Positions 1 to 64,000 of a stretch of 64,000 nt of DNA are shown one piece after another. The translations under genes were made by a program, and so were the position numbers. This DNA is from Polynucleobacter sp. MWH-P3-07-1 (GTDB lineage Bacteria; Pseudomonadota; Gammaproteobacteria; Burkholderiales; Burkholderiaceae). Every line of letters starts with the position of its first letter. Position 1 is the first letter of the stretch. The notes under the pieces were generated by a model. That model was not told the DNA's origin and made no database searches. It saw only the letters and a list, made by a program, of their open reading frames with translations. The stretch spans positions 1,116,001 to 1,180,000 of the forward strand of contig NZ_CP061296.1 of NCBI RefSeq assembly GCF_018687555.1, written 5' to 3'.

Positions 1-278
1 GTCCATTCGAACTGGAGGGTTCCACTTTCGGTGGCGATCGTAGTGAAGATCACCATCGGGTTAGCACCAACGCCTGGATAAAAATCGGATTTGAATACCT
101 CAACGCCGCCATAGGAGCAGGTGAAATTTCTGATGATGTCCCGCGGAATACGTTTACCGGTTTGGTCGTAACGAAAGCCGGTCTCCATATCATGTTGTGC
201 AATTGCCCGAATCTCAATAATCTCACCCCGCTTGGCTTTATCAGGCATGGTGATGACGGTACGAGAGGTTTTGCTCAT
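1..278 (-). CDS. soxZ: SoxZ, sulfur carrier subunit (partial, C-terminus off the window edge)
   Basis: The reverse strand reads 92 codons from an ATG at 278 to the window edge, so roughly the last ten residues of a normal SoxZ (about 100 aa) are missing. The start MSKTSRTVITMPDKAKRGEI and the downstream GYDQTGKRIP-like and YPGVGANP stretches fit the immunoglobulin-like SoxZ fold. SoxZ pairs with SoxY in the periplasm, and the complex carries sulfur intermediates covalently during thiosulfate oxidation. The ATG overlaps the soxY stop as ATGA. A strong Shine-Dalgarno (GGAGGA) lies inside the last codons of soxY, so translation is probably coupled. No signal peptide is seen, as expected if SoxZ is exported together with SoxY. 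Confidence 0.9.
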   Translation of the reverse strand, partial: MSKTSRTVITMPDKAKRGEIIEIRAIAQHDMETGFRYDQTGKRIPRDIIRNFTCSYGGVEVFKSDFYPGVGANPMVIFTTIATESGTLQFEW

Positions 279-751
279 GGCTCCTCCGTACAAGCAGAAG
301 TAGTGACCATGGTTTGCACAGAGCTCTGCCAAAAACTACCATCGCTTAACTGAGCAATTGCCCAAACTTTCTGTGACTCAGCCAAGCGGACCCGAGTCGT
401 AATATTGGCAGTACCTGAGCGAGGCGTTAGATAGGCGCTAAACACATTGGGTAGTGGATTACCCTCGGCAATGATATGAATCGCCTTAACGTAGTTTTGC
501 TCGGTCATCGGGTTATCCACACCCACCTTCAGAACGACCAGATTGCCATTCTCTATCAATGGGGGAAGAACAAGTTTGACCTTGCCCTCATTTAAAGCAT
601 TCGATCCAATGATTTTTTGAATGGCCTCTAGCGCTTCAGGCTTTTTTGCTAGAACCAATGATGGCTGTAAGCAGAAGGAAACACCAAGCAGCAATGCTTG
701 AGTGAGCCAATCACGCCTTCCTACATTTTTTTTAGTCTGTATTGCACTCAT
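275..751 (-). CDS. soxY: SoxY-like sulfur carrier with atypical C-terminus
   Basis: A 158-aa exported protein. A charged N-terminus containing GRRDWL is followed by a hydrophobic stretch ending near residue 35 (VLA-KK), which suggests Tat-type export. The Ig-like body resembles SoxY, the subunit whose C-terminal cysteine carries the sulfur substrate. In classical SoxY the swinging arm ends GGCGG. Here the chain ends SACTEEP, with a single cysteine at residue 154, five from the end, and no glycines around it. The codons for that EEP tail also form the ribosome-binding site of soxZ. The gene lies 4 nt after soxX and overlaps soxZ by ATGA. The family assignment is firm because of the context. 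Whether the arm works with the usual SoxA/X/B partners is uncertain. Confidence 0.85.
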   Translation of the reverse strand: MSAIQTKKNVGRRDWLTQALLLGVSFCLQPSLVLAKKPEALEAIQKIIGSNALNEGKVKLVLPPLIENGNLVVLKVGVDNPMTEQNYVKAIHIIAEGNPLPNVFSAYLTPRSGTANITTRVRLAESQKVWAIAQLSDGSFWQSSVQTMVTTSACTEEP

Positions 752-755
752 GTTT

Positions 756-1214
756 TTACTCAGTAGCTTTGGTTTTCAGGGTTTGTAAAAAGGCGATTAC
801 GTCTTCGATCTCTTGTCCTGATAGTATCGTCTGACCTGCATATTTTGGTGCGACACGAGTGAATCCCTCGCTTCGGTAATACGCAGGCATGATGGTATTG
901 GGATTGAAATAAGCTGGATTAACCAAGCGCGCCCTTAGTTGAGCTGCACTATAGTGGGCCACACTTGCCCCAAGCTCGGGAGCCAAATTTCCCTGAAATT
1001 GCTCCTCCGGAAACGGGCCGTTATGACACAAGATGCATAAGCCACTTTGTCTACTTAATACAATGGCGCGCCCTCGAGCGGGATCGCCTGCTTGACTTGA
1101 AAGGGGTTCGCTAATCGCGCCATTCACAATCGTGACTGCAGATACCAACTCTGCATAACCAAAGAAAAAGAGCGTGACTAGTAAATAGATTACTAATACA
1201 CGCCCTGTTCTCAT
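756..1214 (-). CDS. soxX: SoxX, c-type cytochrome of the SoxAX complex
   Basis: A 152-aa periplasmic monoheme cytochrome c. An N-terminal hydrophobic signal (about residues 5-26) precedes a CILCH heme-binding motif at residues 60-64 and a likely axial methionine at 109 in NTIMPAYY, a SoxX signature. The C-terminus has the usual helix GQEIEDVIAFLQTL. SoxX with SoxA attaches the sulfur substrate to the SoxY cysteine. soxY begins 4 nt downstream. The molybdenum hydroxylase gene ends 29 nt upstream on the same strand, so the two sets may share a transcript. soxA and soxB are not in the window and presumably lie beyond position 1. Confidence 0.9.
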   Translation of the reverse strand: MRTGRVLVIYLLVTLFFFGYAELVSAVTIVNGAISEPLSSQAGDPARGRAIVLSRQSGLCILCHNGPFPEEQFQGNLAPELGASVAHYSAAQLRARLVNPAYFNPNTIMPAYYRSEGFTRVAPKYAGQTILSGQEIEDVIAFLQTLKTKATE

Positions 1215-1243
1215 ACCAACTTCTAAAAAATGGCTAAGCTAAA

Positions 1244-3463
1244 TTAAACCAACTTAATGCCGCTATTTTTCAGAGGAACATCCCGATACCGTTTGCCAGT
1301 AGCACGATACAGCGCATTTAATACTGCTGGGGCAGCAACTGCAATCGTAGGCTCACCTACTCCGCCCCACTCGCTTCCACCACCCTGAATCAAGATGGTT
1401 TCTACTTTAGGCATCTGCCCTAAACGAATCGAGTTAAAGGTATCGAAGTTCTTTTGAACCACAGCACCATTCTCGATGGTGATTTCTTCTTCGAAAAGTG
1501 CAGATAAGCCAAACACGAATGAACCGGCCACTTGACGCTCAATCTGCGCAGGGTTCACGGCATAGCTTGGATCAGTTGCTGCCACAATGCGATGAATCTT
1601 CACTTCATTGCCATTCTTCACAGAGAGCTCACAGGCTGCAGCGACATAGCTACCGTAGGCCTTAATCTGTGCAATTCCGCGATGTACACCAGGAGCCGCA
1701 GGCTTAGTCCAGCCGATACCGTCTGCAGCCGCTTGGAGTACCGCCATATTACGGGGATACTTTTGCATGTGCTTCAGGCGGAATTGAACTGCATCCATAC
1801 CGACTGCTTCAGCCAACTCATCCATAAAAGTTTCGATATAGATAGCGTTCTGATTGACGTTCACACCACGCCAGAAGCCTGGGGGAACATGGGTATTGCG
1901 CATCGCGTGGTCGACGTTCAAGTTATCAAAGCTATAACCAAAACCGTGCTCACCTTGTGGGTCGTAGCCTTGGAATACTGCTGGGTCTTTTCCTTGGTTG
2001 GCTTCCAAAATAAATGGGCGCACTGCTGCCAGAATCGACTGACCTGAGATACGGATGTTCAGCGCAGTGACATTCTTCTTATCATCAATCGCTGCAGTTA
2101 ATTTGGCCATCGTTGCAGGGTGATAACGACCTTGGGTCATATCTTCCTCACGAGTCCAGATCAATTTAATAGGCGTACCTGGCATCTGCTTGGCAATCGT
2201 TACCGCCTGTACCGCATAGTCCTGGAATGCACCACGACGACCAAAGCCGCCACCAATATTGACCTTATAGACTTCGCATTTTTCAGCAGGAAGGCCAGAT
2301 GCCGCAATCACTGCCGCCAAGGAGGCTTCGCCATCCTGGGTTGGAACCCATGCCTCACAAAGCTCAGGCGTCCACTTCGCAGTGGCATTCATAGGCTCTA
2401 GGGTTGCGTGGTTTAAGAATGGGTAAGAGTACGTTGCCTGAATCACTTTGCTGGCACCAGCAATAGCAGACTTCGCGTCGCCATTACTGTTGTGCACAAA
2501 GGCATCGTTTGCATTTAAACCTTCTTCGAAGATTTTTTTGATCGATGCGCTGGAGACATTGGCGTTAGCGCCGTTGTCCCAAACGATCGTCACTGCATCC
2601 ATCGCGGTTTTTGCTTGCCAGAAAGTATCAGCAACTACAGCCACAGCTGAATCACCAACTGGAACAACCTTCTTGACGCCCTTCATGCTCATCGCTTTAG
2701 TAGCGTCGTAGCTTTTGACCTTGCCACCAAAGACAGGCGATTGCCGAATATTAGCAACCAACATGCCTGGCATCTTCAAATCAATGGCATAGACCTGGCG
2801 GCCGGTTACCTTATCAGCTACACCGTCGATACGATTGACAGGTTTGCCGATCAAAGTCCAATCCTTAGGATCTTTTAAAGGAATATCCGCTGGAACTGGG
2901 AGCTGTGAAGCAGCTACTGAGACCTTACCAAAAGTTGTCTTACGACCAGATGGCGTATGGGTAATCACGCCGTTCAAAGCAAGGCACTCAGAAGCGGGGA
3001 CACCCCACTGATTTGCAGCCGCCTGTACTAACATCATGCGCGCTGCTGCACCACCCTTACGAACATACTGTTCGGAAGTACGGATACCACGGCTACCACC
3101 GGTTGAGAAACTACCCCAAGCTTGTTTACGACGCAAACTTTCGCTTGGTGATGGATATTCGTAGCTGACTTTGCTCCAATCACATTGCAACTCTTCAGCA
3201 ACCATCTGCGCTAAACCGGTGATGGTGCCCTGGCCCATTTCTGAACGAACCACACGAACGACGACATCATCATTGGGCTTGACTACAACCCAGACTCCAA
3301 TCTCTGGTGATGAGAGTGGCGCCATGGAGGTCATGCCAGAGCCCTCAGCAGCAGATGCTGAAGACATGAAATTCAAATCGAAGCCAATAGCCAGGCCAGT
3401 CGCAATGGCTGCTGAACCGACAATAAAACTTCTACGGGAAGGGTTTGTTGTATTGATAGTCAT
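1244..3463 (-). CDS. Molybdenum hydroxylase large subunit (IorB-like, xanthine dehydrogenase family)
   Basis: A 739-aa protein, close to the usual length of the isoquinoline 1-oxidoreductase beta-subunit group. It begins with a Tat signal (SRRSF at 9-13) and has the molybdopterin-binding glycine stretch GGGFGRR near residue 405. The GVGEP segment near residue 704 contains the conserved glutamate that acts as base in this superfamily. Such enzymes hydroxylate N-heterocycles or oxidise aldehydes using molybdopterin, [2Fe-2S] clusters and usually a cytochrome. The Fe-S subunit is encoded 10 nt upstream. The actual substrate cannot be read from sequence. Its closeness to soxX, a cytochrome gene, is unusual and may indicate shared expression. 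Confidence 0.85.
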   Translation of the reverse strand: MTINTTNPSRRSFIVGSAAIATGLAIGFDLNFMSSASAAEGSGMTSMAPLSSPEIGVWVVVKPNDDVVVRVVRSEMGQGTITGLAQMVAEELQCDWSKVSYEYPSPSESLRRKQAWGSFSTGGSRGIRTSEQYVRKGGAAARMMLVQAAANQWGVPASECLALNGVITHTPSGRKTTFGKVSVAASQLPVPADIPLKDPKDWTLIGKPVNRIDGVADKVTGRQVYAIDLKMPGMLVANIRQSPVFGGKVKSYDATKAMSMKGVKKVVPVGDSAVAVVADTFWQAKTAMDAVTIVWDNGANANVSSASIKKIFEEGLNANDAFVHNSNGDAKSAIAGASKVIQATYSYPFLNHATLEPMNATAKWTPELCEAWVPTQDGEASLAAVIAASGLPAEKCEVYKVNIGGGFGRRGAFQDYAVQAVTIAKQMPGTPIKLIWTREEDMTQGRYHPATMAKLTAAIDDKKNVTALNIRISGQSILAAVRPFILEANQGKDPAVFQGYDPQGEHGFGYSFDNLNVDHAMRNTHVPPGFWRGVNVNQNAIYIETFMDELAEAVGMDAVQFRLKHMQKYPRNMAVLQAAADGIGWTKPAAPGVHRGIAQIKAYGSYVAAACELSVKNGNEVKIHRIVAATDPSYAVNPAQIERQVAGSFVFGLSALFEEEITIENGAVVQKNFDTFNSIRLGQMPKVETILIQGGGSEWGGVGEPTIAVAAPAVLNALYRATGKRYRDVPLKNSGIKLV

Positions 3464-3473
3464 CGTTTTCCCC

Positions 3474-3923
3474 TTAAGCCTTAATCACTGCGTGAATAGC
3501 ATCACGAACTTGTTGGAAAGTGCCGCAGCGGCAAATATTGGATACCGATGCGCTAATTTCTTCATCGCTTGGCCTGGGGTTGTTCCGCAGTAATGCGGTA
3601 GTTGCCATCACCATGCCGGACTGACAATAGCCACACTGGGGCACTTGCTTTTCTACCCATGCTTTCTGAATCTTCGAAAGCTGGCCGCTCTTCTCCAAGC
3701 TCTCAATCGTTTCAATCTTCTTGCCTTCAGCAGCAGAGACTGGCAAAGAGCAACTGCGCATCGCCTGACCTTCGAACAGCACTGTACAGGCGCCGCAGGC
3801 ACCGATACCGCAACCGTATTTCGTTCCGGTCAAACCCACTTGTTCACGAATGACCCATAGCAAGGGGGTATCTGGATCGACATCCACCGCATATTTTTTG
3901 CCGTTGATATTTAAATTAGCCAT
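3474..3923 (-). CDS. [2Fe-2S] subunit of the molybdenum hydroxylase (IorA-like)
   Basis: A 149-aa two-cluster ferredoxin subunit. Plant-type [2Fe-2S] ligands are visible at Cys38, 43, 46 and 58 (YGCGIGACGACTVLF ... SC). The second, helical-domain cluster is at Cys97, 100, 131 and 133 (QCGYCQSG ... CRCG). It passes electrons from the molybdenum centre of the adjacent large subunit. There is no signal peptide. In this group the folded small subunit is exported with the Tat-tagged large subunit. The ATG at 3923 is preceded by AGGAG at good spacing and begins the operon that runs towards soxZ. A divergent lrgA gene starts 154 nt away. Confidence 0.9.
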   Translation of the reverse strand: MANLNINGKKYAVDVDPDTPLLWVIREQVGLTGTKYGCGIGACGACTVLFEGQAMRSCSLPVSAAEGKKIETIESLEKSGQLSKIQKAWVEKQVPQCGYCQSGMVMATTALLRNNPRPSDEEISASVSNICRCGTFQQVRDAIHAVIKA

Positions 3924-4077
3924 TCGTTATCTCCTGTGGATTGACCCTAATTGAATACAGTGTTTTTATAAAAGCGCTTCTCGCAGAACTCTATAGAAGC
4001 CCTACTTTAAGTGGTCTTATCTTAATCAATAAAAATGATATTGCGGTGCAACAATCATCGACCTGTAAGATCTCAAC

Positions 4078-4428
4078 ATGATCTGGGGTCTAGTACAAAT
4101 TCTGCTGTTTCAAGGTATCGGTGAGCTGATTTCGCAGTTCGCCTTGCCCACCCTGCCTGGGCCGGTGATTGGCCTGGTTTTACTGATCCTTTGGCTAGTC
4201 TTGCGCAAGGGCATTAATGCCGATTTAGCCATGGTCGCGGATGGCTTCAGTCAATATTTTGGCCTCCTATTTGTCCCCGCTGCGGTTGGAGTAGTCTTAT
4301 TTTTGCCTCAATTGAAGGCCAATGCCTTAGCGATTATTTGCGCCTTAGTGGGTAGCGTGATTCTGACGATTGCCTCTGCGGCTGTTGTGGTTCGCTTTCT
4401 GAGTTCAGAGAAATCATCCCATGACTGA
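4078..4428 (+). CDS. lrgA: CidA/LrgA family membrane protein
   Basis: A 116-aa protein with four predicted membrane helices and the family signature LPGPVIGLVLL near residues 27-37. CidA/LrgA proteins are small holin-like membrane proteins, implicated in cell-death control and in transport of small metabolites such as pyruvate in other bacteria. The next gene, an LrgB homologue, overlaps this one by 8 nt, the usual two-gene arrangement. It is divergent from the molybdenum hydroxylase operon and has no regulator beside it. The specific transported substrate is unknown. Confidence 0.85.
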   Translation: MIWGLVQILLFQGIGELISQFALPTLPGPVIGLVLLILWLVLRKGINADLAMVADGFSQYFGLLFVPAAVGVVLFLPQLKANALAIICALVGSVILTIASAAVVVRFLSSEKSSHD

Positions 4429-5149
4429 GAAACACTCCATCGTCGAGATTTGGGTCTATCTCTCAGGTAGCCCCCTCTTTGCTTTATTCATTACTTTGGC
4501 GGCCTATCAAGTAGGTCTATGGATTTATCACCACTTCAAAAATAATCCTTTGGCTAATCCCGTAGCCATTGCCATTCTCGTGGTGTGTTGCGTGATTCAG
4601 GCAATCGATATGCCTTACTCAAGTTACTTTGAGGGCGCCCAATTTATTCACTTCTTATTGGGCTCGGCAACAGTGTCTTTGGCAATACCGATTTACCGAG
4701 GGCTTCATAGTCTCAAGGGAAGGTCCCTGCCACTGGTCGCTTCTTTACTGACTGGTGGATTAGTCTCGATCATCAGTGCAGTCGGTATCGCAAAGCTACT
4801 CGGAGCTGGATCAGAGATCACGGGGGCGATGTATCCCAAGTCGGTCACCGCACCGATTGCCATGGGTATTGCTGAGCGTATTGGTGTATCGCCAACCTTG
4901 ACTGCGATCTTCGCTGTTGCTACCGGAATTTTAGGAGCGATCTTGGCGCCCTTTGTGCTCAATACTTTGGGTATGAAAGCCTGGTGGCAAAGAGGCTTTG
5001 CAATTGGCATTGGTGCGCACGGCATTGGTACCTCACGCGCTTTCAGCATTCATCCAGAAGCAGGAACTTACGCCAGTCTAGCAATGGGCATGAATGGTGT
5101 GATCAGCGCGATTGCCATTCCGATTCTGTATCACTTACTCAATCGCTAG
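4421..5149 (+). CDS. lrgB: LrgB/CidB family membrane protein
   Basis: A 242-aa multi-pass membrane protein. The conserved LrgB segments are visible: YPKSVTAPIAMGIAE near residues 138-152 and the glycine-rich IGIGAHGIGTSRAF near 195-208. LrgB works with LrgA in a membrane complex whose role (antiholin-like, murein hydrolase modulation or pyruvate uptake) differs between species. It overlaps lrgA by 8 nt, so the pair is probably translationally coupled. The stop at 5149 is one base from the end of a convergent, frame-broken barrel gene. Confidence 0.85.
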   Translation: MTEKHSIVEIWVYLSGSPLFALFITLAAYQVGLWIYHHFKNNPLANPVAIAILVVCCVIQAIDMPYSSYFEGAQFIHFLLGSATVSLAIPIYRGLHSLKGRSLPLVASLLTGGLVSIISAVGIAKLLGAGSEITGAMYPKSVTAPIAMGIAERIGVSPTLTAIFAVATGILGAILAPFVLNTLGMKAWWQRGFAIGIGAHGIGTSRAFSIHPEAGTYASLAMGMNGVISAIAIPILYHLLNR

Positions 5150-5150
5150 A

Positions 5151-5968
5151 CTAAAAATTCACTGTGGCAGAAAGTTGAGGTCCTGCATTGGTCCAGTTAG
5201 AAGACCCAGTGTTGTCCTTTAAGTGAAAGCCCATTGCACGATAAGCCAATGTCACATCACCCCAAGAAAAAGCATCGCCCACTCCAATCAAAGCCTGCCA
5301 AGTACCATTATTTGAACCAGGGCCCTTGCCACCATCAACATAAAAGGGAATAAACCAACTACTATCCATCACTCTCATGCGTCCTTTGAAGCCAATCACT
5401 GGATCAGTAGTTTGATTAACATAGGATGGGTTGCCAGCGTGAGCACGAACCACCCTTCCATCACGATCGACAGAAACAGCATCTGAGATAGTAGTTGTAG
5501 ATGAAATATATCTGGCACCCAATAAACCATCAATGTACAAAGATGAAGATTTAATGGCGGTATAGGTGACCGCAGAGGTCAAGTCTGAGTGACTGCAGCG
5601 TTGTACCCATAATCCAGCGTGTTATCCCTACCCCTAAGAGTGCGTAAGGTATTGCTACTCCCCGTGGATTGCCAGTACACCAAATCTTCCATTAGGCCCC
5701 AATCTCCCTTATGCGCCTCCAAAGTAAACATAGCCATTCCACCAGATCCGCTAATGTTTTGATTAATAGAGGAATCAGATATAGCAGAACGATTACCCAT
5801 TGTGTCAGTAGTCCAGCTTGCTGGTGCCCAAGCACTGACGGTGGCAGAGAAACGCCAATCATCGGTGACTGTTGGAATTGGATTCACAGTTTGCGCCTGC
5901 CCTGAGGCTATAAAACTCACCATGAATGATGTAACCAGTAGCAACGCAGTTTGGAGTTTCATAATCAA
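5151..5968 (-). pseudogene. Outer-membrane beta-barrel protein, interrupted by a frameshift
   Basis: Two consecutive reverse-strand frames make one protein. The first (5579-5968) has a signal peptide ending GQAQ and then barrel-like alternating strands, up to NAAVTQT and a TGA at 5579-5581. The second (5151-5582) continues one frame over from TTGACC as LTSAVTYTAIKSS and ends LSATVNF, with the terminal phenylalanine typical of outer-membrane barrels. Joined, they give about 270 aa, normal for a small barrel. A single-base indel around 5579-5590 explains the break. It may be a true mutation or a sequencing error. Reinitiation at the overlapping TTGA is possible but would not yield a full barrel. 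I do not recognise the exact family. Confidence 0.7.
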
Positions 5969-6044
5969 CCAATAAAAAGTTAGGGAAAATTAAACAATAC
6001 AAAATTATATCGATTAGGAAAAGCTTTCATGCAGGCAATTTGCC

Positions 6045-7370
6045 CTAATTTAAACAATTTAGATAAAAACGTTTGATTTCTTCATCACAGCTCACATCTT
6101 TGGCTTGAATAGGTCTTTGTAAAGTGATGCCCTCAATTGATCTGCAACGACTCAAAGCGACGTATACTTGACCAGAAGCAAAGGTTCCAGACGATAAGTC
6201 CACTTTGACTTTATCCAAAGTTTTGCCTTGACTCTTGTGAATGGTGACTGCCCATGCCAACATCAGCGGAATTTGTTCATAGGTGCCAATAATCTGAGGA
6301 GAAATCTTCCCTGACATCATGTCGTGCTCATAACGATAGGATTCCCATTGGTGGGTCGTGACCTCAACCGTATTGCTATAAGGGCCCTTCTGTACCAGTA
6401 CCTTCACTTTGTCGGGTAGCAATTCACGCACCACTCCTACCGTGCCATTCACCCAGCGTTTTGGAAAAGTAGGATCAGTGGCCGTAAACATCACCCGCGC
6501 GCCGACCTTTAATCCGAGCTTTGCTGCTGAAGGAAGATTACGCTCATCTACATTGAACTTACCCGTCGACTTACTGGCATAGGTTTTGATTTCAGTCTCT
6601 AGAGCTCTCAGTCCTGCCCCATTAATTTGATCTGCTCGTGCATTGGTGGTCGTCAGCGTAATGGTTTGATCATCGATCTCTTTGGCATTAGTAAAACACT
6701 CATGATTGAGAATATCTAAAGCTTCATCGATGTCTTGGTTAATCCGAATGCGATTGAGCAATTCAGCAAAGCGTTCATCTTTTTGCCGAAAGATCTTGCT
6801 CAACTCAATCATGGTGACATCTTTCCGATGGAGGGCCATGGCATAGAAGAAATAAGGACCTTCGTAACCGCGCTGCGAGAGCACTTCCATATCGCCACTG
6901 GAGACTACTGGCGGCAACTGAAATAAGTCACCCACAAAGAGTACTTGTATGCCCCCAAACGGTTTACCTTTATGGGGACCGTTTTCTCGTAAGAAGAGAT
7001 CCATGGCATCCACTAAATCAGCCCGCACCATGGAGATTTCATCAATGATGAGTAAACGGATATCTTTATAGAGTCGTTTATCGCGCAATGGCTTGATATC
7101 TTCCTCAGGAAAGATCAAGCGCGGAGGGAGTCTAAAGAAGGAATGAATCGTGACGCCCTTCACTTGCAAGGCAGCTACACCTGTTGGGGCAACCACGACA
7201 ACATTGCCAGGGATATGCTCCCTGAGATAGCCAATCAAGGTCGTCTTGCCGGTACCGGCTTTGCCGCTCACAAAGATATAAGGATCTTGCCGCTCAATCG
7301 CATCAATCACGGCCTGGTAGTCAGGGGTGATCTCAATTTCGGATGAATCGGGGGTGCTAGGTAAGGACAT
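6045..7370 (-). CDS. Pif1-like AAA-family DNA helicase
   Basis: A 441-aa superfamily 1B helicase. The Walker A motif GKAGTGKT is at residues 36-43, the Walker B DE at 110-111 (LLIIDEISM), and a glutamine-containing DLFQLPPV motif follows. Late motifs are TIHKSQGKTLDKVKVDL and VALSRCRS near the C-terminus. Pif1-type helicases unwind 5' to 3' and resolve G-quadruplexes and other DNA structures. The bacterial role is less studied. It has no obvious operon partner: a broken barrel gene lies downstream and a diguanylate cyclase upstream, on the same strand but separated by small gaps. Start ATG at 7370 precedes a short acidic N-terminus. Confidence 0.85.
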   Translation of the reverse strand: MSLPSTPDSSEIEITPDYQAVIDAIERQDPYIFVSGKAGTGKTTLIGYLREHIPGNVVVVAPTGVAALQVKGVTIHSFFRLPPRLIFPEEDIKPLRDKRLYKDIRLLIIDEISMVRADLVDAMDLFLRENGPHKGKPFGGIQVLFVGDLFQLPPVVSSGDMEVLSQRGYEGPYFFYAMALHRKDVTMIELSKIFRQKDERFAELLNRIRINQDIDEALDILNHECFTNAKEIDDQTITLTTTNARADQINGAGLRALETEIKTYASKSTGKFNVDERNLPSAAKLGLKVGARVMFTATDPTFPKRWVNGTVGVVRELLPDKVKVLVQKGPYSNTVEVTTHQWESYRYEHDMMSGKISPQIIGTYEQIPLMLAWAVTIHKSQGKTLDKVKVDLSSGTFASGQVYVALSRCRSIEGITLQRPIQAKDVSCDEEIKRFYLNCLN

Positions 7371-7397
7371 GCCCTATTGTTTCACGCTCGAGCAACC

Positions 7398-8225
7398 CTA
7401 GAGCCCATTTGATAGCGCGCACTGATTTCTGCCTGCTGTTTTAGCCTGATACATAGCTTGATCACAGCCTTGATAGTATTGTCTAAGGATATTTGCAGCA
7501 AATTCATCATGCTTCTGTTCGGGGTCGAACACCGCAATTCCAATGCTGATGGAAATGTGAATTTCAACGCCGGCAACATTGGCAATCGCTTCTTTAGCTA
7601 TATGTTTGCGAAGGCGTTCTGCAACTTCGAAAGCGTGAACTTGGTCGGTGTCTGGAAGTGTTACCAAGAATTCTTCACCACCTACTCGGCCAAAAATATC
7701 AATTGCCCTCAATTCCGCTTGACAACATTTTGTGAGGTTTAGTAGTACGGTATCACCAACCCAATGCCCATGGGCGTCATTAATCAGCTTGAAGTGATCA
7801 ATATCAATCATCAAAAAAGCTAATGGATGTTTAGTTCGAATACTTCTTTCAATCTCTAATAAGGTTCTTGAAAATGTCTCTGGACGACTGAGTGCACCAG
7901 TTAAAGAGTCTGTCTTATTAATTTGCGCAAGCGTTAGATTGGTATTTTCTAAATCATTTAGCAAGCGCTTAATATAGAGAGTGCCTAACAAAATGAGTGA
8001 GGAAATCACTGTAGCAAGCGCTGCGTCTAATAAATTCAGATTGCCATCATTCAAGAAGTCAAATAATGGGGTAACGCGTCTTCCCAGCATCAGAGTGTAT
8101 GCAATAGAAAGACATGCAAAAGTTTTACGGTAAGACTGGGTTTTTAACAGCAAGTAAATTGAAAATCCAACCGCCATCAATTGGGCAATGAACGCTAAGA
8201 GATAGAGTCCAATACCCGTCATCAT
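7398..8225 (-). CDS. Membrane diguanylate cyclase (GGEEF)
   Basis: A 275-aa protein with about three N-terminal membrane segments (residues 3-25, 35-50 and 66-86) followed by a complete GGDEF domain. The active-site motif is GGEEF at 182-186, a catalytically competent variant. The inhibitory I-site RxxD is present as RAID at 173-176, so product feedback is expected. DIDHFKLIND supplies the metal and substrate aspartates. It makes c-di-GMP from two GTP. It begins 3 nt after an HD-GYP phosphodiesterase gene, so synthesis and breakdown enzymes are probably co-transcribed. It sits at the left edge of the polysaccharide island. Confidence 0.92.
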   Translation of the reverse strand: MMTGIGLYLLAFIAQLMAVGFSIYLLLKTQSYRKTFACLSIAYTLMLGRRVTPLFDFLNDGNLNLLDAALATVISSLILLGTLYIKRLLNDLENTNLTLAQINKTDSLTGALSRPETFSRTLLEIERSIRTKHPLAFLMIDIDHFKLINDAHGHWVGDTVLLNLTKCCQAELRAIDIFGRVGGEEFLVTLPDTDQVHAFEVAERLRKHIAKEAIANVAGVEIHISISIGIAVFDPEQKHDEFAANILRQYYQGCDQAMYQAKTAGRNQCALSNGL

Positions 8226-8228
8226 GAT

Positions 8229-9449
8229 TTATTTACCCTCAAGAATTTTTTGCAAGACTTGCTCACCCTCAAGCACAAATGCTGCATCAACTACAGAGGC
8301 GTCTAATTTGCTACCGGCTTCTGCACGAATCTCTTTCATGGCTGCATCCAAGCCCAAGCCTGGTCGATAAGGTCGATGTGAGGACATTGCCTCAATGGTG
8401 TCTGCCACCGCCAGAATTCTGCCCTCAATACTAATCTCATCCCCCTTCAAGCCTTGTGGGTACCCACTGCCATCTAAACGTTCGTGATGCTGTCGGACCA
8501 TATCAGCAATGGGCCATGGAAATGGAATGTCTTTTAAGATTTGATAACCAGAGTCTACGTGCCCCTGAACCAATTGCATCTCGATACTTGTCAAGCGGGA
8601 TGGCTTAGTCAAGATCTCGGAGGGCACTGACATCTTGCCAATGTCATGCACCATAGCCGCCATGTACAAAGCCTGCACCCGCTCTTCAGACCAGTGCAAT
8701 TGACGAGCAATCGCCATCGAAATTTCTGCAACTCGTTTTTGATGGCCTGCAGTGTAGGGGTCTCTCCACTCCATTGTCCTGGACATTGCCTCAATAGTGG
8801 CTCGCAACGATGTAGCAAGACGCTCTTGAATCAACTCTTTTTCATGAATCTGATCGTCTAATTGATGTTGACGCTCAATCGCCCTGAGACCAAATCCAAT
8901 TTCCTTTGCCAGACTTTCAAAAAGAATGACATCCGTGGGAGCAAAAGCGCTGGGAATTTTTGAGTAGACCAGCAAGACTCCGAATGGATGATCGCCCCCA
9001 TCGGGAATGGGTGCGCCCAGTGCGGAGCGGATGCCGAATTTTTCACTGAGTTTGCGCCAAGCTAAAAAATTGTCATCTGTTTGTGTATCTTCAATAATGC
9101 AAGACTGCCCAGTGCGAATGACCACTCCCGCTGGACCAAGGCCGCTTGCCTGCTGATCTGACCAGCTCACTTGAATTTCATTGGTATAGGCAATGGCCTC
9201 ACCAGCGGCGCCTAAAAATCTGACTGTCTTATTTTCATCATCCTCTGCCTTGCCAACCCAAGCCAAGACATACGGTCCTTGCGCTGCAATCGCAGAGCAA
9301 ACTTCCTGAATCAGTAAATTGGTTGACTCTGCCCTCGCCAATGCTGCCGCAGCTTCCGCAAAAGCCGATAAAGCCCACCGTTGTTTCTGCAAATCAAATG
9401 CAGGAATACTCGGGGCTGGGCTAGGTGCGATATCTTTTAAATTGCTCAT
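8229..9449 (-). CDS. GAF and HD-GYP domain c-di-GMP phosphodiesterase
   Basis: A 406-aa cytoplasmic protein. An N-terminal GAF-like sensor covers roughly residues 25-195, followed by a short coiled coil and an HD-GYP domain. The metal-binding HD dyad is at 268-269 (MVHDIGKM) and the diagnostic HHERLDGSGYP stretch at 321-331, so the phosphodiesterase looks intact. HD-GYP enzymes hydrolyse c-di-GMP to pGpG or GMP. What its GAF domain senses is unknown. It is the first gene of a pair with the diguanylate cyclase 3 nt downstream. It is divergent from the alanine-rich protein and the wecB-nfrBA cluster. Confidence 0.92.
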   Translation of the reverse strand: MSNLKDIAPSPAPSIPAFDLQKQRWALSAFAEAAAALARAESTNLLIQEVCSAIAAQGPYVLAWVGKAEDDENKTVRFLGAAGEAIAYTNEIQVSWSDQQASGLGPAGVVIRTGQSCIIEDTQTDDNFLAWRKLSEKFGIRSALGAPIPDGGDHPFGVLLVYSKIPSAFAPTDVILFESLAKEIGFGLRAIERQHQLDDQIHEKELIQERLATSLRATIEAMSRTMEWRDPYTAGHQKRVAEISMAIARQLHWSEERVQALYMAAMVHDIGKMSVPSEILTKPSRLTSIEMQLVQGHVDSGYQILKDIPFPWPIADMVRQHHERLDGSGYPQGLKGDEISIEGRILAVADTIEAMSSHRPYRPGLGLDAAMKEIRAEAGSKLDASVVDAAFVLEGEQVLQKILEGK

Positions 9450-9531
9450 TTATTCATTATGAATCTAAAAAAGCACTATTAATATTTATTTAAATTCAAG
9501 GTATATATTTGATCTAGAACGAGTAAATGCC

Positions 9532-9559
9532 TTGTAAGTTCAATTAAAAAGGCTAGATA
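9532..9559 (+). promoter_or_regulatory. Candidate sigma-70 promoter for the alanine-rich protein
   Basis: TTGTAA at 9532-9537 and TAGATA at 9554-9559 are separated by 16 nt, and the ATG follows 30 nt later. The boxes are only partial matches to consensus, so this is a weak call made on position as well as sequence. Confidence 0.3.
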
Positions 9560-9588
9560 CTGAGAGAGCCAACAAAGCGAGAACAAAA

Positions 9589-10080
9589 ATGACTAGCGAA
9601 ATTGAAAAAATTTATACCAAATTACTGAGCCTAGAAGCTGAAGTAAGCAATCTGCGTCAGGGATATATTGTTGTGAATCAACGATATACAGAGGCTGTTG
9701 GCGCACTAAAAACCCTCACTAACAGCGCCTTAGAGGCTGCCAAACGTGCCGCCATTGCAGCTGAAAAGGCATTAATCGCCGCACAAAAATCGTCGGATGC
9801 GGCCAATTTAGCCGCCTCAAAGCAAGCGATTGACGCTGCTGAGGCAGCAGCAGATGCAGCAGCAGCATCAGCCCAGGCAGCAATTGAAGCAGCAGCAGCA
9901 GCGGCGGCAGCAGCAGCGGCTGCGGCTGCGGCGGTCGCTCATCAAGCCGAGGAATCCTCTATCCAGGCTTCTGCCGAAGCTGCCGAGGCAACCAAAAGAG
10001 CTGCTGAGGCTGCAGCCGAGGCTGTCAGAATTTCCAACACGACTTTTGAAAGTATTCGTTCGGCCCGCAACAAAATTTAA
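9589..10080 (+). CDS. Alanine-rich, predicted all-helical protein of unknown function
   Basis: A 163-aa protein with no family I recognise. Residues 1-40 look like a normal coiled coil (EIEKIYTKLLSLEAEVSNL). Residues about 45-150 are more than half alanine, with regularly placed Glu, Lys, Gln and Ser, and an unbroken run of 15 alanines at 101-115. It has no signal peptide, membrane helix or cysteine. The composition suggests one long helix or a helical bundle, as in phasin-like, histone-H1-like or antifreeze-like proteins, but none of these can be claimed. The coding DNA is rich in GCA/GCG triplets and could change length by slippage. It lies on the same strand as wecB, 129 nt upstream. Confidence 0.7.
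   Translation: MTSEIEKIYTKLLSLEAEVSNLRQGYIVVNQRYTEAVGALKTLTNSALEAAKRAAIAAEKALIAAQKSSDAANLAASKQAIDAAEAAADAAAASAQAAIEAAAAAAAAAAAAAAAVAHQAEESSIQASAEAAEATKRAAEAAAEAVRISNTTFESIRSARNKI
9889..9933 (+). repeat. GCN trinucleotide run encoding 15 consecutive alanines
   Basis: Fifteen GCA/GCG/GCT codons follow one another without interruption inside the alanine-rich gene, flanked by further GCA clusters from about 9844. Mixed third bases show that the run is not a fresh pure repeat. The GCA-rich parts could still slip in frame without breaking the gene. Confidence 0.85.
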
Positions 10081-10102
10081 ATAAAGTGATAGTCGTTATC
10101 GA

Positions 10103-10108
10103 TATAAT
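10103..10108 (+). promoter_or_regulatory. Possible -10 box upstream of wecB
   Basis: A perfect TATAAT lies about 100 nt before the wecB ATG, but no good -35 box is found 16-18 nt upstream. If used, it would give the polysaccharide operon its own promoter and a long leader. An activator-dependent promoter would explain the missing -35. Confidence 0.25.
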
Positions 10109-10209
10109 CCTTTAAGTCTTTGTTCTATATGATTTATTTTGATTAATTACTAAATGGAATTACGGGCCAATACCGAAATACTCTTTGGTCCAACACCCTT
10201 TGCCACAAT

Positions 10210-11307
10210 ATGCCGAAGATCCTCATTGTTTGTGGCACCCGACCTGAAATTATTAAATTAGCTCCGGTCTACCATTACTTAAAAAAACAGTCTTGGGCTG
10301 ATGTCCTTTGGTTGCATACGGGGCAACATGACGAGATGTCGAAAAAGATCTTGGCCTGCTTCGATATTAGTCCCGACATTACTTTAGTGCGAGAGGGAGA
10401 AAACCTTTCTGACTTCACTATTGGTCTGCGCAGACAACTCGACAAAGCACTACAAGAATTGCATTGCGATATGGTGATCGTGCAAGGTGATACCGAGAGC
10501 GCATTCGTTGGCGCCCTTGCCGCTTTCTATCAAAGAATTCCAGTGGCTCACGTTGAGGCCGGTCTGCGCACCTATAACCTCGACCGCCCCTTCCCCGAAG
10601 AGGGTCTCCGCCAGATGATCACCAGAATTACCGCCTTGAATTTTGCGCCCACCCCAGGAGCAGAAGCAGCACTCCTGAAAGAAGACATTAAGCCCTCCGC
10701 CATCTTTTTGACCGGCAATACGGTGATCGATGCGCAACACTGGATTATTGAGCACCACCATATTCAAGCCCGGAAACTAGAGCAGAAACAAATATTAATC
10801 ACGATGCATCGTCGTGAAAATTGGGGCGATGAAATTGAGCAAGCCTGTCGTGCGATTGCCCATTTAGCCAGGCAGCATTCTGCAATGCAATTCCTGTTTC
10901 CGGTCCATCTCAACCCCCTTGTGAAAGACCAGGTTTATCCCATACTCGGAGAGTTAGCCAATGTGCGCCTGGTTGCTCCATTGGATTACTTGGTGATGCA
11001 ACAAGCGATTGCGAATGCTTGGCTCATTCTGACTGACTCTGGTGGCATCCAAGAGGAGGCCCCCACCTTTGGCGTGCCTGTACTGGTTCTCAGAAAAGAG
11101 ACTGAACGGCCTGAGGCAATTGATGCTGGTTGCGCCAAAATTATTGGCACCAATCAATCGAACATCATCACTGAAGTCGAGACGCTGTGGAATAACAGTG
11201 AGCTCTATAGCTCAATGCAAGCTAAGCAAAATCCTTTTGGCGATGGTAAGGCGAGCGAACGAATTGCAGACACAATTCGTCAATACCCATTTAAAAAACC
11301 GATCTAA
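10210..11307 (+). CDS. wecB: UDP-N-acetylglucosamine 2-epimerase (non-hydrolysing)
   Basis: A 365-aa cytoplasmic enzyme of normal WecB length. It interconverts UDP-GlcNAc and UDP-ManNAc. Recognisable motifs are GTRPEIIKLAPV near the N-terminus, HTGQHDEM, QGDTESAF (catalytic aspartate near residue 95), EAGLRTYNLDRPFPEE (catalytic glutamates) and the C-terminal TDSGGIQEEAP that binds UDP. It stands directly upstream of nfrB (9-nt gap) and nfrA, not in an enterobacterial common antigen or capsule cluster. That position suggests it supplies ManNAc-type precursor to the NfrB glycosyltransferase. A preceding TATAAT is the only promoter-like element seen. Confidence 0.92.
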   Translation: MPKILIVCGTRPEIIKLAPVYHYLKKQSWADVLWLHTGQHDEMSKKILACFDISPDITLVREGENLSDFTIGLRRQLDKALQELHCDMVIVQGDTESAFVGALAAFYQRIPVAHVEAGLRTYNLDRPFPEEGLRQMITRITALNFAPTPGAEAALLKEDIKPSAIFLTGNTVIDAQHWIIEHHHIQARKLEQKQILITMHRRENWGDEIEQACRAIAHLARQHSAMQFLFPVHLNPLVKDQVYPILGELANVRLVAPLDYLVMQQAIANAWLILTDSGGIQEEAPTFGVPVLVLRKETERPEAIDAGCAKIIGTNQSNIITEVETLWNNSELYSSMQAKQNPFGDGKASERIADTIRQYPFKKPI

Positions 11308-11316
11308 AAGCAAGCA

Positions 11317-13536
11317 TTGATTTCTGATATCCAAATTTGGCTAGTCGATCTTGTATCGATCTATATGTATGGCTTGAAGTATCTTGCCATGACAATAGCC
11401 GTCATCATTTTTTTTAGTAGCATTGATGATGTATTCATTGATATCACCTATTGGATCAGGCGAGCCTGGCGTTCACAAACCATTTATAAGAAAAATGAGC
11501 GTCTTCAGTACACCGCACTCAATGAGGTCCCTGAAAAACCCCTAGCCATCATGGTTCCTGCCTGGAACGAAACTGGCGTAATTGGCAAGATGGCTGAGTT
11601 AGCAGCTACCACTATGGAGTATGAGAACTATCACGTCTTTGTGGGTACCTACCCCAACGATCCCGATACCCAAAAAGATGTGGATCGCGCTTGTGCCATC
11701 TTCCCCAATGTGCATAAAGTCATTTGTGCACGACCAGGTCCAACCAGCAAGGCAGATTGCCTCAATAATGTCTTGGATGCCATATTGCAGTTTGAGCGTC
11801 AAACCAACCTCGAATTCGCTGGATTTATTCTGCATGATGCAGAAGATGTTATTTCTAGTATGGAGCTCAAGCTCTTTAATTATCTAGTGAATAAAAATGA
11901 TCTGATTCAGGTTCCTGTTTATCCATTTGAACGCAAATGGAATAACTTCACCAGCATGCACTACTTAGACGAATTCACTGAGCTGCATGGTAAAGACATT
12001 CCCATTCGTGAAGCGGTAGCCGGACAAGTCCCCAGCGCAGGGGTTGGAACCTGCTTTAGTCGTCGTGCAGTGCTAGCCTTACTGGCTGATGGCGATGGCA
12101 TTGCCTTTGATATCAAGAGTCTGACGGAGGACTACGACATTGGCATTCGTCTGAAAGAAAAAGGACTGAAAGAAATCTTTGTACGCTTTCCCGTCCTGAA
12201 ACCAGAAGAATTGGAAGATGAAACATCTAAACCATTTGGACAAGACATTACGGATGCCAATGTGATTTGTGTCCGAGAATATTTTCCCGATACGATTGAA
12301 ACAGCTGTGAGGCAAAAAGCTCGCTGGATTACTGGTATTGTTTACCAAGGCTATAAAACGCATGGCTGGACTAAGAATTGGTTACTGAACTATTTTTTGT
12401 GGCGTGATCGCAAAGGCGCAGTTACCAACTTCATTAGCTTTGCAGCTACATTGATTTTGATTCAGCTCACCTTTCTCTGGCTCTACCAGCACCTATGGCC
12501 AGATGCTTATCACTTCCTCTCCATATTCTCGGGTGACAAGTGGTTTGTTGCTGTGTTGATGATCAATCTCTATCTCATGATCAATCGTATGCTGCAGCGA
12601 ATTTATTTTGTCTCCAGCTATTACGGCTTAAGAGAAGGGCTAATGTCTATTCCTCGTCTATTTTGGGGAAACTACATTAACTTTGTTGCCAATTGGCGGG
12701 CGCTCAGAGCCATCATCAAACAAGGGGACCCCCATCGAGTAGCGTGGGATAAAACCATGCATGACTTCCCTTCCCTAGGACAAGAAAATCACGAACGCCA
12801 GATGTTGGGTCAAATATTGATTGAGCAAGGTGCCATTAGTGAAGCAGAATTAAATACTGCGCTACTCAAGAAAACAAGGGGTCTTAAGATTGGTAACTGG
12901 TTGATTCATACCGGTAAGATTAATTCTGAAGAATTAGCCAAAGCCCTATCTACTCAATCTGGCGTGAGCTCTGAATCGGTCGATGCGTATGCTATTCCTC
13001 CAAATATCATCAAACTACTACCCCAAGCACTCGCCTTGCACTACGCAGCTTTACCGGTTCGCAAAGAGGGCAGTAAATTAGTCTTGGCCTCGGAGTCGAA
13101 TATCGATCCCGTTTCCCTAGCTGCGATCGCTCGCAAGCTCAAGATGCCAGTCAAAAATGTACTAGCAAGGCATGGTGAAATTACCGTCGGCCTCAGACAC
13201 TGGTACGCCAATATTAAAACGGAGGATCCCAAGCAACTGCTTGAAAATGCGATTAGCGCTGGAAAAATTACCAGAGCCCAAGCAGATAAAATCTGGGATT
13301 ATTTTGTCCCGCGTCAATTTTTGTTTGCTGAAATCTTAATGTCTCTTGGACGCATTGACAAAGCCTCATTAAATGCCCTACTTCTTCAGCATGAAAATAG
13401 CGCGGAAAACTTAAGTCAATTCTTGGTTGGAAACAATATTATTTCTGACGAGACTCTAAAAGAAGCGCTAGATCTCCAAAAAGAGTTGCAGCCTAACATC
13501 AAGGACTTGATTGAAAAAGAGGCCGGAGCCAGATGA
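11317..13536 (+). CDS. nfrB: NfrB-like inner-membrane glycosyltransferase with c-di-GMP-binding MshEN domain
   Basis: A 739-aa protein, close to E. coli NfrB. Membrane helices flank a family 2 glycosyltransferase domain with PAWNE, DAED at 174-177, TED at 270-272 and QKARW (QxxRW) at 333-337, as in processive polysaccharide synthases. The C-terminal third is a MshEN/T2SSE-N module. The first motif, MLGQILIEQGAIS (496-508), and second, KIGNWLIHTGKI (524-535), follow the c-di-GMP-binding consensus. A weaker copy lies near 666-720. The TTG at 11317 is preferred over ATG 11365 because it restores the N-terminal segment expected before the first helix, although no clear ribosome-binding site is seen. 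nfrA overlaps its end by ATGA. Confidence 0.88.
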   Translation: MISDIQIWLVDLVSIYMYGLKYLAMTIAVIIFFSSIDDVFIDITYWIRRAWRSQTIYKKNERLQYTALNEVPEKPLAIMVPAWNETGVIGKMAELAATTMEYENYHVFVGTYPNDPDTQKDVDRACAIFPNVHKVICARPGPTSKADCLNNVLDAILQFERQTNLEFAGFILHDAEDVISSMELKLFNYLVNKNDLIQVPVYPFERKWNNFTSMHYLDEFTELHGKDIPIREAVAGQVPSAGVGTCFSRRAVLALLADGDGIAFDIKSLTEDYDIGIRLKEKGLKEIFVRFPVLKPEELEDETSKPFGQDITDANVICVREYFPDTIETAVRQKARWITGIVYQGYKTHGWTKNWLLNYFLWRDRKGAVTNFISFAATLILIQLTFLWLYQHLWPDAYHFLSIFSGDKWFVAVLMINLYLMINRMLQRIYFVSSYYGLREGLMSIPRLFWGNYINFVANWRALRAIIKQGDPHRVAWDKTMHDFPSLGQENHERQMLGQILIEQGAISEAELNTALLKKTRGLKIGNWLIHTGKINSEELAKALSTQSGVSSESVDAYAIPPNIIKLLPQALALHYAALPVRKEGSKLVLASESNIDPVSLAAIARKLKMPVKNVLARHGEITVGLRHWYANIKTEDPKQLLENAISAGKITRAQADKIWDYFVPRQFLFAEILMSLGRIDKASLNALLLQHENSAENLSQFLVGNNIISDETLKEALDLQKELQPNIKDLIEKEAGAR

Positions 13537-16001
13537 AGCTCGATCTTAAAGTCCTTGTTCTTCTCTCTCTCATCGCCTTGCCAAGTGTTTTTCACCTAGC
13601 AAGTGCAGAGAGCGCTTCGGAAGAGCCCCGCTCTTTTCAAGAGTTCCTCACTTACCCGCATGTGGAAAAAGGCTTATCTGCTATTGCGAATCATGATTAC
13701 GTTAGAGCAGTAGCAGAATTCAAGCAAGCTAGGTCTTGGTCAACCGAGAGTCCTGAGTCTGCGCTGTATTTGGCAAATGCCTATAACTTGGATGGTCAGT
13801 ATCAAAATGCAGTCGAAGTCCTGGAAGCGCAATTGATTTATACCCCCAAAAATGCTGCCATCGTAAGCGTGCTTAGCAATAATCGCAAAGCCTACGATCT
13901 CCAAATACTCGAAAAGGGTCGCGCACTAGAAAACCATATTTCCGAACTTCAGGCCTATCTCACTGATACCAAGCCTTATTTCTATGATGCTTTCGACGAA
14001 CATGGCTGGGTTGATCTATTCGCCAAAGCTTTCGCCAGAGAACCTGAACGCATATTGAGTTTCACTCCACGCTTTACCTCTAACCAAGCATATCAGGACC
14101 AGATCGTATTAGAAGCTGCTGTCGCCACTGGAAATACAGTCTTTGCCTCTGCTTACATCAAAGAACTTGCTTCAAAACTCAATCAAGATCCTCAGCTTGT
14201 TGAATTTCTGAGTTATCAGCTTGCTAAGGATGGAGGAAGCGCGCAAGCCTTTCAAATTTTGATGCAGGCTTATCCTTTTGCTGATGCTAGCCCCCTACTA
14301 CAAAAGAAGTTGGTTCTCCGTTTAGCAACTCTGATTGAACAAAATCCCAAACTGGTGAGCGTCACCGAGCTGGGTATTCTAGCTAAGCCGATCAATTCCT
14401 CTGACCTAAGAGGCATACAAGCCAATTTATTTGCTGCACTCAAAAACTGTAGCGTAGTCCGGTCTCTCTTAAGCGATTATTCAACTCCGCACAGTGAAAC
14501 TGAATGGCGCCTACTTGGACAATGCTATCAAGCCAACCAACCGGGATTGGCTGAATATGCCTTCCAAAAAGCAATGGCGATGAACCCCAATATCGTCAAT
14601 ACTCGTGCTTATGCCTATCAAGCATTTGCGGTTAAAAATTATTCTCAATCACTTTCGGCATGGCGCTCAATGGATACCAAAGAAATGTCCAATCGAGATC
14701 TTGAAAGTGCCGCCCTCACTGCAATCAGCGCACAAGAACCGCAATACGCTTCCGACTATCTTGGTCAACTCGATCAACGCAATGCTCCAAAAGATGCGCT
14801 CTATTGGTGGCTTGAGGCACAACTTGAACTCAAAGAGCATCCCAGTATTGCCGCTGAAGATCTAAAAAAAGCGATTGCGCTTAATCCTACGGTGACCTAT
14901 TACAGTCAACTCGCCTCAATTCAGCAAGAATTAAATCAAACTGCTGAAGCCACCAGCTCCTTGGAGGCTGCCCTCAAGCTTGATCCCAGCAATACCAATA
15001 CCCAAGCGTCTTTAGCTTATGCTTATTATCAAAATGGGCAGATGGCTCAGGCACGCACACTCTTTCTGTCGGCAAACCAAGCTCAGCCTGACGACTCTCG
15101 AACTATTAAGCAACTCGCTTATACCGATCAAAAGCTAGGCCTCAATGAGGAGGCGCTCAAGTACACCGAACTTGCGATTGATGATTACCATCTCCAAGCG
15201 CCAGGGGATTTAACTGCTGATAACCAAAATCAGCTATTTGGCTTGCAGCGCATGCATGAAGATCTGACTCGCCGCTGGACATTCTCAGTAGATGCTACAG
15301 GTGGAAATCAAGTAACTACCGTTCCCAACTCTGGTCAGCCAGGCCTCACGTCTCGGAGCTACTCACAAGCTGAGGCTGCCTATCGACTAGGAGATCCTGC
15401 CATTGATGATGGCAAAACCATTTCGGCATATTCCAGAGTATTTGCAGGAAGTGGAACTTTAGATACTGCGCTTCCCCTATATGCACCAATGGCTGCTGCA
15501 GGCCTGCGATGGAAACCGATCGGCAGTCAAAACATCAATCTTGCTGTTGAAGAGCAAACTCCGCTAGATCACGTAGCAGGTAATCAAACTCAGGCCATGC
15601 TGAGAGCAAGCGCCTCTTTCTTCAACAGTGGCGCCTATAGCGATGATTGGCATCCAACTGGACCAGGCTGGATTGCTCAAAACCTCTATCTCGATGCAGC
15701 TCACTATGTTACTAGCGGCCTGACATCCCTCACCTCAGATTACCGAATTAGCTACCACGACAAAATTGAAATAGGGCAAACGATTGAGCCTTATACCCAC
15801 CTACAATTAAACACACTCAATAATCAAGTGAATCATGATTTACGAGCTGGACTAGGGGTACGCTGGAACTACTGGAGCGGGAATACCCAATACAACGCAT
15901 ACCCCAGCAAGGTGTATATTGGACTTGAGGCTCAGCATGCTTTCACTACCTACTTAAATGAAAAGAATGTGATCTTTCTATCTTTAGGGGGTAGATGGTG
16001 A
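13533..16001 (+). CDS. nfrA: NfrA-like outer-membrane TPR/beta-barrel protein
   Basis: An 822-aa exported protein. It has a signal peptide of about 26 residues (ending LASA), then TPR-type helical repeats over roughly residues 40-560 (for example EATSSLEAALKLDPSN and QASLAYAYYQNGQMAQA). A barrel-like C-terminal domain starting near residue 580 ends in SLGGRW, whose terminal aromatic is typical of outer-membrane proteins. E. coli NfrA, the phage N4 receptor, has the same plan but is longer (about 990 aa). In exopolysaccharide systems such a TPR-barrel forms the export channel. The start overlaps nfrB by 4 nt and the end overlaps the next gene by 7 nt, so the three are almost certainly co-translated. 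Confidence 0.85.
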   Translation: MKLDLKVLVLLSLIALPSVFHLASAESASEEPRSFQEFLTYPHVEKGLSAIANHDYVRAVAEFKQARSWSTESPESALYLANAYNLDGQYQNAVEVLEAQLIYTPKNAAIVSVLSNNRKAYDLQILEKGRALENHISELQAYLTDTKPYFYDAFDEHGWVDLFAKAFAREPERILSFTPRFTSNQAYQDQIVLEAAVATGNTVFASAYIKELASKLNQDPQLVEFLSYQLAKDGGSAQAFQILMQAYPFADASPLLQKKLVLRLATLIEQNPKLVSVTELGILAKPINSSDLRGIQANLFAALKNCSVVRSLLSDYSTPHSETEWRLLGQCYQANQPGLAEYAFQKAMAMNPNIVNTRAYAYQAFAVKNYSQSLSAWRSMDTKEMSNRDLESAALTAISAQEPQYASDYLGQLDQRNAPKDALYWWLEAQLELKEHPSIAAEDLKKAIALNPTVTYYSQLASIQQELNQTAEATSSLEAALKLDPSNTNTQASLAYAYYQNGQMAQARTLFLSANQAQPDDSRTIKQLAYTDQKLGLNEEALKYTELAIDDYHLQAPGDLTADNQNQLFGLQRMHEDLTRRWTFSVDATGGNQVTTVPNSGQPGLTSRSYSQAEAAYRLGDPAIDDGKTISAYSRVFAGSGTLDTALPLYAPMAAAGLRWKPIGSQNINLAVEEQTPLDHVAGNQTQAMLRASASFFNSGAYSDDWHPTGPGWIAQNLYLDAAHYVTSGLTSLTSDYRISYHDKIEIGQTIEPYTHLQLNTLNNQVNHDLRAGLGVRWNYWSGNTQYNAYPSKVYIGLEAQHAFTTYLNEKNVIFLSLGGRW

Positions 16002-16900
16002 AAAAGTTCAGCGTACAAATCCTATTACTATTTGCCCTCCTCTTACCACTCAGCACGATGGCTGTTACAGCCATTTTTTACCAACCCCAAGAGTCTGATA
16101 AACAGATTGCCCCTCAAGAATGGCAGAGTATCTTTCATCTCTTGAAGAAAAAGGGATTTGATACTTTAGTCATCCAGTGGACGCAATACGGAGACTTTCT
16201 CAAAAGCGCAGAAAATCAAACTTGGCTTAAAGAGCGCGCAGATCAAGCAGCTGCAGAAAAATTGCAATTGATTATTGGCCTCTCAGGTGATCCAGAAATG
16301 TTTAATCGCTTAAAAGAGCCCTCCGCTGCGAGTGAAGACTATTTGATGAGGCTCAGAAGAGCTGATCTTCTCTTAGTGGAAAATTGGAAGAAGAATGTCG
16401 CACAAGACAAAATAGTAGGCTGGTATCTGCCACTAGAAATTGATGACCGTGCTTGGCGCGATCCAAAAGCATTTGATATTCTTAGAAAACATCTTCGAGA
16501 AGAGATTCAAAGAATTCGGATGCAATCAGAAAAGCCGATTTATATTTCGAGCTTTTTTACCGGGAATATGTCGCCTGATGATTACAGCAAGATGATTGCA
16601 AGCCTTCATGAAATCACAGGTCTGCATATTTGGATCCAAGACGGCGCTGGTACGGGCAAGCTGAACCTTTCTGAGAGGGCTTTATATTTGACACCGCTCA
16701 CGAAATGCAACGCACCAATTGCTTCAGGATTAATTTTTGAAACCTTTAAACAAACACAACATGACCAGACCTTTGCGGCTGAGTCTCTACCGCCACAATT
16801 ACTGGCGCAAAGATTAAAGCTCAGAGCACCTTGCCAGCTTGATAGCGCTTTCTTTGAATTACGCTATCTATTCGAGGACAGCTTTAAAGCGAGGAATTAA
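15995..16900 (+). CDS. DUF4434-like exported TIM-barrel protein
   Basis: A 301-aa protein with a signal peptide (about residues 1-24, ending TMA). The body resembles DUF4434 proteins, predicted glycosidase-like TIM barrels: AIFYQPQ at the start, GFDTLVIQWTQYG, and IVGWYLPLEIDD, which holds acidic residues that could be catalytic. It overlaps nfrA by 7 nt with an AGGGGG ribosome-binding site inside nfrA. The E. coli nfr locus also has a third gene of similar size, ybcH, but orthology is not shown here. By analogy with PgaB it may trim or process the secreted glycan in the periplasm, which is inference. Its last 17 nt overlap the convergent diguanylate cyclase gene. Confidence 0.7.
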   Translation: MVKKFSVQILLLFALLLPLSTMAVTAIFYQPQESDKQIAPQEWQSIFHLLKKKGFDTLVIQWTQYGDFLKSAENQTWLKERADQAAAEKLQLIIGLSGDPEMFNRLKEPSAASEDYLMRLRRADLLLVENWKKNVAQDKIVGWYLPLEIDDRAWRDPKAFDILRKHLREEIQRIRMQSEKPIYISSFFTGNMSPDDYSKMIASLHEITGLHIWIQDGAGTGKLNLSERALYLTPLTKCNAPIASGLIFETFKQTQHDQTFAAESLPPQLLAQRLKLRAPCQLDSAFFELRYLFEDSFKARN

Positions 16901-18437
16901 TTGACTTAGATCCGCTATAGATTTGAATATTATTCTTGCCAGTATTCTTAGCGAGATACATTGCGGCATCGGCATTCTTCATCAGTTCAGCATCATCCAA
17001 GGCATGATCAGGGAAAAGTGCTATCCCGATGCTGACCGAAGTATGCAACACTAAATCATCCAATGTAATCGGCATCGATATTGCAGAGCGAATTTTTTCA
17101 GCAACAATATAGGCGTCTTTTTCGGACTCAACCTTTGGCAAGAGGACAACAAACTCATCTCCCCCTACTCGACCGATGATATCCGCATCACGTATAGAGC
17201 CCATCATGCGCTTTGCGACTGTAATCAATAGGCTATCGCCAACGCTATGGCTGTAGACATCATTCGTTGCTTTAAGGTTATCTAAATCAATAAATAAGAG
17301 TGCAAGTTTTTCATTATTTTTTCTGGCCTGATCCAAAGCTTGCTCAAGGCGATCAGAGAAAAACAATCGGTTAGGTAACTTAGTTAGAACATCATGATGC
17401 GCGAAATACTGTGCTTTTGCATTACGTTTATAGCCCCGAATTAGCAAGTAAGCACCCAAGCAAATAATGGCGATACTGAAAAGTGTTGTGTAGGCCAAAC
17501 TAATGAGCGCGCTATACCAACGCGCTAAATAAATCTTCTTGCTGACAATAGCTCCAACAATGAGTGGGTAGCCCTCAACCTTACGGTAAGAGAGCATCCG
17601 CTCACCCGGATTGCTACCCCGCGTAAATCCCGGCAAATCAGTAATGATGACTCCATCATCGATATTGTCTTGGGACAATGAGGACTGAATCAGACCTCCC
17701 GTATTAAGCCCCCCAATCAGGTTATCCACTAATGGCCATCTAGTCAGAAGGCGATGGTCATCTCGATATAGCACAACTGATGAACCCTCCCCAAGACTCA
17801 TGCCAATCTTTTCATAGAGAGAAGAAAAAATTTCTACAGAAACACCAACCAATATCAAACCCAAAAACTCATCTCTTGCACCATTCACTCGTTTAGCAAG
17901 ATAAAAAACCCATTTGCCAGTTCCCTTATTTCTGACGGGTAGACTGAAAAATGTGGCTTGGTCATCGTGCTTGCTTAACCATTGAAAGTAATCTCGATCG
18001 GCGAGATTGATGTCTGGGGGCGGGAATGATCTTGAGAAATTGAGAATCTTGCCGTTTTTATCGACAAAAGTTGCCACATCAAGTACTGGGTTTGATTTCA
18101 CCTTACTCAATAGCAAGGTGTATTGCTGCTTTTGAGAAGCAAAGTGTATAAATTCTTTCTCGGTAGAGATCTCCGAAAACCTTTCAATTTCATCCAAACT
18201 TTGCAATGCAGTATTCGCCGAATAAATCGTTTGCGTTGTGTGGGCAGACAAAATTTCAGTCAAGTTGGCCATTTGCTCAATGCGGCCCTTGATGATGTTA
18301 TCGCGCAAAATCAGAGCAGAAATTAACGCATTGAGGATAAATATGGAGATGAGAACAGCACCCACTAGGGTGATGAGCTTAATGTTTCTGCGTACCTTTT
18401 CTTGTGTAGCGTAATCCATTGCCAATTGCTCTGCCAT
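16884..18437 (-). CDS. Cache-type sensor diguanylate cyclase (GGDEF)
   Basis: A 517-aa inner-membrane protein. A first membrane helix (about residues 20-46) is followed by a periplasmic double-Cache-like sensor region (about 50-300), a second helix (about 310-340) and a GGDEF domain. The active site GGDEF is at 425-429 and the I-site RDAD at 416-419, so it should be active and feedback-inhibited. DIDN is replaced by DLDN in LLFIDLDNLKATND, which is common. It follows the HD-GYP gene by 6 nt. Its end overlaps the DUF4434 gene tail to tail, which links it physically to the polysaccharide cluster. The ligand of the sensor is unknown. Confidence 0.92.
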   Translation of the reverse strand: MAEQLAMDYATQEKVRRNIKLITLVGAVLISIFILNALISALILRDNIIKGRIEQMANLTEILSAHTTQTIYSANTALQSLDEIERFSEISTEKEFIHFASQKQQYTLLLSKVKSNPVLDVATFVDKNGKILNFSRSFPPPDINLADRDYFQWLSKHDDQATFFSLPVRNKGTGKWVFYLAKRVNGARDEFLGLILVGVSVEIFSSLYEKIGMSLGEGSSVVLYRDDHRLLTRWPLVDNLIGGLNTGGLIQSSLSQDNIDDGVIITDLPGFTRGSNPGERMLSYRKVEGYPLIVGAIVSKKIYLARWYSALISLAYTTLFSIAIICLGAYLLIRGYKRNAKAQYFAHHDVLTKLPNRLFFSDRLEQALDQARKNNEKLALLFIDLDNLKATNDVYSHSVGDSLLITVAKRMMGSIRDADIIGRVGGDEFVVLLPKVESEKDAYIVAEKIRSAISMPITLDDLVLHTSVSIGIALFPDHALDDAELMKNADAAMYLAKNTGKNNIQIYSGSKSINSSL

Positions 18438-18443
18438 TACTAC

Positions 18444-19754
18444 TTACCCCTCAGCATACTGCTGGGCAATGCGATGAAAAAATGGCTTTTCCAAAATAAA
18501 GGCTTCCACCACAGCTGGGTCGAAAATCTTCCCTTTATGGCGCGCGATTTCTTCGCACGCCGCTTCATGCGTCCATTTTTCCTTATAAACACGCTCACTG
18601 ACTAATGCATCGTACATATCTGCGAGACACATAATGCGAGCTGCCAAGGGAATGCTTTCACCAGCGAGGCCGCGAGGATAACCGCTGCCGTCCCACTTTT
18701 CGTGATGACCCCCAGCAATATCAATTGCCATCTCTAAAACCTTCAAGCTTTTGTCGCTATCTGCATTGGCGGCTTTTAATACTCTCTCACCCAGAGCGGC
18801 ATGGGTCTTCATCACTTCCCACTCTTCGGGATTGAGCGAGCCATTTTTTTTCAAAATGTTATCGGGGATACCGACCTTGCCAATATCATGCAGGGGAGCT
18901 GCGTTAACCATATGCTCGATATCAGACGGGGTAAGTTGGTCTTCGTATATCCCCATACTTTTTAGTCGCTCCGCCAATCTTTGCACGTAAGCTTGTGTCC
19001 TGAGGATATGGTCTCCCGTCTCGTTATCACGCACCATGGACAGCGCATTCAAGCTATGAAGTAATCCACTTTCAATCGCTCTAGAACTACTTCGATGCAA
19101 CTTCCACAGTGCGTCCAAATAGTAGTGGGTAATGACCATGCAAGAAAGAATGACGCACAGGGAAGATAGAACCCGAATTGAAAATCCGATGGCACCCTCA
19201 TGAAATAGATACTCAATCTGCTCGCCTGGCCAGTCGTATAAAACAACTAGTCTTACTACACGTAAAACAATTTGCAGAACGATGATGCCAATCAAAATCT
19301 GGATTTGCTTAGCTGAATTATGTTGAACAACTGAACGTAGCTCCCATAACTGCCAGATGGAAAAGCCCGTTATGAAGGCACTGACAATATAAACCCGACT
19401 TACTGCATCACCGAACCCAAACAGGAAAAGAAAGGCGATCGATAGGATGGAGAACCCAACCCACACATAAGGGCTAATTTGTTGAGAAATATTATTTCGC
19501 CAAGATCGGAACAGTAGCGCAAGGCAAAGCATTCCGCCAATCAACAAAAAATTAGACAAGACCAGGAAAAACAGGCTCCCCCAGGAAGCGATAAAGAAGG
19601 AAAGGGAAGACAGCGCTAGGAAGGAAAGACTGGCAGGCCAATACCAAATTTTTTCAGTTTCTTTATATTCATCACGCTGAGAAACAAAGCCCAGCATCAA
19701 ACCCATCAAAATAATGAAGGTAGAGAAATAAAAGGTCTGGTTAACGAGATCCAT
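18444..19754 (-). CDS. Membrane-anchored HD-GYP c-di-GMP phosphodiesterase
   Basis: A 436-aa protein. About seven predicted membrane helices fill residues 8-220, followed by an intact HD-GYP domain. The HD dyad is at 289-290 (LHDIGKVGIPDNIL) and HHEKWDGSGYP at 350-360. It probably degrades c-di-GMP in response to a membrane or lipid-phase signal. It precedes the GGDEF gene by 6 nt, repeating the order HD-GYP then GGDEF seen at 9449-7398. The tRNA-His gene lies 74 nt upstream on the same strand, so some transcripts may run from the tRNA promoter into this gene. Confidence 0.92.
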   Translation of the reverse strand: MDLVNQTFYFSTFIILMGLMLGFVSQRDEYKETEKIWYWPASLSFLALSSLSFFIASWGSLFFLVLSNFLLIGGMLCLALLFRSWRNNISQQISPYVWVGFSILSIAFLFLFGFGDAVSRVYIVSAFITGFSIWQLWELRSVVQHNSAKQIQILIGIIVLQIVLRVVRLVVLYDWPGEQIEYLFHEGAIGFSIRVLSSLCVILSCMVITHYYLDALWKLHRSSSRAIESGLLHSLNALSMVRDNETGDHILRTQAYVQRLAERLKSMGIYEDQLTPSDIEHMVNAAPLHDIGKVGIPDNILKKNGSLNPEEWEVMKTHAALGERVLKAANADSDKSLKVLEMAIDIAGGHHEKWDGSGYPRGLAGESIPLAARIMCLADMYDALVSERVYKEKWTHEAACEEIARHKGKIFDPAVVEAFILEKPFFHRIAQQYAEG

Positions 19755-19761
19755 AAACCTA

Positions 19762-19782
19762 TTCTAGTGGCACTGGCTAGAA
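19762..19782. repeat. Short inverted repeat between tRNA-His and the HD-GYP gene
   Basis: TTCTAG and CTAGAA form a perfect 6-bp inverted repeat around a 9-nt loop, 7 nt before the HD-GYP start codon. It could be a weak hairpin or operator. No T-run typical of a terminator follows. Confidence 0.35.
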
Positions 19783-19828
19783 AAGCGCTCCAACAAGAGA
19801 TGGGCAATAAATAGGGGGATAGAGTTAA

Positions 19829-19905
19829 TGGGGCGAACGACGGGGCTCGAACCCGCGACAACCAGAATCACAATCTGGGACTCTACCAACTGAGCTACGT
19901 CCGCC
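19829..19905 (-). tRNA. tRNA-His (anticodon GTG)
   Basis: The reverse strand folds into a full cloverleaf. A 7-bp acceptor stem (with one G-T wobble) is extended by the G(-1):C73 pair characteristic of tRNA-His. The D arm is AGCTCAGTTGGTAGAG, the anticodon stem CCAGA/TCTGG encloses TTGTGAT with anticodon GTG, and the T arm is GCGGGTTCGAGCCCCGT. The 3' CCA is encoded. A good promoter lies 15 nt upstream. Confidence 0.97.
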
Positions 19906-19919
19906 GTTGTAGAAATGAG

Positions 19920-19948
19920 ATTATAGCTTCTTGCTCAAAACCTGCCAA
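19920..19948 (-). promoter_or_regulatory. Sigma-70 promoter of tRNA-His
   Basis: On the reverse strand TTGGCA (19948-19943) and TATAAT (19925-19920) are separated by exactly 17 nt. The tRNA begins 15 nt after the -10 box. The strong match and placement make this the best promoter in the window. Confidence 0.75.
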
Positions 19949-19958
19949 ATACCCTGAT

Positions 19959-21041
19959 TTAGGCAGTTTCGAGCTCAAATGCAGCCCAATCCCCAAGGGT
20001 TAGACTGGCATCGAGGAAAAAATCAGCAATCGCTGCTTTACTCTGGACTTTGGCTAGAGCATGGTGGTCTGAGAGTCTTTGACGCCAATAGCGTGAACCT
20101 GCCCTACCATGGGCAAGGCCCAAAATATGTCTTGTAAAAGCACCGATATAGAAAGGCTTGCCTTTAGCTTGGCATTCTTCAAACCAACTTTGCACTTGCT
20201 TGACTAAGGCAATCTGAATCCGGTGCCATTCGGTTTCACTAAAAAGATAACCAGCAGCCTCGCCATGCGTATTAATCAAATCATCCCACCCCAATAACAT
20301 TGCCGGAAAATGATAGGCTGCCCTCCCCACCATGAAACCATCAAAGTCTTGCCAATGGCCTGCAATCTGATCATTCGTTTCTAGGCCGCCGTTGAGCAGG
20401 ACATTTAGCTTCGGGAATTGTTTCTGAGCATCAATGCGCAACTGTTTTGCCACTTCATAATGCAAAGGCGGCTTACTGCGATTTTCTTTGGGTGATAAAC
20501 CTTTGAGCACTGCATTACGCGCATGAATCGTGACTTGACTGGCCCCTGCATCGGCGACAGCCAAAATGAAATTGAGGGCAAATTGGTAATCTGCTTGAGA
20601 GCTGGACGCATCCATGTGATCCAAGCCCAAGCGATGCTTTACAGAGATCGGAATATTGACCGCACCTTTCATCGCCTTGACACAATTAGCCACCAACTCG
20701 GGCTCTGCCATCAAGCATGCACCAAATGCGCCACGTTGAACACGCTCTGAAGGGCATCCACAATTCAGATCAATCTCATCGTAGCCCCACTGCTGAGCAA
20801 GTTCTGCTGACTTAGCCAAATCACTGGGCTCTGATCCTCCCAATTGCAATACCACTGGGTGTTGATCTTCTGAATAATCTAAATGACGAGGCACATCACC
20901 GTGAAGCAGAGCACCTGTGGTAACCATCTCGGTATACAGCACTGCTTCTTTTGTCAGCACGCGATGAAACGATCGGCAATGGCGATCTGTCCACTCCATC
21001 ATGGGTGCGACCGCGAGACGTTTTTTATGAATGGCTGTCAT
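19959..21041 (-). CDS. dusA: tRNA-dihydrouridine synthase A
   Basis: A 360-aa FMN enzyme that reduces uridines in the tRNA D loop using NADPH. The N-terminus has RLAVAPMMEWTDRHCRSF. The catalytic cysteine lies in NCGCPSERVQRGAFGACLM near residue 100, the HARNA motif follows, and FMN phosphate binding is at GFMVGRAAYHFP. Length and motif spelling fit DusA rather than DusB or DusC. The start codon overlaps the stop of the small exported-protein gene as TGATG. It is followed by the tRNA-His promoter on the same strand. Confidence 0.93.
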   Translation of the reverse strand: MTAIHKKRLAVAPMMEWTDRHCRSFHRVLTKEAVLYTEMVTTGALLHGDVPRHLDYSEDQHPVVLQLGGSEPSDLAKSAELAQQWGYDEIDLNCGCPSERVQRGAFGACLMAEPELVANCVKAMKGAVNIPISVKHRLGLDHMDASSSQADYQFALNFILAVADAGASQVTIHARNAVLKGLSPKENRSKPPLHYEVAKQLRIDAQKQFPKLNVLLNGGLETNDQIAGHWQDFDGFMVGRAAYHFPAMLLGWDDLINTHGEAAGYLFSETEWHRIQIALVKQVQSWFEECQAKGKPFYIGAFTRHILGLAHGRAGSRYWRQRLSDHHALAKVQSKAAIADFFLDASLTLGDWAAFELETA

Positions 21042-21340
21042 CAGTCGAAAGTGAAGCGATGCTTTAATGTTCCCGTTGCTCCCCCGGGTTTGGTATTAGT
21101 GCCGCTGCCACCGTTGAGGTTCAGAATATTAGTTTTGGGCGCCTTCTTTTGCTTGTCGATATCATCCAGATTCACATCCGTTGTATTGGGCTGATTCTGC
21201 GCTGGCGGGGCGTAAGGGCTCTTTTGTACTGGGAAGGCTTGATTAGAATTCACTGTACTGGTTTGATCGGCATGCGTATTCATGCTGTAGCCAACTACTA
21301 CAGCAAAGAGGGCTGCAAGGAAGATCTGAATCAGACGCAT
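21041..21340 (-). CDS. Small exported proline/asparagine-rich protein, unknown function
   Basis: A 99-aa product if translation starts at the ATG at 21340. That start gives a clean signal peptide (MRLIQIFLAALFAVVVGYSM, cleavage near THA-DQ). A longer reading to 21448 adds residues without signal character and would overlap the divergent transporter gene. The mature part is low-complexity, rich in Pro, Asn, Gln and Thr, with a glycine patch NGGSGTNTKPGG and a basic-aromatic end LKHRFTFD. I recognise no family. It overlaps the dusA start, so it is probably translated together with dusA, but nothing links the functions. Confidence 0.55.
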   Translation of the reverse strand: MRLIQIFLAALFAVVVGYSMNTHADQTSTVNSNQAFPVQKSPYAPPAQNQPNTTDVNLDDIDKQKKAPKTNILNLNGGSGTNTKPGGATGTLKHRFTFD

Positions 21341-21419
21341 AGAGGCCCCATTATAAGGCGCTATACAATGCAATTTAGGCGCCCTCGCTAAGCTAAGGAT
21401 GCAATTTTTGTGATGCAAG

Positions 21420-22193
21420 ATGTTTGATCTTCCCCTAATGAATCTCATCGTTCTAGTATGCGCGGCTCTGTTGGCGGGGCTGATTGACGCAATTATGGGT
21501 GGTGGTGGAATGATTCAAGTGCCTGCGCTATTTGCCGTCTTTCCAGGCCTGGCCCCTGCCACCCTTCTCTCGAGTAATAAGATTGCCTCGGTGATCGGTA
21601 CGACTGGCTCAGCCCTTCAGTACACCCGTGTGAATAAGACTCCATGGCGTTTAGTCATCATCTCTTGCTCGGCAGCTTTTTTAGCTTCGGTTGCTGGAGC
21701 TTATTTAGTTACCCAGATACCCAATCAGTGGCTAAGAGTGGCGCTACCGTTTATCTTGGCCGCCCTCCTCATTTTCAACCTCAAATCGAGTGCGGGTCTG
21801 GTTCATGCGCCACGTCATCAGCACCACAAACAAAGTGCGATTGCCTCATTAGGCGCAAGCGTGATTGGTTTCTATGATGGCTTCTTAGGGCCTGGGGCTG
21901 GTTCCTTCTATAAATTGCTCTACACCCGTGTTTTAGGCTTTGACTTTATCAATACCGCCGCACCATCGAAGTTTCTCAATGTCGCCTCTAATCTAGGCGC
22001 TCTTTGTGTCTTCTTCTATTTGGGATTCTTTGATTGGCGACTCGGCCTCTTTATGGCCGTAGCGAATTTTATCGGTGGCCAGATTGGCAGCCGCATTGCG
22101 CTGAAATATGGCAATGGCTTTATTCGTAAGGCCTTCTTTATCTCAGTTTCTGTTTTGACAATCAAAACCTTTTATGACGCTTTCTTAAATTAA
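21420..22193 (+). CDS. TauE/SafE family sulfite/sulfonate exporter-like membrane protein
   Basis: A 257-aa protein with about eight membrane helices. The family signatures are GLIDAIMGGGGMIQVPAL near residues 20-37 and FYDGFLGPGAGSF near 150-162, the two pseudo-repeated halves of TauE/SafE (YfcA-like) proteins. Members export sulfite, sulfoacetate or other organic anions, but most YfcA-type members have no proven substrate. A role in disposing of sulfite from Sox activity is conceivable but unproven. The MFS gene follows after 6 nt, so the two probably form an operon. Confidence 0.85.
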   Translation: MFDLPLMNLIVLVCAALLAGLIDAIMGGGGMIQVPALFAVFPGLAPATLLSSNKIASVIGTTGSALQYTRVNKTPWRLVIISCSAAFLASVAGAYLVTQIPNQWLRVALPFILAALLIFNLKSSAGLVHAPRHQHHKQSAIASLGASVIGFYDGFLGPGAGSFYKLLYTRVLGFDFINTAAPSKFLNVASNLGALCVFFYLGFFDWRLGLFMAVANFIGGQIGSRIALKYGNGFIRKAFFISVSVLTIKTFYDAFLN

Positions 22194-22199
22194 ACTCTG

Positions 22200-23393
22200 A
22201 TGATGAACTCAGCTCACACCCCACACTCTTCTGCCTCACATCAATCCCATATGCCGGGCTGGATGGTTTTTCTCTTTGCCTGCGCCTGCGGCCTGATGGT
22301 CGCTAATTTGTATTACTCTCAACCGCTGATTGGCTTGATTGCCCCTGAGATTGGTTTAAGTGATTCCGCTGCGAGCTTAATCGTCACCTTAACCCAAATC
22401 GGCTATTGCGCTGGTCTGATTTTGCTAGTGCCGCTCGGTGATCTGGTTGAGAATCGCAAGCTGGTGATCTTCACTATTTGCGGTGCGATTCTGGCACTCT
22501 TCATTGCCATGCTGGCCCAGAATGCGACTTGGTTCTTAATGGGCTCTTTATTAGTCGGCATTGGCACCGTCGCTGTACAGATGCTCATTCCGATTGCAGC
22601 CCATATCTCACCAGAAGAAAAGCGGGGTCGTACTGTCGGCAATATTATGAGTGGCTTATTGCTCGGCATTATGCTGTCCCGCCCAATCTCCAGTTTAATT
22701 GCGCACTCTTTTGGTTGGCGTCCTGTATTTGGTATTTCTGCATGCCTACTAGTTTTGCTAGCCGTGATCTTGTGGCTACTCTTGCCTATTCGCAAACCCA
22801 ATTCTCATCATCACTATTTTTCATTAATTGCGTCCCTCTGGCCTTTATTGCGCGATACCCCCATCTTGCGACGTCGCGCTATTTATCAAGCCTGTCTATT
22901 TGCTTCCTTCACTTTGTTCTGGACAATCTCTCCAGTCCTGCTGGCAAGCCCCATGTATTCCTTAACCCAACTCGGAATTGCTTTGTTTGCCTTAGCTGGT
23001 GCAGCAGGCGCTTTAGCGGCTCCAATTGGCGGTTGGCTAGCAGACCATGGTCACACCAAAATCGCCACTGCTGGCTCTCTTCTGACTGTGGCAGCTGCAT
23101 TTTTACTTTCCCAACTGGGTGGTATGGGCTCATTACCGGCTTTGGTCATAGCCGGCATCTTGCTCGACTTGGGTGTGCAATGTAACGTTGTCTTAGGTCA
23201 ACGTGCAATCTACTCATTAGGTGCAGATATACGCAGTCGTTTGAATGCGCTTTATATGGCGATCTTCTTTGCAGGTGGTGCGATTGGCTCGGGCATTGCC
23301 AGTCTGGCCTATGTCACTGGCGGTTGGAGTCTTGTTGCTTGGATTGGCTTTGCCTTTCCCATTGGGGCATTTATTTACTATTTGACTGAATAG
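22200..23393 (+). CDS. MFS transporter (DHA1-like, 12 helices)
   Basis: A 397-aa major facilitator with 12 predicted membrane helices. The loop 2-3 signature is PLGDLVENRKL, followed by EEKRGRTVGNIMSGLLLGIMLSRP in helix 5, a motif C-like segment typical of drug:proton antiporters and sugar exporters. The substrate cannot be deduced. It lies 6 nt after the TauE/SafE gene. Its end is 15 nt from the convergent VapC-like toxin gene. Confidence 0.85.
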   Translation: MMNSAHTPHSSASHQSHMPGWMVFLFACACGLMVANLYYSQPLIGLIAPEIGLSDSAASLIVTLTQIGYCAGLILLVPLGDLVENRKLVIFTICGAILALFIAMLAQNATWFLMGSLLVGIGTVAVQMLIPIAAHISPEEKRGRTVGNIMSGLLLGIMLSRPISSLIAHSFGWRPVFGISACLLVLLAVILWLLLPIRKPNSHHHYFSLIASLWPLLRDTPILRRRAIYQACLFASFTLFWTISPVLLASPMYSLTQLGIALFALAGAAGALAAPIGGWLADHGHTKIATAGSLLTVAAAFLLSQLGGMGSLPALVIAGILLDLGVQCNVVLGQRAIYSLGADIRSRLNALYMAIFFAGGAIGSGIASLAYVTGGWSLVAWIGFAFPIGAFIYYLTE

Positions 23394-23408
23394 AAAGTAG
23401 CAAAAAGA

Positions 23409-23825
23409 TTAGGCCCACGGATCGAAAATTTTTACCCCTGACTGACTAAAATCTGAGACATTTCTAGTAACAATCGTCATGCGATGTTCAATTGCAGTTG
23501 CAGCAATCATGGCGTCGCGCTCTGACTTTGGGTTCGGCACATGAAGGCTAGCACAACGCTGAGCAACAGCCGCATCAATAGGGAGAACTCTTTCAGAAAA
23601 TGTTCCTAAAACATTTTTGTTAAGCCATTTTCTTAAGACCGAACCCTGCTTCTTATCGCGTCTTTCAATTTGCAAGATCCCCATCTCTAATTCAAATATC
23701 GAGATAACAGAAATAAACATTGAATTTGCAGAGGCCCCTTCAGCCCACTGCTCAACTCCCTTGTTAATTCTGCCGCTACCTGCTTTTCTAAATTCTGATA
23801 CAACGTTTGTATCCAATAAATACAT
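23409..23825 (-). CDS. vapC: PIN-domain toxin (VapC/FitB family)
   Basis: A 138-aa PIN-domain ribonuclease. The conserved acidic residues are visible: Asp5 in LLDTNVVSEF, Glu in FELEMGI, Asp in SERDAMIAATA, and Asp in VTRNVSDF near the end. The reading VSEFRK and length are close to FitB-type VapC. Such toxins cleave tRNA or rRNA when the antitoxin is degraded. Its ATG overlaps the stop of the antitoxin gene by one base (TAATG), the normal coupling that keeps antitoxin in excess. All active-site acids are present, so it is probably functional. Confidence 0.88.
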   Translation of the reverse strand: MYLLDTNVVSEFRKAGSGRINKGVEQWAEGASANSMFISVISIFELEMGILQIERRDKKQGSVLRKWLNKNVLGTFSERVLPIDAAVAQRCASLHVPNPKSERDAMIAATAIEHRMTIVTRNVSDFSQSGVKIFDPWA

Positions 23826-24079
23826 TACAAAGCATCTCCGATGGGCTTAGAAAAGCTTTGTATTTTCTCAGGCTCGAACTCAATATCGCCTGCACTCTTC
23901 ATACCCACAAGATCTAGAATACTTTTACTTTTTCCTGTAACCCTTTCATACTCAGAAAATGTCATCAAGACATGTGCGGGTCTTCCGCGATCGGTGATTA
24001 AAACAGGTCCAGTTTTAGCTGCTTTTTTAGCCCTGCTGGTATCTTGATTAAATTCACGACTTGATAAAGTAGTAATCAT
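23825..24079 (-). CDS. Phd/YefM-type antitoxin
   Basis: An 84-aa antitoxin. The N-terminal Phd/YefM DNA-binding fold is recognisable (SSREFNQDTSRAKKAAKTGPVLITDRGRPAHVLMTFSEYERV). The C-terminal tail (FEPEKIQSFSKPIGDAL) would wrap the PIN toxin. It probably represses its own operon together with the toxin. An imperfect palindrome 28 nt upstream is a plausible operator. The pair sits between a transporter gene and typA, with no mobile-element traces around it. Confidence 0.88.
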   Translation of the reverse strand: MITTLSSREFNQDTSRAKKAAKTGPVLITDRGRPAHVLMTFSEYERVTGKSKSILDLVGMKSAGDIEFEPEKIQSFSKPIGDAL

Positions 24080-24106
24080 TAGCGCAACCCTATGCTTTCT
24101 CTTTAA

Positions 24107-24124
24107 TGTAGCAATGTTACTACA
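24107..24124. promoter_or_regulatory. Candidate operator of the toxin-antitoxin operon
   Basis: An 18-bp imperfect palindrome with TGTAG and CTACA arms (14 of 18 positions symmetric) lies 28-45 nt upstream of the antitoxin start. This is where a Phd-type repressor would be expected to bind. The call rests on symmetry and position. Confidence 0.4.
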
Positions 24125-24170
24125 AAATTAAGATGGCGCAAAACCCCCATTATTTAAGGGAAAAGGTTGA

Positions 24171-24197
24171 AAAAAAGCCACCCGAGGGTGGCTTTTT
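24171..24197 (-). terminator. Rho-independent terminator after typA
   Basis: The inverted repeat AGCCACC/GGTGGCT forms a 7-bp stem with a short CGAG loop, flanked by A and T runs on each side. It ends 12 nt after the typA stop on the reverse strand, and its symmetry may let it stop transcription in both directions. Confidence 0.8.
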
Positions 24198-24209
24198 GAT
24201 TGGCGATAA

Positions 24210-26027
24210 TTACTCGCGTGAGGCTTTCTTACGCTCATGCTCCTTGAGGTAACGCTTGCGCAGACGAATACTCTTTGGTGTGACTTCTACCAATTCATCA
24301 TCATCAATAAACTCGACTGCGTACTCGAGGTTCATAGCGATTGGAGTCACCAAACGGACCGCTTCATCCGTTCCTGAGGCGCGAACGTTGGTTAATTGCT
24401 TACCTTTAATGGGGTTCACAACCAAATCGTTATCACGACTATGAATGCCAATAATCATGCCTTCATACAGTGGGTCGCCAGGACTCACAAACATGCGGCC
24501 ACGATCTTGCAGCTTCCATAAAGCATATGCCACTGCATCGCCATCATCTTGACTAATCAGTACACCGTTATGACGCTCACCCAAAATACCATCTTTAGCT
24601 GGGGCATAAGCATCAAAGGTGTGACTCATCAAACCATTACCGCGAGTCATGGTCATGAAATCACCTTGGAAGCCGATCAAGCCACGCGCTGGGATACGGT
24701 ACTCTAAACGGGTACGGCCTTTGCCATCACTCACCATATCAAGCAACTCGCCTTTACGCTTACCCAAATCTTCCATCACGGCGCCTTGGGTAGTATCTTC
24801 AACATCCACTGTTAAGTTCTCGTATGGCTCCATCTTGACGCCATTCTCTTCATGGAACACTACGCGTGGACGGGACACCGCCAACTCGTAGCCTTCACGA
24901 CGCATCGTCTCCACCAAAATGGTGAGATGCAATTCACCGCGACCAGATACTTCAAAAACGGTATCGTCATCAGTCTCTTTAACGCGCAAAGCCATATTAG
25001 ATTTGAGCTCGCGATCTAAACGCTCACGAATCTGACGGCTTGTTACAAACTTGCCTTCACGACCGGCCAAGGGACTGGTATTGACCATGAAGTTCATGGT
25101 TAAAGTGGGCTCGTCAATCTTGAGCATTGGCAATGCTTCTGGAGAGTCGGGTGCACAAATCGTAGTGCCAATTGCCAAGTCTTCAATACCGTTCACTAGA
25201 ACAATATCGCCAGCCATTGCTTCGTCGACAAGCTCGCGCTCGAGACCACGGAACTTGAGTACCTGATTAATGCGACCTTTACGAACAGCACCGTCTGGGC
25301 CATCCATAAAGACGACATCCATCAAGGGCTTCACAGTGCCTCGGTTAATACGACCAACACCGATCTTACCAACGTAAGTGCTGTATTCAATTGAGGTAAT
25401 CTGTAGTTGTAATGGGCCGTCTGGATTGTCATCACGGACAGGCACATGCTTGAGGACAGCGTCAAACAAGGGGCGCATATCGCCCTCACGCACATCATCT
25501 GTCAGGCCTGCAAAACCATTCAAGCCAGAAGCGTAAATGATGGGAAAGTCGAGCTGCTCTTCAGTAGCGCCTAATTTATCAAACAACTCAAAAGTGGCGT
25601 TAATCACATAGTCAGGACGAGCGCCTGGGCGATCAATCTTATTCACAACGACGATTGGCTTTAATCCGAGTGCCAAGGCTTTCTTAGTCACGAAACGGGT
25701 CTGAGGCATTGGGCCTTCAACTGCATCAACCAAGAGCAATACACCATCAACCATCGAGAGCACACGCTCTACTTCGCCACCGAAGTCGGCATGTCCTGGT
25801 GTGTCGACAATGTTGATATGAGTGCCGTCGTATTCCACTGCACAGTTCTTCGAGAGAATAGTAATACCACGCTCTTTTTCGAGATCGTTTGAGTCCATGA
25901 CGCGTTCGGTCATTTTTTCATTGGAACGGAAGGTGCCAGATTGACGCAAGAGCTGGTCAACCAATGTCGTTTTGCCGTGGTCAACGTGGGCGATGATGGC
26001 AATGTTACGGAGTGCGCGTTTAGTCAT
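24210..26027 (-). CDS. typA: TypA/BipA ribosome-associated GTPase
   Basis: A 605-aa translational GTPase of standard length. The P-loop AHVDHGKT is at residues 13-20, switch [18 protein letters not shown] and G4 [13 protein letters not shown] follow, and the BipA-specific C-terminus begins near [12 protein letters not shown]. It binds the 70S ribosome and assists 50S assembly and stress or cold adaptation. It follows the truB end by 63 nt on the same strand, so it may be partly read from the nusA operon, and it is closed by a strong terminator. Confidence 0.97.
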
Positions 26028-26090
26028 GTGAAGCTTCTAAAGTTAAGGTAAAAGTGAAATCAGGTTAATGAATAAATAAGTCAAAATGGT

Positions 26091-27002
26091 TTAATGGGCT
26101 TGCGAAATCAAGCGCTTGGGATGCAAGACCCCAGAACGCCAATCCGCAGTTCCAATGAAGTTATGAGGAGCTGCGGTTGCACGATAAATGCGGACTAAAG
26201 CTTCAATCGAAGGCAGATTCAGCGGGACTCTTTGCCCCATCTCTAAACGTTTTGCCTGCTGCTCATCCACCGTTAAGTGGGGCAAGGTTTGCAATAAGGC
26301 ATCGACTGGCAAAATATAAGTGGAGCTCTCTTGCAGACCTTTTTGAATCGACTCCAAAGTAAAGGATTGCTCAAGATTGAGATGCCCCACTTCGGTTCTG
26401 CGCAAACCGATTAAATGGGCGCCGCAGTGCAGTGCCGAACCAATATCTTCCGCAAGGACACGGATATACGTGCCCTTACTGCAGCTTACTTCCAAAGTAG
26501 CTTGAGGCCACTGAATATCGGTCCAACGGATCCGATGAATGATGATTTCTCTGGGTGTTCGTTCAAGCTCTACACCAGCACGAGCATATTCATATAAAGG
26601 TTTACCGTCACGCTTGAGTGCGGAATACATTGGTGGCACTTGTTGAATAGCACCAGTAAATTGCATCAAAACAGAATCTAAGGCTTTTTGAATCGCTGCC
26701 TCATCTGCAAAATTAGGCAAGTCAAAGGTTTCGACTATCTGACCTTCAGCATCACCCGTATCAGTTCTGCTGCCAAATTGAACTTTAGCAATATAAGTCT
26801 TGTCGGCGTCGAGTAAGTCTTGTGAATATTTGGTAGCCTCACCCAAACAAATCGGGAGTAGGCCTGTAGCCATTGGATCTAAAGTACCGGTATGGCCCGC
26901 TTTATCGGCATTGAAAGCGCGCTTAACAGCGGTAACAGCCCCTTGAGAACTCATTCCGGCTGGCTTATCTAACAACACAACTCCATCGATGCGCACTGAC
27001 AT
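26091..27002 (-). CDS. truB: tRNA pseudouridine-55 synthase
   Basis: TruB makes pseudouridine 55 in the T loop of tRNAs. With the start at 27002 (MSVRIDGVVLLDKPAG) the product is 303 aa. The catalytic aspartate is Asp42 in GHTGTLDPMATGLLP, and the KLEVSCSKGTYIRVLAEDIG-like segment follows. The reading frame is open further upstream (possible starts at 27020 and 27050), but these would overlap rbfA and add an unconserved hydrophobic extension. The chosen ATG lies 4 nt after the rbfA stop, as expected in this operon. Confidence 0.93.
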   Translation of the reverse strand: MSVRIDGVVLLDKPAGMSSQGAVTAVKRAFNADKAGHTGTLDPMATGLLPICLGEATKYSQDLLDADKTYIAKVQFGSRTDTGDAEGQIVETFDLPNFADEAAIQKALDSVLMQFTGAIQQVPPMYSALKRDGKPLYEYARAGVELERTPREIIIHRIRWTDIQWPQATLEVSCSKGTYIRVLAEDIGSALHCGAHLIGLRRTEVGHLNLEQSFTLESIQKGLQESSTYILPVDALLQTLPHLTVDEQQAKRLEMGQRVPLNLPSIEALVRIYRATAAPHNFIGTADWRSGVLHPKRLISQAH

Positions 27003-27006
27003 AGGG

Positions 27007-27375
27007 TTACTTATTTTCATCCCGATGATCACTATCAACCGCTTGATCAATCAGTTTAGACATTTCAATTCCGTGCTCGACTGAGACGTCATAGTGAAAG
27101 TGCAATGTTGGCACCGTGTGAATATGTAAACGTTTAAATAACAAAGAATGTAAATAACCCGCTTTTTCTTGCAAAGCTTGTAATGCATGATCAGGCTCTG
27201 CACCCAGGACGGTAAAGAAAACCTTGGCATGGGCTAAATCAGGAGAGAGCTCAACACTTTGCAAGGTAATTAAACCCAAACTGGGATTACGCAGCTCTCT
27301 TGGAATCAGCTCAGCCAGGTCTCGCTGAATTTGATCGGCAAGGCGCTGGTTGCGATGAGGGCTAGCTTTATGCAT
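27007..27375 (-). CDS. rbfA: Ribosome-binding factor A
   Basis: A 122-aa KH-fold protein that helps mature the 5' end of 16S rRNA in 30S subunits, especially in the cold. The typical start [22 protein letters not shown], the middle [18 protein letters not shown] and the end [19 protein letters not shown] are all visible. It lies between infB (18 nt upstream) and truB in the conserved order infB-rbfA-truB. Confidence 0.95.
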
Positions 27376-27393
27376 AGGAGCTTAGTGATCGGC

Positions 27394-30132
27394 TTAGAGG
27401 CTTCTGGCTACTTCAGTCACTTCGAATACCTCAAGCTGATCGCCTTCCTTGATGTCGTTGTAGCCCTTCAATGACAAGCCACACTCAACACCGGCACGCA
27501 CTTCTTTGGCATCATCTTTGAAGCGCTTGAGCGAATCCAATTCGCCTGACCAGACCACGACGTTATCGCGCAAGAGACGAACGCTTGAATTGCGTTTGAC
27601 CACACCATCTAAGACCAAACAACCTGCAATCGCGCCAACTTTAGAGACCAAGAAGACTTGGCGAATCTCGACCATGCCCGTGATTTCTTCTTTCTTATCG
27701 GGAGTCAACATGCCACTCAAGGCAGCTTTAACTTCGTCTACCGCGTCATAAATAATATTGTGATATCGAATATCAACGCCATTATTCTCAGCCAACTTGC
27801 GAGCAGCAGCATCAGCACGGGAATTAAAGCCAATGATCACTGCTTTTGAAGCTACCGCCAAGTTCACGTCAGTCTCAGTAATGCCGCCCACGCCAGCATG
27901 AACGATTTGTACTTTCACCTCTGGTGTAGACAATTTTTGCAATGATTGAGAAAGCGCTTCTTGCGAGCCCTGAACATCAGCCTTGATAATCAATGGCAAG
28001 AGCTTCGCTTCAATTGCGCCCTCACCCATGTTTTCCATCATGGTTTCGAGCTTGACAGCTTGCTGTTTGGCTAACTTCACATCACGGAACTTGCCTTGAC
28101 GGAAGAGTGCAATCTCACGTGCTTTACGCTCATCAGGAACAACTTGCACTGCCTCTCCAGCTGCAGGAACTTCAGATAAACCTTGGATCTCCACTGGAAT
28201 CGATGGGCCCGCTTCATTACAAGGCTTACCGTTCTCATCCAACATCGCGCGGACACGACCAAAACTAGAACCTGCTAAGAGCATATCGCCGCGCTTGAGG
28301 GTGCCCGACTGAACCAAAATGGTTGCAACAGGGCCCTTACCTTTATCGAGGCGTGCCTCAATCACAAGACCTTGCGCAGGAGCATCTTTAGGCGCCTTGA
28401 GCTCAAGCACCTCGGCTTGGAGGAGCACGTTCTCTAGGAGTTCGTCGATACCAACGCCCGTTTTTGCAGACACCGGAATAAACGGCACATCACCGCCGTA
28501 CTCTTCTGGCACGACTTGCTCGGCAACTAACTCCGTCTTGACACGCTCTGGGTTAGCTTCGGGTTTATCAATCTTATTAATAGCCACCACGATTGGCACC
28601 CCAGCGGCAAGCGCATGGTGAATGGCTTCTTTTGTCTGAGGCATCACACCATCATCGGCAGCCACAACCAAAATCACAATATCTGTCGCCTTAGCACCGC
28701 GGGCACGCATCGCCGTAAAGGCTTCGTGACCTGGGGTATCCAAGAAGGTAATCATGCCGCGTGGGGTTTCCACATGGTATGCACCAATATGCTGAGTAAT
28801 GCCACCCGCTTCACCAGAGGCCACTTTTGCTAAACGAATCTTGTCTAGCAAAGAGGTTTTACCGTGGTCAACGTGACCCATCACAGTCACTACGGGTGGG
28901 CGAGGAAGCAACTCGGCATCATGTGGTTCAGCCCCGATATCCAAATCTGGATCGTCGAGTTTGGCAGCATGAGCAGTGTGACCCATTTCTTCCACAATAA
29001 TCATCGCAGTATCTTGATCGAGCACTTGGTTGATGGTGACCATTTGGCCCATACCCATCAGCAACTTAATGACTTCAGCACTCTTCACTGCCATCGCGTG
29101 CGCTAATTCAGCGACGGTAATGGTTTCAGGAACATGCACATCACGAACTACTGGCTCTGTAGGCACCTGGAAATTGGTATCGACGTTGGCTTCAGCAATT
29201 TGACGTTGCTTCTTACGACCACCGCCAGAGCGCCAACCACCAACACCTCCAGAGCTATCGCCCCGGGTCTTCAGTCCGCCAGGACGTTTTGCGCCCTCTT
29301 CTTGCCATGTGGAGGAGGTCTCGGCAGACTTAATCGTTTTGCCGCCAACCTTAATAACCTTTTTCTTATCGTCTGCACCTTCAACCTTTGCGGGCTTATG
29401 CAGTGTGCCTTTTTTGGCTTCTTCAGCAGCGGTCTCACTTGGCGCCTTGAGAACACGAGCTGGCGCACTCATCATGTCGCGAATCGCTAATGCCTCGGCT
29501 TCAGCAGCAGCACGACGTACTCGAATATCAGCGAGTTCTTTTTCTTTAGTCGCTGCTAACTCTTTAGCAGCCTTCTCAGATGCGGCTTTCTTTTCAGCTG
29601 CGGCTTCATCATTCGATTTGGCTGGAGGTTCGACAGCAGCAACTTCCTTCTGACGTGCATCTTCAGCAGCCTTCATCTCCGCTTCTTGGCGTGCTAAAAG
29701 TTCAGCTTGACGAGTTGCTTCAGCAGCGCGCTTTTCCAGCTCTTCTTCAGAAAGAATCGACTTCGCAGGCGTGCTTGCTACAGCTACCTTGGCTGGCTTT
29801 TCTTCCTCTACTTCAGGGGCAGCAGCAGCCTCACCACTCTTAAGTAATACCCGTTTTTTCCGAACCTCAACTTGAACGGTACGAGTCCGTCCAGCAGAAT
29901 CCGCCTGACGAATCTCAGAGTTCTCGCGCTTAATCAGGGTAATCTTTTTGCGATTCCCTGCATCGGCATTACCGTGCTCTTTTTGCAAATGCTCAAGCAG
30001 GACTTTTTTGTCCTTCTCGGTAATGCTGTCGTCCTCAGAACCTTTATCGATCCCTGCTGCCTTTAATTGCTCCAAAAGGTCAGTCGAGGTCCGTTTAAGT
30101 TCCGTAGCGAGTACTTTTACTGTTGTTGCCAT
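27394..30132 (-). CDS. infB: Translation initiation factor IF-2
   Basis: A 912-aa GTPase that places initiator tRNA on the 30S subunit. A short IF2-N domain ([20 protein letters not shown]) is followed by a long Ala/Glu/Lys-rich linker to about residue 300. A second IF2-N-like domain precedes the G domain, with [14 protein letters not shown] near residue 418, [12 protein letters not shown] and [11 protein letters not shown]-terminal beta-barrel domains complete the protein. It follows nusA by 13 nt. The linker accounts for the long antisense open frames in this stretch. Confidence 0.97.
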
Positions 30133-30145
30133 TCACTGCTTCCTC

Positions 30146-31627
30146 TTATGAAGTAAACCAATGTTCACGCGCTTTCATGATGAGCGCTTTCGCAGTTTCT
30201 TCGTCAATTTGTGTCGCCTCAACTAGCTCATCAACAGCCAATTCAGCAAGGTCGTCACGGGTATGTACTTGATTGTCAGCAAGCTTCGCAATCAACTCAG
30301 GAGTCATGCCATCCAAAGAACGCAAGTCTTGGGAAACCTCACCAATACGCTCTTCTTTGGCCAACTCCATAGTCAATAAAGAATCGCGTGCACGAGTACG
30401 CAACTCGTTCACAGTATCTTCATCGAATGAGTCAATTTCCAACATCTCTGAAAGAGGAACATAAGCAACCTCTTCCAAAGTATTAAAGCCTTCTTCAATC
30501 AAAATATCAGCCACTTCTTGATCAACGTCTAATTTATCCATAAACAATTGACGAATTGAAGAAGCTTCTTTTTCTGTTTTCTCAGCAGACTCTTCTGGAG
30601 TCATGATATTGATTTGCCAACCCGTTAGATCACTCGCCAAACGGACGTTCTGTCCGCTACGGCCAATCGCAATCGCCAAGTTTTCTTCATCAACCACGAC
30701 ATCCATTGCATGACGCTCTTCGTCAACTACGATTGAAGAGACCTGTGCTGGAGCTAAAGCACCAATCACAAACTGAGCTGGGTCTTCTGACCACAACACA
30801 ATATCTACTGCCTCGCCAGCCACTTCGTTACGTACAGCGGTGACGCGAGTACCGCGCACACCAACGCAAGTACCGATAGGATCGATGCGCTTGTCATAGG
30901 TGACGACGGCAATCTTGGCACGGATACCAGGATCACGAGCAGCACCCTTGATCTCTAGTAAGCCCTGCTCCATTTCAGGAACTTCATTCTCGAACAACTT
31001 GATCAAGAAATCTGGGCAAGTACGGGATAACTCGATCTGTGGGCCACGGGCTTCGCGATCTACTTTCAGAATGTAAGCACGAACCCGGTCGCCAGAACGC
31101 AAGTTCTCTTTCGGAATCATTTGATCGCGACGCAGCAATGCCTCTACTCGGCCAGATTCAATGATTAAGCCATTCTTATCGGCACGCTTAACGGTACCGG
31201 TCATGACTTTTTCGCCACGCTCAAGGTAATCGTTCAGAATCTGTTCACGCTCAGCATCACGAATACGCTGCAGGATGACCTGCTTAGCGGCTTGTGCGCC
31301 AATACGACCGAAGGCCAAAGATTCAATTTGCTCTTCGATGTAGTCGCCAACTTCCATGTCAGCCAATTGCTCTTGAGCCTCAAATTGCAGGATCTCTTTA
31401 TCCGGCTCTTGCAGACCAGCTTCATTAGGAACAACCAACCAACGACGGAAGGTTTCGTATTCACCAGACTCACGGTCGATGGAAACACGAATATCCACAT
31501 CCTCGTTTGGATAGCGCTTCTTAGTGGCCGAAGCTAACGCCATTTCTAGCGCCTCGAACACAATAGCTTGATCAACATTCTTTTCACGCGCTAGGGCGTC
31601 TGCCAACATGAGAACTTCTCGGCTCAT
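30146..31627 (-). CDS. nusA: Transcription termination/antitermination factor NusA
   Basis: A 493-aa RNA-polymerase-binding protein. Domains appear in the usual order: N-terminal RNAP-binding domain, S1 domain ([22 protein letters not shown], near 137-200), two KH domains ([14 protein letters not shown] and [19 protein letters not shown]), and two acidic C-terminal repeats ([20 protein letters not shown] and later). It controls pausing, termination and antitermination. Its start overlaps rimP by 4 nt (ATGA), and infB follows after 13 nt. Confidence 0.97.
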
Positions 31628-32115
31628 GACTTTCTTCCTTTGAAATCAATAACAGGGACCAACCGAGTCTTATCGACCTCGGCTAATGAAAACTCCAATT
31701 GAGACTCAGCACCATCGGTGCCTTCAAACAGCAAACCAAATTTGGCATCAGGCGCATGAATATCGCCACTCAGCAAACCTTGCAACACACCACGAAAATT
31801 CTTGCGACTACCTACAGCAACACGTAACTTCAAATCCACTTCCATACCAGCAAAGCGAACAAAATCTTCTGCCGATTTGACCGGACGATCCAGGCCTGGA
31901 GAAGAAATCTCCAAACGCTCATAAGGAATGTTCTCAACTGGCAATGCATAGCTCAGTTGATGACTGACCCTCTCGCAATCCTCGACCGTAATCAAACGTT
32001 CGTAATCTGGGTTTTCAATCGTGACGCGGAGCAAACCACCGGCTTCACGCTCAATATCGACTAGCGCGTAACCTAAGTTCTCCAACTCCGCAGAAATAAT
32101 CTGCTGATCTCTCAC
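31624..32115 (-). CDS. rimP: Ribosome maturation factor RimP
   Basis: A 163-aa protein required for 30S subunit maturation. The RimP signatures are visible: [20 protein letters not shown] near residues 15-34, the conserved SHQLS segment, and [20 protein letters not shown] near 79-98. It is first in the rimP-nusA-infB-rbfA-truB operon and overlaps nusA by ATGA. The 190-nt region upstream contains two hairpins, one with a T-run, which may end rluB transcription or attenuate this operon. Confidence 0.95.
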
Positions 32116-32139
32116 ATCAACCCTTCATACCGAAACGGC

Positions 32140-32165
32140 AAAAAAAAATGGGCTTCAAAGCCCAT
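32140..32165 (-). terminator. Rho-independent terminator upstream of rimP
   Basis: The reverse strand has a 7-bp stem ATGGGCT/AGCCCAT with a 4-nt loop, followed by eight Ts. It sits 24 nt before the rimP start codon and about 140 nt after the rluB stop, on the strand of both genes. It may terminate readthrough from rluB or act as an attenuator inside the rimP leader. Confidence 0.75.
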
Positions 32166-32185
32166 ATTCTCGAATTCAGAACAGG

Positions 32186-32215
32186 CCGGCTTACGTTGAT
32201 CGCAACATCAGCCGG
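32186..32215 (-). promoter_or_regulatory. Structured leader hairpin before the rimP-side terminator
   Basis: CCGGCT and AGCCGG form an outer 6-bp stem, with an internal loop and an inner GTTG/CAAC stem around a 4-nt loop. It lies 20 nt upstream of the T-run terminator on the same strand. Together they resemble a leader/attenuator or a short independent RNA. No known riboswitch fold is recognised. Confidence 0.4.
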
Positions 32216-32304
32216 GAAATACATACCCATTGCTACTAACTAAATCAGCGGTAAATCGCTGTAAGAACGAAATTATAGCTGAATTAACAGAAAATCGATA
32301 GAAA

Positions 32305-34026
32305 TCAGAAGCTTTCGCTCGGATTACGGGGCTTTCTAGGGCCCTTATTGAAGGGCTTACGGCCTTTAGGCGCGCTGCGTTTAGGGCCATTACCCGGACT
32401 CTGGGGATTACCAGTCACAAAGGCAGACTGTCCATGATGGACTTTTTTGGCTTTATTGCGATTTTGTCCCTGAGCACCTTGACCACCCTGCCCGCCTTGA
32501 CCTGGTCTGCCGCCCTGAGCTCGACCGCGAAAGGGACCCCGACCTTCACCACCGCCACTCGGCTGACCGCCCCTGCCTTGATGCGTGAGGCCATGGTGCC
32601 CGCTAGCCAGCGTTAGAGCGTCGCGCGAACCCCAATACGAAACTGAAGTTTGCATTGGGTCGGGCTGATGATCGCCACCTGCCTGAGGATTACGGTGATG
32701 ACTGTTGCCATTCCCGTTGGGATTACGACTCTTATCCTGCGCTTGTGGAACTTTGAGTCCAGCGGAGCGCATGAGTGCAGCAACGCCTTCAGCAGGAACT
32801 TCCTCCCACTTACCGCGTCTTAATCTTGGGGGCAATAAGAACATGCCATAGCGGGTTCGAAGCAAACGGGATACGGTATGGCCAACTGCCTCAAACATGC
32901 GACGCACTTCACGATTACGACCTTCAGTTAAGGCAACGTGATACCAGCGATTAGCACCGTCACCACCACCCATGGTTAAGCGCAAGAAACGGGCTTGACC
33001 ATCATCGAGCTGAATGCCGCTCTTTAATTGCGCCATCGACTCTTGTCCTAGCTCACCTAAAATTCGTACAGCGTACTCACGCTCGATACCGTAGCGTGGA
33101 TGCATTAAACGATTGGCTAATTCACCAGAAGTCGTGAAGAGTAAAAGTCCTTCAGTATTGAAGTCTAAGCGTCCGACCGCAATCCAGCGGCCTTGACGTG
33201 GCTTTGGTAGGCGATCAAATACCGTTGGGCGTCCTTCGGGATCGGATTGACTCACGATTTCGCCAGAAGGCTTGTGATACAAAATCACGCGTGGTGGCTT
33301 AGTTTGTATCTTGCGATGGACTTGTTTGCCGTTAATTCGAACCTGATCGGTTGGACCAATGCGCTGACCAATATGGGCAGGCAAACCATTTACTGAGACA
33401 CGACCCTGAATAATCAAATCTTCCATGTCGCGGCGTGAGCCCATACCAACATCAGCCAACACTTTGTGTAACTTGACGGTATCTTCATCATCTGCTTCGT
33501 CGTCAAGACCATCGAGATCAGACCAGACCTCATCTCGCAAACTTAATGGCAACTCATCCACGTTTGCAAATTGCAAACTGCTCATCTCTTCTTCAGTAGG
33601 CGCATCCGCATCTTCATCATGACGCACGCGCTGTGCACGGCGCTCTGCACCTGTCTGATGTGAGATGTCGTTCTCATTAAAACCTTCAGGATGTTTTACA
33701 TCCTCCACTTCGGGGGCATCTAAGGCAGCATCAAATTCACCAGAAACTACTGCAGCGAATAAGGCTTCACTCTCAGCAGGATTGGGTGCTAATTTAGCTG
33801 GCTGCCCGCCACTCTCACGAGGCCCCCTTGATTCGCCGCCTTCTCTGCGTGGCTTATCTTTATTGAAGGGTCGCTTCTTATTAAAGGGGTGCTTACCAGG
33901 TCTACGCGGACGACGCTCTGCGCCCTCATGGCCTTCGGTAGGAGCACCTTCCGCTGGGGATGGGGCTGCGTCAGACTGAGGTGAATGCACTACTGGTGGT
34001 GAATCGTTTTCGTTGGAACTAGTCAT
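32305..34026 (-). CDS. rluB: Large-subunit rRNA pseudouridine synthase B with long low-complexity tails
   Basis: RluB modifies U2605 of 23S rRNA (E. coli numbering). The core is complete: an S4 domain ([20 protein letters not shown], near residues 184-240) and the RsuA/RluB catalytic segment [14 protein letters not shown], with the catalytic aspartate near residue 287, then REYAVRI and [16 protein letters not shown]. At 573 aa it is roughly twice E. coli RluB. About 180 residues of alternating basic and acidic sequence precede the core. A Gly/Gln/Arg/Asn-rich tail of about 150 residues follows ([14 protein letters not shown]). The tails probably bind RNA or ribosomes. It lies 6 nt after scpB. 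Confidence 0.93.
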
Positions 34027-34032
34027 TAATAA

Positions 34033-34713
34033 TTATTTTTGCTCGTCAGGATTGTCTGACGCATCGCTTTCTTCGGTAATTTCGATGGTGATTTCTTCCA
34101 CCGTTTCAATCGTGGCTTCTTCTGTCACAATCTCAGTGATCGTTTCGGTGGCTGTATCAACATCAAATTGAATCACAGCCTGACCTACATCCTCTGCGGC
34201 CGGCGCAACATCTTCTAACATCGGCAGACTTTGTAAATTCGTCAAACTCAGATCATCTAAGAATTGCTTGGTTGTGGCATACAAACCTGGGCGGCCAATG
34301 GTTTCTTTGTGGCCAATCACTTCTACCCAACCGCGGTCCTCTAGCTGCTTCATCACATTACTACTCACAGCAACGCCACGAATCTCTTCAATCTCACCGC
34401 GGGTTACAGGTTGACGATAAGCAATGATCGCCAAGGTTTCCATCACAGCGCGGGAATACTTAGGTGGTTTCTCAGGAGTGAGGCGATCCAAATACTCGCG
34501 CATGGACAAGCGACTCTGAAAACGCCAGCCGGTTGCAATGTGTACCAACTCCATGCCTTTGTCCTGCCATTCGACTTGAATGGCGTCCAAGACTGCTTTA
34601 ATTTCTGTAGTGGATATCTCTTCTACAAATAAGCGAGTGAGATCAGCAGGACTCAGTGGCTCCTGTGCGCACAGGAGTGCAGTTTCAATTACGCGTTTAT
34701 TGTGATCATCCAT
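34033..34713 (-). CDS. scpB: Segregation and condensation protein B
   Basis: ScpB is the winged-helix partner of ScpA in the Smc condensin complex. The 226-aa product shows the paired winged-helix segments, including [29 protein letters not shown] (residues about 88-116) and [17 protein letters not shown]. An acidic Thr/Glu-rich tail of about 50 residues, unlike most short ScpBs, ends the protein. rluB follows after 6 nt, the usual neighbour. scpA is not in the window. The divergent patatin gene starts 197 nt away. I see no clear promoter in that gap. Confidence 0.9.
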
Positions 34714-34910
34714 AAAGTCGGGCTATCAGGCATCCCCTGAGTAGGCTTAAATAGTATTTCAGTAATGGGTTTGAGATATTTTCTCGGTATAACAGGCAAT
34801 CAATCTCTGGATTTCTTATTAGAAGAGATGCCGGGGCTACAACAAAGCAAATTTGGGTATCCTTTGTCAGCAGTCAGTCCATTATAAGGTAGGCTCAATA
34901 CAATAGCCAT

Positions 34911-35804
34911 ATGTCCAAATCTTTACGCCAATTTACCCTCTCCGCTCCCCGCCGCCAGTTTCTGGGCTGGGGGTTAGGCCTGGCTGGCAGTCTAAGCCTA
35001 GGGGCCTGCAGCCTTAGTCCGTCTCGGAAACCGGTCCTAGGCTTGGTCTTAGGTGCAGGCGCAGCAAGGGGGTTTTCCCATATCGGCGTGATTAAGGCCT
35101 TGGAATCTCAGGGTATCCGCCCCGATTTAGTGGTTGGAAGCAGCGCTGGGAGCGTGATTGCCGCCCTACTAGCATCTGGCGCCACCGGCAATGAGCTCAA
35201 TCGACTAGCACTCAATTTAGATGAGGCCACTATCGCAGATTGGGGACTACCCTTTGCTGGGCGTTTTGGAGGTTTGATTAAAGGTGAGGCTTTGCAAGCG
35301 ATGGTCAATCGAGAAGTGCGGAACAAAACCATTGAGCAAATGAATCTGCCGCTCGGCATTGTTGCAACCGAATTACAAACCGGCAAAGGTGTGCTCTTTC
35401 GTTCTGGCAATACGGGCTTAGCAGTGAGAGCATCCTGCAGTGTGCCTGGCGTATTTCAACCAGCAAGCATTAATGGCAAAGAGTATGTAGATGGCGGCTT
35501 AGTAGCGCCTGTACCCGTCAGTTATGCCAGACAGATGGGCGCAACCATCGTGATCGCAGTCAACATTTCTTCTGAGCCCTTACATCAAGATGCAAGCGGC
35601 ACTTTTGGAGTCCTGCAACAAACGATTTCAATCATGCAGAACAGCATCAATCAATATGAACTGAAAAGTGCTGACATTGCAATCCAACCGCAACTCAAAC
35701 AAATGAGTGGAAGTGATTTCAAGGCCAGAAATGCAGCCATCTTGGCTGGCGAGGTTGCCACTCAAGAACAAATGGCACTCATTAAAGACAAACTCAAACT
35801 GTAA
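34911..35804 (+). CDS. Patatin-like phospholipase (RssA/YchK type), probable lipoprotein
   Basis: A 297-aa serine hydrolase. The oxyanion loop GAGAARG is at residues 48-54. The nucleophile is Ser78 in GSSAGS and the dyad aspartate Asp194 in DGG. The N-terminus has twin arginines (RRQFLGW at 14-20), a hydrophobic stretch and a lipobox SLGAC with Cys33. It may therefore be exported by Tat and lipid-anchored, unlike cytoplasmic RssA. Likely substrates are phospholipids or lysolipids. It ends 15 nt from the convergent NlpC-like gene. Confidence 0.87.
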   Translation: MSKSLRQFTLSAPRRQFLGWGLGLAGSLSLGACSLSPSRKPVLGLVLGAGAARGFSHIGVIKALESQGIRPDLVVGSSAGSVIAALLASGATGNELNRLALNLDEATIADWGLPFAGRFGGLIKGEALQAMVNREVRNKTIEQMNLPLGIVATELQTGKGVLFRSGNTGLAVRASCSVPGVFQPASINGKEYVDGGLVAPVPVSYARQMGATIVIAVNISSEPLHQDASGTFGVLQQTISIMQNSINQYELKSADIAIQPQLKQMSGSDFKARNAAILAGEVATQEQMALIKDKLKL

Positions 35805-35819
35805 TCACTTGAGTTTCAA

Positions 35820-36464
35820 CTAGAGGCTTTGGGGCTTACGCTTGATATTATTGATTTGATCGAGCAGCTCGCGACGCTCAGCACCGCCCAATGCATCTCC
35901 ACTGTCTAAACGACGCGCACCGTCAAAACGACGATCCCAATACACGCTACTCAGATCATCGACTCGCACGCTGGCACCCTTAGAAGGTGAATGAATAAAT
36001 TTGTTGTCGCCAACATAAATACCAACGTGTGAAAAAGTTAAACGCATGGTGTTAAAAAATACCAAATCGCCAGGCTGCAGATCATCGCGAGTAATGGGTT
36101 TGCCAACCTGACTCATTTGGGTTGACTTATTGGGAAGCAAAAATCCCAACTTATCTTTAAAGACATAGGCGACAAAACTACTGCCATCCAAACCAGACTG
36201 GGGCAGCTCAGCATTCCAGCGATAACGCACCCCAATCACAGACATCGCTTGATTAATCAGGGACTCAGATTTTTCTGAGACGGAATCAACCAGACGATCC
36301 GAAGCGCGAGAGAAATAGGATTTCCCAGCTTGGAACATACTTTCTTTGGGGGCATCCACTGGCTCCTCAGCATGAGCAAATCCAGCGCAGGCAAGAAATG
36401 CGGCAAGACCCAAAGACATTAGGATGCCTTTGAGGGTCTGAGGGGCTACTTTGTTTAATGACAT
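35820..36464 (-). CDS. NlpC/P60-fold exported protein lacking the catalytic cysteine
   Basis: With the start at 36464 (MSLNKVAPQT) the product is 214 aa with a signal peptide ending FAHA. The C-terminal domain matches NlpC/P60 peptidoglycan endopeptidases: LQPGDLVFFNT, the catalytic-type His146 in FSHVGIYVGD, and FIHSP. Where the family has DCSG(F/L)V, this protein has DGSSFV. Residue 94 is Gly (codon GGC at 36185-36183), one base from the Cys codon TGC. It should lack peptidase activity and might bind peptidoglycan or regulate another enzyme. It lies downstream of yejF on the same strand. No ribosome-binding site is visible before the ATG. Confidence 0.85.
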   Translation of the reverse strand: MSLNKVAPQTLKGILMSLGLAAFLACAGFAHAEEPVDAPKESMFQAGKSYFSRASDRLVDSVSEKSESLINQAMSVIGVRYRWNAELPQSGLDGSSFVAYVFKDKLGFLLPNKSTQMSQVGKPITRDDLQPGDLVFFNTMRLTFSHVGIYVGDNKFIHSPSKGASVRVDDLSSVYWDRRFDGARRLDSGDALGGAERRELLDQINNIKRKPQSL

Positions 36465-36522
36465 CAGGCGAGTGTAACAAAGAAGCTTGACGTTACCAAG
36501 ACTGGGGGATATCAGTAAGTAT

Positions 36523-36536
36523 TTGTTTATAAACAA
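36523..36536. promoter_or_regulatory. Perfect 14-bp palindrome between yejF and the NlpC-like gene
   Basis: TTGTTTATAAACAA is a perfect palindrome in an AT-rich stretch about 60 nt upstream of the NlpC-like start. Between it and the start, TTGGTA and TACACT lie 17 nt apart, but the latter is so near the ATG that the transcript would be leaderless. Operator function is a guess from symmetry. Confidence 0.35.
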
Positions 36537-36591
36537 TTTTTTTAATATTTCTGATAAAAACGCACCAATTTAGCCCATTCAATCAAGGGGC

Positions 36592-38250
36592 CTAGGTAAT
36601 TTCGGCGGCTTCAAATAGCTCTTTGGTATAGCTTTGCTTGGGGTGCTTAATTAGGGTTTCGGTCTCACCAAACTCGACCATCTTGCCACCTTTGAGCACC
36701 ATAATCTCGTGCGACATGGCTCTAATTACTGCCAAGTCATGACTAATCATCAAATAAGCCAAATTGTATTTTTTCTGTAATTCGGTCAATAAAGCCAGCA
36801 CCTGTTTCTGAATCGAGACATCCAAGGCCGAAGTAGGCTCATCCAGCACCAGAATCTGGGGCCGCAAAATCAGTGCCCGGGCGATGGCGATGCGCTGTCG
36901 TTGCCCTCCAGAAAATTCGTGCGGATAACGCGCTAATGCAGAGCGATCAATGCCAACCTCTCGCAAAATATCCAATACCCTCTGCTCTCTTTCAACACTA
37001 CTCAATTTTGGGAAATGAATATCCAAACCTTCGGCAATGATTTGCATCACCGTCATACGTGGCGAGAGAGAGCCAAAGGGATCCTGAAAGATCACCTGCA
37101 AGCTCGAGCGCATTGATCTTCTTTGAGCAGGCTTCAAAGTTTTCCAGTCATTCCCGAGCACATCCACCTCGCCAGTCACTTCAGCAGATGAATCATTTAA
37201 GAGACCGAGCACCGCCATCCCTAAAGTCGTTTTTCCAGAGCCAGACTCTCCAATGACACCGATGGTTTGCCCTTGTTTCAGGCCAAAACCAATTTTTTTC
37301 AATGCCGAATGTCTTGGCGCCTTCTTAAACCATGATCCTGAATCTAGGCTGGGATAGGAGACTGACAAATGATTAGTTTGCAGCAAGACTGGAGCGAGCG
37401 GCATGACTGGCGCCAGGTCTCTCACAGGCTCGCTATTGACCAAGGTTTGGGTATACGGATTTTCTGGATGTTCAAAGACTTGCTTGGTCAAACCGAATTC
37501 CACTAAATTGCCTTGGTTTAATACTGCCACCCGATGAGCAAAGTGCTTCACCAAATTGAGGTCATGCGTAATCAAGAGAATGCCCATACCGCCATGATCT
37601 TTAGATTCTTCTTGTAGCTCTTTCAGCAAATCCAGAATCTGCAAGCGCAAACTCACATCAAGTGCAGTCGTAGGCTCGTCCGCAATGAGTAAACGGGGTT
37701 TACACGCCAGAGCCATCGCAATCATCGCACGCTGTCTTTGTCCGCCGGATAGTTGGTGTGGATAAGAGTGAAAGCGTTTTTCAGGCTCAGGGATTCCGGT
37801 CTTACGCAAAAGATCCACCGCTGCTGCAAAGGAATCTGCTTTAGAGATGAAGGGCTCATCAATCTGGACTGCTTCAATAATCTGATCGCCAATAGTAAAT
37901 AAGGGATTCAGAGCTGTCATCGGCTCCTGAAAGACCATGGCAATTTCTCGTCCGCGGATCTGACGAATCTTTTCAATGGGTAGTGACAGCAAATCGACTG
38001 GCTTAGTAGTGGCTTGCTGTTGTGCATTCTCTTTGCCACTCCACCAAATCCGACCTGTCATCTTGGCACCCTCGGGCTCAAGTCTCAAAGGCGCAAGCGC
38101 GCTTAAGGTTTTTCCAGAGCCGGATTCACCAACCAAAGCAATTCGCTCACCAACCCCGATTTCTAAATCAAGATGGCTCAGTGCAAACTTCTCGCGACGC
38201 CCTGTTCCAAAAGAAATACTTACATCTTCGAAGCGCAATAAAGTATTCAC
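36592..38250 (-). CDS. yejF: Peptide ABC transporter, fused ATPase (two nucleotide-binding domains)
   Basis: A 552-aa protein with two complete ABC ATPase domains in tandem. Walker A is GESGSGKT at residues 41-48 and again near 338-345. Both halves carry [16 protein letters not shown] signatures and Walker B LLIADEPT and LVLDEPT. It energises import through the YejB/YejE permeases. E. coli YejABEF takes up microcin C and oligopeptides, and murein peptides in some species. The start overlaps yejE by 4 nt. Confidence 0.93.
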
Positions 38251-39272
38251 GAGCGTACCCCGCTGACCGAGCCTGATTGACGAGAATCAAACGCGTTGCG
38301 CAGGGCCTCCCCCATAAAGGTCAGGAGAAGCAATGTTGCAACTAAGACCACAAAGGTGGAGAGGGAAATCCACCATGCATCTAAATTCCCTTTGCCTTGT
38401 GAAAGCAGCTCACCAAGACTTGGCGTACCTGGTGGAACACCCAAACCCAAGAAGTCCAAACTGGTGAGGGACAAAATGGCAGCACTCATTCGGAATGGCA
38501 GAAAGGTAATGACCGGTGTCAAACTATTCGGCAGTATGTGGCGCATCATGATCTGAAAATTGGTCAGCCCTAAAGCTTTGGCCGCACGAACATACTCAAG
38601 GGCACGGTTACGATAAAACTCGGCACGGACATAATCAGACAAACCCATCCAACCAAAAGCCGCCAGCAACACAATTAATAGTAAGACGCTAGGATTAAAG
38701 ATCGAGGCAAAGATAATCAGTAGATAGAGTTCAGGCATTGAGCCCCAGATTTCAATCAGGCGCTGAGATATCAAATCAAACTTACCCCCGAAGAAGCCCA
38801 TCAAGGAGCCTGTGATGATGCCCACACCAACTCCCACAATGGTGAGTGCGAGACCAAAGAGAATGGATAAACGAAAGCCATAAATTAAACGGGATAAAAC
38901 ATCACGCCCGCGATCGTCAGTGCCAAACCAATTCTCCGCTGATGGTGGAGCGGGGTTGGGAACCTGAGAAAAGTAATTGAGGGTTTCGTAGCTATAGGGG
39001 ATCAGTGGATAGATCGCCCAATTGCCATCACTGGTAATGTTGTGGCGAATATCGGGATCCAGAAAATCTGTCGGTGCAGCAAAGTCTCCACCAAAAACCG
39101 TCTCGGCTTGATTGTGCACAATCGGAAAATAGAAGTGTCCGTTGTAACGAACAATCAGCGGCTTGTCATTGGCAATGAAATCGGCGCACATACTAAAGCC
39201 AAACAACAGCAGAAAAATCCACAGACTCACATAGCCTGTGCGATTGCGCTTAAATCGTTGCCAGCGACTCAC
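38247..39272 (-). CDS. yejE: Peptide ABC transporter permease YejE
   Basis: A 341-aa inner-membrane permease with an N-terminal helix, a long periplasmic loop (residues about 35-130) and a bundle of five or six helices. The ATPase-contacting EAA loop is EYVRAAKALGLTNFQIMMRHILPNSL, and GTDDRGRDVLSRLIYGFRLS is the usual DppC/OppC-like start of the core. It overlaps yejB and yejF by 4 nt each, so the four yej genes form one operon. Confidence 0.92.
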   Translation of the reverse strand: MSRWQRFKRNRTGYVSLWIFLLLFGFSMCADFIANDKPLIVRYNGHFYFPIVHNQAETVFGGDFAAPTDFLDPDIRHNITSDGNWAIYPLIPYSYETLNYFSQVPNPAPPSAENWFGTDDRGRDVLSRLIYGFRLSILFGLALTIVGVGVGIITGSLMGFFGGKFDLISQRLIEIWGSMPELYLLIIFASIFNPSVLLLIVLLAAFGWMGLSDYVRAEFYRNRALEYVRAAKALGLTNFQIMMRHILPNSLTPVITFLPFRMSAAILSLTSLDFLGLGVPPGTPSLGELLSQGKGNLDAWWISLSTFVVLVATLLLLTFMGEALRNAFDSRQSGSVSGVRS

Positions 39273-40345
39273 GAGCCGCCTCCTGCGCCAAACTGAATAC
39301 GAGGATCAATGTAGACATAACAGAGATCTGAGATCAACTTGGTAAATAGACCAATCAGGGTGAACAAGTACAAGGTACCAAAAACAACTGGGTAATCGCG
39401 TCGCATGACAGACTCATACGAGAGAAGACCAAGGCCATCTAGAGAGAACAAGGTCTCAATTAGTAAAGAACCCGCAAAGAAAGCGCCAATGAAGGCGGCA
39501 GGAAATCCTGTCACTAAGGGCAAGAGCGCATTACGAAAGACATGCTTCCATAGGACTTGTTGTTCACTTAAACCTTTGGCTCTTGCTGTCAACACATACT
39601 GCTTGCGAATTTCTTCTAAGAAAGCGTTTTTGGTGAGCATAGTGACCACCGCAAAACTACCCAGCACCATCGCAGTAATGGGTAAGACCAAATGCCAGAG
39701 GTAATCCAGAATCTTGCCAATCAAACTGAGATCTGACCAATTATCAGAAGTCAAACCACGCAAGGGAAATAACTGCAAGAAGCTGCCTCCTCCAAAGAGT
39801 ACGAGCAACAAGACTCCCAATACAAACCCTGGAATGGCATACCCTACCAAGATGATGGTACTCGTCACCGTATCAAAGCGAGAACCTTCTCGAACTGCTT
39901 TAGCAATACCCAGGGGAATAGAAATTAAATAGGTGATAAGGAAAGTCCACAAACCAATGCTGATTGACACGGGTAATTTAGAAACCACTAAATGCCACAC
40001 GCTTTGGTGTTGGTAATAGCTTTGACCCAAATCAAATCTAGCAAAGCGTCCTAACATCATGAAGTAGCGCTCTACTGGTGGCTTATCAAAACCATATAGA
40101 GCCTTGACCTCAGCTAGGCGCTGCTCATCAATTCCCTGGCGCCCGCGATAAGTCGCACCAGCGCCAGAAGACTCAGAACCGCCTACCGAACCATTGCCCT
40201 TACCCTTTAGCTCCAGCACCATTTGTTCTACTGGACCACCAGGAACAAATTGCACTACAGCAAAAGTGAGGGTCAAGACACCCAATAGCGTTGGGATCAT
40301 CAATAACAATCGCTTTGCGATATAAGAACGCATCTGTACTTGCAT
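39269..40345 (-). CDS. yejB: Peptide ABC transporter permease YejB
   Basis: A permease of 358 aa from the ATG at 40345, which overlaps the yejA stop as TGATG. An upstream in-frame start at 40384 would overlap yejA by 40 nt and is less likely. The N-terminus YIAKRLLLMIPTLLGVLTLTF is a typical first membrane helix, and the EAA loop is YVLTARAKGLSEQQVLWKHVFRNALLPL. About six helices are predicted. It pairs with YejE to form the membrane channel. Confidence 0.92.
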   Translation of the reverse strand: MQVQMRSYIAKRLLLMIPTLLGVLTLTFAVVQFVPGGPVEQMVLELKGKGNGSVGGSESSGAGATYRGRQGIDEQRLAEVKALYGFDKPPVERYFMMLGRFARFDLGQSYYQHQSVWHLVVSKLPVSISIGLWTFLITYLISIPLGIAKAVREGSRFDTVTSTIILVGYAIPGFVLGVLLLVLFGGGSFLQLFPLRGLTSDNWSDLSLIGKILDYLWHLVLPITAMVLGSFAVVTMLTKNAFLEEIRKQYVLTARAKGLSEQQVLWKHVFRNALLPLVTGFPAAFIGAFFAGSLLIETLFSLDGLGLLSYESVMRRDYPVVFGTLYLFTLIGLFTKLISDLCYVYIDPRIQFGAGGGS

Positions 40346-42222
40346 CAGGGCGCCTCTGCTTTCCACCAGTTCTGCAGGATCCAAGTTTCAGCCATGTAAT
40401 ACGAAGGGGGTTCCGGATAGCGCATTTCTTTTCTGAAGGCGATTCGATGTGTTGGGTTATACCATTGGGGTACGACAAGATAGCTATTCCATAAGACCCG
40501 ATCGAGCGCTCGACTCGCCGCTCGCAGCTGCTCTCGGTTCTGGGCTTTAGTAATTTCTCCAACCAAGGCATCCACGACTGGCGACTGAATGCCGATGACA
40601 TTATCTGAGCCCTTTTCTTTAGCAGCTTGGCTACCAAAGCGATCCCACAGTTCGTTACCTGGGCTTTGTGAGTCTGGAAAGCGAACCGTCGTCATATCAA
40701 AATCGTATTCATTCATCCGCTTTTGATGAAGGGCGAAATCACTAGTTCTGACGTCGACCTGAATTCCCAACTTCTCCAAATTACGGGTATAGGCAGAAAT
40801 GACTCTCAGAAAGAAGCCGCCGTCTTCGACCATTTCAAAACGGAATGGCTCCCCTTGAATATTTCTTAATGCGCCATCACGATAGGTCCAGCCAGCATCT
40901 GCCAATAACTCTCGCGCCTTCCGTAGATTCTGACGCAGACTAGATGGTGCCGCAGTTGATGGCGCTGGCGGCATCGGACCAAATACAGCATCCGGCACCC
41001 AGCGGGGGTATTTCTCTTTGAGGGGTCTGAGTAACTTCAACTCAGCTTCAGTGGGTTTGCGTGGACCATCAAAATTGGCACTCAAATCACTGTTTGTGAA
41101 ATAGCTGTTAATGCGACTGTATTGATCAAAAAAGAGCTGGCGGTTTAACCATTCAAAATCAAGTGCATAACCCAGAGCCTGACGGACACGTACATCCTGA
41201 AAAATCGGCCGGCGTAAATTCATCGCAAAGCCTTGCATGCCCGCGCCATTGTGATTCAAGAAGGCTTTTTTCAATAAGCTGCCGTCATTAAATTTAGAGC
41301 CGACATAGCCTTTGGCCCAAATCTTAGCGCGGTACTCAACTAAGGCATCAAACTCACCCGCCTTGAATGCCTCGAGACGCACCGCATCATCACTGTATAA
41401 CTTGTACACAATCCGATCGAAGTTATAAAAACCGACCCGCACATTCAGGGGTTTATTGACATGATCCGCCCAGTAATCAGGATTGCGTTTGAAAGTAATC
41501 GACTTTCCCGCTTTATAAGATTCAATTAAATAAGGGCCGCTGCCAATCGGGGTCTCAAAGTCCAGTTGGTCAAAGGGAATATAAGTGCCATCCGCCCGCT
41601 TGCCCCAGTTATGCGAAAAGATCGGCATGGTTCCAGCTAGCAGTGGCAGTTCGGGATTTTGGTTCCTGAAATCAAACCGCACTTCTCTTGGAGATAAGAC
41701 CACTACCTGTTGAATATCTCCGAAAGTAGTCTTATAGCGAGGATGAGCCTGCCCACTCATCAACATCTCAAAACTGTATTTAACATCTGCAGCCATGACT
41801 GGACTGCCATCTGAAAACTTTGCTTCCGGCCTCAGGCGAAATGTCACTGATTTACGATCGGCCGCAACAGCAATATCCTCTGCCAATAGGCCATAGATAC
41901 TGGCCACTTCATCTGCACTACCCTCAGCCAAAGATTCAAACATCAACTCGATACCAGGGGCGGTGACGCCTCTGAGGGTGAAAGGATTGAACTTATCAAA
42001 ACTGCTTCTGGAACCCGGGTTAGGTAAGGTCAGCGTGCCACCACGAGGTGCATTGGGATTAACGTAATCAAAGTGGCTAAATCCATCGGCATACTTTGGT
42101 TTTCCATACTGCGCGATTCCCTGTGAGCCGTAACTTGGGATGCTAATGAGGCTGAGCACCAGGGCTATAGCCAAAATCAGGCGCTGAATACAGAATGGGC
42201 GAAGGGATGAGTAAATCGGCAT
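40345..42222 (-). CDS. yejA: Periplasmic peptide-binding protein YejA
   Basis: An extracellular solute-binding protein family 5 member of about 625 aa. The start at 42222 (ATG, MPIYSSLRPF) is preferred over an in-frame TTG at 42246. The signal peptide ends near PSYG-SQG. YejA features include HFDYVNPNAPRGGTLTLPNPGSR, SFDKFNPFTLRG and FSDGSPVMAADVKYSFEML. It captures peptides for the YejBEF importer. It is divergent from fabI across a 50-nt gap, and a TACAAT box in that gap may be its -10 element. Confidence 0.92.
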   Translation of the reverse strand: MPIYSSLRPFCIQRLILAIALVLSLISIPSYGSQGIAQYGKPKYADGFSHFDYVNPNAPRGGTLTLPNPGSRSSFDKFNPFTLRGVTAPGIELMFESLAEGSADEVASIYGLLAEDIAVAADRKSVTFRLRPEAKFSDGSPVMAADVKYSFEMLMSGQAHPRYKTTFGDIQQVVVLSPREVRFDFRNQNPELPLLAGTMPIFSHNWGKRADGTYIPFDQLDFETPIGSGPYLIESYKAGKSITFKRNPDYWADHVNKPLNVRVGFYNFDRIVYKLYSDDAVRLEAFKAGEFDALVEYRAKIWAKGYVGSKFNDGSLLKKAFLNHNGAGMQGFAMNLRRPIFQDVRVRQALGYALDFEWLNRQLFFDQYSRINSYFTNSDLSANFDGPRKPTEAELKLLRPLKEKYPRWVPDAVFGPMPPAPSTAAPSSLRQNLRKARELLADAGWTYRDGALRNIQGEPFRFEMVEDGGFFLRVISAYTRNLEKLGIQVDVRTSDFALHQKRMNEYDFDMTTVRFPDSQSPGNELWDRFGSQAAKEKGSDNVIGIQSPVVDALVGEITKAQNREQLRAASRALDRVLWNSYLVVPQWYNPTHRIAFRKEMRYPEPPSYYMAETWILQNWWKAEAP

Positions 42223-42272
42223 ATATGTAACAATTGTAGATAGCAAACCACATTTGAAGCAAAGGACACTCT

Positions 42273-43058
42273 ATGGGCTTTCTGACCGGCAAAAAAATCC
42301 TCATTACCGGCCTTCTTTCTAACCGCTCAATTGCCTATGGCATCGCTAAGGCGTGCCATCGCGAAGGGGCTGAATTGGCCTTCACCTATGTGGGTGAGCG
42401 CTTTAAAGACCGAATTGTCGATTTTGCTAAAGAATTCAATACTGATCTGATTTTTGACTGTGACGTCGGCAGCGATGAACAAATCACTGCACTCTTTAGG
42501 GATTTAGCCAAAACCTGGCCACAATTTGATGGTTTTGTACATGCCATTGGTTTTGCTCCTCGCGAAGCAATTGCTGGTGATTTCTTGGACGGCTTGAGCC
42601 GCGAGGGCTTCAAAATTGCCCATGATATTTCTGCTTATAGTTTTCCAGCGATGGCTAAAGAAGCCATGCCCATGTTGCGCGACAAATCTGCCTTATTGAC
42701 GCTGACTTATTTGGGCTCGATGCGCAATGTACCCAATTACAACACCATGGGCTTAGCCAAGGCATCTTTGGAGGCATCGGTTCGCTATCTGGCAGGTTCA
42801 TTAGGCCCCAAAGGAATTCGTGTGAACGGCATATCTGCAGGTCCGATCAAAACTTTGGCTGCCTCTGGTATCAAGGGCTTCGGTAAGATCTTAGATGCAG
42901 TTGAAGCAACCGCACCCTTACGACGTAATGTCACGATTGATGATGTTGGCAACAGCGCAGCCTTCCTCTTGTCTGATTTAGCTAACGGCATTACTGCTGA
43001 AATCATTTACGTTGATAACGGCTTTAGCCAAGTGGTTGGCGGAATGGAAGACGCTTGA
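42273..43058 (+). CDS. fabI: Enoyl-[acyl-carrier-protein] reductase FabI
   Basis: A 261-aa NADH-dependent reductase that completes each fatty-acid elongation cycle. It is almost identical in layout to E. coli Fab[16 protein letters not shown] at the cofactor site, and catalytic Tyr146, Tyr156 and Lys163 ([15 protein letters not shown]) at the same numbers as in E. coli. A ribosome-binding site AAGGA precedes the ATG. The stop overlaps the TTG start of chrA (TTGA), which suggests co-translation without a functional link. Confidence 0.96.
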
Positions 43059-44374
43059 GTGTTTCACTCCGCGAAGCCCTGAAGTTTTGGGCTAAGCTAG
43101 GCTTCATTAGCTTTGGTGGTCCTGCAGGACAGATCGCGGTTTTACATCAAGAATTAGTTGAAAAGCGTCGCTGGATTTCTGAGCGGCGCTTTTTACATGC
43201 TTTGAACTACTGCATGCTTTTGCCTGGTCCTGAAGCCCAACAATTAGTAACGTATATTGGTTGGCTGATGCATCGGGGCTGGGGTGGCTTATTAGCGGGT
43301 AGTTTATTTATTCTGCCCTCACTCTTGATTTTGATTGCTCTATCCTGGATCTACCTGACTTTTGGACAGATACCGTGGATTGCGGCTATCTTCTTTGGGA
43401 TTAAGCCTGCAGTCACTGCCATTGTGGTATTCGCTGCAGTTCGCATTGGCAAACGCACGATTCATAACCGCGTCTTGCAATTGATTGCACTGGGATCTTT
43501 TCTAGCCATCTTTCTTTTCAATATTTCTTTTCCCATCATCGTAGTGATTGCTGCCTTCATTGGTTGGTGGGGTAGCAAACGTTATCCAGCATATTTTCAA
43601 ACGCAACAATCGCACGGGAGCAACTCAGAACACTTTGGGCCAGCCATCATCGATGACAACACCCCAACTCCCGAGCATGCGAAATTTTCTTCTGGCAAGG
43701 CGATTCGACACAGCCTGCTCGCACTTTGTTTTTGGCTTCTACCCATCGGCTTACTTTGTGCTTTGGGTGGCTGGGAAAGCCTCTATCCTCAATTGGCTTA
43801 TTTCTTTACCAAGGCTGCCTTCTTAACCTTTGGTGGGGCTTATGCTGTTTTGCCTTACGTTTATCAAGGTGCGGTTGAACATTATCAGTGGCTCAGCGCA
43901 GGACAAATGATCGACGGTCTCGCTTTAGGAGAAACGACGCCAGGTCCATTAATTATGGTCGTGGCATTTGTGGGCTATCTTGCGGGACATCTCACTCATC
44001 TGTCGAGTAATCTCAATCCCTTTTGGTTTGGCGCACTTGGTGCAGTGGTAGCCACTTGGTTTACCTTTCTGCCCTCCTTCTTTTTTATCGTAGTCGGCGG
44101 TCCACTCATTGAATCGACTCACGGTAAGCTGAGCTTGACCGCGCCCTTGACTGCCATCACCGCAGCGGTTGTTGGTGTAATTGCTAATTTGGGAATATTT
44201 TTTGCCTACCATGTCTTTTTTCCTGCCGGCTTAAGTGGATCAATCTCTTGGACTTCAATTGTGATTTGTGTGCTTTCAGCCATTGCCTTATTCAAATACC
44301 AACGCGGGGTCATTACCGTCATTGCTGGCGCCGCTGTAGCGGGGCTATTAAGCTTTGTCATTGCTTACTGGTAA
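43055..44374 (+). CDS. chrA: Chromate transporter, two-domain ChrA type
   Basis: A 439-aa membrane protein with two homologous CHR domains. The first has [20 protein letters not shown] and LPGPEAQQL (residues about 20-70), and the second [20 protein letters not shown] and [14 protein letters not shown] (about 250-300). Long-chain ChrA proteins export chromate, probably by proton or sulfate exchange. A different oxyanion cannot be excluded. The TTG at 43055 is used because GTG at 43060 is out of frame and the protein begins at the family's normal point. Confidence 0.88.
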
Positions 44375-44454
44375 ACACTAATCTAGCAAAGCCCTAAAGC
44401 TGGCACAATCACAGCTAGATAAAAAGTCATTCGAGCTTGAAAACGGAGATCCCC

Positions 44455-45447
44455 ATGAAGATTCGCTCATCAATATTTAGCAGCATATTTGCACTGGTTG
44501 CCGCCACTTGTGGTCTAAGCGGAACTGCAATGGCTGCAGATACCTACCCCAATAAACCCATTACTTTAGTGGTACCTTTCTCAGCAGGCGGACCCACTGA
44601 TGCAGTTGCCCGTTTAATCGCAGTGCCTATGGGCAAAGAGCTTGGCCAAACGGTGATTGTTGAAAATACTGTGGGTGCTGGTGGCACGATTGCCTCTACT
44701 CGTGTGGCACGGGCGGCTCCAGATGGATACATTTTGTATCTCCATCATATGGGGATGGCAACTGCACCAGCTTTATATAAAAAGCTCCCCTTTGATCCCA
44801 TGAAAGACTTTGAATATATTGGCCAGGTCGTTGATGTGCCAATGGTGCTCTTGGGTCGTAAAAACTTTCCAGCAAACAACTTTAAAGAACTTGAGGCTTA
44901 TATCAAAGCCAATAAAGAAAAGGTAACAATTGCTAACGCAGGGCCCGGCTCAGTATCTCAATTATGTGGTCTTTTATTAATGTCTCGTGAAGGTGTGGAA
45001 CTTACCACTGTGCCCTATAAAGGCACTGGCCCCGCCCTAACTGACCTTTTAGGCGGTCAAGTTGATTTGTTGTGTGATCAAACAACGCAAACCGTCCCCT
45101 ATATCAAAGACAATTTAGTGAAGACCTATGGGGTTACAACACTGAAACGCCTTCCAGGTCTGCCTGGCATTCCTACACTTGATGAACAGGGTCTAAAAGG
45201 TTTTGAGGTCAAAGCGTGGCATGGGCTCTATGCGCCTAAAGGTACGCCACCAGAAGTGCTTGCCAGAATTAACAAAGCGCTCAAAGTGGCTCTCAATAAT
45301 CCTGAGGTCAAAGCCCGCTTAGGCGAATCGAATATTGAAGTTGTCCCAATGAGCAAAGTGACTTCCGAATCCCTCAAAACTCAACTAGACTCTGAAATTA
45401 ATAAATGGGGTCCCGTCATTCGTAAAGCAGGGGCTTATGCAGATTAA
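44455..45447 (+). CDS. Bug-family tripartite tricarboxylate transporter substrate-binding protein
   Basis: A 330-aa periplasmic binding protein. The ATG at 44455, preceded by GGAG, gives a clean signal peptide ending TAMA-ADTYP. A TTG at 44437 only adds six residues. The typical Bug fold start YPNKPITLVVPFSAGGPTDAVARLIA and GGTIASTRVARAAPDGYILYL are clear. Bug proteins bind carboxylates or other small metabolites and are very numerous in Burkholderiales, usually without adjacent TctAB permeases, as here. The ligand is unknown. A terminator follows 25 nt after the stop. Confidence 0.9.
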   Translation: MKIRSSIFSSIFALVAATCGLSGTAMAADTYPNKPITLVVPFSAGGPTDAVARLIAVPMGKELGQTVIVENTVGAGGTIASTRVARAAPDGYILYLHHMGMATAPALYKKLPFDPMKDFEYIGQVVDVPMVLLGRKNFPANNFKELEAYIKANKEKVTIANAGPGSVSQLCGLLLMSREGVELTTVPYKGTGPALTDLLGGQVDLLCDQTTQTVPYIKDNLVKTYGVTTLKRLPGLPGIPTLDEQGLKGFEVKAWHGLYAPKGTPPEVLARINKALKVALNNPEVKARLGESNIEVVPMSKVTSESLKTQLDSEINKWGPVIRKAGAYAD

Positions 45448-45471
45448 ATATTTGACTCGACTCCATTAGTG

Positions 45472-45499
45472 AAAAAGCCAGCGTGATGCTGGCTTTTTT
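45472..45499. terminator. Bidirectional rho-independent terminator
   Basis: An 11-bp inverted repeat, AAAAAGCCAGC and GCTGGCTTTTT, encloses a 5-nt loop and has T-runs on both strands. It lies between the Bug gene and the convergent membrane-protein gene and could end both transcripts. Confidence 0.85.
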
Positions 45500-45513
45500 C
45501 TTGTAGCAAGATC

Positions 45514-46158
45514 TTATCCCGCTCTAAATAAGAATCCTGACTGCAAACGCTCGCGTCGCTTACGTCGGATAGCACTGATACAAGCAAATAAAGCCCAAAT
45601 CATGAGGAAAGGATCCAATAAATAATCCCAGAGGTTCGCAGACTCATGCCAATGAATCGACCACGCCAGAATCGCCAAGGCAATAATCAATGCGCCCTTA
45701 GTCCAGTTTACGATTGCCAGGATAGCCGCAAATATCGACACGACCATCAAGAACCCAATACTCGCATAGCCCCACCCATAAGGATCAAACATTCCGACAC
45801 CAAGCGCAAAGGGATAAAAACCGAATGCGATGACGACGATCGACACCTTAAACCCAATCGGCACAAAATGTGCTTCGGTATTTCTGGGATCAACGCGATC
45901 AAGTAAGACACTCGACCACAGTAAGAGCAAAGTGACCACACTGAGATCGCCAGTTACACCGCGGATATAGGCTGCTAGTGGCAATTGCATAAACATACCG
46001 AGCGGCCAATAAAAAAGATTGGCTAACAACAAGGCTAAGATCATTCGGGCTGCCACCGGTATTTGCGCCTCGAAGTTTCTTTGGATCGCCCAAACTATGA
46101 GCGCGGCACAAGTGATCGACATCTCGAGCAAGGCAATCGTCTGCATGATATTTTTCAT
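45514..46158 (-). CDS. Multi-pass membrane protein, unknown function (third gene of GT39/sialidase-fold operon)
   Basis: A 214-aa hydrophobic protein with about seven predicted membrane helices and a basic C-terminal tail (SAIRRKRRERLQSG). I recognise no family. Its ATG overlaps the stop of the sialidase-fold gene by one base (TAATG), so it is made with that protein and the GT39 enzyme upstream. A role in moving or anchoring the lipid-linked sugar or its product is possible but not shown by sequence. Conserved-looking polar positions include DRVDPRN in a loop and HWHES before the last helix. Confidence 0.75.
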   Translation of the reverse strand: MKNIMQTIALLEMSITCAALIVWAIQRNFEAQIPVAARMILALLLANLFYWPLGMFMQLPLAAYIRGVTGDLSVVTLLLLWSSVLLDRVDPRNTEAHFVPIGFKVSIVVIAFGFYPFALGVGMFDPYGWGYASIGFLMVVSIFAAILAIVNWTKGALIIALAILAWSIHWHESANLWDYLLDPFLMIWALFACISAIRRKRRERLQSGFLFRAG

Positions 46159-47363
46159 TACTTAGCCTCCTCGCTGTTTGCGGACTTAGCTTGTGCATTG
46201 CTATAAGCTTGCTGAATCCAGCCAGCATCAAAACGAATATGCCGAATCTTTTTTCGATCCCAGGTATAGACCAAGTCGACTTGAGCACCATTAGCAACGA
46301 TGTAAGGATAAGAAAACTCTCGGCGCTGTTCTGGTGCCAAGGCTTCATCATCCTCGAGCACATCAATGATTTGCCATTGCGCAGCTGAATGATCCTGAGC
46401 CAGCATCACCAAACGATCGCGCCCCGATTCGAGGTCATTGGCTACGAGCACTCTTAAGCCACTGGGTAACAGCACTCCCGTAATGGCAGCATTAGGATTG
46501 GCAATCGGAAGGTCGGCTTGAGCCTGCCAAGACTGGCCGGCATTTTGCGTTTCACTAACAGGGATTTGATGTACTTGGGAGCCTCCTCGGGTCTGACGGA
46601 AGTAGGCATGGGCTTTTTCAGGGCCATCGATCAACACGAGTGGCTGAATCGCACTTCGGCCTGAACTCATCCGGCGCTTATCAATGACTTGATCACCATC
46701 GATTCGCAGTAACTCCCCAAACTTACCAATCCACTCGTGGTAAGCGGGTAAACCGAGGCGACTATCTGTAAAAGAAATAGCGGGTGTTTTTACTAAGGTA
46801 CTCAAGTTGGTAAACGGCGAAGTAATTAAGCGTTGTGGCTTACTCCACGTTAGCCCCTCATCAGCCGAACTCATGGTGGAGATTGAGCTACCTGCCCATC
46901 CCCCTATGGATACCGTAACAAAAAATAGTTGTAGCTGCCCGTCAGCCGCCCTAGCAGGAACAGGATTACCCAATTTGGCAATATAGCGCGCCAAGGATTT
47001 TTCAGCAGTTAACCGATCGATCACTACCGTCGGCTCACCCCAAGTATTAGTGTGTGGGTCAAATACCGCACTGTTGATCACTACATCTGCTGCCCCCTCG
47101 CGGCTACCGGCAAACCAGAAGGCTCGCAATGCGCCATCTTTCAGGGTAATCAATGAAGCCGCATGAACTGAGGCTGCGCCAGTATCGGGCAGCCAATCTG
47201 ATTTGGGCTGAACCACTCCCGCTTTACTGTTGTGGCTAGATTCTGGGTCAGCACTAACCAGCTCTTGTATCTGAAACGGTGCCCATGCAGGATGACTATC
47301 CACATGCAAGAAACCGAGGACTGTTGCCAGCAATAAAAAACAGAGTGCTACTACGCGCATCAT
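46158..47363 (-). CDS. Sialidase-fold (BNR/Asp-box) exported protein
   Basis: A 401-aa protein with an N-terminal signal or anchor helix (residues 3-20) and a six-bladed propeller-like body. An Asp-box SADEGLTW is at 166-173, with a weaker one at QNAGQSW. SREG (87-90) could supply an arginine-triad residue, and other Arg residues are scattered. Members act as exo-sialidases or related glycan-binding proteins, often without confirmed activity. It overlaps the GT39 gene by 4 nt upstream and the membrane-protein gene downstream. The cluster suggests envelope glycan modification or trimming rather than nutrition. Catalytic competence cannot be decided. Confidence 0.78.
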   Translation of the reverse strand: MMRVVALCFLLLATVLGFLHVDSHPAWAPFQIQELVSADPESSHNSKAGVVQPKSDWLPDTGAASVHAASLITLKDGALRAFWFAGSREGAADVVINSAVFDPHTNTWGEPTVVIDRLTAEKSLARYIAKLGNPVPARAADGQLQLFFVTVSIGGWAGSSISTMSSADEGLTWSKPQRLITSPFTNLSTLVKTPAISFTDSRLGLPAYHEWIGKFGELLRIDGDQVIDKRRMSSGRSAIQPLVLIDGPEKAHAYFRQTRGGSQVHQIPVSETQNAGQSWQAQADLPIANPNAAITGVLLPSGLRVLVANDLESGRDRLVMLAQDHSAAQWQIIDVLEDDEALAPEQRREFSYPYIVANGAQVDLVYTWDRKKIRHIRFDAGWIQQAYSNAQAKSANSEEAK

Positions 47364-49102
47364 CTACAAGCATCCTTAGGCAGCCCGCTGCTTAATTCAT
47401 TACCAGGCTCAACACTTGGAACGATAGCCGGGCCTGCGATTAAATATTCATTCACAAAAAGATACTCTCCAATATGACCCTTCAGTATCGCCTCAATCTC
47501 TTGGGGCGTTTGTCTTGCCCGCATTTCCATACGGTGGCCAATGATATTGCAAGAGGGGCAAGCTGCTAGCTTCTCTTCAATTGATGAGTTCAAAGGGGCT
47601 TGAACTGCCACCAATGGATATTGGCCTAGTAAGCCGGTGATGTCATTTGCCTGCTGAGATGGATAACCATGTAACTGCGCCCCAGGTAATAGCAAGCGAT
47701 ACTCCTCGTCTTTGGCGCGATAGTCACAAGGAATCCAGACTGCTTTTTCCTGAACAGCTTCAATGGCCTGGAAATCATAGCGACCCAATGCTCCCTCCAG
47801 TGGGGCAAGACTACTATTGAGAGCGCAATAAGAGAGAAAGCAGACAGCCAATGTCAGCGACTTACACCATTGCGTTTTGGTAAGACCCAGTAATGCGCAA
47901 GTCACGCTGATGGCCATCAAGACCCAATGCCCAGAGGAGTAATGCCAGATAGGATTTTCAGCTTGGAGATTAAAGCCTACCCACGTTAGAGCACCGAGGA
48001 TGATCAACTGTAGAACCAAAGCAAACCGAAAGCCCCAAAAGGATAAGTGTTGCCAATGTAGCGCAATCAATGCAGCAAAGGCTGGCATCACAGGCAATAG
48101 ATAGCGTCCAGAGCGTTGACTTGGCAAGCTAAAGACAATCAAGAAGGCTGCAATCAAGAGTAGTAGGAGATTTTCTTCAATGGAAAGAAAGCGCCGCTCA
48201 CGCCAGCATTGCCAGAGCGTGTTAACCAGGACGGCAATGAATAGACCAGCGTTGGCTAATGTGGTGAGAATCAGCATCCAGATACTATCGCCACCTCGGA
48301 AGAGATCGAATAAGTAGTTAGAGCTTCTCGCCTGAAACTTGCCCGCGTTCTCACCCAAGACAAATTCTCTCCAAATTGCCTCAGGAGAAGGATCGAGCAA
48401 GAACCAAAGAGCAAATACACCCAAGGCCACAATCACAATCAAGGCCAACTTCAAGAGATCGCGGGTAATGAATTTAGACAGACTCCACTCACGCCAGCGC
48501 CAGTAATAGAGAGTCAGGGCAAATGTGGCTGGCACGATATAGGCAAAAGATTTAGCAAGCAATGCCAGACCAAAACATAGGGCAGCAAATACCGGGAATA
48601 GCAAACGGGAGTCAAAGGCTGTCTTACCCCAATACAACAATCCCATAAAAGGAAGGGTTAAGAAAAAGACTTCCGCGGGATCAGTTAAGAAAGGTCGACC
48701 ATAACGATAGCTTGAGAAAAAAGCTAGCCACACTAGAGCAGCCAATATTCCTGTCTTTGTTTGAGCGCTAAAACGTCGCACCGCTAAAAATAAGAAGAAA
48801 GCGGTTAAGCCCGTATACAGCAGATTGGGCCACCGAAGATTCCATAGGGTCCACTGACTTGCCCAAGAGGTACTGGCAATTCCCTGCCAAAACAGTAAGG
48901 GAGGTTTAGTATTTTTTAAGCCATCCATCTCGGACTGTAAAGGCAACCAATGACCAGAGTCTGCAGTGAGGCGCACGATATGCATATAGGGATACTCATC
49001 CCCATTCTTCGGAGCAAAGCGGCTATCTAATCCATAAAAATAGCTCACGACCGCTAATAACAGGATTAGAAGCGCGCTACGGATTGAGAAATTGCCTTGC
49101 AT
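47360..49102 (-). CDS. GT39-family (ArnT-like) membrane glycosyltransferase
   Basis: A 580-aa protein with 10-12 predicted membrane helices and a C-terminal soluble part. The first periplasmic loop has the acidic pair Asp35-Glu36 in PKNGDEYPYM, where ArnT and other GT-C enzymes have their catalytic or metal-binding aspartate, and KNTKPPLLFWQ, matching the KPPL motif. Such enzymes transfer a sugar from a polyprenyl-phosphate donor to lipid A or another acceptor on the periplasmic side. It heads the three-gene operon and is divergent from fccA. It differs from the second ArnT-like protein at 60539. Confidence 0.85.
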   Translation of the reverse strand: MQGNFSIRSALLILLLAVVSYFYGLDSRFAPKNGDEYPYMHIVRLTADSGHWLPLQSEMDGLKNTKPPLLFWQGIASTSWASQWTLWNLRWPNLLYTGLTAFFLFLAVRRFSAQTKTGILAALVWLAFFSSYRYGRPFLTDPAEVFFLTLPFMGLLYWGKTAFDSRLLFPVFAALCFGLALLAKSFAYIVPATFALTLYYWRWREWSLSKFITRDLLKLALIVIVALGVFALWFLLDPSPEAIWREFVLGENAGKFQARSSNYLFDLFRGGDSIWMLILTTLANAGLFIAVLVNTLWQCWRERRFLSIEENLLLLLIAAFLIVFSLPSQRSGRYLLPVMPAFAALIALHWQHLSFWGFRFALVLQLIILGALTWVGFNLQAENPIWHYSSGHWVLMAISVTCALLGLTKTQWCKSLTLAVCFLSYCALNSSLAPLEGALGRYDFQAIEAVQEKAVWIPCDYRAKDEEYRLLLPGAQLHGYPSQQANDITGLLGQYPLVAVQAPLNSSIEEKLAACPSCNIIGHRMEMRARQTPQEIEAILKGHIGEYLFVNEYLIAGPAIVPSVEPGNELSSGLPKDACR

Positions 49103-49166
49103 CCCGACAGTTTATCGGTTTTGATCGGGAGGGATAAAATGAATCCATGAATCATAGAGACCTCAA

Positions 49167-49481
49167 GTGAAATCCCTCGCCTATAGCGTTTTACTATTTG
49201 CCAGCCTCAGCTCTTCTTGCTGGGCTCAAATCTCTACAGCCGATCAACTTGATCAACAGGGTTTGGCTGCTACTTGTGCCAATTGCCATGGTACGAATGG
49301 CAAGGGCTTACCCAATGCCAGCATTCCTTTAATTAGCCAATTGAGCAGCGAAGAATTACTGGCACAACTTTTAGCTTATAAATCAGGTAATCGGGCTGGC
49401 ACGCTCATGCCTCAGTTAACGAAAGGCTATACCGATGCCCAGCTAGAGAGCATTGCCAATCAACTTGGTCAGAAGCCATAA
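49167..49481 (+). CDS. fccA: Sulfide dehydrogenase cytochrome c subunit
   Basis: A 104-aa exported monoheme cytochrome. It has a signal peptide ending CWA-Q, heme motif CANCH at residues 37-41 and a probable axial Met81 in GTLMPQL. It uses a GTG start. The flavoprotein gene follows after 4 nt, which points to flavocytochrome c sulfide dehydrogenase, where this subunit takes electrons from the flavin. A single heme, as in FccA of several betaproteobacteria, rather than the diheme form. Confidence 0.83.
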   Translation: MKSLAYSVLLFASLSSSCWAQISTADQLDQQGLAATCANCHGTNGKGLPNASIPLISQLSSEELLAQLLAYKSGNRAGTLMPQLTKGYTDAQLESIANQLGQKP

Positions 49482-49485
49482 ACAG

Positions 49486-50766
49486 ATGAACAATAGTCGC
49501 CGTCACTTTCTTGCTCATGGTGCTGCTGGCTTAAGCTTGCTGGGGGGATTCTCATCTTTTGCCCGAGCCGGCTTAGATAAAGCACAGATTTTAGTCATTG
49601 GTGGTGGCTTTGGTGGTGCGACGGCTGCTAAATATCTGCGCCTGTTTTCGAACAATACGGCCAATGTCATATTGATTGAACCTAATGCGAGCTTCTTGTC
49701 ATGTCCCATGTCGAATTTTGTTGTGGCAGGTATGCGTTCGATGGCAGACATTACATCACCCTATGACAGCCTGACCAAGCATCATGGCATCAAACTCATT
49801 CGTGATAGCGTGAGTGCGATAGATCCTGACAAGAAGACTGTCAAACTGTCTTCAGGATCGGTTATCGGCTACGACAAAGTTGTACTTTCTCCCGGCATCA
49901 GTTTGATGACGAATTCGATTGAGGGTCTTGCTAAAGCCAATCAAGCAGGCGTGACATTACAAGCCTGGAAGGCTGGTCCTGAAACGCTGATGCTCTATAA
50001 ACAATTAGCTGCTATGCACGATGGTGGCGTATTCGCTATCAGTATTCCTGAAGCGCCCTATCGCTGTCCTCCTGGACCATATGAACGCGCCAGCTTGGTT
50101 GCCAATTACTTAAAGCAACATAAACCGAAGTCTAAAGTACTCATTTTGGATGCCAATCAAGACATCACCTCAAAAGGAGCGCTCTTTAAAAAAGCTTGGT
50201 CAGAGCAATACTCGGGGCTAATTGAATATCTTCCTTCACACAACGTTACCGGCGTTGATCCAAAAACCAAAACACTCCGCTTCGAAGTGCAAGATGATGT
50301 GCGAGCCGATGTGTTGAATGTTTTACCAGCCATGAGTGCTGGTGAAATTGCTATCAAAACTGGGCTCGCGAATGCAAATGGACGCTGGGTCAATGTTGAC
50401 TTCCTCAATTTTGAAGCCACTGCAACGAGGGATATTCATGTACTGGGAGATGCTATCCAGACAGCGCCACTCATGCCAAAGTCAGGTCATATGGCCAATC
50501 AACATGCCAAAGTAGCTGCAGCAGCCATCATTGCACAGCTGAACGATTGGCCAATCAACCCTGCGCCCGTTGTCAATAACACTTGCTATAGCTTTGTGAG
50601 CGAGCAAGCCGCCGTTCATATTGCCAGCGTTCATCAATACGATGCCCAAGCAAAAACATTTAAATCAGTACCAGGCGCTGGTGGTCTCTCTTCCGAACCC
50701 TCTAATACAGAGGCAAGCTACGCTTGGGGCTGGGCACACAATATCTGGGCAGACACCTTAGCGTAA
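49486..50766 (+). CDS. fccB: Sulfide dehydrogenase flavoprotein subunit
   Basis: A 426-aa flavoprotein starting at ATG 49486. A longer frame to 49453 overlaps fccA. It has a Tat-type signal (SRRHFLAHG), an FAD-binding ILVIGGGFGGATAAKYL at residues 35-51, and the C-terminal FCSD flavin-binding domain. Cysteines at 73 (LSCPMSN), 194 (YRCPPGPYE) and 367 (NTCYSF) match the FccB pattern, where 194 and 367 would form the redox disulfide. It oxidises sulfide to sulfur in the periplasm. Together with sox it suggests use of reduced sulfur. Confidence 0.88.
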   Translation: MNNSRRHFLAHGAAGLSLLGGFSSFARAGLDKAQILVIGGGFGGATAAKYLRLFSNNTANVILIEPNASFLSCPMSNFVVAGMRSMADITSPYDSLTKHHGIKLIRDSVSAIDPDKKTVKLSSGSVIGYDKVVLSPGISLMTNSIEGLAKANQAGVTLQAWKAGPETLMLYKQLAAMHDGGVFAISIPEAPYRCPPGPYERASLVANYLKQHKPKSKVLILDANQDITSKGALFKKAWSEQYSGLIEYLPSHNVTGVDPKTKTLRFEVQDDVRADVLNVLPAMSAGEIAIKTGLANANGRWVNVDFLNFEATATRDIHVLGDAIQTAPLMPKSGHMANQHAKVAAAAIIAQLNDWPINPAPVVNNTCYSFVSEQAAVHIASVHQYDAQAKTFKSVPGAGGLSSEPSNTEASYAWGWAHNIWADTLA

Positions 50767-50833
50767 TTGAAAGACGAAGGGCTGTAGAATCCACCTATTG
50801 AGGTAAACATTCAATGGGGATCACGCTAGAACC

Positions 50834-51811
50834 ATGAAATTTCGGGACTATTACGAAACACTCGGTGTTGCCCGTGGCGCAACTGAAGCAGAAATCAAGA
50901 CTGCTTATCGCAAGCTTGCTCGCAAATATCACCCAGATGTCAATAAAGAGAAGGATGCTGAAGAGCGCTTCAAAGAGATTGGCGAGGCCTACTCCGTTCT
51001 CAAAGATACAGAAAAGCGGGCGGCCTACGATCAAATGGGTAGCAATTGGAAGCAAGGCCAAGACTTTAGTCCTCCTCCTAATTGGAATGCCGGTTTTGAA
51101 TTTTCTGAGGATCCAAATACTGGCTTCGGAGGATATGGTGGTGGCTACGACGGCGATCAAAGCGAATTCTTTGAATCGTTGTTTGGGCGAGCAAGACACC
51201 GTCAGGGTAGTCGTGGTGGCAATCCTCGCCAAGGTATGCATTTCAAAGGGCAAGATCATCACGCCAAGATTCTGATTGATTTATCGGATGCCTATAACGG
51301 CGCTAAGCGCACGATCTCTTTGCACATGCCAGTACAAGATGCAGAAGGACATGTGATTACGCAAGAGCGTAAATTGGATGTCAATATTCCAAAAGGGATT
51401 AAGGCTGGGCAGAACCTGCGTCTTAGTGGCCAAGGTGGTCCCGGCATGGGTGATGGTGGCGCCGGTGATCTCTATTTGGAAATTGAGTTCCACCCTAACC
51501 CACTTTACAAAGTAGATGGCAAAGATGTGTATCTCGATTTACCGCTGGCTCCTTGGGAGGCAGCATTAGGTACGAATGTGAACATTCCCACACCAGCTGG
51601 CAGCACTCTGGAATTAAGCATACCCCCCAACACCAAGTCGGGCCGCAAAATGCGTCTCAAAGGTAAAGGGATACCCAGTAAAGAGCCTGGTGATTTTTAT
51701 GTCGTACCCAATATTGTTTTACCTGAAGCACAAAGCGATGCACAAAAAGCAGCTTACCAAGAGCTAGAAAAAGTTTTCGATTTCAAGCCTAGATCTCATT
51801 TGAAGGGATAA
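50834..51811 (+). CDS. cbpA: DnaJ-class co-chaperone CbpA
   Basis: A 325-aa class II J-protein. The J domain covers residues 4-69, with the Hsp70-activating HPD at 33-35. It is followed by a Gly-rich linker (GFGGYGGGYDGD) and two beta-domain repeats that bind clients and dimerise (KILIDLSDAYNGAKRTI, AALGTNVNIPTPAG). There are no zinc fingers, which separates it from DnaJ. It stimulates DnaK, and in enterobacteria it also binds curved DNA. The modulator gene follows after 4 nt. Confidence 0.93.
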   Translation: MKFRDYYETLGVARGATEAEIKTAYRKLARKYHPDVNKEKDAEERFKEIGEAYSVLKDTEKRAAYDQMGSNWKQGQDFSPPPNWNAGFEFSEDPNTGFGGYGGGYDGDQSEFFESLFGRARHRQGSRGGNPRQGMHFKGQDHHAKILIDLSDAYNGAKRTISLHMPVQDAEGHVITQERKLDVNIPKGIKAGQNLRLSGQGGPGMGDGGAGDLYLEIEFHPNPLYKVDGKDVYLDLPLAPWEAALGTNVNIPTPAGSTLELSIPPNTKSGRKMRLKGKGIPSKEPGDFYVVPNIVLPEAQSDAQKAAYQELEKVFDFKPRSHLKG

Positions 51812-51815
51812 GCGT

Positions 51816-52136
51816 ATGAGCCAAACCAATATCACTTGGATTGAAAGCACTATCGTTGAAGATGAAGTCTATATGACGATCGTGGAACTATCTCACGCAG
51901 CCAGCACTCCTGAGGAACTCATCATGGATTGGGTCTCAGAGGGCGTTCTGAGTCCGGCAGGAAGCAGCCCTCAAGATTGGCGCTTTAGTGGCGACTCTTT
52001 AAAGCGAGCCAAAACAGCGGCGCGTCTGACTCGGGATTTTGAAATCAATACTTCTGGTTTAGCGCTGGCCTTAGACCTCATGGATCAAATTAGCCAATTG
52101 CGCGCAGAGCTATTGCGCTTGAGCGGGCCGGTCTAA
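51816..52136 (+). CDS. cbpM: Chaperone modulator CbpM
   Basis: A 106-aa MerR-like winged-helix protein without an effector domain. CbpM binds the J domain of CbpA and inhibits it. The N-terminal helix-turn-helix segment (TIVELSHAASTPEELIMDWVSEG) and the C-terminal leucine-rich helix (LALALDLMDQISQLRAEL) fit the family. It overlaps by 4 nt tail to tail with the ABC-F gene. Confidence 0.88.
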   Translation: MSQTNITWIESTIVEDEVYMTIVELSHAASTPEELIMDWVSEGVLSPAGSSPQDWRFSGDSLKRAKTAARLTRDFEINTSGLALALDLMDQISQLRAELLRLSGPV

Positions 52137-54040
52137 GATTCGGATTTGGCGAGTAGCAATTCCCAGCGTTGCATTTTTCGATCTAAGTCAGTATTAATCT
52201 CACTCAAGCGAGCTTGTAGGCTCGCCAATAGCTCGGGCTCATTCTGATATAACTCGGGCTTACTCATTGTGATGCCAATCTCTGCCTGCTCTTCCTCTAG
52301 CGCTTCAATTTGCAGGGGTAGTTGCTCCAGCTCTTGACGCTCTTTACCATTGAGCTTTTGGACTGTACTCTCGACTTTGATTGGCTTTACCTCTGTCTTG
52401 GGCTCTGGCTTTGCTTCTATTTTTGCAGGGGCCTTGCTGGCACGAATTTTGTCAGAGCGCGCCTTTTGAATCTTCCAGTCTTCATAGCCACCCTCGTACT
52501 CACGCCAGAAGCCATCGCCCTCATTGGCAATAATGCTCGTTACGACGTTATCCAGAAAATAGCGATCATGGCTTACTAAAAATACCGTCCCTTTGTAATC
52601 TTGCAGGAGTTGCTCTAGCAAATCGAGTGTATCGATATCCAGATCATTGGTGGGCTCATCGAGGACCAGGACATTGGCAGGTCTTGCAAACAAGCGGGCT
52701 AAGAGCAAACGATTACGTTCGCCACCCGATAAAGTACTCACAGGGGAATTGGTGCGTTCTGGTGCAAACAGAAAATCGCTCAAATAACTCTTGACGTGTT
52801 TTTTATTGCCATTGATCTCAACCCACTCACTGCCCGGACTGATGTAATCCTCTAAAGAAGCATTGAGATCAAGACCTTCACGCATTTGGTCAAAGTAAGC
52901 CACTTCAATACGGGTACCCATGGTGGCCGAGCCCGAATCTGGTTGAATCGATCCCAAAATCAACTTGAGCAAAGTGGTCTTACCCGCCCCATTAGGCCCC
53001 AATAAGCCGACCTTATCGCCACGCAAAATGGTTGCCGTGAAATCTTTCACGATTGGGCGATCATAGGTTTTAGAAACATTCTGTAGATCAGCCACAATCT
53101 TGCCACTGCGATCGCCTGCAGAGACGGCCAATTTAACTTGACCAATAGCATCACGACGCTCACTACGACTGGTGCGCAGTTTTTCTAGTCGAGCAATGCG
53201 AGCTACGCTCCGGGTTCTTCTAGCCTCTACACCCTTACGAATCCACACCTCTTCTTGCGCCAGCAATTTATCAGCCCGAGCATTAGCGAGAGACTCTGCG
53301 CTTAACTCTTGATCCTTCAGTACTTCATAAGCAGAAAAATTACCGGGGTAGGATCTGAGGATACCCCGATCAAGCTCAACAATCTGAGTGCAAACGTTGT
53401 CCAAGAATGCGCGGTCATGGGTAATCAGAATTACTGAGCCCTGATACTCTTTCAGCAACTCTTCGAGCCAGGAAATCGAATCTAAATCTAAATGGTTAGT
53501 AGGCTCATCTAACAATAAGACGTCAGGCACTTCCACTAAAGCCCTGGCTAGAGCAACTCTTTTTTTGGTACCACCAGACAGGGTATTGATTTTGGCTTCT
53601 GCATCGAGATGTAAGCGGTCTAGGGTTTCATGAACACGCTGCTCCCAATTCCAACCGCTAAGCGCTTCTAATTGAGATTGAACTTCGTCAAGGCGATGAT
53701 GAGAAGCATCATCCCACTCGCCTACGCTCAGTGCCTCATATTCTTCGCGCAGGGCTTTTGCTTGAGCAACACCTTTAGAAACAGCTTCAAAGATGCTTTC
53801 ATTTGCGTCAAAGAGTGGCTCTTGAGGAACATAAGCAATGCGAAGACCTTGCTGATATTGCAAAAGGCCATCATCAAGCTTTTCTATGCCAGCCAGAATC
53901 TTCAATAAAGATGATTTGCCGGTACCATTGCGCCCAATGAGGCCGACACGTTCGCCTGATTCAAGAGAAAAAGCAGTATTTGCGAGTAGATCAACGTGGC
54001 CAAAAGCCAGTTTTGCATCAGTGAGTACGATTAGAGCCAT
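52133..54040 (-). CDS. uup: ABC-F ATPase, Uup-like
   Basis: A 635-aa soluble protein with two ABC domains. Walker A GRNGTGKSS is at residues 36-44 and GPNGAGKTT near 346. Both signatures are present (LSGGTKKRVALARAL, LSGGERNRLLLARL), with a linker between them and a C-terminal coiled coil (residues about 545-630) characteristic of Uup. ABC-F proteins act on the ribosome and not in transport. Uup also affects precise transposon excision and growth on replication stress. There is no operon partner. Confidence 0.92.
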   Translation of the reverse strand: MALIVLTDAKLAFGHVDLLANTAFSLESGERVGLIGRNGTGKSSLLKILAGIEKLDDGLLQYQQGLRIAYVPQEPLFDANESIFEAVSKGVAQAKALREEYEALSVGEWDDASHHRLDEVQSQLEALSGWNWEQRVHETLDRLHLDAEAKINTLSGGTKKRVALARALVEVPDVLLLDEPTNHLDLDSISWLEELLKEYQGSVILITHDRAFLDNVCTQIVELDRGILRSYPGNFSAYEVLKDQELSAESLANARADKLLAQEEVWIRKGVEARRTRSVARIARLEKLRTSRSERRDAIGQVKLAVSAGDRSGKIVADLQNVSKTYDRPIVKDFTATILRGDKVGLLGPNGAGKTTLLKLILGSIQPDSGSATMGTRIEVAYFDQMREGLDLNASLEDYISPGSEWVEINGNKKHVKSYLSDFLFAPERTNSPVSTLSGGERNRLLLARLFARPANVLVLDEPTNDLDIDTLDLLEQLLQDYKGTVFLVSHDRYFLDNVVTSIIANEGDGFWREYEGGYEDWKIQKARSDKIRASKAPAKIEAKPEPKTEVKPIKVESTVQKLNGKERQELEQLPLQIEALEEEQAEIGITMSKPELYQNEPELLASLQARLSEINTDLDRKMQRWELLLAKSES

Positions 54041-54087
54041 GGCAGCATTATCGCTACTTTGAAAAATGCTTCTGAATTATTGCTGCT

Positions 54088-54540
54088 TTAGCTCTTCTTC
54101 CAGCGTGCCATGGCAGCATCATCAGTAACTCTGGCATCAACCCAACGCCCACCTTCGGCAGTCTCTTCCTTTTTCCAGAAGGGAGCAGCAGTTTTGAGGT
54201 AATCCATCATGAACTCGCAAGCAGCAAATGCTTCGGCTCGATGCGCGCTTGTGACTGCTACTAGAACGATTTGATCCTCAGGTTTGAGGGGTCCTACGCG
54301 GTGAATAATCAAGGTATTGCTGATATCCCAGCGAGTTTTGGCTTGAGCAACGATCGCCTCCAAGGCTTTCTCAGTCATACCAGGGTAATGCTCTAGGGTC
54401 ATTGAATACACCTCACTACCCTCATTCATATCTCTTACAGTACCCAGAAAAGAGACCACTGCACCAACTTGCAAATCACCTTTACGTAGATTGGTAATCT
54501 CTGTGCTGAGGTCAAAGTCGGCTTCTTGTATGCGAATCAT
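54088..54540 (-). CDS. moaE: Molybdopterin synthase catalytic subunit
   Basis: A 150-aa MoaE. It converts precursor Z to molybdopterin using sulfur from MoaD thiocarboxylate. The typical GAVVSFLGTVRD near residues 28-39, HRVGPL and the lysine-rich active site FWKKEETAEGGRWVDAR are visible. moaD ends 4 nt upstream. Molybdopterin is needed by the IorAB-type enzyme in this window. Confidence 0.95.
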   Translation of the reverse strand: MIRIQEADFDLSTEITNLRKGDLQVGAVVSFLGTVRDMNEGSEVYSMTLEHYPGMTEKALEAIVAQAKTRWDISNTLIIHRVGPLKPEDQIVLVAVTSAHRAEAFAACEFMMDYLKTAAPFWKKEETAEGGRWVDARVTDDAAMARWKKS

Positions 54541-54543
54541 TTT

Positions 54544-54801
54544 TTATCCTCCGGTTACCGGTGGAAAGAAAGCGACTTCCGCATCTTCCATTAATGGCGT
54601 ACTTGAATCAACCATCTCTTGATTTAAGGCACAACGAATAATCCTGTTGCCAGTGAAGACCTCAGACCACAGCGCATCTCGTTTGCAAAGATAAGTCTTG
54701 AGATCATCGATCGTCTTTACTTCTGCCGGGACATCGATACTTTCTTCAGAAACACCCAGCTTCTCACGGAGAGCAGCAAAGAAGCGTAATTGAATCTGCA
54801 T
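54544..54801 (-). CDS. moaD: Molybdopterin synthase sulfur carrier subunit
   Basis: An 85-aa ubiquitin-fold protein ending VTGG, whose terminal glycine becomes the thiocarboxylate that supplies dithiolene sulfur. RFFAALREKLG is the usual start. It lies between moeA and moaE with 3-nt gaps. Confidence 0.94.
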   Translation of the reverse strand: MQIQLRFFAALREKLGVSEESIDVPAEVKTIDDLKTYLCKRDALWSEVFTGNRIIRCALNQEMVDSSTPLMEDAEVAFFPPVTGG

Positions 54802-54804
54802 AGA

Positions 54805-56046
54805 TTAAGCGAGTAACGCACTAAAAGGGATGTACTTCACCATACTACCCGCCTCAAAGGCTTGGCCTGCCGGACAGTCAATCAAACCATCACCCCATGA
54901 GGCACTGGTTAAAACACCTGAACTTTGATTGGGAAATAAATCTAGACCGCCTTTGCTATTGACTTTAACGCGCAAGAATTCATTACGCCGATCTGCTTTA
55001 GGCCAATTGAAATCAGCTCGCATTGGGTAGGCAGTCATCGATCCTGAATCACGCCCTTGTAATTTCAGAATGAAAGGGCGAACAAAGAGCAAGAAAGTGA
55101 CAAAGCTAGAAACCGGATTGCCAGGCAAGCCGATAAACCAAGCCTCTCCTGACCCTGCTTGTTCTGCTTTACGAACCGCCCCGAATGCCAAAGGCTTTCC
55201 GGGCTTAATGGCGATCTGCCATAAATCTAGGCGGCCTTCTGCAGTCACTGCAGGCTTAATGTGATCCTCTTCACCTACCGATACTCCACCAGAGGTAATA
55301 ATCAAATCATGATCTTTGCTAGCTTTGCGCAAGGCCTCGCGTGTTGCATCGAGCCGATCCGGAATAATTCCCAAATCCGTCGCGTCACATCCTAATGAAC
55401 GTAAGCAGGCTAACAAGGTATCGCGATTAGAGTTGTAAATACCGCCTGGCTTTAAAGGCTCACCTGGTAGAGCTAACTCATCGCCAGTGAAGAATGCGGC
55501 AACGCGTACGCGACGCTTCACATTTAAATGGGTTAAACCGGCCGAAGCAGCAACCCCTAACTCTTGAGGGCGCAAAAACGTTCCAGCCTGAAGCGCCACT
55601 TTTCCAGCGCTGAGATCCTCACCGCGACGACGAATCCATTGACCTAATTTAGGGATGTAATTCACTTGCACTTGATCGGCATGACCTTCAATAAGAGTGG
55701 TGTCTTCCTGAATAATGATCGCATCCGCATTAGGTGGGATAGGTGCCCCTGTAAAAATTCGTGCAGCACACCCTACCTCCAAAGGCTTCCCTACCAAACC
55801 CGCCGGAATCCGCTGGTTCACTTTTAGTACTGCACCCTCTTTGGTGATGTCAGCAGTTCGCACTGCATAGCCATCCATTGAGGTGTTGTCCAGTGGCGGC
55901 ACATCTACTAAGCTATTAACATCTTCAGCAAGCACTCTCCCAAGGGCAGCTTGCATAGCAACGCGCTCTGTTTCTGAAACTGCTCTTGCATGACTGAGTA
56001 AATGCTCAAGTGCCTGCTCAGCAGTCAGCATCGGTGGCTTATTCAT
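54805..56046 (-). CDS. moeA: Molybdopterin molybdotransferase
   Basis: A 413-aa MoeA that inserts molybdate into adenylylated molybdopterin. Recognisable segments are VPPLDNTSMDGYAVR near residues 49-63, RIFTGAPIPPNADAII, TSGGVSVGEEDHIK and LPGNPVSSFVTF. It follows thrC by 18 nt and precedes moaD by 3 nt, the Burkholderiales gene order. Confidence 0.95.
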   Translation of the reverse strand: MNKPPMLTAEQALEHLLSHARAVSETERVAMQAALGRVLAEDVNSLVDVPPLDNTSMDGYAVRTADITKEGAVLKVNQRIPAGLVGKPLEVGCAARIFTGAPIPPNADAIIIQEDTTLIEGHADQVQVNYIPKLGQWIRRRGEDLSAGKVALQAGTFLRPQELGVAASAGLTHLNVKRRVRVAAFFTGDELALPGEPLKPGGIYNSNRDTLLACLRSLGCDATDLGIIPDRLDATREALRKASKDHDLIITSGGVSVGEEDHIKPAVTAEGRLDLWQIAIKPGKPLAFGAVRKAEQAGSGEAWFIGLPGNPVSSFVTFLLFVRPFILKLQGRDSGSMTAYPMRADFNWPKADRRNEFLRVKVNSKGGLDLFPNQSSGVLTSASWGDGLIDCPAGQAFEAGSMVKYIPFSALLA

Positions 56047-56064
56047 AGCAGCTTAAAAATGAAA

Positions 56065-57507
56065 TTAATTAACGTGATCAGTGATGAAAGACTTCACTTG
56101 ACCGACATCAGCATCGATATTAACAACGCGTTGTGGAAGAGACTTAATACCCTCCAAAGCTTTGGGACAGTCAGCCGGACGACCAAGCGCCTCCAGAATA
56201 GTCTCTTCGAACTTGATAGGCAAAGCAGTCTCTAATACAAGCATCGGCACTCCTGCTTGCAGATGCTCACGAGCGACTTTCACGCCATCAGCAGTATGGG
56301 TATCGATCACCACACCATAACGTTGGTCGATATCCTGAATGGTTGCAATTCGGTTTTGATGAGTGCTGCGACCAGACTGAAAACCATACTTTGCCATTGT
56401 CTGATAAACCGATTCTTTGGAGAGATCAAAACCACCTTGGCTCTCTACTTGCTGAAAGAGCTTGGCTGTAGCTTGACCATCTTGAGACATCAAATCAAAT
56501 ACAAAGCGTTCAAAGTTACTAGCTTTGGAGATATCCATCGATGGGCTAGAAGTGTGCAAAGTTTCAGCAGACTTACGAGCGCGATAGACGCCTGTTTTAT
56601 AGAACTCGTCGAGCACATCGTTTTCGTTAGTAGCAACCACTAGATGCTCGATTGGCAAACCCATCATGCGAGCGATATGGCCGGCACAGACATTACCAAA
56701 GTTACCCGAAGGGACTGTAAAGGATACTTTCTCAGCACTGGATTTAGTGGCCAACAGATAGCCCTGGAAGTAGTAGATCACCTGTGCCACTACCCTGCCC
56801 CAGTTGATTGAGTTGACTGTTCCAATCCGGTTCTTCGCTTTAAAAGAAAGATCGTTACTTACTGCCTTCACAATATCTTGGCAGTCATCAAACACGCCAC
56901 CTACGGCTAAGTTAAAAATATTCGGGTCTTGTAAGGAATACATTTGGGCCGACTGAAAAGCGCTCATCTTCCCACGTGGTGAGAGCATGAATACGGTCAC
57001 GCCTTCTTTGCCACGCATTGCATACTCAGCGGCGCTACCGGTATCTCCAGAAGTCGCCCCGAGAATATTCAGTTTCTGACCAGCGCGCTTGAGTGCGTAT
57101 TCAAATAAGTTACCCAGCAATTGCATGGCCATGTCTTTGAAGGCCAAGGTCGGACCATTGGAAAGACTGAGCAATCCAATCTGTGTGCCCTGCTCTTCAC
57201 CCAACCAATGAATGGGAGTGATATCTTGTGCAGAGTCTGTTGCACGTCCATTGCAATAGACCTGAGCGGTATAGGTCTTGCGCAATAGAGCACGCAGGTC
57301 AGCCTCAGGAATGTCATCACAATACAAACTCAGAATCTCATAAGCCAAATCAGCATAGGAGAGGCCACGCCAGCTATCGAGTTGCGCTGTACTAATTTGT
57401 GGATAGTGCGTTGGCAGATATAAACCACCATCTGGCGCCAATCCACCCAGGAGAATTTCTAGAAAAGATTGTTGCGGACTATTGCCGCGAGTCGATTGAT
57501 AACGCAT
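56065..57507 (-). CDS. thrC: Threonine synthase
   Basis: A 480-aa PLP enzyme forming threonine from O-phosphohomoserine. The PLP lysine is Lys124 in LAFKDMAMQ, and the SGDTGSAA phosphate loop follows. The long C-terminus is normal for this subfamily. It lies 9 nt after hom in the pathway order hom-thrC. Confidence 0.95.
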   Translation of the reverse strand: MRYQSTRGNSPQQSFLEILLGGLAPDGGLYLPTHYPQISTAQLDSWRGLSYADLAYEILSLYCDDIPEADLRALLRKTYTAQVYCNGRATDSAQDITPIHWLGEEQGTQIGLLSLSNGPTLAFKDMAMQLLGNLFEYALKRAGQKLNILGATSGDTGSAAEYAMRGKEGVTVFMLSPRGKMSAFQSAQMYSLQDPNIFNLAVGGVFDDCQDIVKAVSNDLSFKAKNRIGTVNSINWGRVVAQVIYYFQGYLLATKSSAEKVSFTVPSGNFGNVCAGHIARMMGLPIEHLVVATNENDVLDEFYKTGVYRARKSAETLHTSSPSMDISKASNFERFVFDLMSQDGQATAKLFQQVESQGGFDLSKESVYQTMAKYGFQSGRSTHQNRIATIQDIDQRYGVVIDTHTADGVKVAREHLQAGVPMLVLETALPIKFEETILEALGRPADCPKALEGIKSLPQRVVNIDADVGQVKSFITDHVN

Positions 57508-57516
57508 CTTTAAATA

Positions 57517-58823
<1,307 letters not shown>

Positions 58824-58827
<4 letters not shown>

Positions 58828-60083
58828 GATGCCTTTGTTACGGTTGAAGAAGCCACTTTGCGGCCATGTTTATTTCGATAACGCTCTAAGAAACTCGCCA
58901 AACGTGTAATTGCTTCTTTAAGAACATCTTCATGCGGCAAGAACACCAAGCGGAAATGATCTGGCGTTGCCCAGTTAAATCCGGAACCCTGCACCAACAG
59001 TACTTTTTCTTCTTTTAACAAATCGGCAATAAATTGCTGATCATCTTTGATTGGATACATTTCAGGATCCAACTTAGGGAAAAGATACAAAGCAGATTTG
59101 GGTTTGACACAAGTCACGCCTGGGATCGCGGTAATGAGTTTCCAAGCGATATCACGCTGCCTTGCAAGACGACCACCTTCACCTACCAAATCATTGATGC
59201 TTTGATAACCACCTAAGGCTGTCTGAATTGCATATTGGCCTGGAACGTTGGCACACAGCCGCATTGAGGACAACATATTGAGCCCCTCAACATAATCCCG
59301 TACCATCGACTTATCACCTGAGACCACCATCCAGCCTGCACGGTAGCCGCATGAGCGATAGTTCTTAGATAAGCCATTAAAAGTAATCGTGACAACATCT
59401 TTTGAGAGCGAGGCCAAAGACACATGCTTCTCTTGATCGTAAAGCATCTTGTCGTAAATCTCATCTGCAAATAAGATCAAACCATGCTCACGGGCAATCT
59501 CGGTCAGCTCTGTCAATACAGCCGTGGAATATATTGCACCAGTAGGATTATTTGGGTTAATCACCACAATCGCTTTAGTGCGTGGCGTAATTTTTTTGCG
59601 GAGATCCGCTAAGTCAGGGGCCCACTCTTTTGACTCATCACACAAGTAATGAATCGGTGTGCCGCCAGACAAACTCACGGCAGCCGTCCACAAAGGATAG
59701 TCAGGCGCAGGTACTAACACTTCATCACCGTTATTGAGCAATGCATTCATGGCCAAAACAATGAGCTCAGAAACACCATTGCCGGTATAGATGTCATCCA
59801 ATGTAACGCCTTGGATCCCTTTTTCCTGGCAATACTGCATGATGGCTTTGCGAGCTGCAAAGATTCCTTTTGAGTCCGAGTAAGCTGATGCATTGCTCAG
59901 ATTGCGGACCATATCCAACTGAATTTCTTCGGGGGGATCAAAGCCAAAGATGCCCACATTACCAATATTGAGCTTAATGATCTTTTGACCCTCTTCTTCC
60001 ATGCGCTGAGCAAGCTCGAGCACGGGACCACGAATGTCGTAACAAACGTCTTTGAGTTTTTCTGACTTAAGGATCGGCTTCAC
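58824..60083 (-). CDS. alaA: Alanine-type aminotransferase (AlaA-like)
   Basis: A 419-aa class I aminotransferase. Substrate contacts NPNNPTGAIY and the PLP lysine region TFNGLSKNYRSCGYRAGW (about residue 240) are clear. In Burkholderiales this gene stands before hom and thrC and makes alanine, or valine-linked amino transfer, from pyruvate. The exact substrate is inferred from order and similarity. Confidence 0.88.
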
Positions 60084-60129
60084 GGTAAATTAGGGGTAAG
60101 TTCTTGAAATCTTGGAAAAAATGCCTAGC

Positions 60130-60135
60130 TATAAT
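60130..60135 (+). promoter_or_regulatory. Probable -10 box for the Mth938-arnT-arnB operon
   Basis: A perfect TATAAT lies 26 nt before the GTG start of the Mth938-like gene. The nearest -35-like box, TTGAAA at 60104-60109, is 20 nt away, longer than optimal, so only the -10 is called. Confidence 0.4.
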
Positions 60136-60161
60136 CCCTACAATTATGACAGAGAGTCCAT

Positions 60162-60542
60162 GTGAAGCTTGAATCTGACCCCCATTCTGGAGCTAATACC
60201 GTTACCGGTTATGGCGAAGGCTATGTTGAAATCAACAAAGTTCCCTATCAGCACGCCGTACTTCTCAGCTCCAACGGTGAGATTAAGCCTTGGCCAGTAG
60301 CCAGCTTTGGTGAACTCGAAGGTGAGCATTTTTCCCAAATAGCCGTCCTAAAGCCCGAACTGATCATCATCGGCACCGGTAAGCGCCAGCAATTTCCTAA
60401 GCCGGAGTTACTCAAACCTTTAATCACCGCCAAGATTGGTTTTGAGATCATGGACTCCCAAGCTGCCTGCAGAACCTACAACATCTTGGTTGGGGAAGGA
60501 CGCCAGGTTTTGCTAGCGCTGATCGTTGAAGGCGCTGCATGA
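60162..60542 (+). CDS. Mth938-like domain protein (DUF498)
   Basis: A 126-aa protein with the small alpha/beta Mth938 fold found from archaea to mitochondria (NDUFAF3 relatives). Visible features are YVEINKVPYQHAVLLSSNGEI, PELIIIGTGKRQQFP and GFEIMDSQAACRTYNILVGEGRQV. Bacterial function is not established. It starts with GTG and overlaps arnT by 4 nt (ATGA), so it is co-translated with an envelope-sugar gene although no functional link is known. Confidence 0.88.
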   Translation: MKLESDPHSGANTVTGYGEGYVEINKVPYQHAVLLSSNGEIKPWPVASFGELEGEHFSQIAVLKPELIIIGTGKRQQFPKPELLKPLITAKIGFEIMDSQAACRTYNILVGEGRQVLLALIVEGAA

Positions 60543-62233
60543 GCTTTAGCTCCAGAAAACCAGAGACCCTATTAAGCCCAGCTAAGGTGCTTTTGCTCCT
60601 GGCCATCTATGCATTGATTTGGTTTGGCACACTCAACTATCGCCATCTCATCCCTTCTGATGAAGGTCGCTACGCAGAGATGGCTCGTGAGATGCTGGTC
60701 AGTGGTGATTGGCTTACCCCACGCTATAACGGCTACCAATACTTCGAGAAACCTCCTCTACAAATTTGGGCTACTGCAGTTGCATTCAAACTATTTGGTA
60801 TTGGTGATTGGCAAGCGCGTCTGTGGACAGCCTTAACAGGATTCATCACCATTCTCTTCGTTGGCTTTACTAGTGCACGCATTTATGGTGCGCGTGCCGG
60901 CTGGCTTGCAGCAGTAGTTCTCGCTTCCACCCCGATGTGGATTATTGGGGGCCACTTTAATTCTCTAGACATGGGCCTCTCAGCATTTTTGGTGGCCGCA
61001 CTTTGCAGTCTTTTGCTTTCGCAAACATCGAATAATCAAAACGCTATCAGACAGTGGATGTGGGTCTGCTGGATCATGATGGGTCTAGCAACACTCTCTA
61101 AAGGTTTAATTGGGGCTGCCTTACCGCTCTTGGTTTTGATCATGTATTCCATCAGTAGCTGGAACTGGAAAATCTGGAGACAGTTGTCTTTGCTTAGTGG
61201 CTTCATTCTTTTCCTAGCAATCACTGCCCCATGGTTTATTTTGGTTTCGATTCGCAATCCGAATTTTGCTGAGTTCTTTTTTATTCACGAGCATCTACAG
61301 CGCTTCACCCAAGATGCCCATAGCAGAACAGGGCCGATTTACTACTTCATTCCCCTGCTCTTGATTGGCTTTCTGCCTTGGCTCTCCCAGATGCCCGGTG
61401 CTATGGTGCAAGCTTGGAAAGAATCCAAAAGGGGCTTCTCGAGCGCTTGGTTATTGGTGTGTTGGTTTGTGGTGATATTTGGATTCTTTAGCATTTCGCA
61501 TTCAAAACTCCCCGGCTACATCATGCCAATCTTTCCGGCACTGGCTATGTTGGCGGGATATCGACTCAATCACAACCTAGGTCAAATGAATGCACTTAAG
61601 TTCACTTGGCAATTGCAGACCCTTACCTTTGCCGTTCTGGGAGGAATTGGATTCGCATTCTTAGATCAAGTCGGTATTCAGGCGCGCCCCGATGAAATCG
61701 CCGCTTATGCGAGCTATACCCATTGGATCATTGTTGCGTTAATTGCTTTAATTATTTTTTCTCTTCTCGCAACCTGGCAAGCTAAGCGCAATGGGCTTAT
61801 TAGTATTGCTAGCTTTGCTATCGGATTTTTTCTCTGCGCCATCGTTGCAGGGACTGGCCACGAAACTTTGGGACGCACTGTCTCTGGCGTTGATCTAGCT
61901 GAGCGAGTGAAGTCCAGCATTCCGCAAAAGGTCAATTTCTATTCCGTGCGCATACTAGATCACACTATGCCCTTCTATTTAGGCAAAACGATGATCATGG
62001 TAGAGGATCCCGACGAGCTGGAGTACGGCGTCAGTCAGGAACCCAATCTTTGGCTACCCACCCTAGATGCCTTCATCGAACGTTGGAAAGAGGATCCTAG
62101 CAGCTATGCTTTGATGGTGCCTGAGCAATACTTGCAATTACAGCAGCAAGGGCTAGCAATGCAAGAAGTAGACCGTGACTCTCGCCGAGTGGTAGTGAAA
62201 CATCCTGATAGGCCACAATCTCTGCAACAATAA
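60539..62233 (+). CDS. arnT: ArnT-like 4-amino-4-deoxy-L-arabinose (or related sugar) transferase
   Basis: A 564-aa GT39 (GT-C) membrane enzyme with about 12 helices. The periplasmic loop has Asp41-Glu42 in IPSDEGRYAEMAREM and the motif YFEKPPLQIW, both usual in ArnT. A C-terminal soluble domain follows. ArnT moves an amino sugar from undecaprenyl phosphate to lipid A, lowering its negative charge. The neighbours arnB and arnC support the Arn role, but the exact sugar is inferred. ArnA and ArnD are not in the window. Confidence 0.86.
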   Translation: MSFSSRKPETLLSPAKVLLLLAIYALIWFGTLNYRHLIPSDEGRYAEMAREMLVSGDWLTPRYNGYQYFEKPPLQIWATAVAFKLFGIGDWQARLWTALTGFITILFVGFTSARIYGARAGWLAAVVLASTPMWIIGGHFNSLDMGLSAFLVAALCSLLLSQTSNNQNAIRQWMWVCWIMMGLATLSKGLIGAALPLLVLIMYSISSWNWKIWRQLSLLSGFILFLAITAPWFILVSIRNPNFAEFFFIHEHLQRFTQDAHSRTGPIYYFIPLLLIGFLPWLSQMPGAMVQAWKESKRGFSSAWLLVCWFVVIFGFFSISHSKLPGYIMPIFPALAMLAGYRLNHNLGQMNALKFTWQLQTLTFAVLGGIGFAFLDQVGIQARPDEIAAYASYTHWIIVALIALIIFSLLATWQAKRNGLISIASFAIGFFLCAIVAGTGHETLGRTVSGVDLAERVKSSIPQKVNFYSVRILDHTMPFYLGKTMIMVEDPDELEYGVSQEPNLWLPTLDAFIERWKEDPSSYALMVPEQYLQLQQQGLAMQEVDRDSRRVVVKHPDRPQSLQQ

Positions 62234-62239
62234 GACACC

Positions 62240-63397
62240 ATGGCTCATACCCCTTTTATTCCCTTTACGCGCCCCAGCTTTGATGAGGCGACGATTGATG
62301 CCGTGGGTGAAGTATTGCGCTCAGGCTGGGTGACCTCAGGCCCTAAGTTAGCTGAATTCGAGGCAGCCCTCAGCGACTATTTTGGAGGTCTTCCTGTGCG
62401 TTGTTTTGCCAACGGCACGGCAACCATGAAGATTGCGCTCCAAGTGGCTGGCATTGGCGAAGGCGATGAAGTCATCACCACCCCCATCTCTTGGGTTGCT
62501 ACTTCTAATGTGATTTTGGGTGTTGGGGCTAAACCGGTGTTTGTGGATATTGACCCAGTTACTCGTAATCTCGATCTATCCAAAGTAGCTGCTGCAATCA
62601 GCCACAAAACCCGCGCCATCATGCCGGTCTATCTAGCTGGCTTACCTGTCGATATGGATAAGTTGTACGACTTAGCTCAGCAACACCAATTGCGCGTGAT
62701 TGAAGATGCTGCGCAAGCCTTTGGCTCATCTTGGAAAGGTCAAAAGATCGGCAGTATCGGTGATCTCGTGAGTTTTAGTTTTCAAGCGAATAAGAATCTG
62801 TCTACTGTAGAAGGTGGCTGCTTGGTTTTTAACAATCTGGATGAGGTAAAACTCGCTGAGAAACTGCGCTTACAAGGCGTGACTCGGCAAGGCATGGATG
62901 GCATGGATGTCGATGTATTGGGCGGAAAAGATAACCTCACCGATGTCAATGCCGTGATCGGTCTTCATCAACTCAAACAACTACCCCAATTTCAGGCCAA
63001 GCGAACCGAGTTAGCGCGTCACTACTTTGCAAGTCTTCGTCAAGAAATCCAATCAGCAGGTCTGGAGAGTTTGCACTTAGAGCTGCCTCCAGAAAATTTC
63101 ACAGATAGTAATTGGCATATGTTCCAAGTGGTTTTGCCTTTAAACCAACTCCAGGTCGATCGCGCACAAGTCATGACAGAACTAAAAGGGCTGGGCATTG
63201 GCACAGGCTTACATTACCCAGCAATCACCGGCTTTAGCCTTTACACAAAACTGGGTTACCAGGTCAGCGATACACCGATCGCCGAGCGTATTGGCCGATC
63301 CATTCTGACTCTGCCATTATTTCCGGGCCTCAATCAATCCGATGTGGAGCGTATCTGCAAAAGCCTGGTTGCCATCCTCAAAAAGCACGCTAAATAG
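62240..63397 (+). CDS. arnB: ArnB-like DegT/DnrJ/EryC1 sugar aminotransferase
   Basis: A 385-aa PLP enzyme that aminates a nucleotide keto-sugar, UDP-4-keto-arabinose in the classical case. The PLP lysine is Lys185 in SFSFQANKNLSTVEGG. IEDAAQAFGS gives the PLP aspartate near residue 156. RPSFDEATIDAVGEVLRSGWVTSGPK is the family start. It follows arnT by 6 nt and precedes the ArnC-like gene by 63 nt. Confidence 0.87.
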   Translation: MAHTPFIPFTRPSFDEATIDAVGEVLRSGWVTSGPKLAEFEAALSDYFGGLPVRCFANGTATMKIALQVAGIGEGDEVITTPISWVATSNVILGVGAKPVFVDIDPVTRNLDLSKVAAAISHKTRAIMPVYLAGLPVDMDKLYDLAQQHQLRVIEDAAQAFGSSWKGQKIGSIGDLVSFSFQANKNLSTVEGGCLVFNNLDEVKLAEKLRLQGVTRQGMDGMDVDVLGGKDNLTDVNAVIGLHQLKQLPQFQAKRTELARHYFASLRQEIQSAGLESLHLELPPENFTDSNWHMFQVVLPLNQLQVDRAQVMTELKGLGIGTGLHYPAITGFSLYTKLGYQVSDTPIAERIGRSILTLPLFPGLNQSDVERICKSLVAILKKHAK

Positions 63398-63460
63398 TCC
63401 TTTGACGACCCCCATTGGCCATAATCGGGGCCACATGCCAAGATCAGGCAAAATTGAGGG

Positions 63461-64000
63461 ATGACTGCGAATATAGCCACCCCAGCTAATCAGCCTCAAC
63501 TGAGCATCGTTATCCCCGTTTATAACGAGGAAGATGGCCTGCAAGCCCTCTTTGATCGCCTCTACCCCGCAATGGATCGTGTGGCGGCCAAGCACCAACT
63601 TGCCTATGAAATCATTTTCGTGAACGATGGCAGTAAAGATCGCTCTGCTGGCATGCTGAGCAAGCAATTTGAGCTTCGCCCAGACCAAACCCGTGTTCTC
63701 TTATTTCACAGCAACTTTGGTCAGCATATGGCCATCATGGCTGGCTTTGAATACGCCCAAGGGAATTACATCATTACCTTGGATGCCGACCTGCAAAATC
63801 CTCCTGAGGAGATTGATGCCCTAGTTGTCGAGTTACTCAAAGGACATGACTATGTTGGCACGATTCGCGCTGATCGTCGCGATAGTTTCTTCCGAAAATT
63901 TGCTTCACGAATGATGAATCGTCTGCGCCACAGCATTACCCACATCACCATGACAGATCAAGGCTGCATGCTCCGTGGCTATAGCCGTCGAATTGTGGAC
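63461..64000 (+). CDS. arnC: ArnC/DPMS-like family 2 glycosyltransferase (partial, C-terminus off the window edge)
   Basis: The first 180 residues of a GT2 enzyme. LSIVIPVYNEEDGLQALFDRL, FVNDGSKDRS, LDADLQNPPEEI and TDQGCMLRGY are the usual motifs of undecaprenyl-phosphate sugar transferases such as ArnC. The C-terminal membrane helices would lie beyond position 64000. ArnC attaches the formylated amino sugar to undecaprenyl phosphate for ArnT. Position after arnT-arnB supports this. The ATG is preceded by GAGGG. Confidence 0.85.
   Translation, partial: MTANIATPANQPQLSIVIPVYNEEDGLQALFDRLYPAMDRVAAKHQLAYEIIFVNDGSKDRSAGMLSKQFELRPDQTRVLLFHSNFGQHMAIMAGFEYAQGNYIITLDADLQNPPEEIDALVVELLKGHDYVGTIRADRRDSFFRKFASRMMNRLRHSITHITMTDQGCMLRGYSRRIVD

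Follow-up and report, generated by a model that had tools for sequence, protein, structure and literature searches.

The block of about 12 kb described here, which adjoins a tRNA gene in a small freshwater bacterium, is best explained as an exchangeable cassette joining a signal to an output, the latter a glycan of the Nfr type, at a hotspot of Polynucleobacter delimited by a PIF1-like helicase gene and the tRNA-His-dusA pair; we place the probability of this reading at roughly 0.75. The genome under study (G000) is complete and measures 1.71 Mb, and the window, i.e. the whole stretch of its DNA that was analysed, spans 64,000 nucleotides. The features of the site, in window positions, are the following.

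6045..7370, minus strand: PIF1-like helicase gene (Pfam PIF1, 106 bits), which marks the left edge of the site and lies outside the cassette
7398..8225, minus strand: GGD1, a GGDEF protein, predicted active diguanylate cyclase with I-site (PF00990, 123 bits); RAIDIFGRVGGEEF
8229..9449, minus strand: gafHDGYP, a GAF-HD-GYP protein, predicted c-di-GMP phosphodiesterase (HD_5, 147 bits; GAF_2, 53.6 bits)
9589..10080, plus strand: Ala-rich open reading frame of 163 aa, without Pfam or NCBIfam match
10210..11307, plus strand: wecB, predicted UDP-GlcNAc 2-epimerase yielding UDP-ManNAc (TIGR00236)
11317..13536, plus strand: nfrB, GT2 synthase with a C-terminal MshEN (c-di-GMP-binding) domain (NF008411, MshEN)
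13533..16001, plus strand: nfrA, TPR/outer-membrane exporter (NfrA_C; homology to E. coli NfrA)
15995..16900, plus strand: ybcH (DUF4434), probable periplasmic auxiliary protein (PF14488; homology to E. coli YbcH; family alignment)
16884..18437, minus strand: dCacheGGD, a dCache-GGDEF protein (dCache_1, 58 bits; GGDEF, 159 bits); RDADIIGRVGGDEF
18444..19754, minus strand: tmHDGYP, an HD-GYP protein, predicted phosphodiesterase (HD_5, 108 bits)
19829..19904, minus strand: tRNA-His(GTG), right boundary, 3' end towards the cassette (ARAGORN, Rfam tRNA)
19959..21041, minus strand: dusA, outermost limit on the right and not part of the cassette, present in 169 of the 186 genomes of the genus search

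The preliminary description of this DNA had placed an operon of wecB, nfrB, nfrA and a DUF4434-like gene between two GGDEF/HD-GYP pairs, with coordinates that proved exact; it names neither the Ala-rich open reading frame nor the tRNA-His. The operon is tight (intergenic spacings of +9, -4 and -7 nt), and ybcH converges with the dCache-GGDEF gene, overlapping it by 17 nt. G039 and G046, which are separate species, repeat the order of nine genes, so the arrangement is more than chance. Several cassette types have a homologue of the Ala-rich gene next to that for the GAF-HD-GYP protein, and a remnant of it persists in some empty sites. The tRNA-His was seen in all 35 loci of relatives (34 genomes) that were scanned, and an Rfam scan of the window and three loci returned nothing except tRNA.

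The domain content of the operon upholds the family assignments originally made for NfrB, NfrA, WecB and the DUF4434 protein, and profile searches left the GT2 and TPR proteins within the NfrB and NfrA families, despite scores below the equivalog cut-offs. In such searches, WecB reaches 413 bits against TIGR00236 (cut-off 210) and 309 bits against PDB 1f6d. NfrB scores 1145 bits against NF008411, slightly under the equivalog cut-off of 1170, shares 441 of 732 residues with E. coli NfrB, including the DxD, TED and QxxRW motifs, and holds the only MshEN match of the genome (38.0 bits, cut-off 23.1). NfrA scores 130 bits against NfrA_C (cut-off 25) and 538 against NF007302, below the equivalog cut-off of 1223, with 311 of 820 residues identical to its E. 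coli counterpart. YbcH scores 118 bits against PF14488/DUF4434 (cut-off 30) and 271.5 against NF007404 (cut-off 344, not reached), is identical to E. coli YbcH at 121 of 293 residues, and gave no match in a profile search of PDB at E up to 1. That NfrB, NfrA and YbcH all fall under their NCBIfam equivalog cut-offs counts against an Nfr-type reading; the features of Nfr/NGR membership, namely GT2 motifs with MshEN, an NfrA-type protein, YbcH in the operon and WecB, are all found. Given the identity to E. coli NfrB and the motifs kept, the product is best read as a putative NGR-like glycan activated by c-di-GMP.

Both cyclases retain the GGDEF motif and the RxxD I-site, and the dCache-GGDEF protein is accordingly annotated as a predicted active diguanylate cyclase with a periplasmic sensor. 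Motifs are likewise intact in the GAF-HD-GYP protein (HDIGK and HHERLDGSGYP) and in the second HD-GYP protein (HDIGK and HHEKWDGSGYP). The N-terminal part of GGD1 and the N-terminal half of the second HD-GYP protein are hydrophobic, as judged by eye. Domain searches of the whole genome found two GGDEF, two HD-GYP and one MshEN match, all inside the block, which makes the case for a self-contained module stronger than could be told at the outset. PilZ had no match anywhere in the genome, and EAL gave a weak EAL-like match only (27.8 bits against a cut-off of 31.3). Since no further GGDEF, HD-GYP, PilZ or MshEN match was found in the genome, the circuit of the block probably constitutes the complete c-di-GMP system of the bacterium; the weak EAL-like match counts against this, as would c-di-GMP receptors of an unrecognised kind.

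By homology, WecB would produce UDP-ManNAc, which NfrB would polymerise at the inner membrane once its MshEN domain holds c-di-GMP; NfrA would then convey the chain across the outer membrane, with YbcH as a likely periplasmic helper. The two cyclases and the two HD-GYP phosphodiesterases may tune c-di-GMP to a periplasmic ligand, through dCache, and to a GAF ligand. The cassette as a whole comes and goes and is replaced by other systems for surface attachment, a turnover that homologous recombination between the conserved flanks would probably bring about.

In the available sections of Junkermeier and Hengge (2021, PMC8669469), E. coli NfrB binds c-di-GMP with a Kd of 1 uM. The E. coli NfrB-NfrA-YbcH/NGR system, as presented there and in Sellner et al. 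(2021, PMC8669472), shares with the block the nfrB-nfrA-ybcH order and the domains, and the GT2 motifs, the supply by WecB and the implication of a dCache-type cyclase are further points of likeness. Unlike in E. coli, wecB and the c-di-GMP enzymes lie here in the same block, the phosphodiesterases are HD-GYP proteins, and the circuit is apparently the only one of its kind in the cell. The proximity of wecB to nfrB and of a cyclase gene to the operon is not novel; both were already published, the sections at hand of PMC8669469 reporting wecB linked to nfr, e.g. in P. soli, and a GGDEF gene at the operon in most pseudomonads. The block resembles these Pseudomonas operons in both linkages and differs from them in that two cyclase and two HD-GYP genes bracket the operon, and in a tRNA-His/dusA position common to other systems. 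The glycan may, as first proposed, serve as a phage receptor; a literature search for Polynucleobacter and N4-like phage gave a single paper, which concerns Antarctic soil.

The site was typed in 94 of the 186 genomes, a set biased towards occupied sites by 20 stretches picked because GGDEF and HD-GYP genes lie close together in them; 48 sites were empty (no recognised surface system or c-di-GMP gene, small remnants allowed), and the others hold nfr, cellulose (bcs), PNAG (pga), a GT2/barrel pair (Dgt2), type I secretion (T1SS) or Tad-pilus (tad) genes. Besides these 20, the set comprises 79 labelled stretches (some of them repeats of one genome), further fetched loci and the window. The typed genomes, mainly with dusA at or above about 87% identity on a longer contig, were picked by eye and non-exhaustively, leaving out e.g. 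G160 and G129 and the deeper branches; G152 (contig end) and G066, G176 and G019 (stretch without dusA) were dropped before typing. Seven bcs genomes (G020, G041, G063, G006, G088, G097 and G047) had their type and their c-di-GMP genes assigned manually, with dusA adjacency taken from coordinates, G047 excepted, whose dusA lies on another contig. A span of 20 kb from dusA did not reach PIF1 in 7/7 T1SS, 3/4 tad, 2/4 pga and 1/5 Dgt2 genomes, in the genome with bcs and Dgt2, and in 5/6 classed as 'other', so that the tRNA-His/dusA side alone is shown for these. G110 was classed as 'other' although its 3' side is T1SS and its 5' side nfr, and G073 and G078 also fall in this class.

Non-empty sites mostly include c-di-GMP enzymes, and each of the three nfr cassettes and of the 13 plain bcs cassettes has four such proteins; no c-di-GMP gene lies inside the PNAG cassettes of G005 and G101 or at the Tad site of G036, which counts against the cassette reading. 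The bracket is not peculiar to nfr, since other occupants of this position, cellulose and PNAG genes among them, have related enzymes around them. Like nfr, bcs and pga are synthase-type exopolysaccharide systems, and c-di-GMP controls both in other bacteria; unlike nfr, they have a different synthase and exporter, and the receptor domain in BcsA of the cellulose occupants is PilZ. The flanking c-di-GMP genes, expected to be conserved in relatives, are kept in full in G039 and G046, with looser linkage in G110, G159, G137, G114 and G102. Among the 14 nfrB genomes of the genus, c-di-GMP genes near nfr were not seen in G002 and G157, where each stretch ends at a contig end on one side, another point against the cassette reading; the nfr stretches of G135, G153 and G109 also end at contig ends. 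NfrB was matched in 15 of 399 genomes of the order, G000 included. At 14 nfr loci outside the genus, compared with reference proteins, the bracket was not seen, with the partial exception of L135, where a 416-aa gene with a 38% match to a GGDEF-EAL reference lies two ORFs past ybcH.

Differing gene sets thus occupy one conserved site in related genomes, and one species pair, G000-G046, indicates cross-lineage exchange of an island younger than its flanks. Fourfold-site identity in this pair is 0.23 for PIF1 and 0.38 for dusA, against 0.66 for nfrB, 0.72 for nfrA, 0.71 for dCacheGGD and 0.64 for gafHDGYP, which demonstrates, at the level of sequence and for this pair, that nfr and its c-di-GMP genes moved jointly between distant species. 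The site of G040 carries a deletion scar, with about 12 kb gone, and a genome-wide domain search found no GGDEF or HD-GYP match in that genome; remnants persist in five more empty sites. In the available parts of López-Pérez et al. (2014, PMC4033161) and Hoetzinger and Hahn (2017, PMC5644125), aquatic bacteria are described with replacement flexible genomic islands that similarly place varied surface structures at one position, are exchanged between lineages with conserved flanks, and are proposed to be under phage pressure. Unlike those islands, the present site is taken by T1SS, Tad pili or polysaccharide systems of the synthase type, accompanied in most cases by second-messenger enzymes, and it is often empty, in some cases with remnants. 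An integrase-driven tRNA island was rejected for the nfr cassette: no integrase was recognised in family scans of eight genes of the block, nor was the Ala-rich ORF one, and the 25-nt tRNA-His end came up once when the initial 30 kb of the window were searched with as many as 5 mismatches allowed. This negative also counts against the cassette reading.

It is unlikely that the c-di-GMP genes are long-standing residents of the locus between which the output operon alone was swapped. Related GGD1-gafHDGYP pairs and the Ala-rich gene do accompany several outputs, so that gene order is partly kept while outputs vary. However, the genes as fixed residents are disfavoured by G046, whose c-di-GMP proteins match those of G000 far more closely than the flanks do, and by the protein trees, on which cassette type changes less often than on the flank tree of the same genomes: 7 type changes for gafHDGYP (shuffled mean 14.1, minimum 10; flank tree 10), 6 for GGD1 (13.0, 10; 9), 4 for dCacheGGD (6.8, 5; 6) and 3 for tmHDGYP (5.8, 3; 5). 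The protein trees differ from the flank tree by just 2 or 3 changes, a small margin that favours residence and counts against the cassette reading, whereas the surroundings of cellulose differ in gene order from those of nfr. On the flank tree of the 94 genomes, site labels undergo no fewer than 33 changes, which favours the cassette reading. They are nevertheless partly inherited, a further point against it, since this figure is lower than in all of 1000 shuffles (minimum 36, mean 41.2); the shuffles ignore relatedness, and the flank-tree genes may themselves recombine with the site.

That c-di-GMP enzymes and cassettes merely cluster by chance in a variable region is very improbable. The three cassettes without such a gene would suit it; the constant four proteins in nfr and plain bcs cassettes do not, nor do 9 of the 26 polysaccharide-occupied genomes, in which the c-di-GMP proteins at the site equal the genome's GGDEF plus HD-GYP count. 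GGDEF or HD-GYP genes lie elsewhere in 29 of the 48 empty-site genomes, which counts against the cassette reading. The 37 occupied genomes average 5.46 c-di-GMP genes against 1.67 in the 48 empty ones, a difference partly built in; a genome-wide excess was rejected, since off-site means are alike (1.42 in the 26 polysaccharide-occupied genomes, 1.67 in the empty ones, by a rough subtraction of proteins from domains that brings G076 to -1), and the excess thus stems from the site itself. As to the output, it is doubtful that the synthase makes a polymer not based on ManNAc and that wecB is linked for another reason. The structure of the product is unproven even in E. coli, where a ManNAc polymer was postulated (Sellner et al. 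2021, PMC8669472), and NfrB is 60% identical to its E. coli counterpart, not identical; against this, wecB adjoins nfrB in all 14 genomes of the genus that have nfrB, although the operon of G051 has decayed and its wecB is a fragment, and wecB is the sole Epimerase_2 match in G000. Furthermore, no WecC-type gene was found in G000, whose lone UDPG_MGDP_dh gene scores 135 against the WecC cut-off of 459 and fits best to UDP-glucose 6-dehydrogenase (478.8, cut-off of 700 not reached).

It is reasonably probable that, in these streamlined bacteria of fresh water, an entire second-messenger circuit, i.e. cyclases, phosphodiesterases, receptor and output, constitutes one plug-in cassette, so that a single recombination or deletion would add or remove all c-di-GMP signalling together with its surface structure, and that the systems compete for the site. 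What is new is the confinement of the c-di-GMP genes of a whole genome to one block, the shared variable site, the joint transfer and the scar of G040. It is still not understood how c-di-GMP signals remain specific where many cyclases coexist, and a cell with apparently one circuit only would allow signal, receptor and output to be studied without cross-talk; G039, with the cassette, and G040, with the scar, offer a natural comparison pair, albeit of separate species. The results suggest that a single chromosomal site serves for the exchange of whole units, each a surface-attachment system with its signalling; if true, this would bear on the switching of plankton between free and attached life and between phage sensitivities.

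In the window, the block at 7398-19754 lies between a PIF1-like gene on one side and tRNA-His and dusA on the other. The ORF coordinates of its wecB/nfr genes match those of the preliminary description, and the module which that description had spotted is real.

Features of the block and its flanks
6045..7370, PIF1-like gene
7398-19754, block: GGD1 and gafHDGYP (- strand), an Ala-rich ORF, wecB, nfrB, nfrA and ybcH (+ strand), dCacheGGD and tmHDGYP (- strand)
9589-10080, the Ala-rich ORF, encoding 163 aa
19829..19904, tRNA-His(GTG)
19959..21041, dusA

The forward-strand genes wecB, nfrB, nfrA and ybcH follow each other with spacings of +9, -4 and -7 nt, and are bracketed by reverse-strand pairs, GGDEF with GAF-HD-GYP on one side and dCache-GGDEF with HD-GYP on the other. 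Motif inspection found signatures intact in both HD-GYP proteins and in both GGDEF proteins, the latter with an RxxD I-site. Against the E. coli references (plasmid record NZ_OY754386), 441/732 residues are identical in NfrB, 311/820 in NfrA and 121/293 in YbcH. All three miss the NCBIfam equivalog cut-offs, NfrB narrowly (1145 vs 1170), and are therefore close relatives rather than certified orthologues. Several cassette types have the Ala-rich gene next to GAF-HD-GYP, and remnants of it persist in some empty sites.

E. coli NfrB is reported to bind c-di-GMP, and DgcJ to be required for phage N4 infection (Junkermeier and Hengge, PMC8669469), while Sellner et al. (PMC8669472) proposed the ManNAc glycan NGR and remarked on the dCache domain of DgcJ. 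Since wecB has been described as directly tied to nfrB in organisms without a WecB homologue in another pathway, and a GGDEF gene as present at the nfr operon in most pseudomonads (PMC8669469), neither the wecB-nfr nor the DGC-nfr linkage is new.

The window's own genome (G000) is a single contig of 1,711,040 bases, 100% complete. A family search of it returned one Epimerase_2 match, the block's wecB, one MshEN match, NfrB, two matches each for GGDEF and HD_5, and none for PilZ. Among the matches listed with their place, one GGDEF and one HD_5 both lie inside the block, and because four of the window's proteins hit these families, all four matches are assigned to it. The one EAL-like match was under the cut-off (27.8 vs 31.3). 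The block thus seems to be the whole c-di-GMP system of this genome. The sole UDPG_MGDP_dh gene has UDP-glucose 6-dehydrogenase as its best model, yet scores under that model's cut-off and far under that for WecC.

A protein search found NfrB in 14 of the 186 genomes of the genus, including one with a decayed copy (G051) and one in which a contig end cuts the gene (G109). In all 14, wecB adjoins nfrB, in G051 as a fragment only. c-di-GMP genes occur at nfr in eight (G000, G039, G046, G110, G159, G137, G114 and G102), with a pseudouridine-synthase gene interposed in G110; none were seen near nfr in G002 and G157, whose stretches end at a contig end on one side, and the loci of G135, G153 and G109 are also cut by contig ends. 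The decayed wecB-nfrBA-ybcH operon of G051 (L030) consists of several frame-broken pieces near a DNA ligase gene. The window's NfrB is 96% identical to those of G039 and G046, 63-71% to ten others of the genus (71 being a fragment) and 60% to that of E. coli, values which point to separate acquisitions.

PIF1 and dusA adjoin in many relatives, and tRNA-His(GTG) was present in 35/35 loci scanned (34 genomes). The site was typed in 94 of the 186 genomes, chosen by eye and mainly with a dusA at about 87% identity or more on a longer contig; 20 stretches had first been fetched for neighbouring GGDEF/HD-GYP genes, which favours occupied sites. In every T1SS genome and in some of the rest, the 20-kb stretches fall short of PIF1 and show the tRNA-His/dusA side only.

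Site states in 94 typed genomes
Empty (no surface system or c-di-GMP gene recognised; may include remnants): 48
Cellulose (bcs; BcsA with PilZ, BcsC, BcsG, a GH8): 13, and 1 more that combines bcs pieces with the GT2 pair
Type I secretion (T1SS; two-domain ABC exporter, HlyD, OEP): 7
GT2 and short barrel: 5
PNAG (pga; PgaC, PgaA, PgaB): 4
Tad pilus (RcpC, secretin, T2SSE-type ATPase, T2SSF proteins): 4
nfr: 3
Other: 6
Other without c-di-GMP genes: 3

The GT2/barrel pair (L044:11107-13343, with relatives at L046, L048, L064 and L054) lies beside GGDEF/HD-GYP genes and comprises a 433-aa GT2, PgaC-like below cut-off, and a protein of 312 aa that weakly matches the PgaA barrel; it is possibly a small, undescribed exopolysaccharide system. 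In G110 (L026/L129), nfr lies 5' and a T1SS cassette 3' of dusA, which shows that such systems can occupy either side of this gene. Four genomes (G005, G080, G089 and G112) carry a 1.1-kb element at the tRNA-His 3' end (L119:1184-2312, L078:1197-2326, L131, L069), with exact direct repeats (26-49 nt) at its two ends. Its ORFs include genes for a BrnT toxin (PF04365, 92.5 bits) and for an antitoxin of the BrnA type (PF14384, 35.6 bits); no integrase was found among those listed, the family scan having covered L119 only.

Mean GGDEF plus HD-GYP matches per genome were 5.46 in 37 occupied and 1.67 in 48 empty-site genomes, a contrast that is to some extent built in. Elsewhere in the genome, counts were alike (1.42 in 26 polysaccharide-occupied genomes vs 1.67). 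The c-di-GMP proteins at the site make up the genome's whole count in 9 of these 26 (G000, G039, G046, G034, G067, G081, G113, G115 and G170). No GGDEF or HD-GYP match at all occurred in 19 of the 48 empty-site genomes. None of the 19 was among the PilZ matches, and five (G010, G035, G045, G072 and G087) had EAL-like matches, weak save for two over cut-off in G087.

In the pair G000-G046, identity at fourfold sites is 0.23 for PIF1 and 0.38 for dusA, against 0.56-0.72 from gafHDGYP through dCacheGGD, 0.59 for GGD1 and 0.49 for tmHDGYP; the block therefore crossed species as one, after the flanks had diverged. The nearer pair G000-G039 showed no such contrast (flanks 0.48-0.75, cassette 0.53-0.76). 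On a FastTree phylogeny of four flank genes from the 94 genomes, the eight site states required 33 changes, whereas 1000 shuffles gave a mean of 41.2 and never fewer than 36. This indicates some inheritance, but 33 is far above the 7 expected had each state arisen once. Empty versus occupied required 25 (shuffled mean 31.2, minimum 22). Cassette type changed less often on c-di-GMP protein trees than on the flank tree for the same genomes (7 vs 10, 6 vs 9, 4 vs 6 and 3 vs 5), so the enzymes and their output tend to move together, although margins are small.

Loss has left a scar in G040, whose DusA shares 97% identity with that of the window. Its PIF1 and dusA stand 505 bp apart, and the interval includes tRNA-His, an identical 185-bp copy of a segment close to the beginning of the G039 HD-GYP gene, and the terminal 149 bp of the G039 GGD1 gene, inside a 243-bp match (99.6%) extending into PIF1. 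At that junction, 11,986 bp of G039 are therefore absent; the tRNA and the HD-GYP piece are separated by another small gap. The G040 genome yielded no GGDEF or HD-GYP match and, at 1e-5, no EAL match, and it is absent from the NfrB and PilZ match lists. Because G039 and G040 are separate species, the scar may have been imported through recombination instead of forming in G040 itself. Remnants occur in the empty sites of five further genomes (G091, G072, G038, G103 and G010).

By homology, WecB would make UDP-ManNAc, NfrB would polymerise upon c-di-GMP binding, NfrA would export the glycan and YbcH would assist. The dCache and GAF domains are presumed to sense signals and set c-di-GMP, and the glycan might serve as a phage receptor. 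Replacement genomic islands carrying genes for surface structures are known from aquatic bacteria and Polynucleobacter (PMC4033161, PMC5644125); no report of c-di-GMP cassettes in Polynucleobacter was found by title or abstract in the literature searched. The cassette would move by recombination between conserved flanks, and attachment or phages may supply the selection. More interesting than the module itself is that several systems can stand in for it at this site, mostly ones that unite signalling and output, and that it seems to be all the c-di-GMP machinery of this organism.
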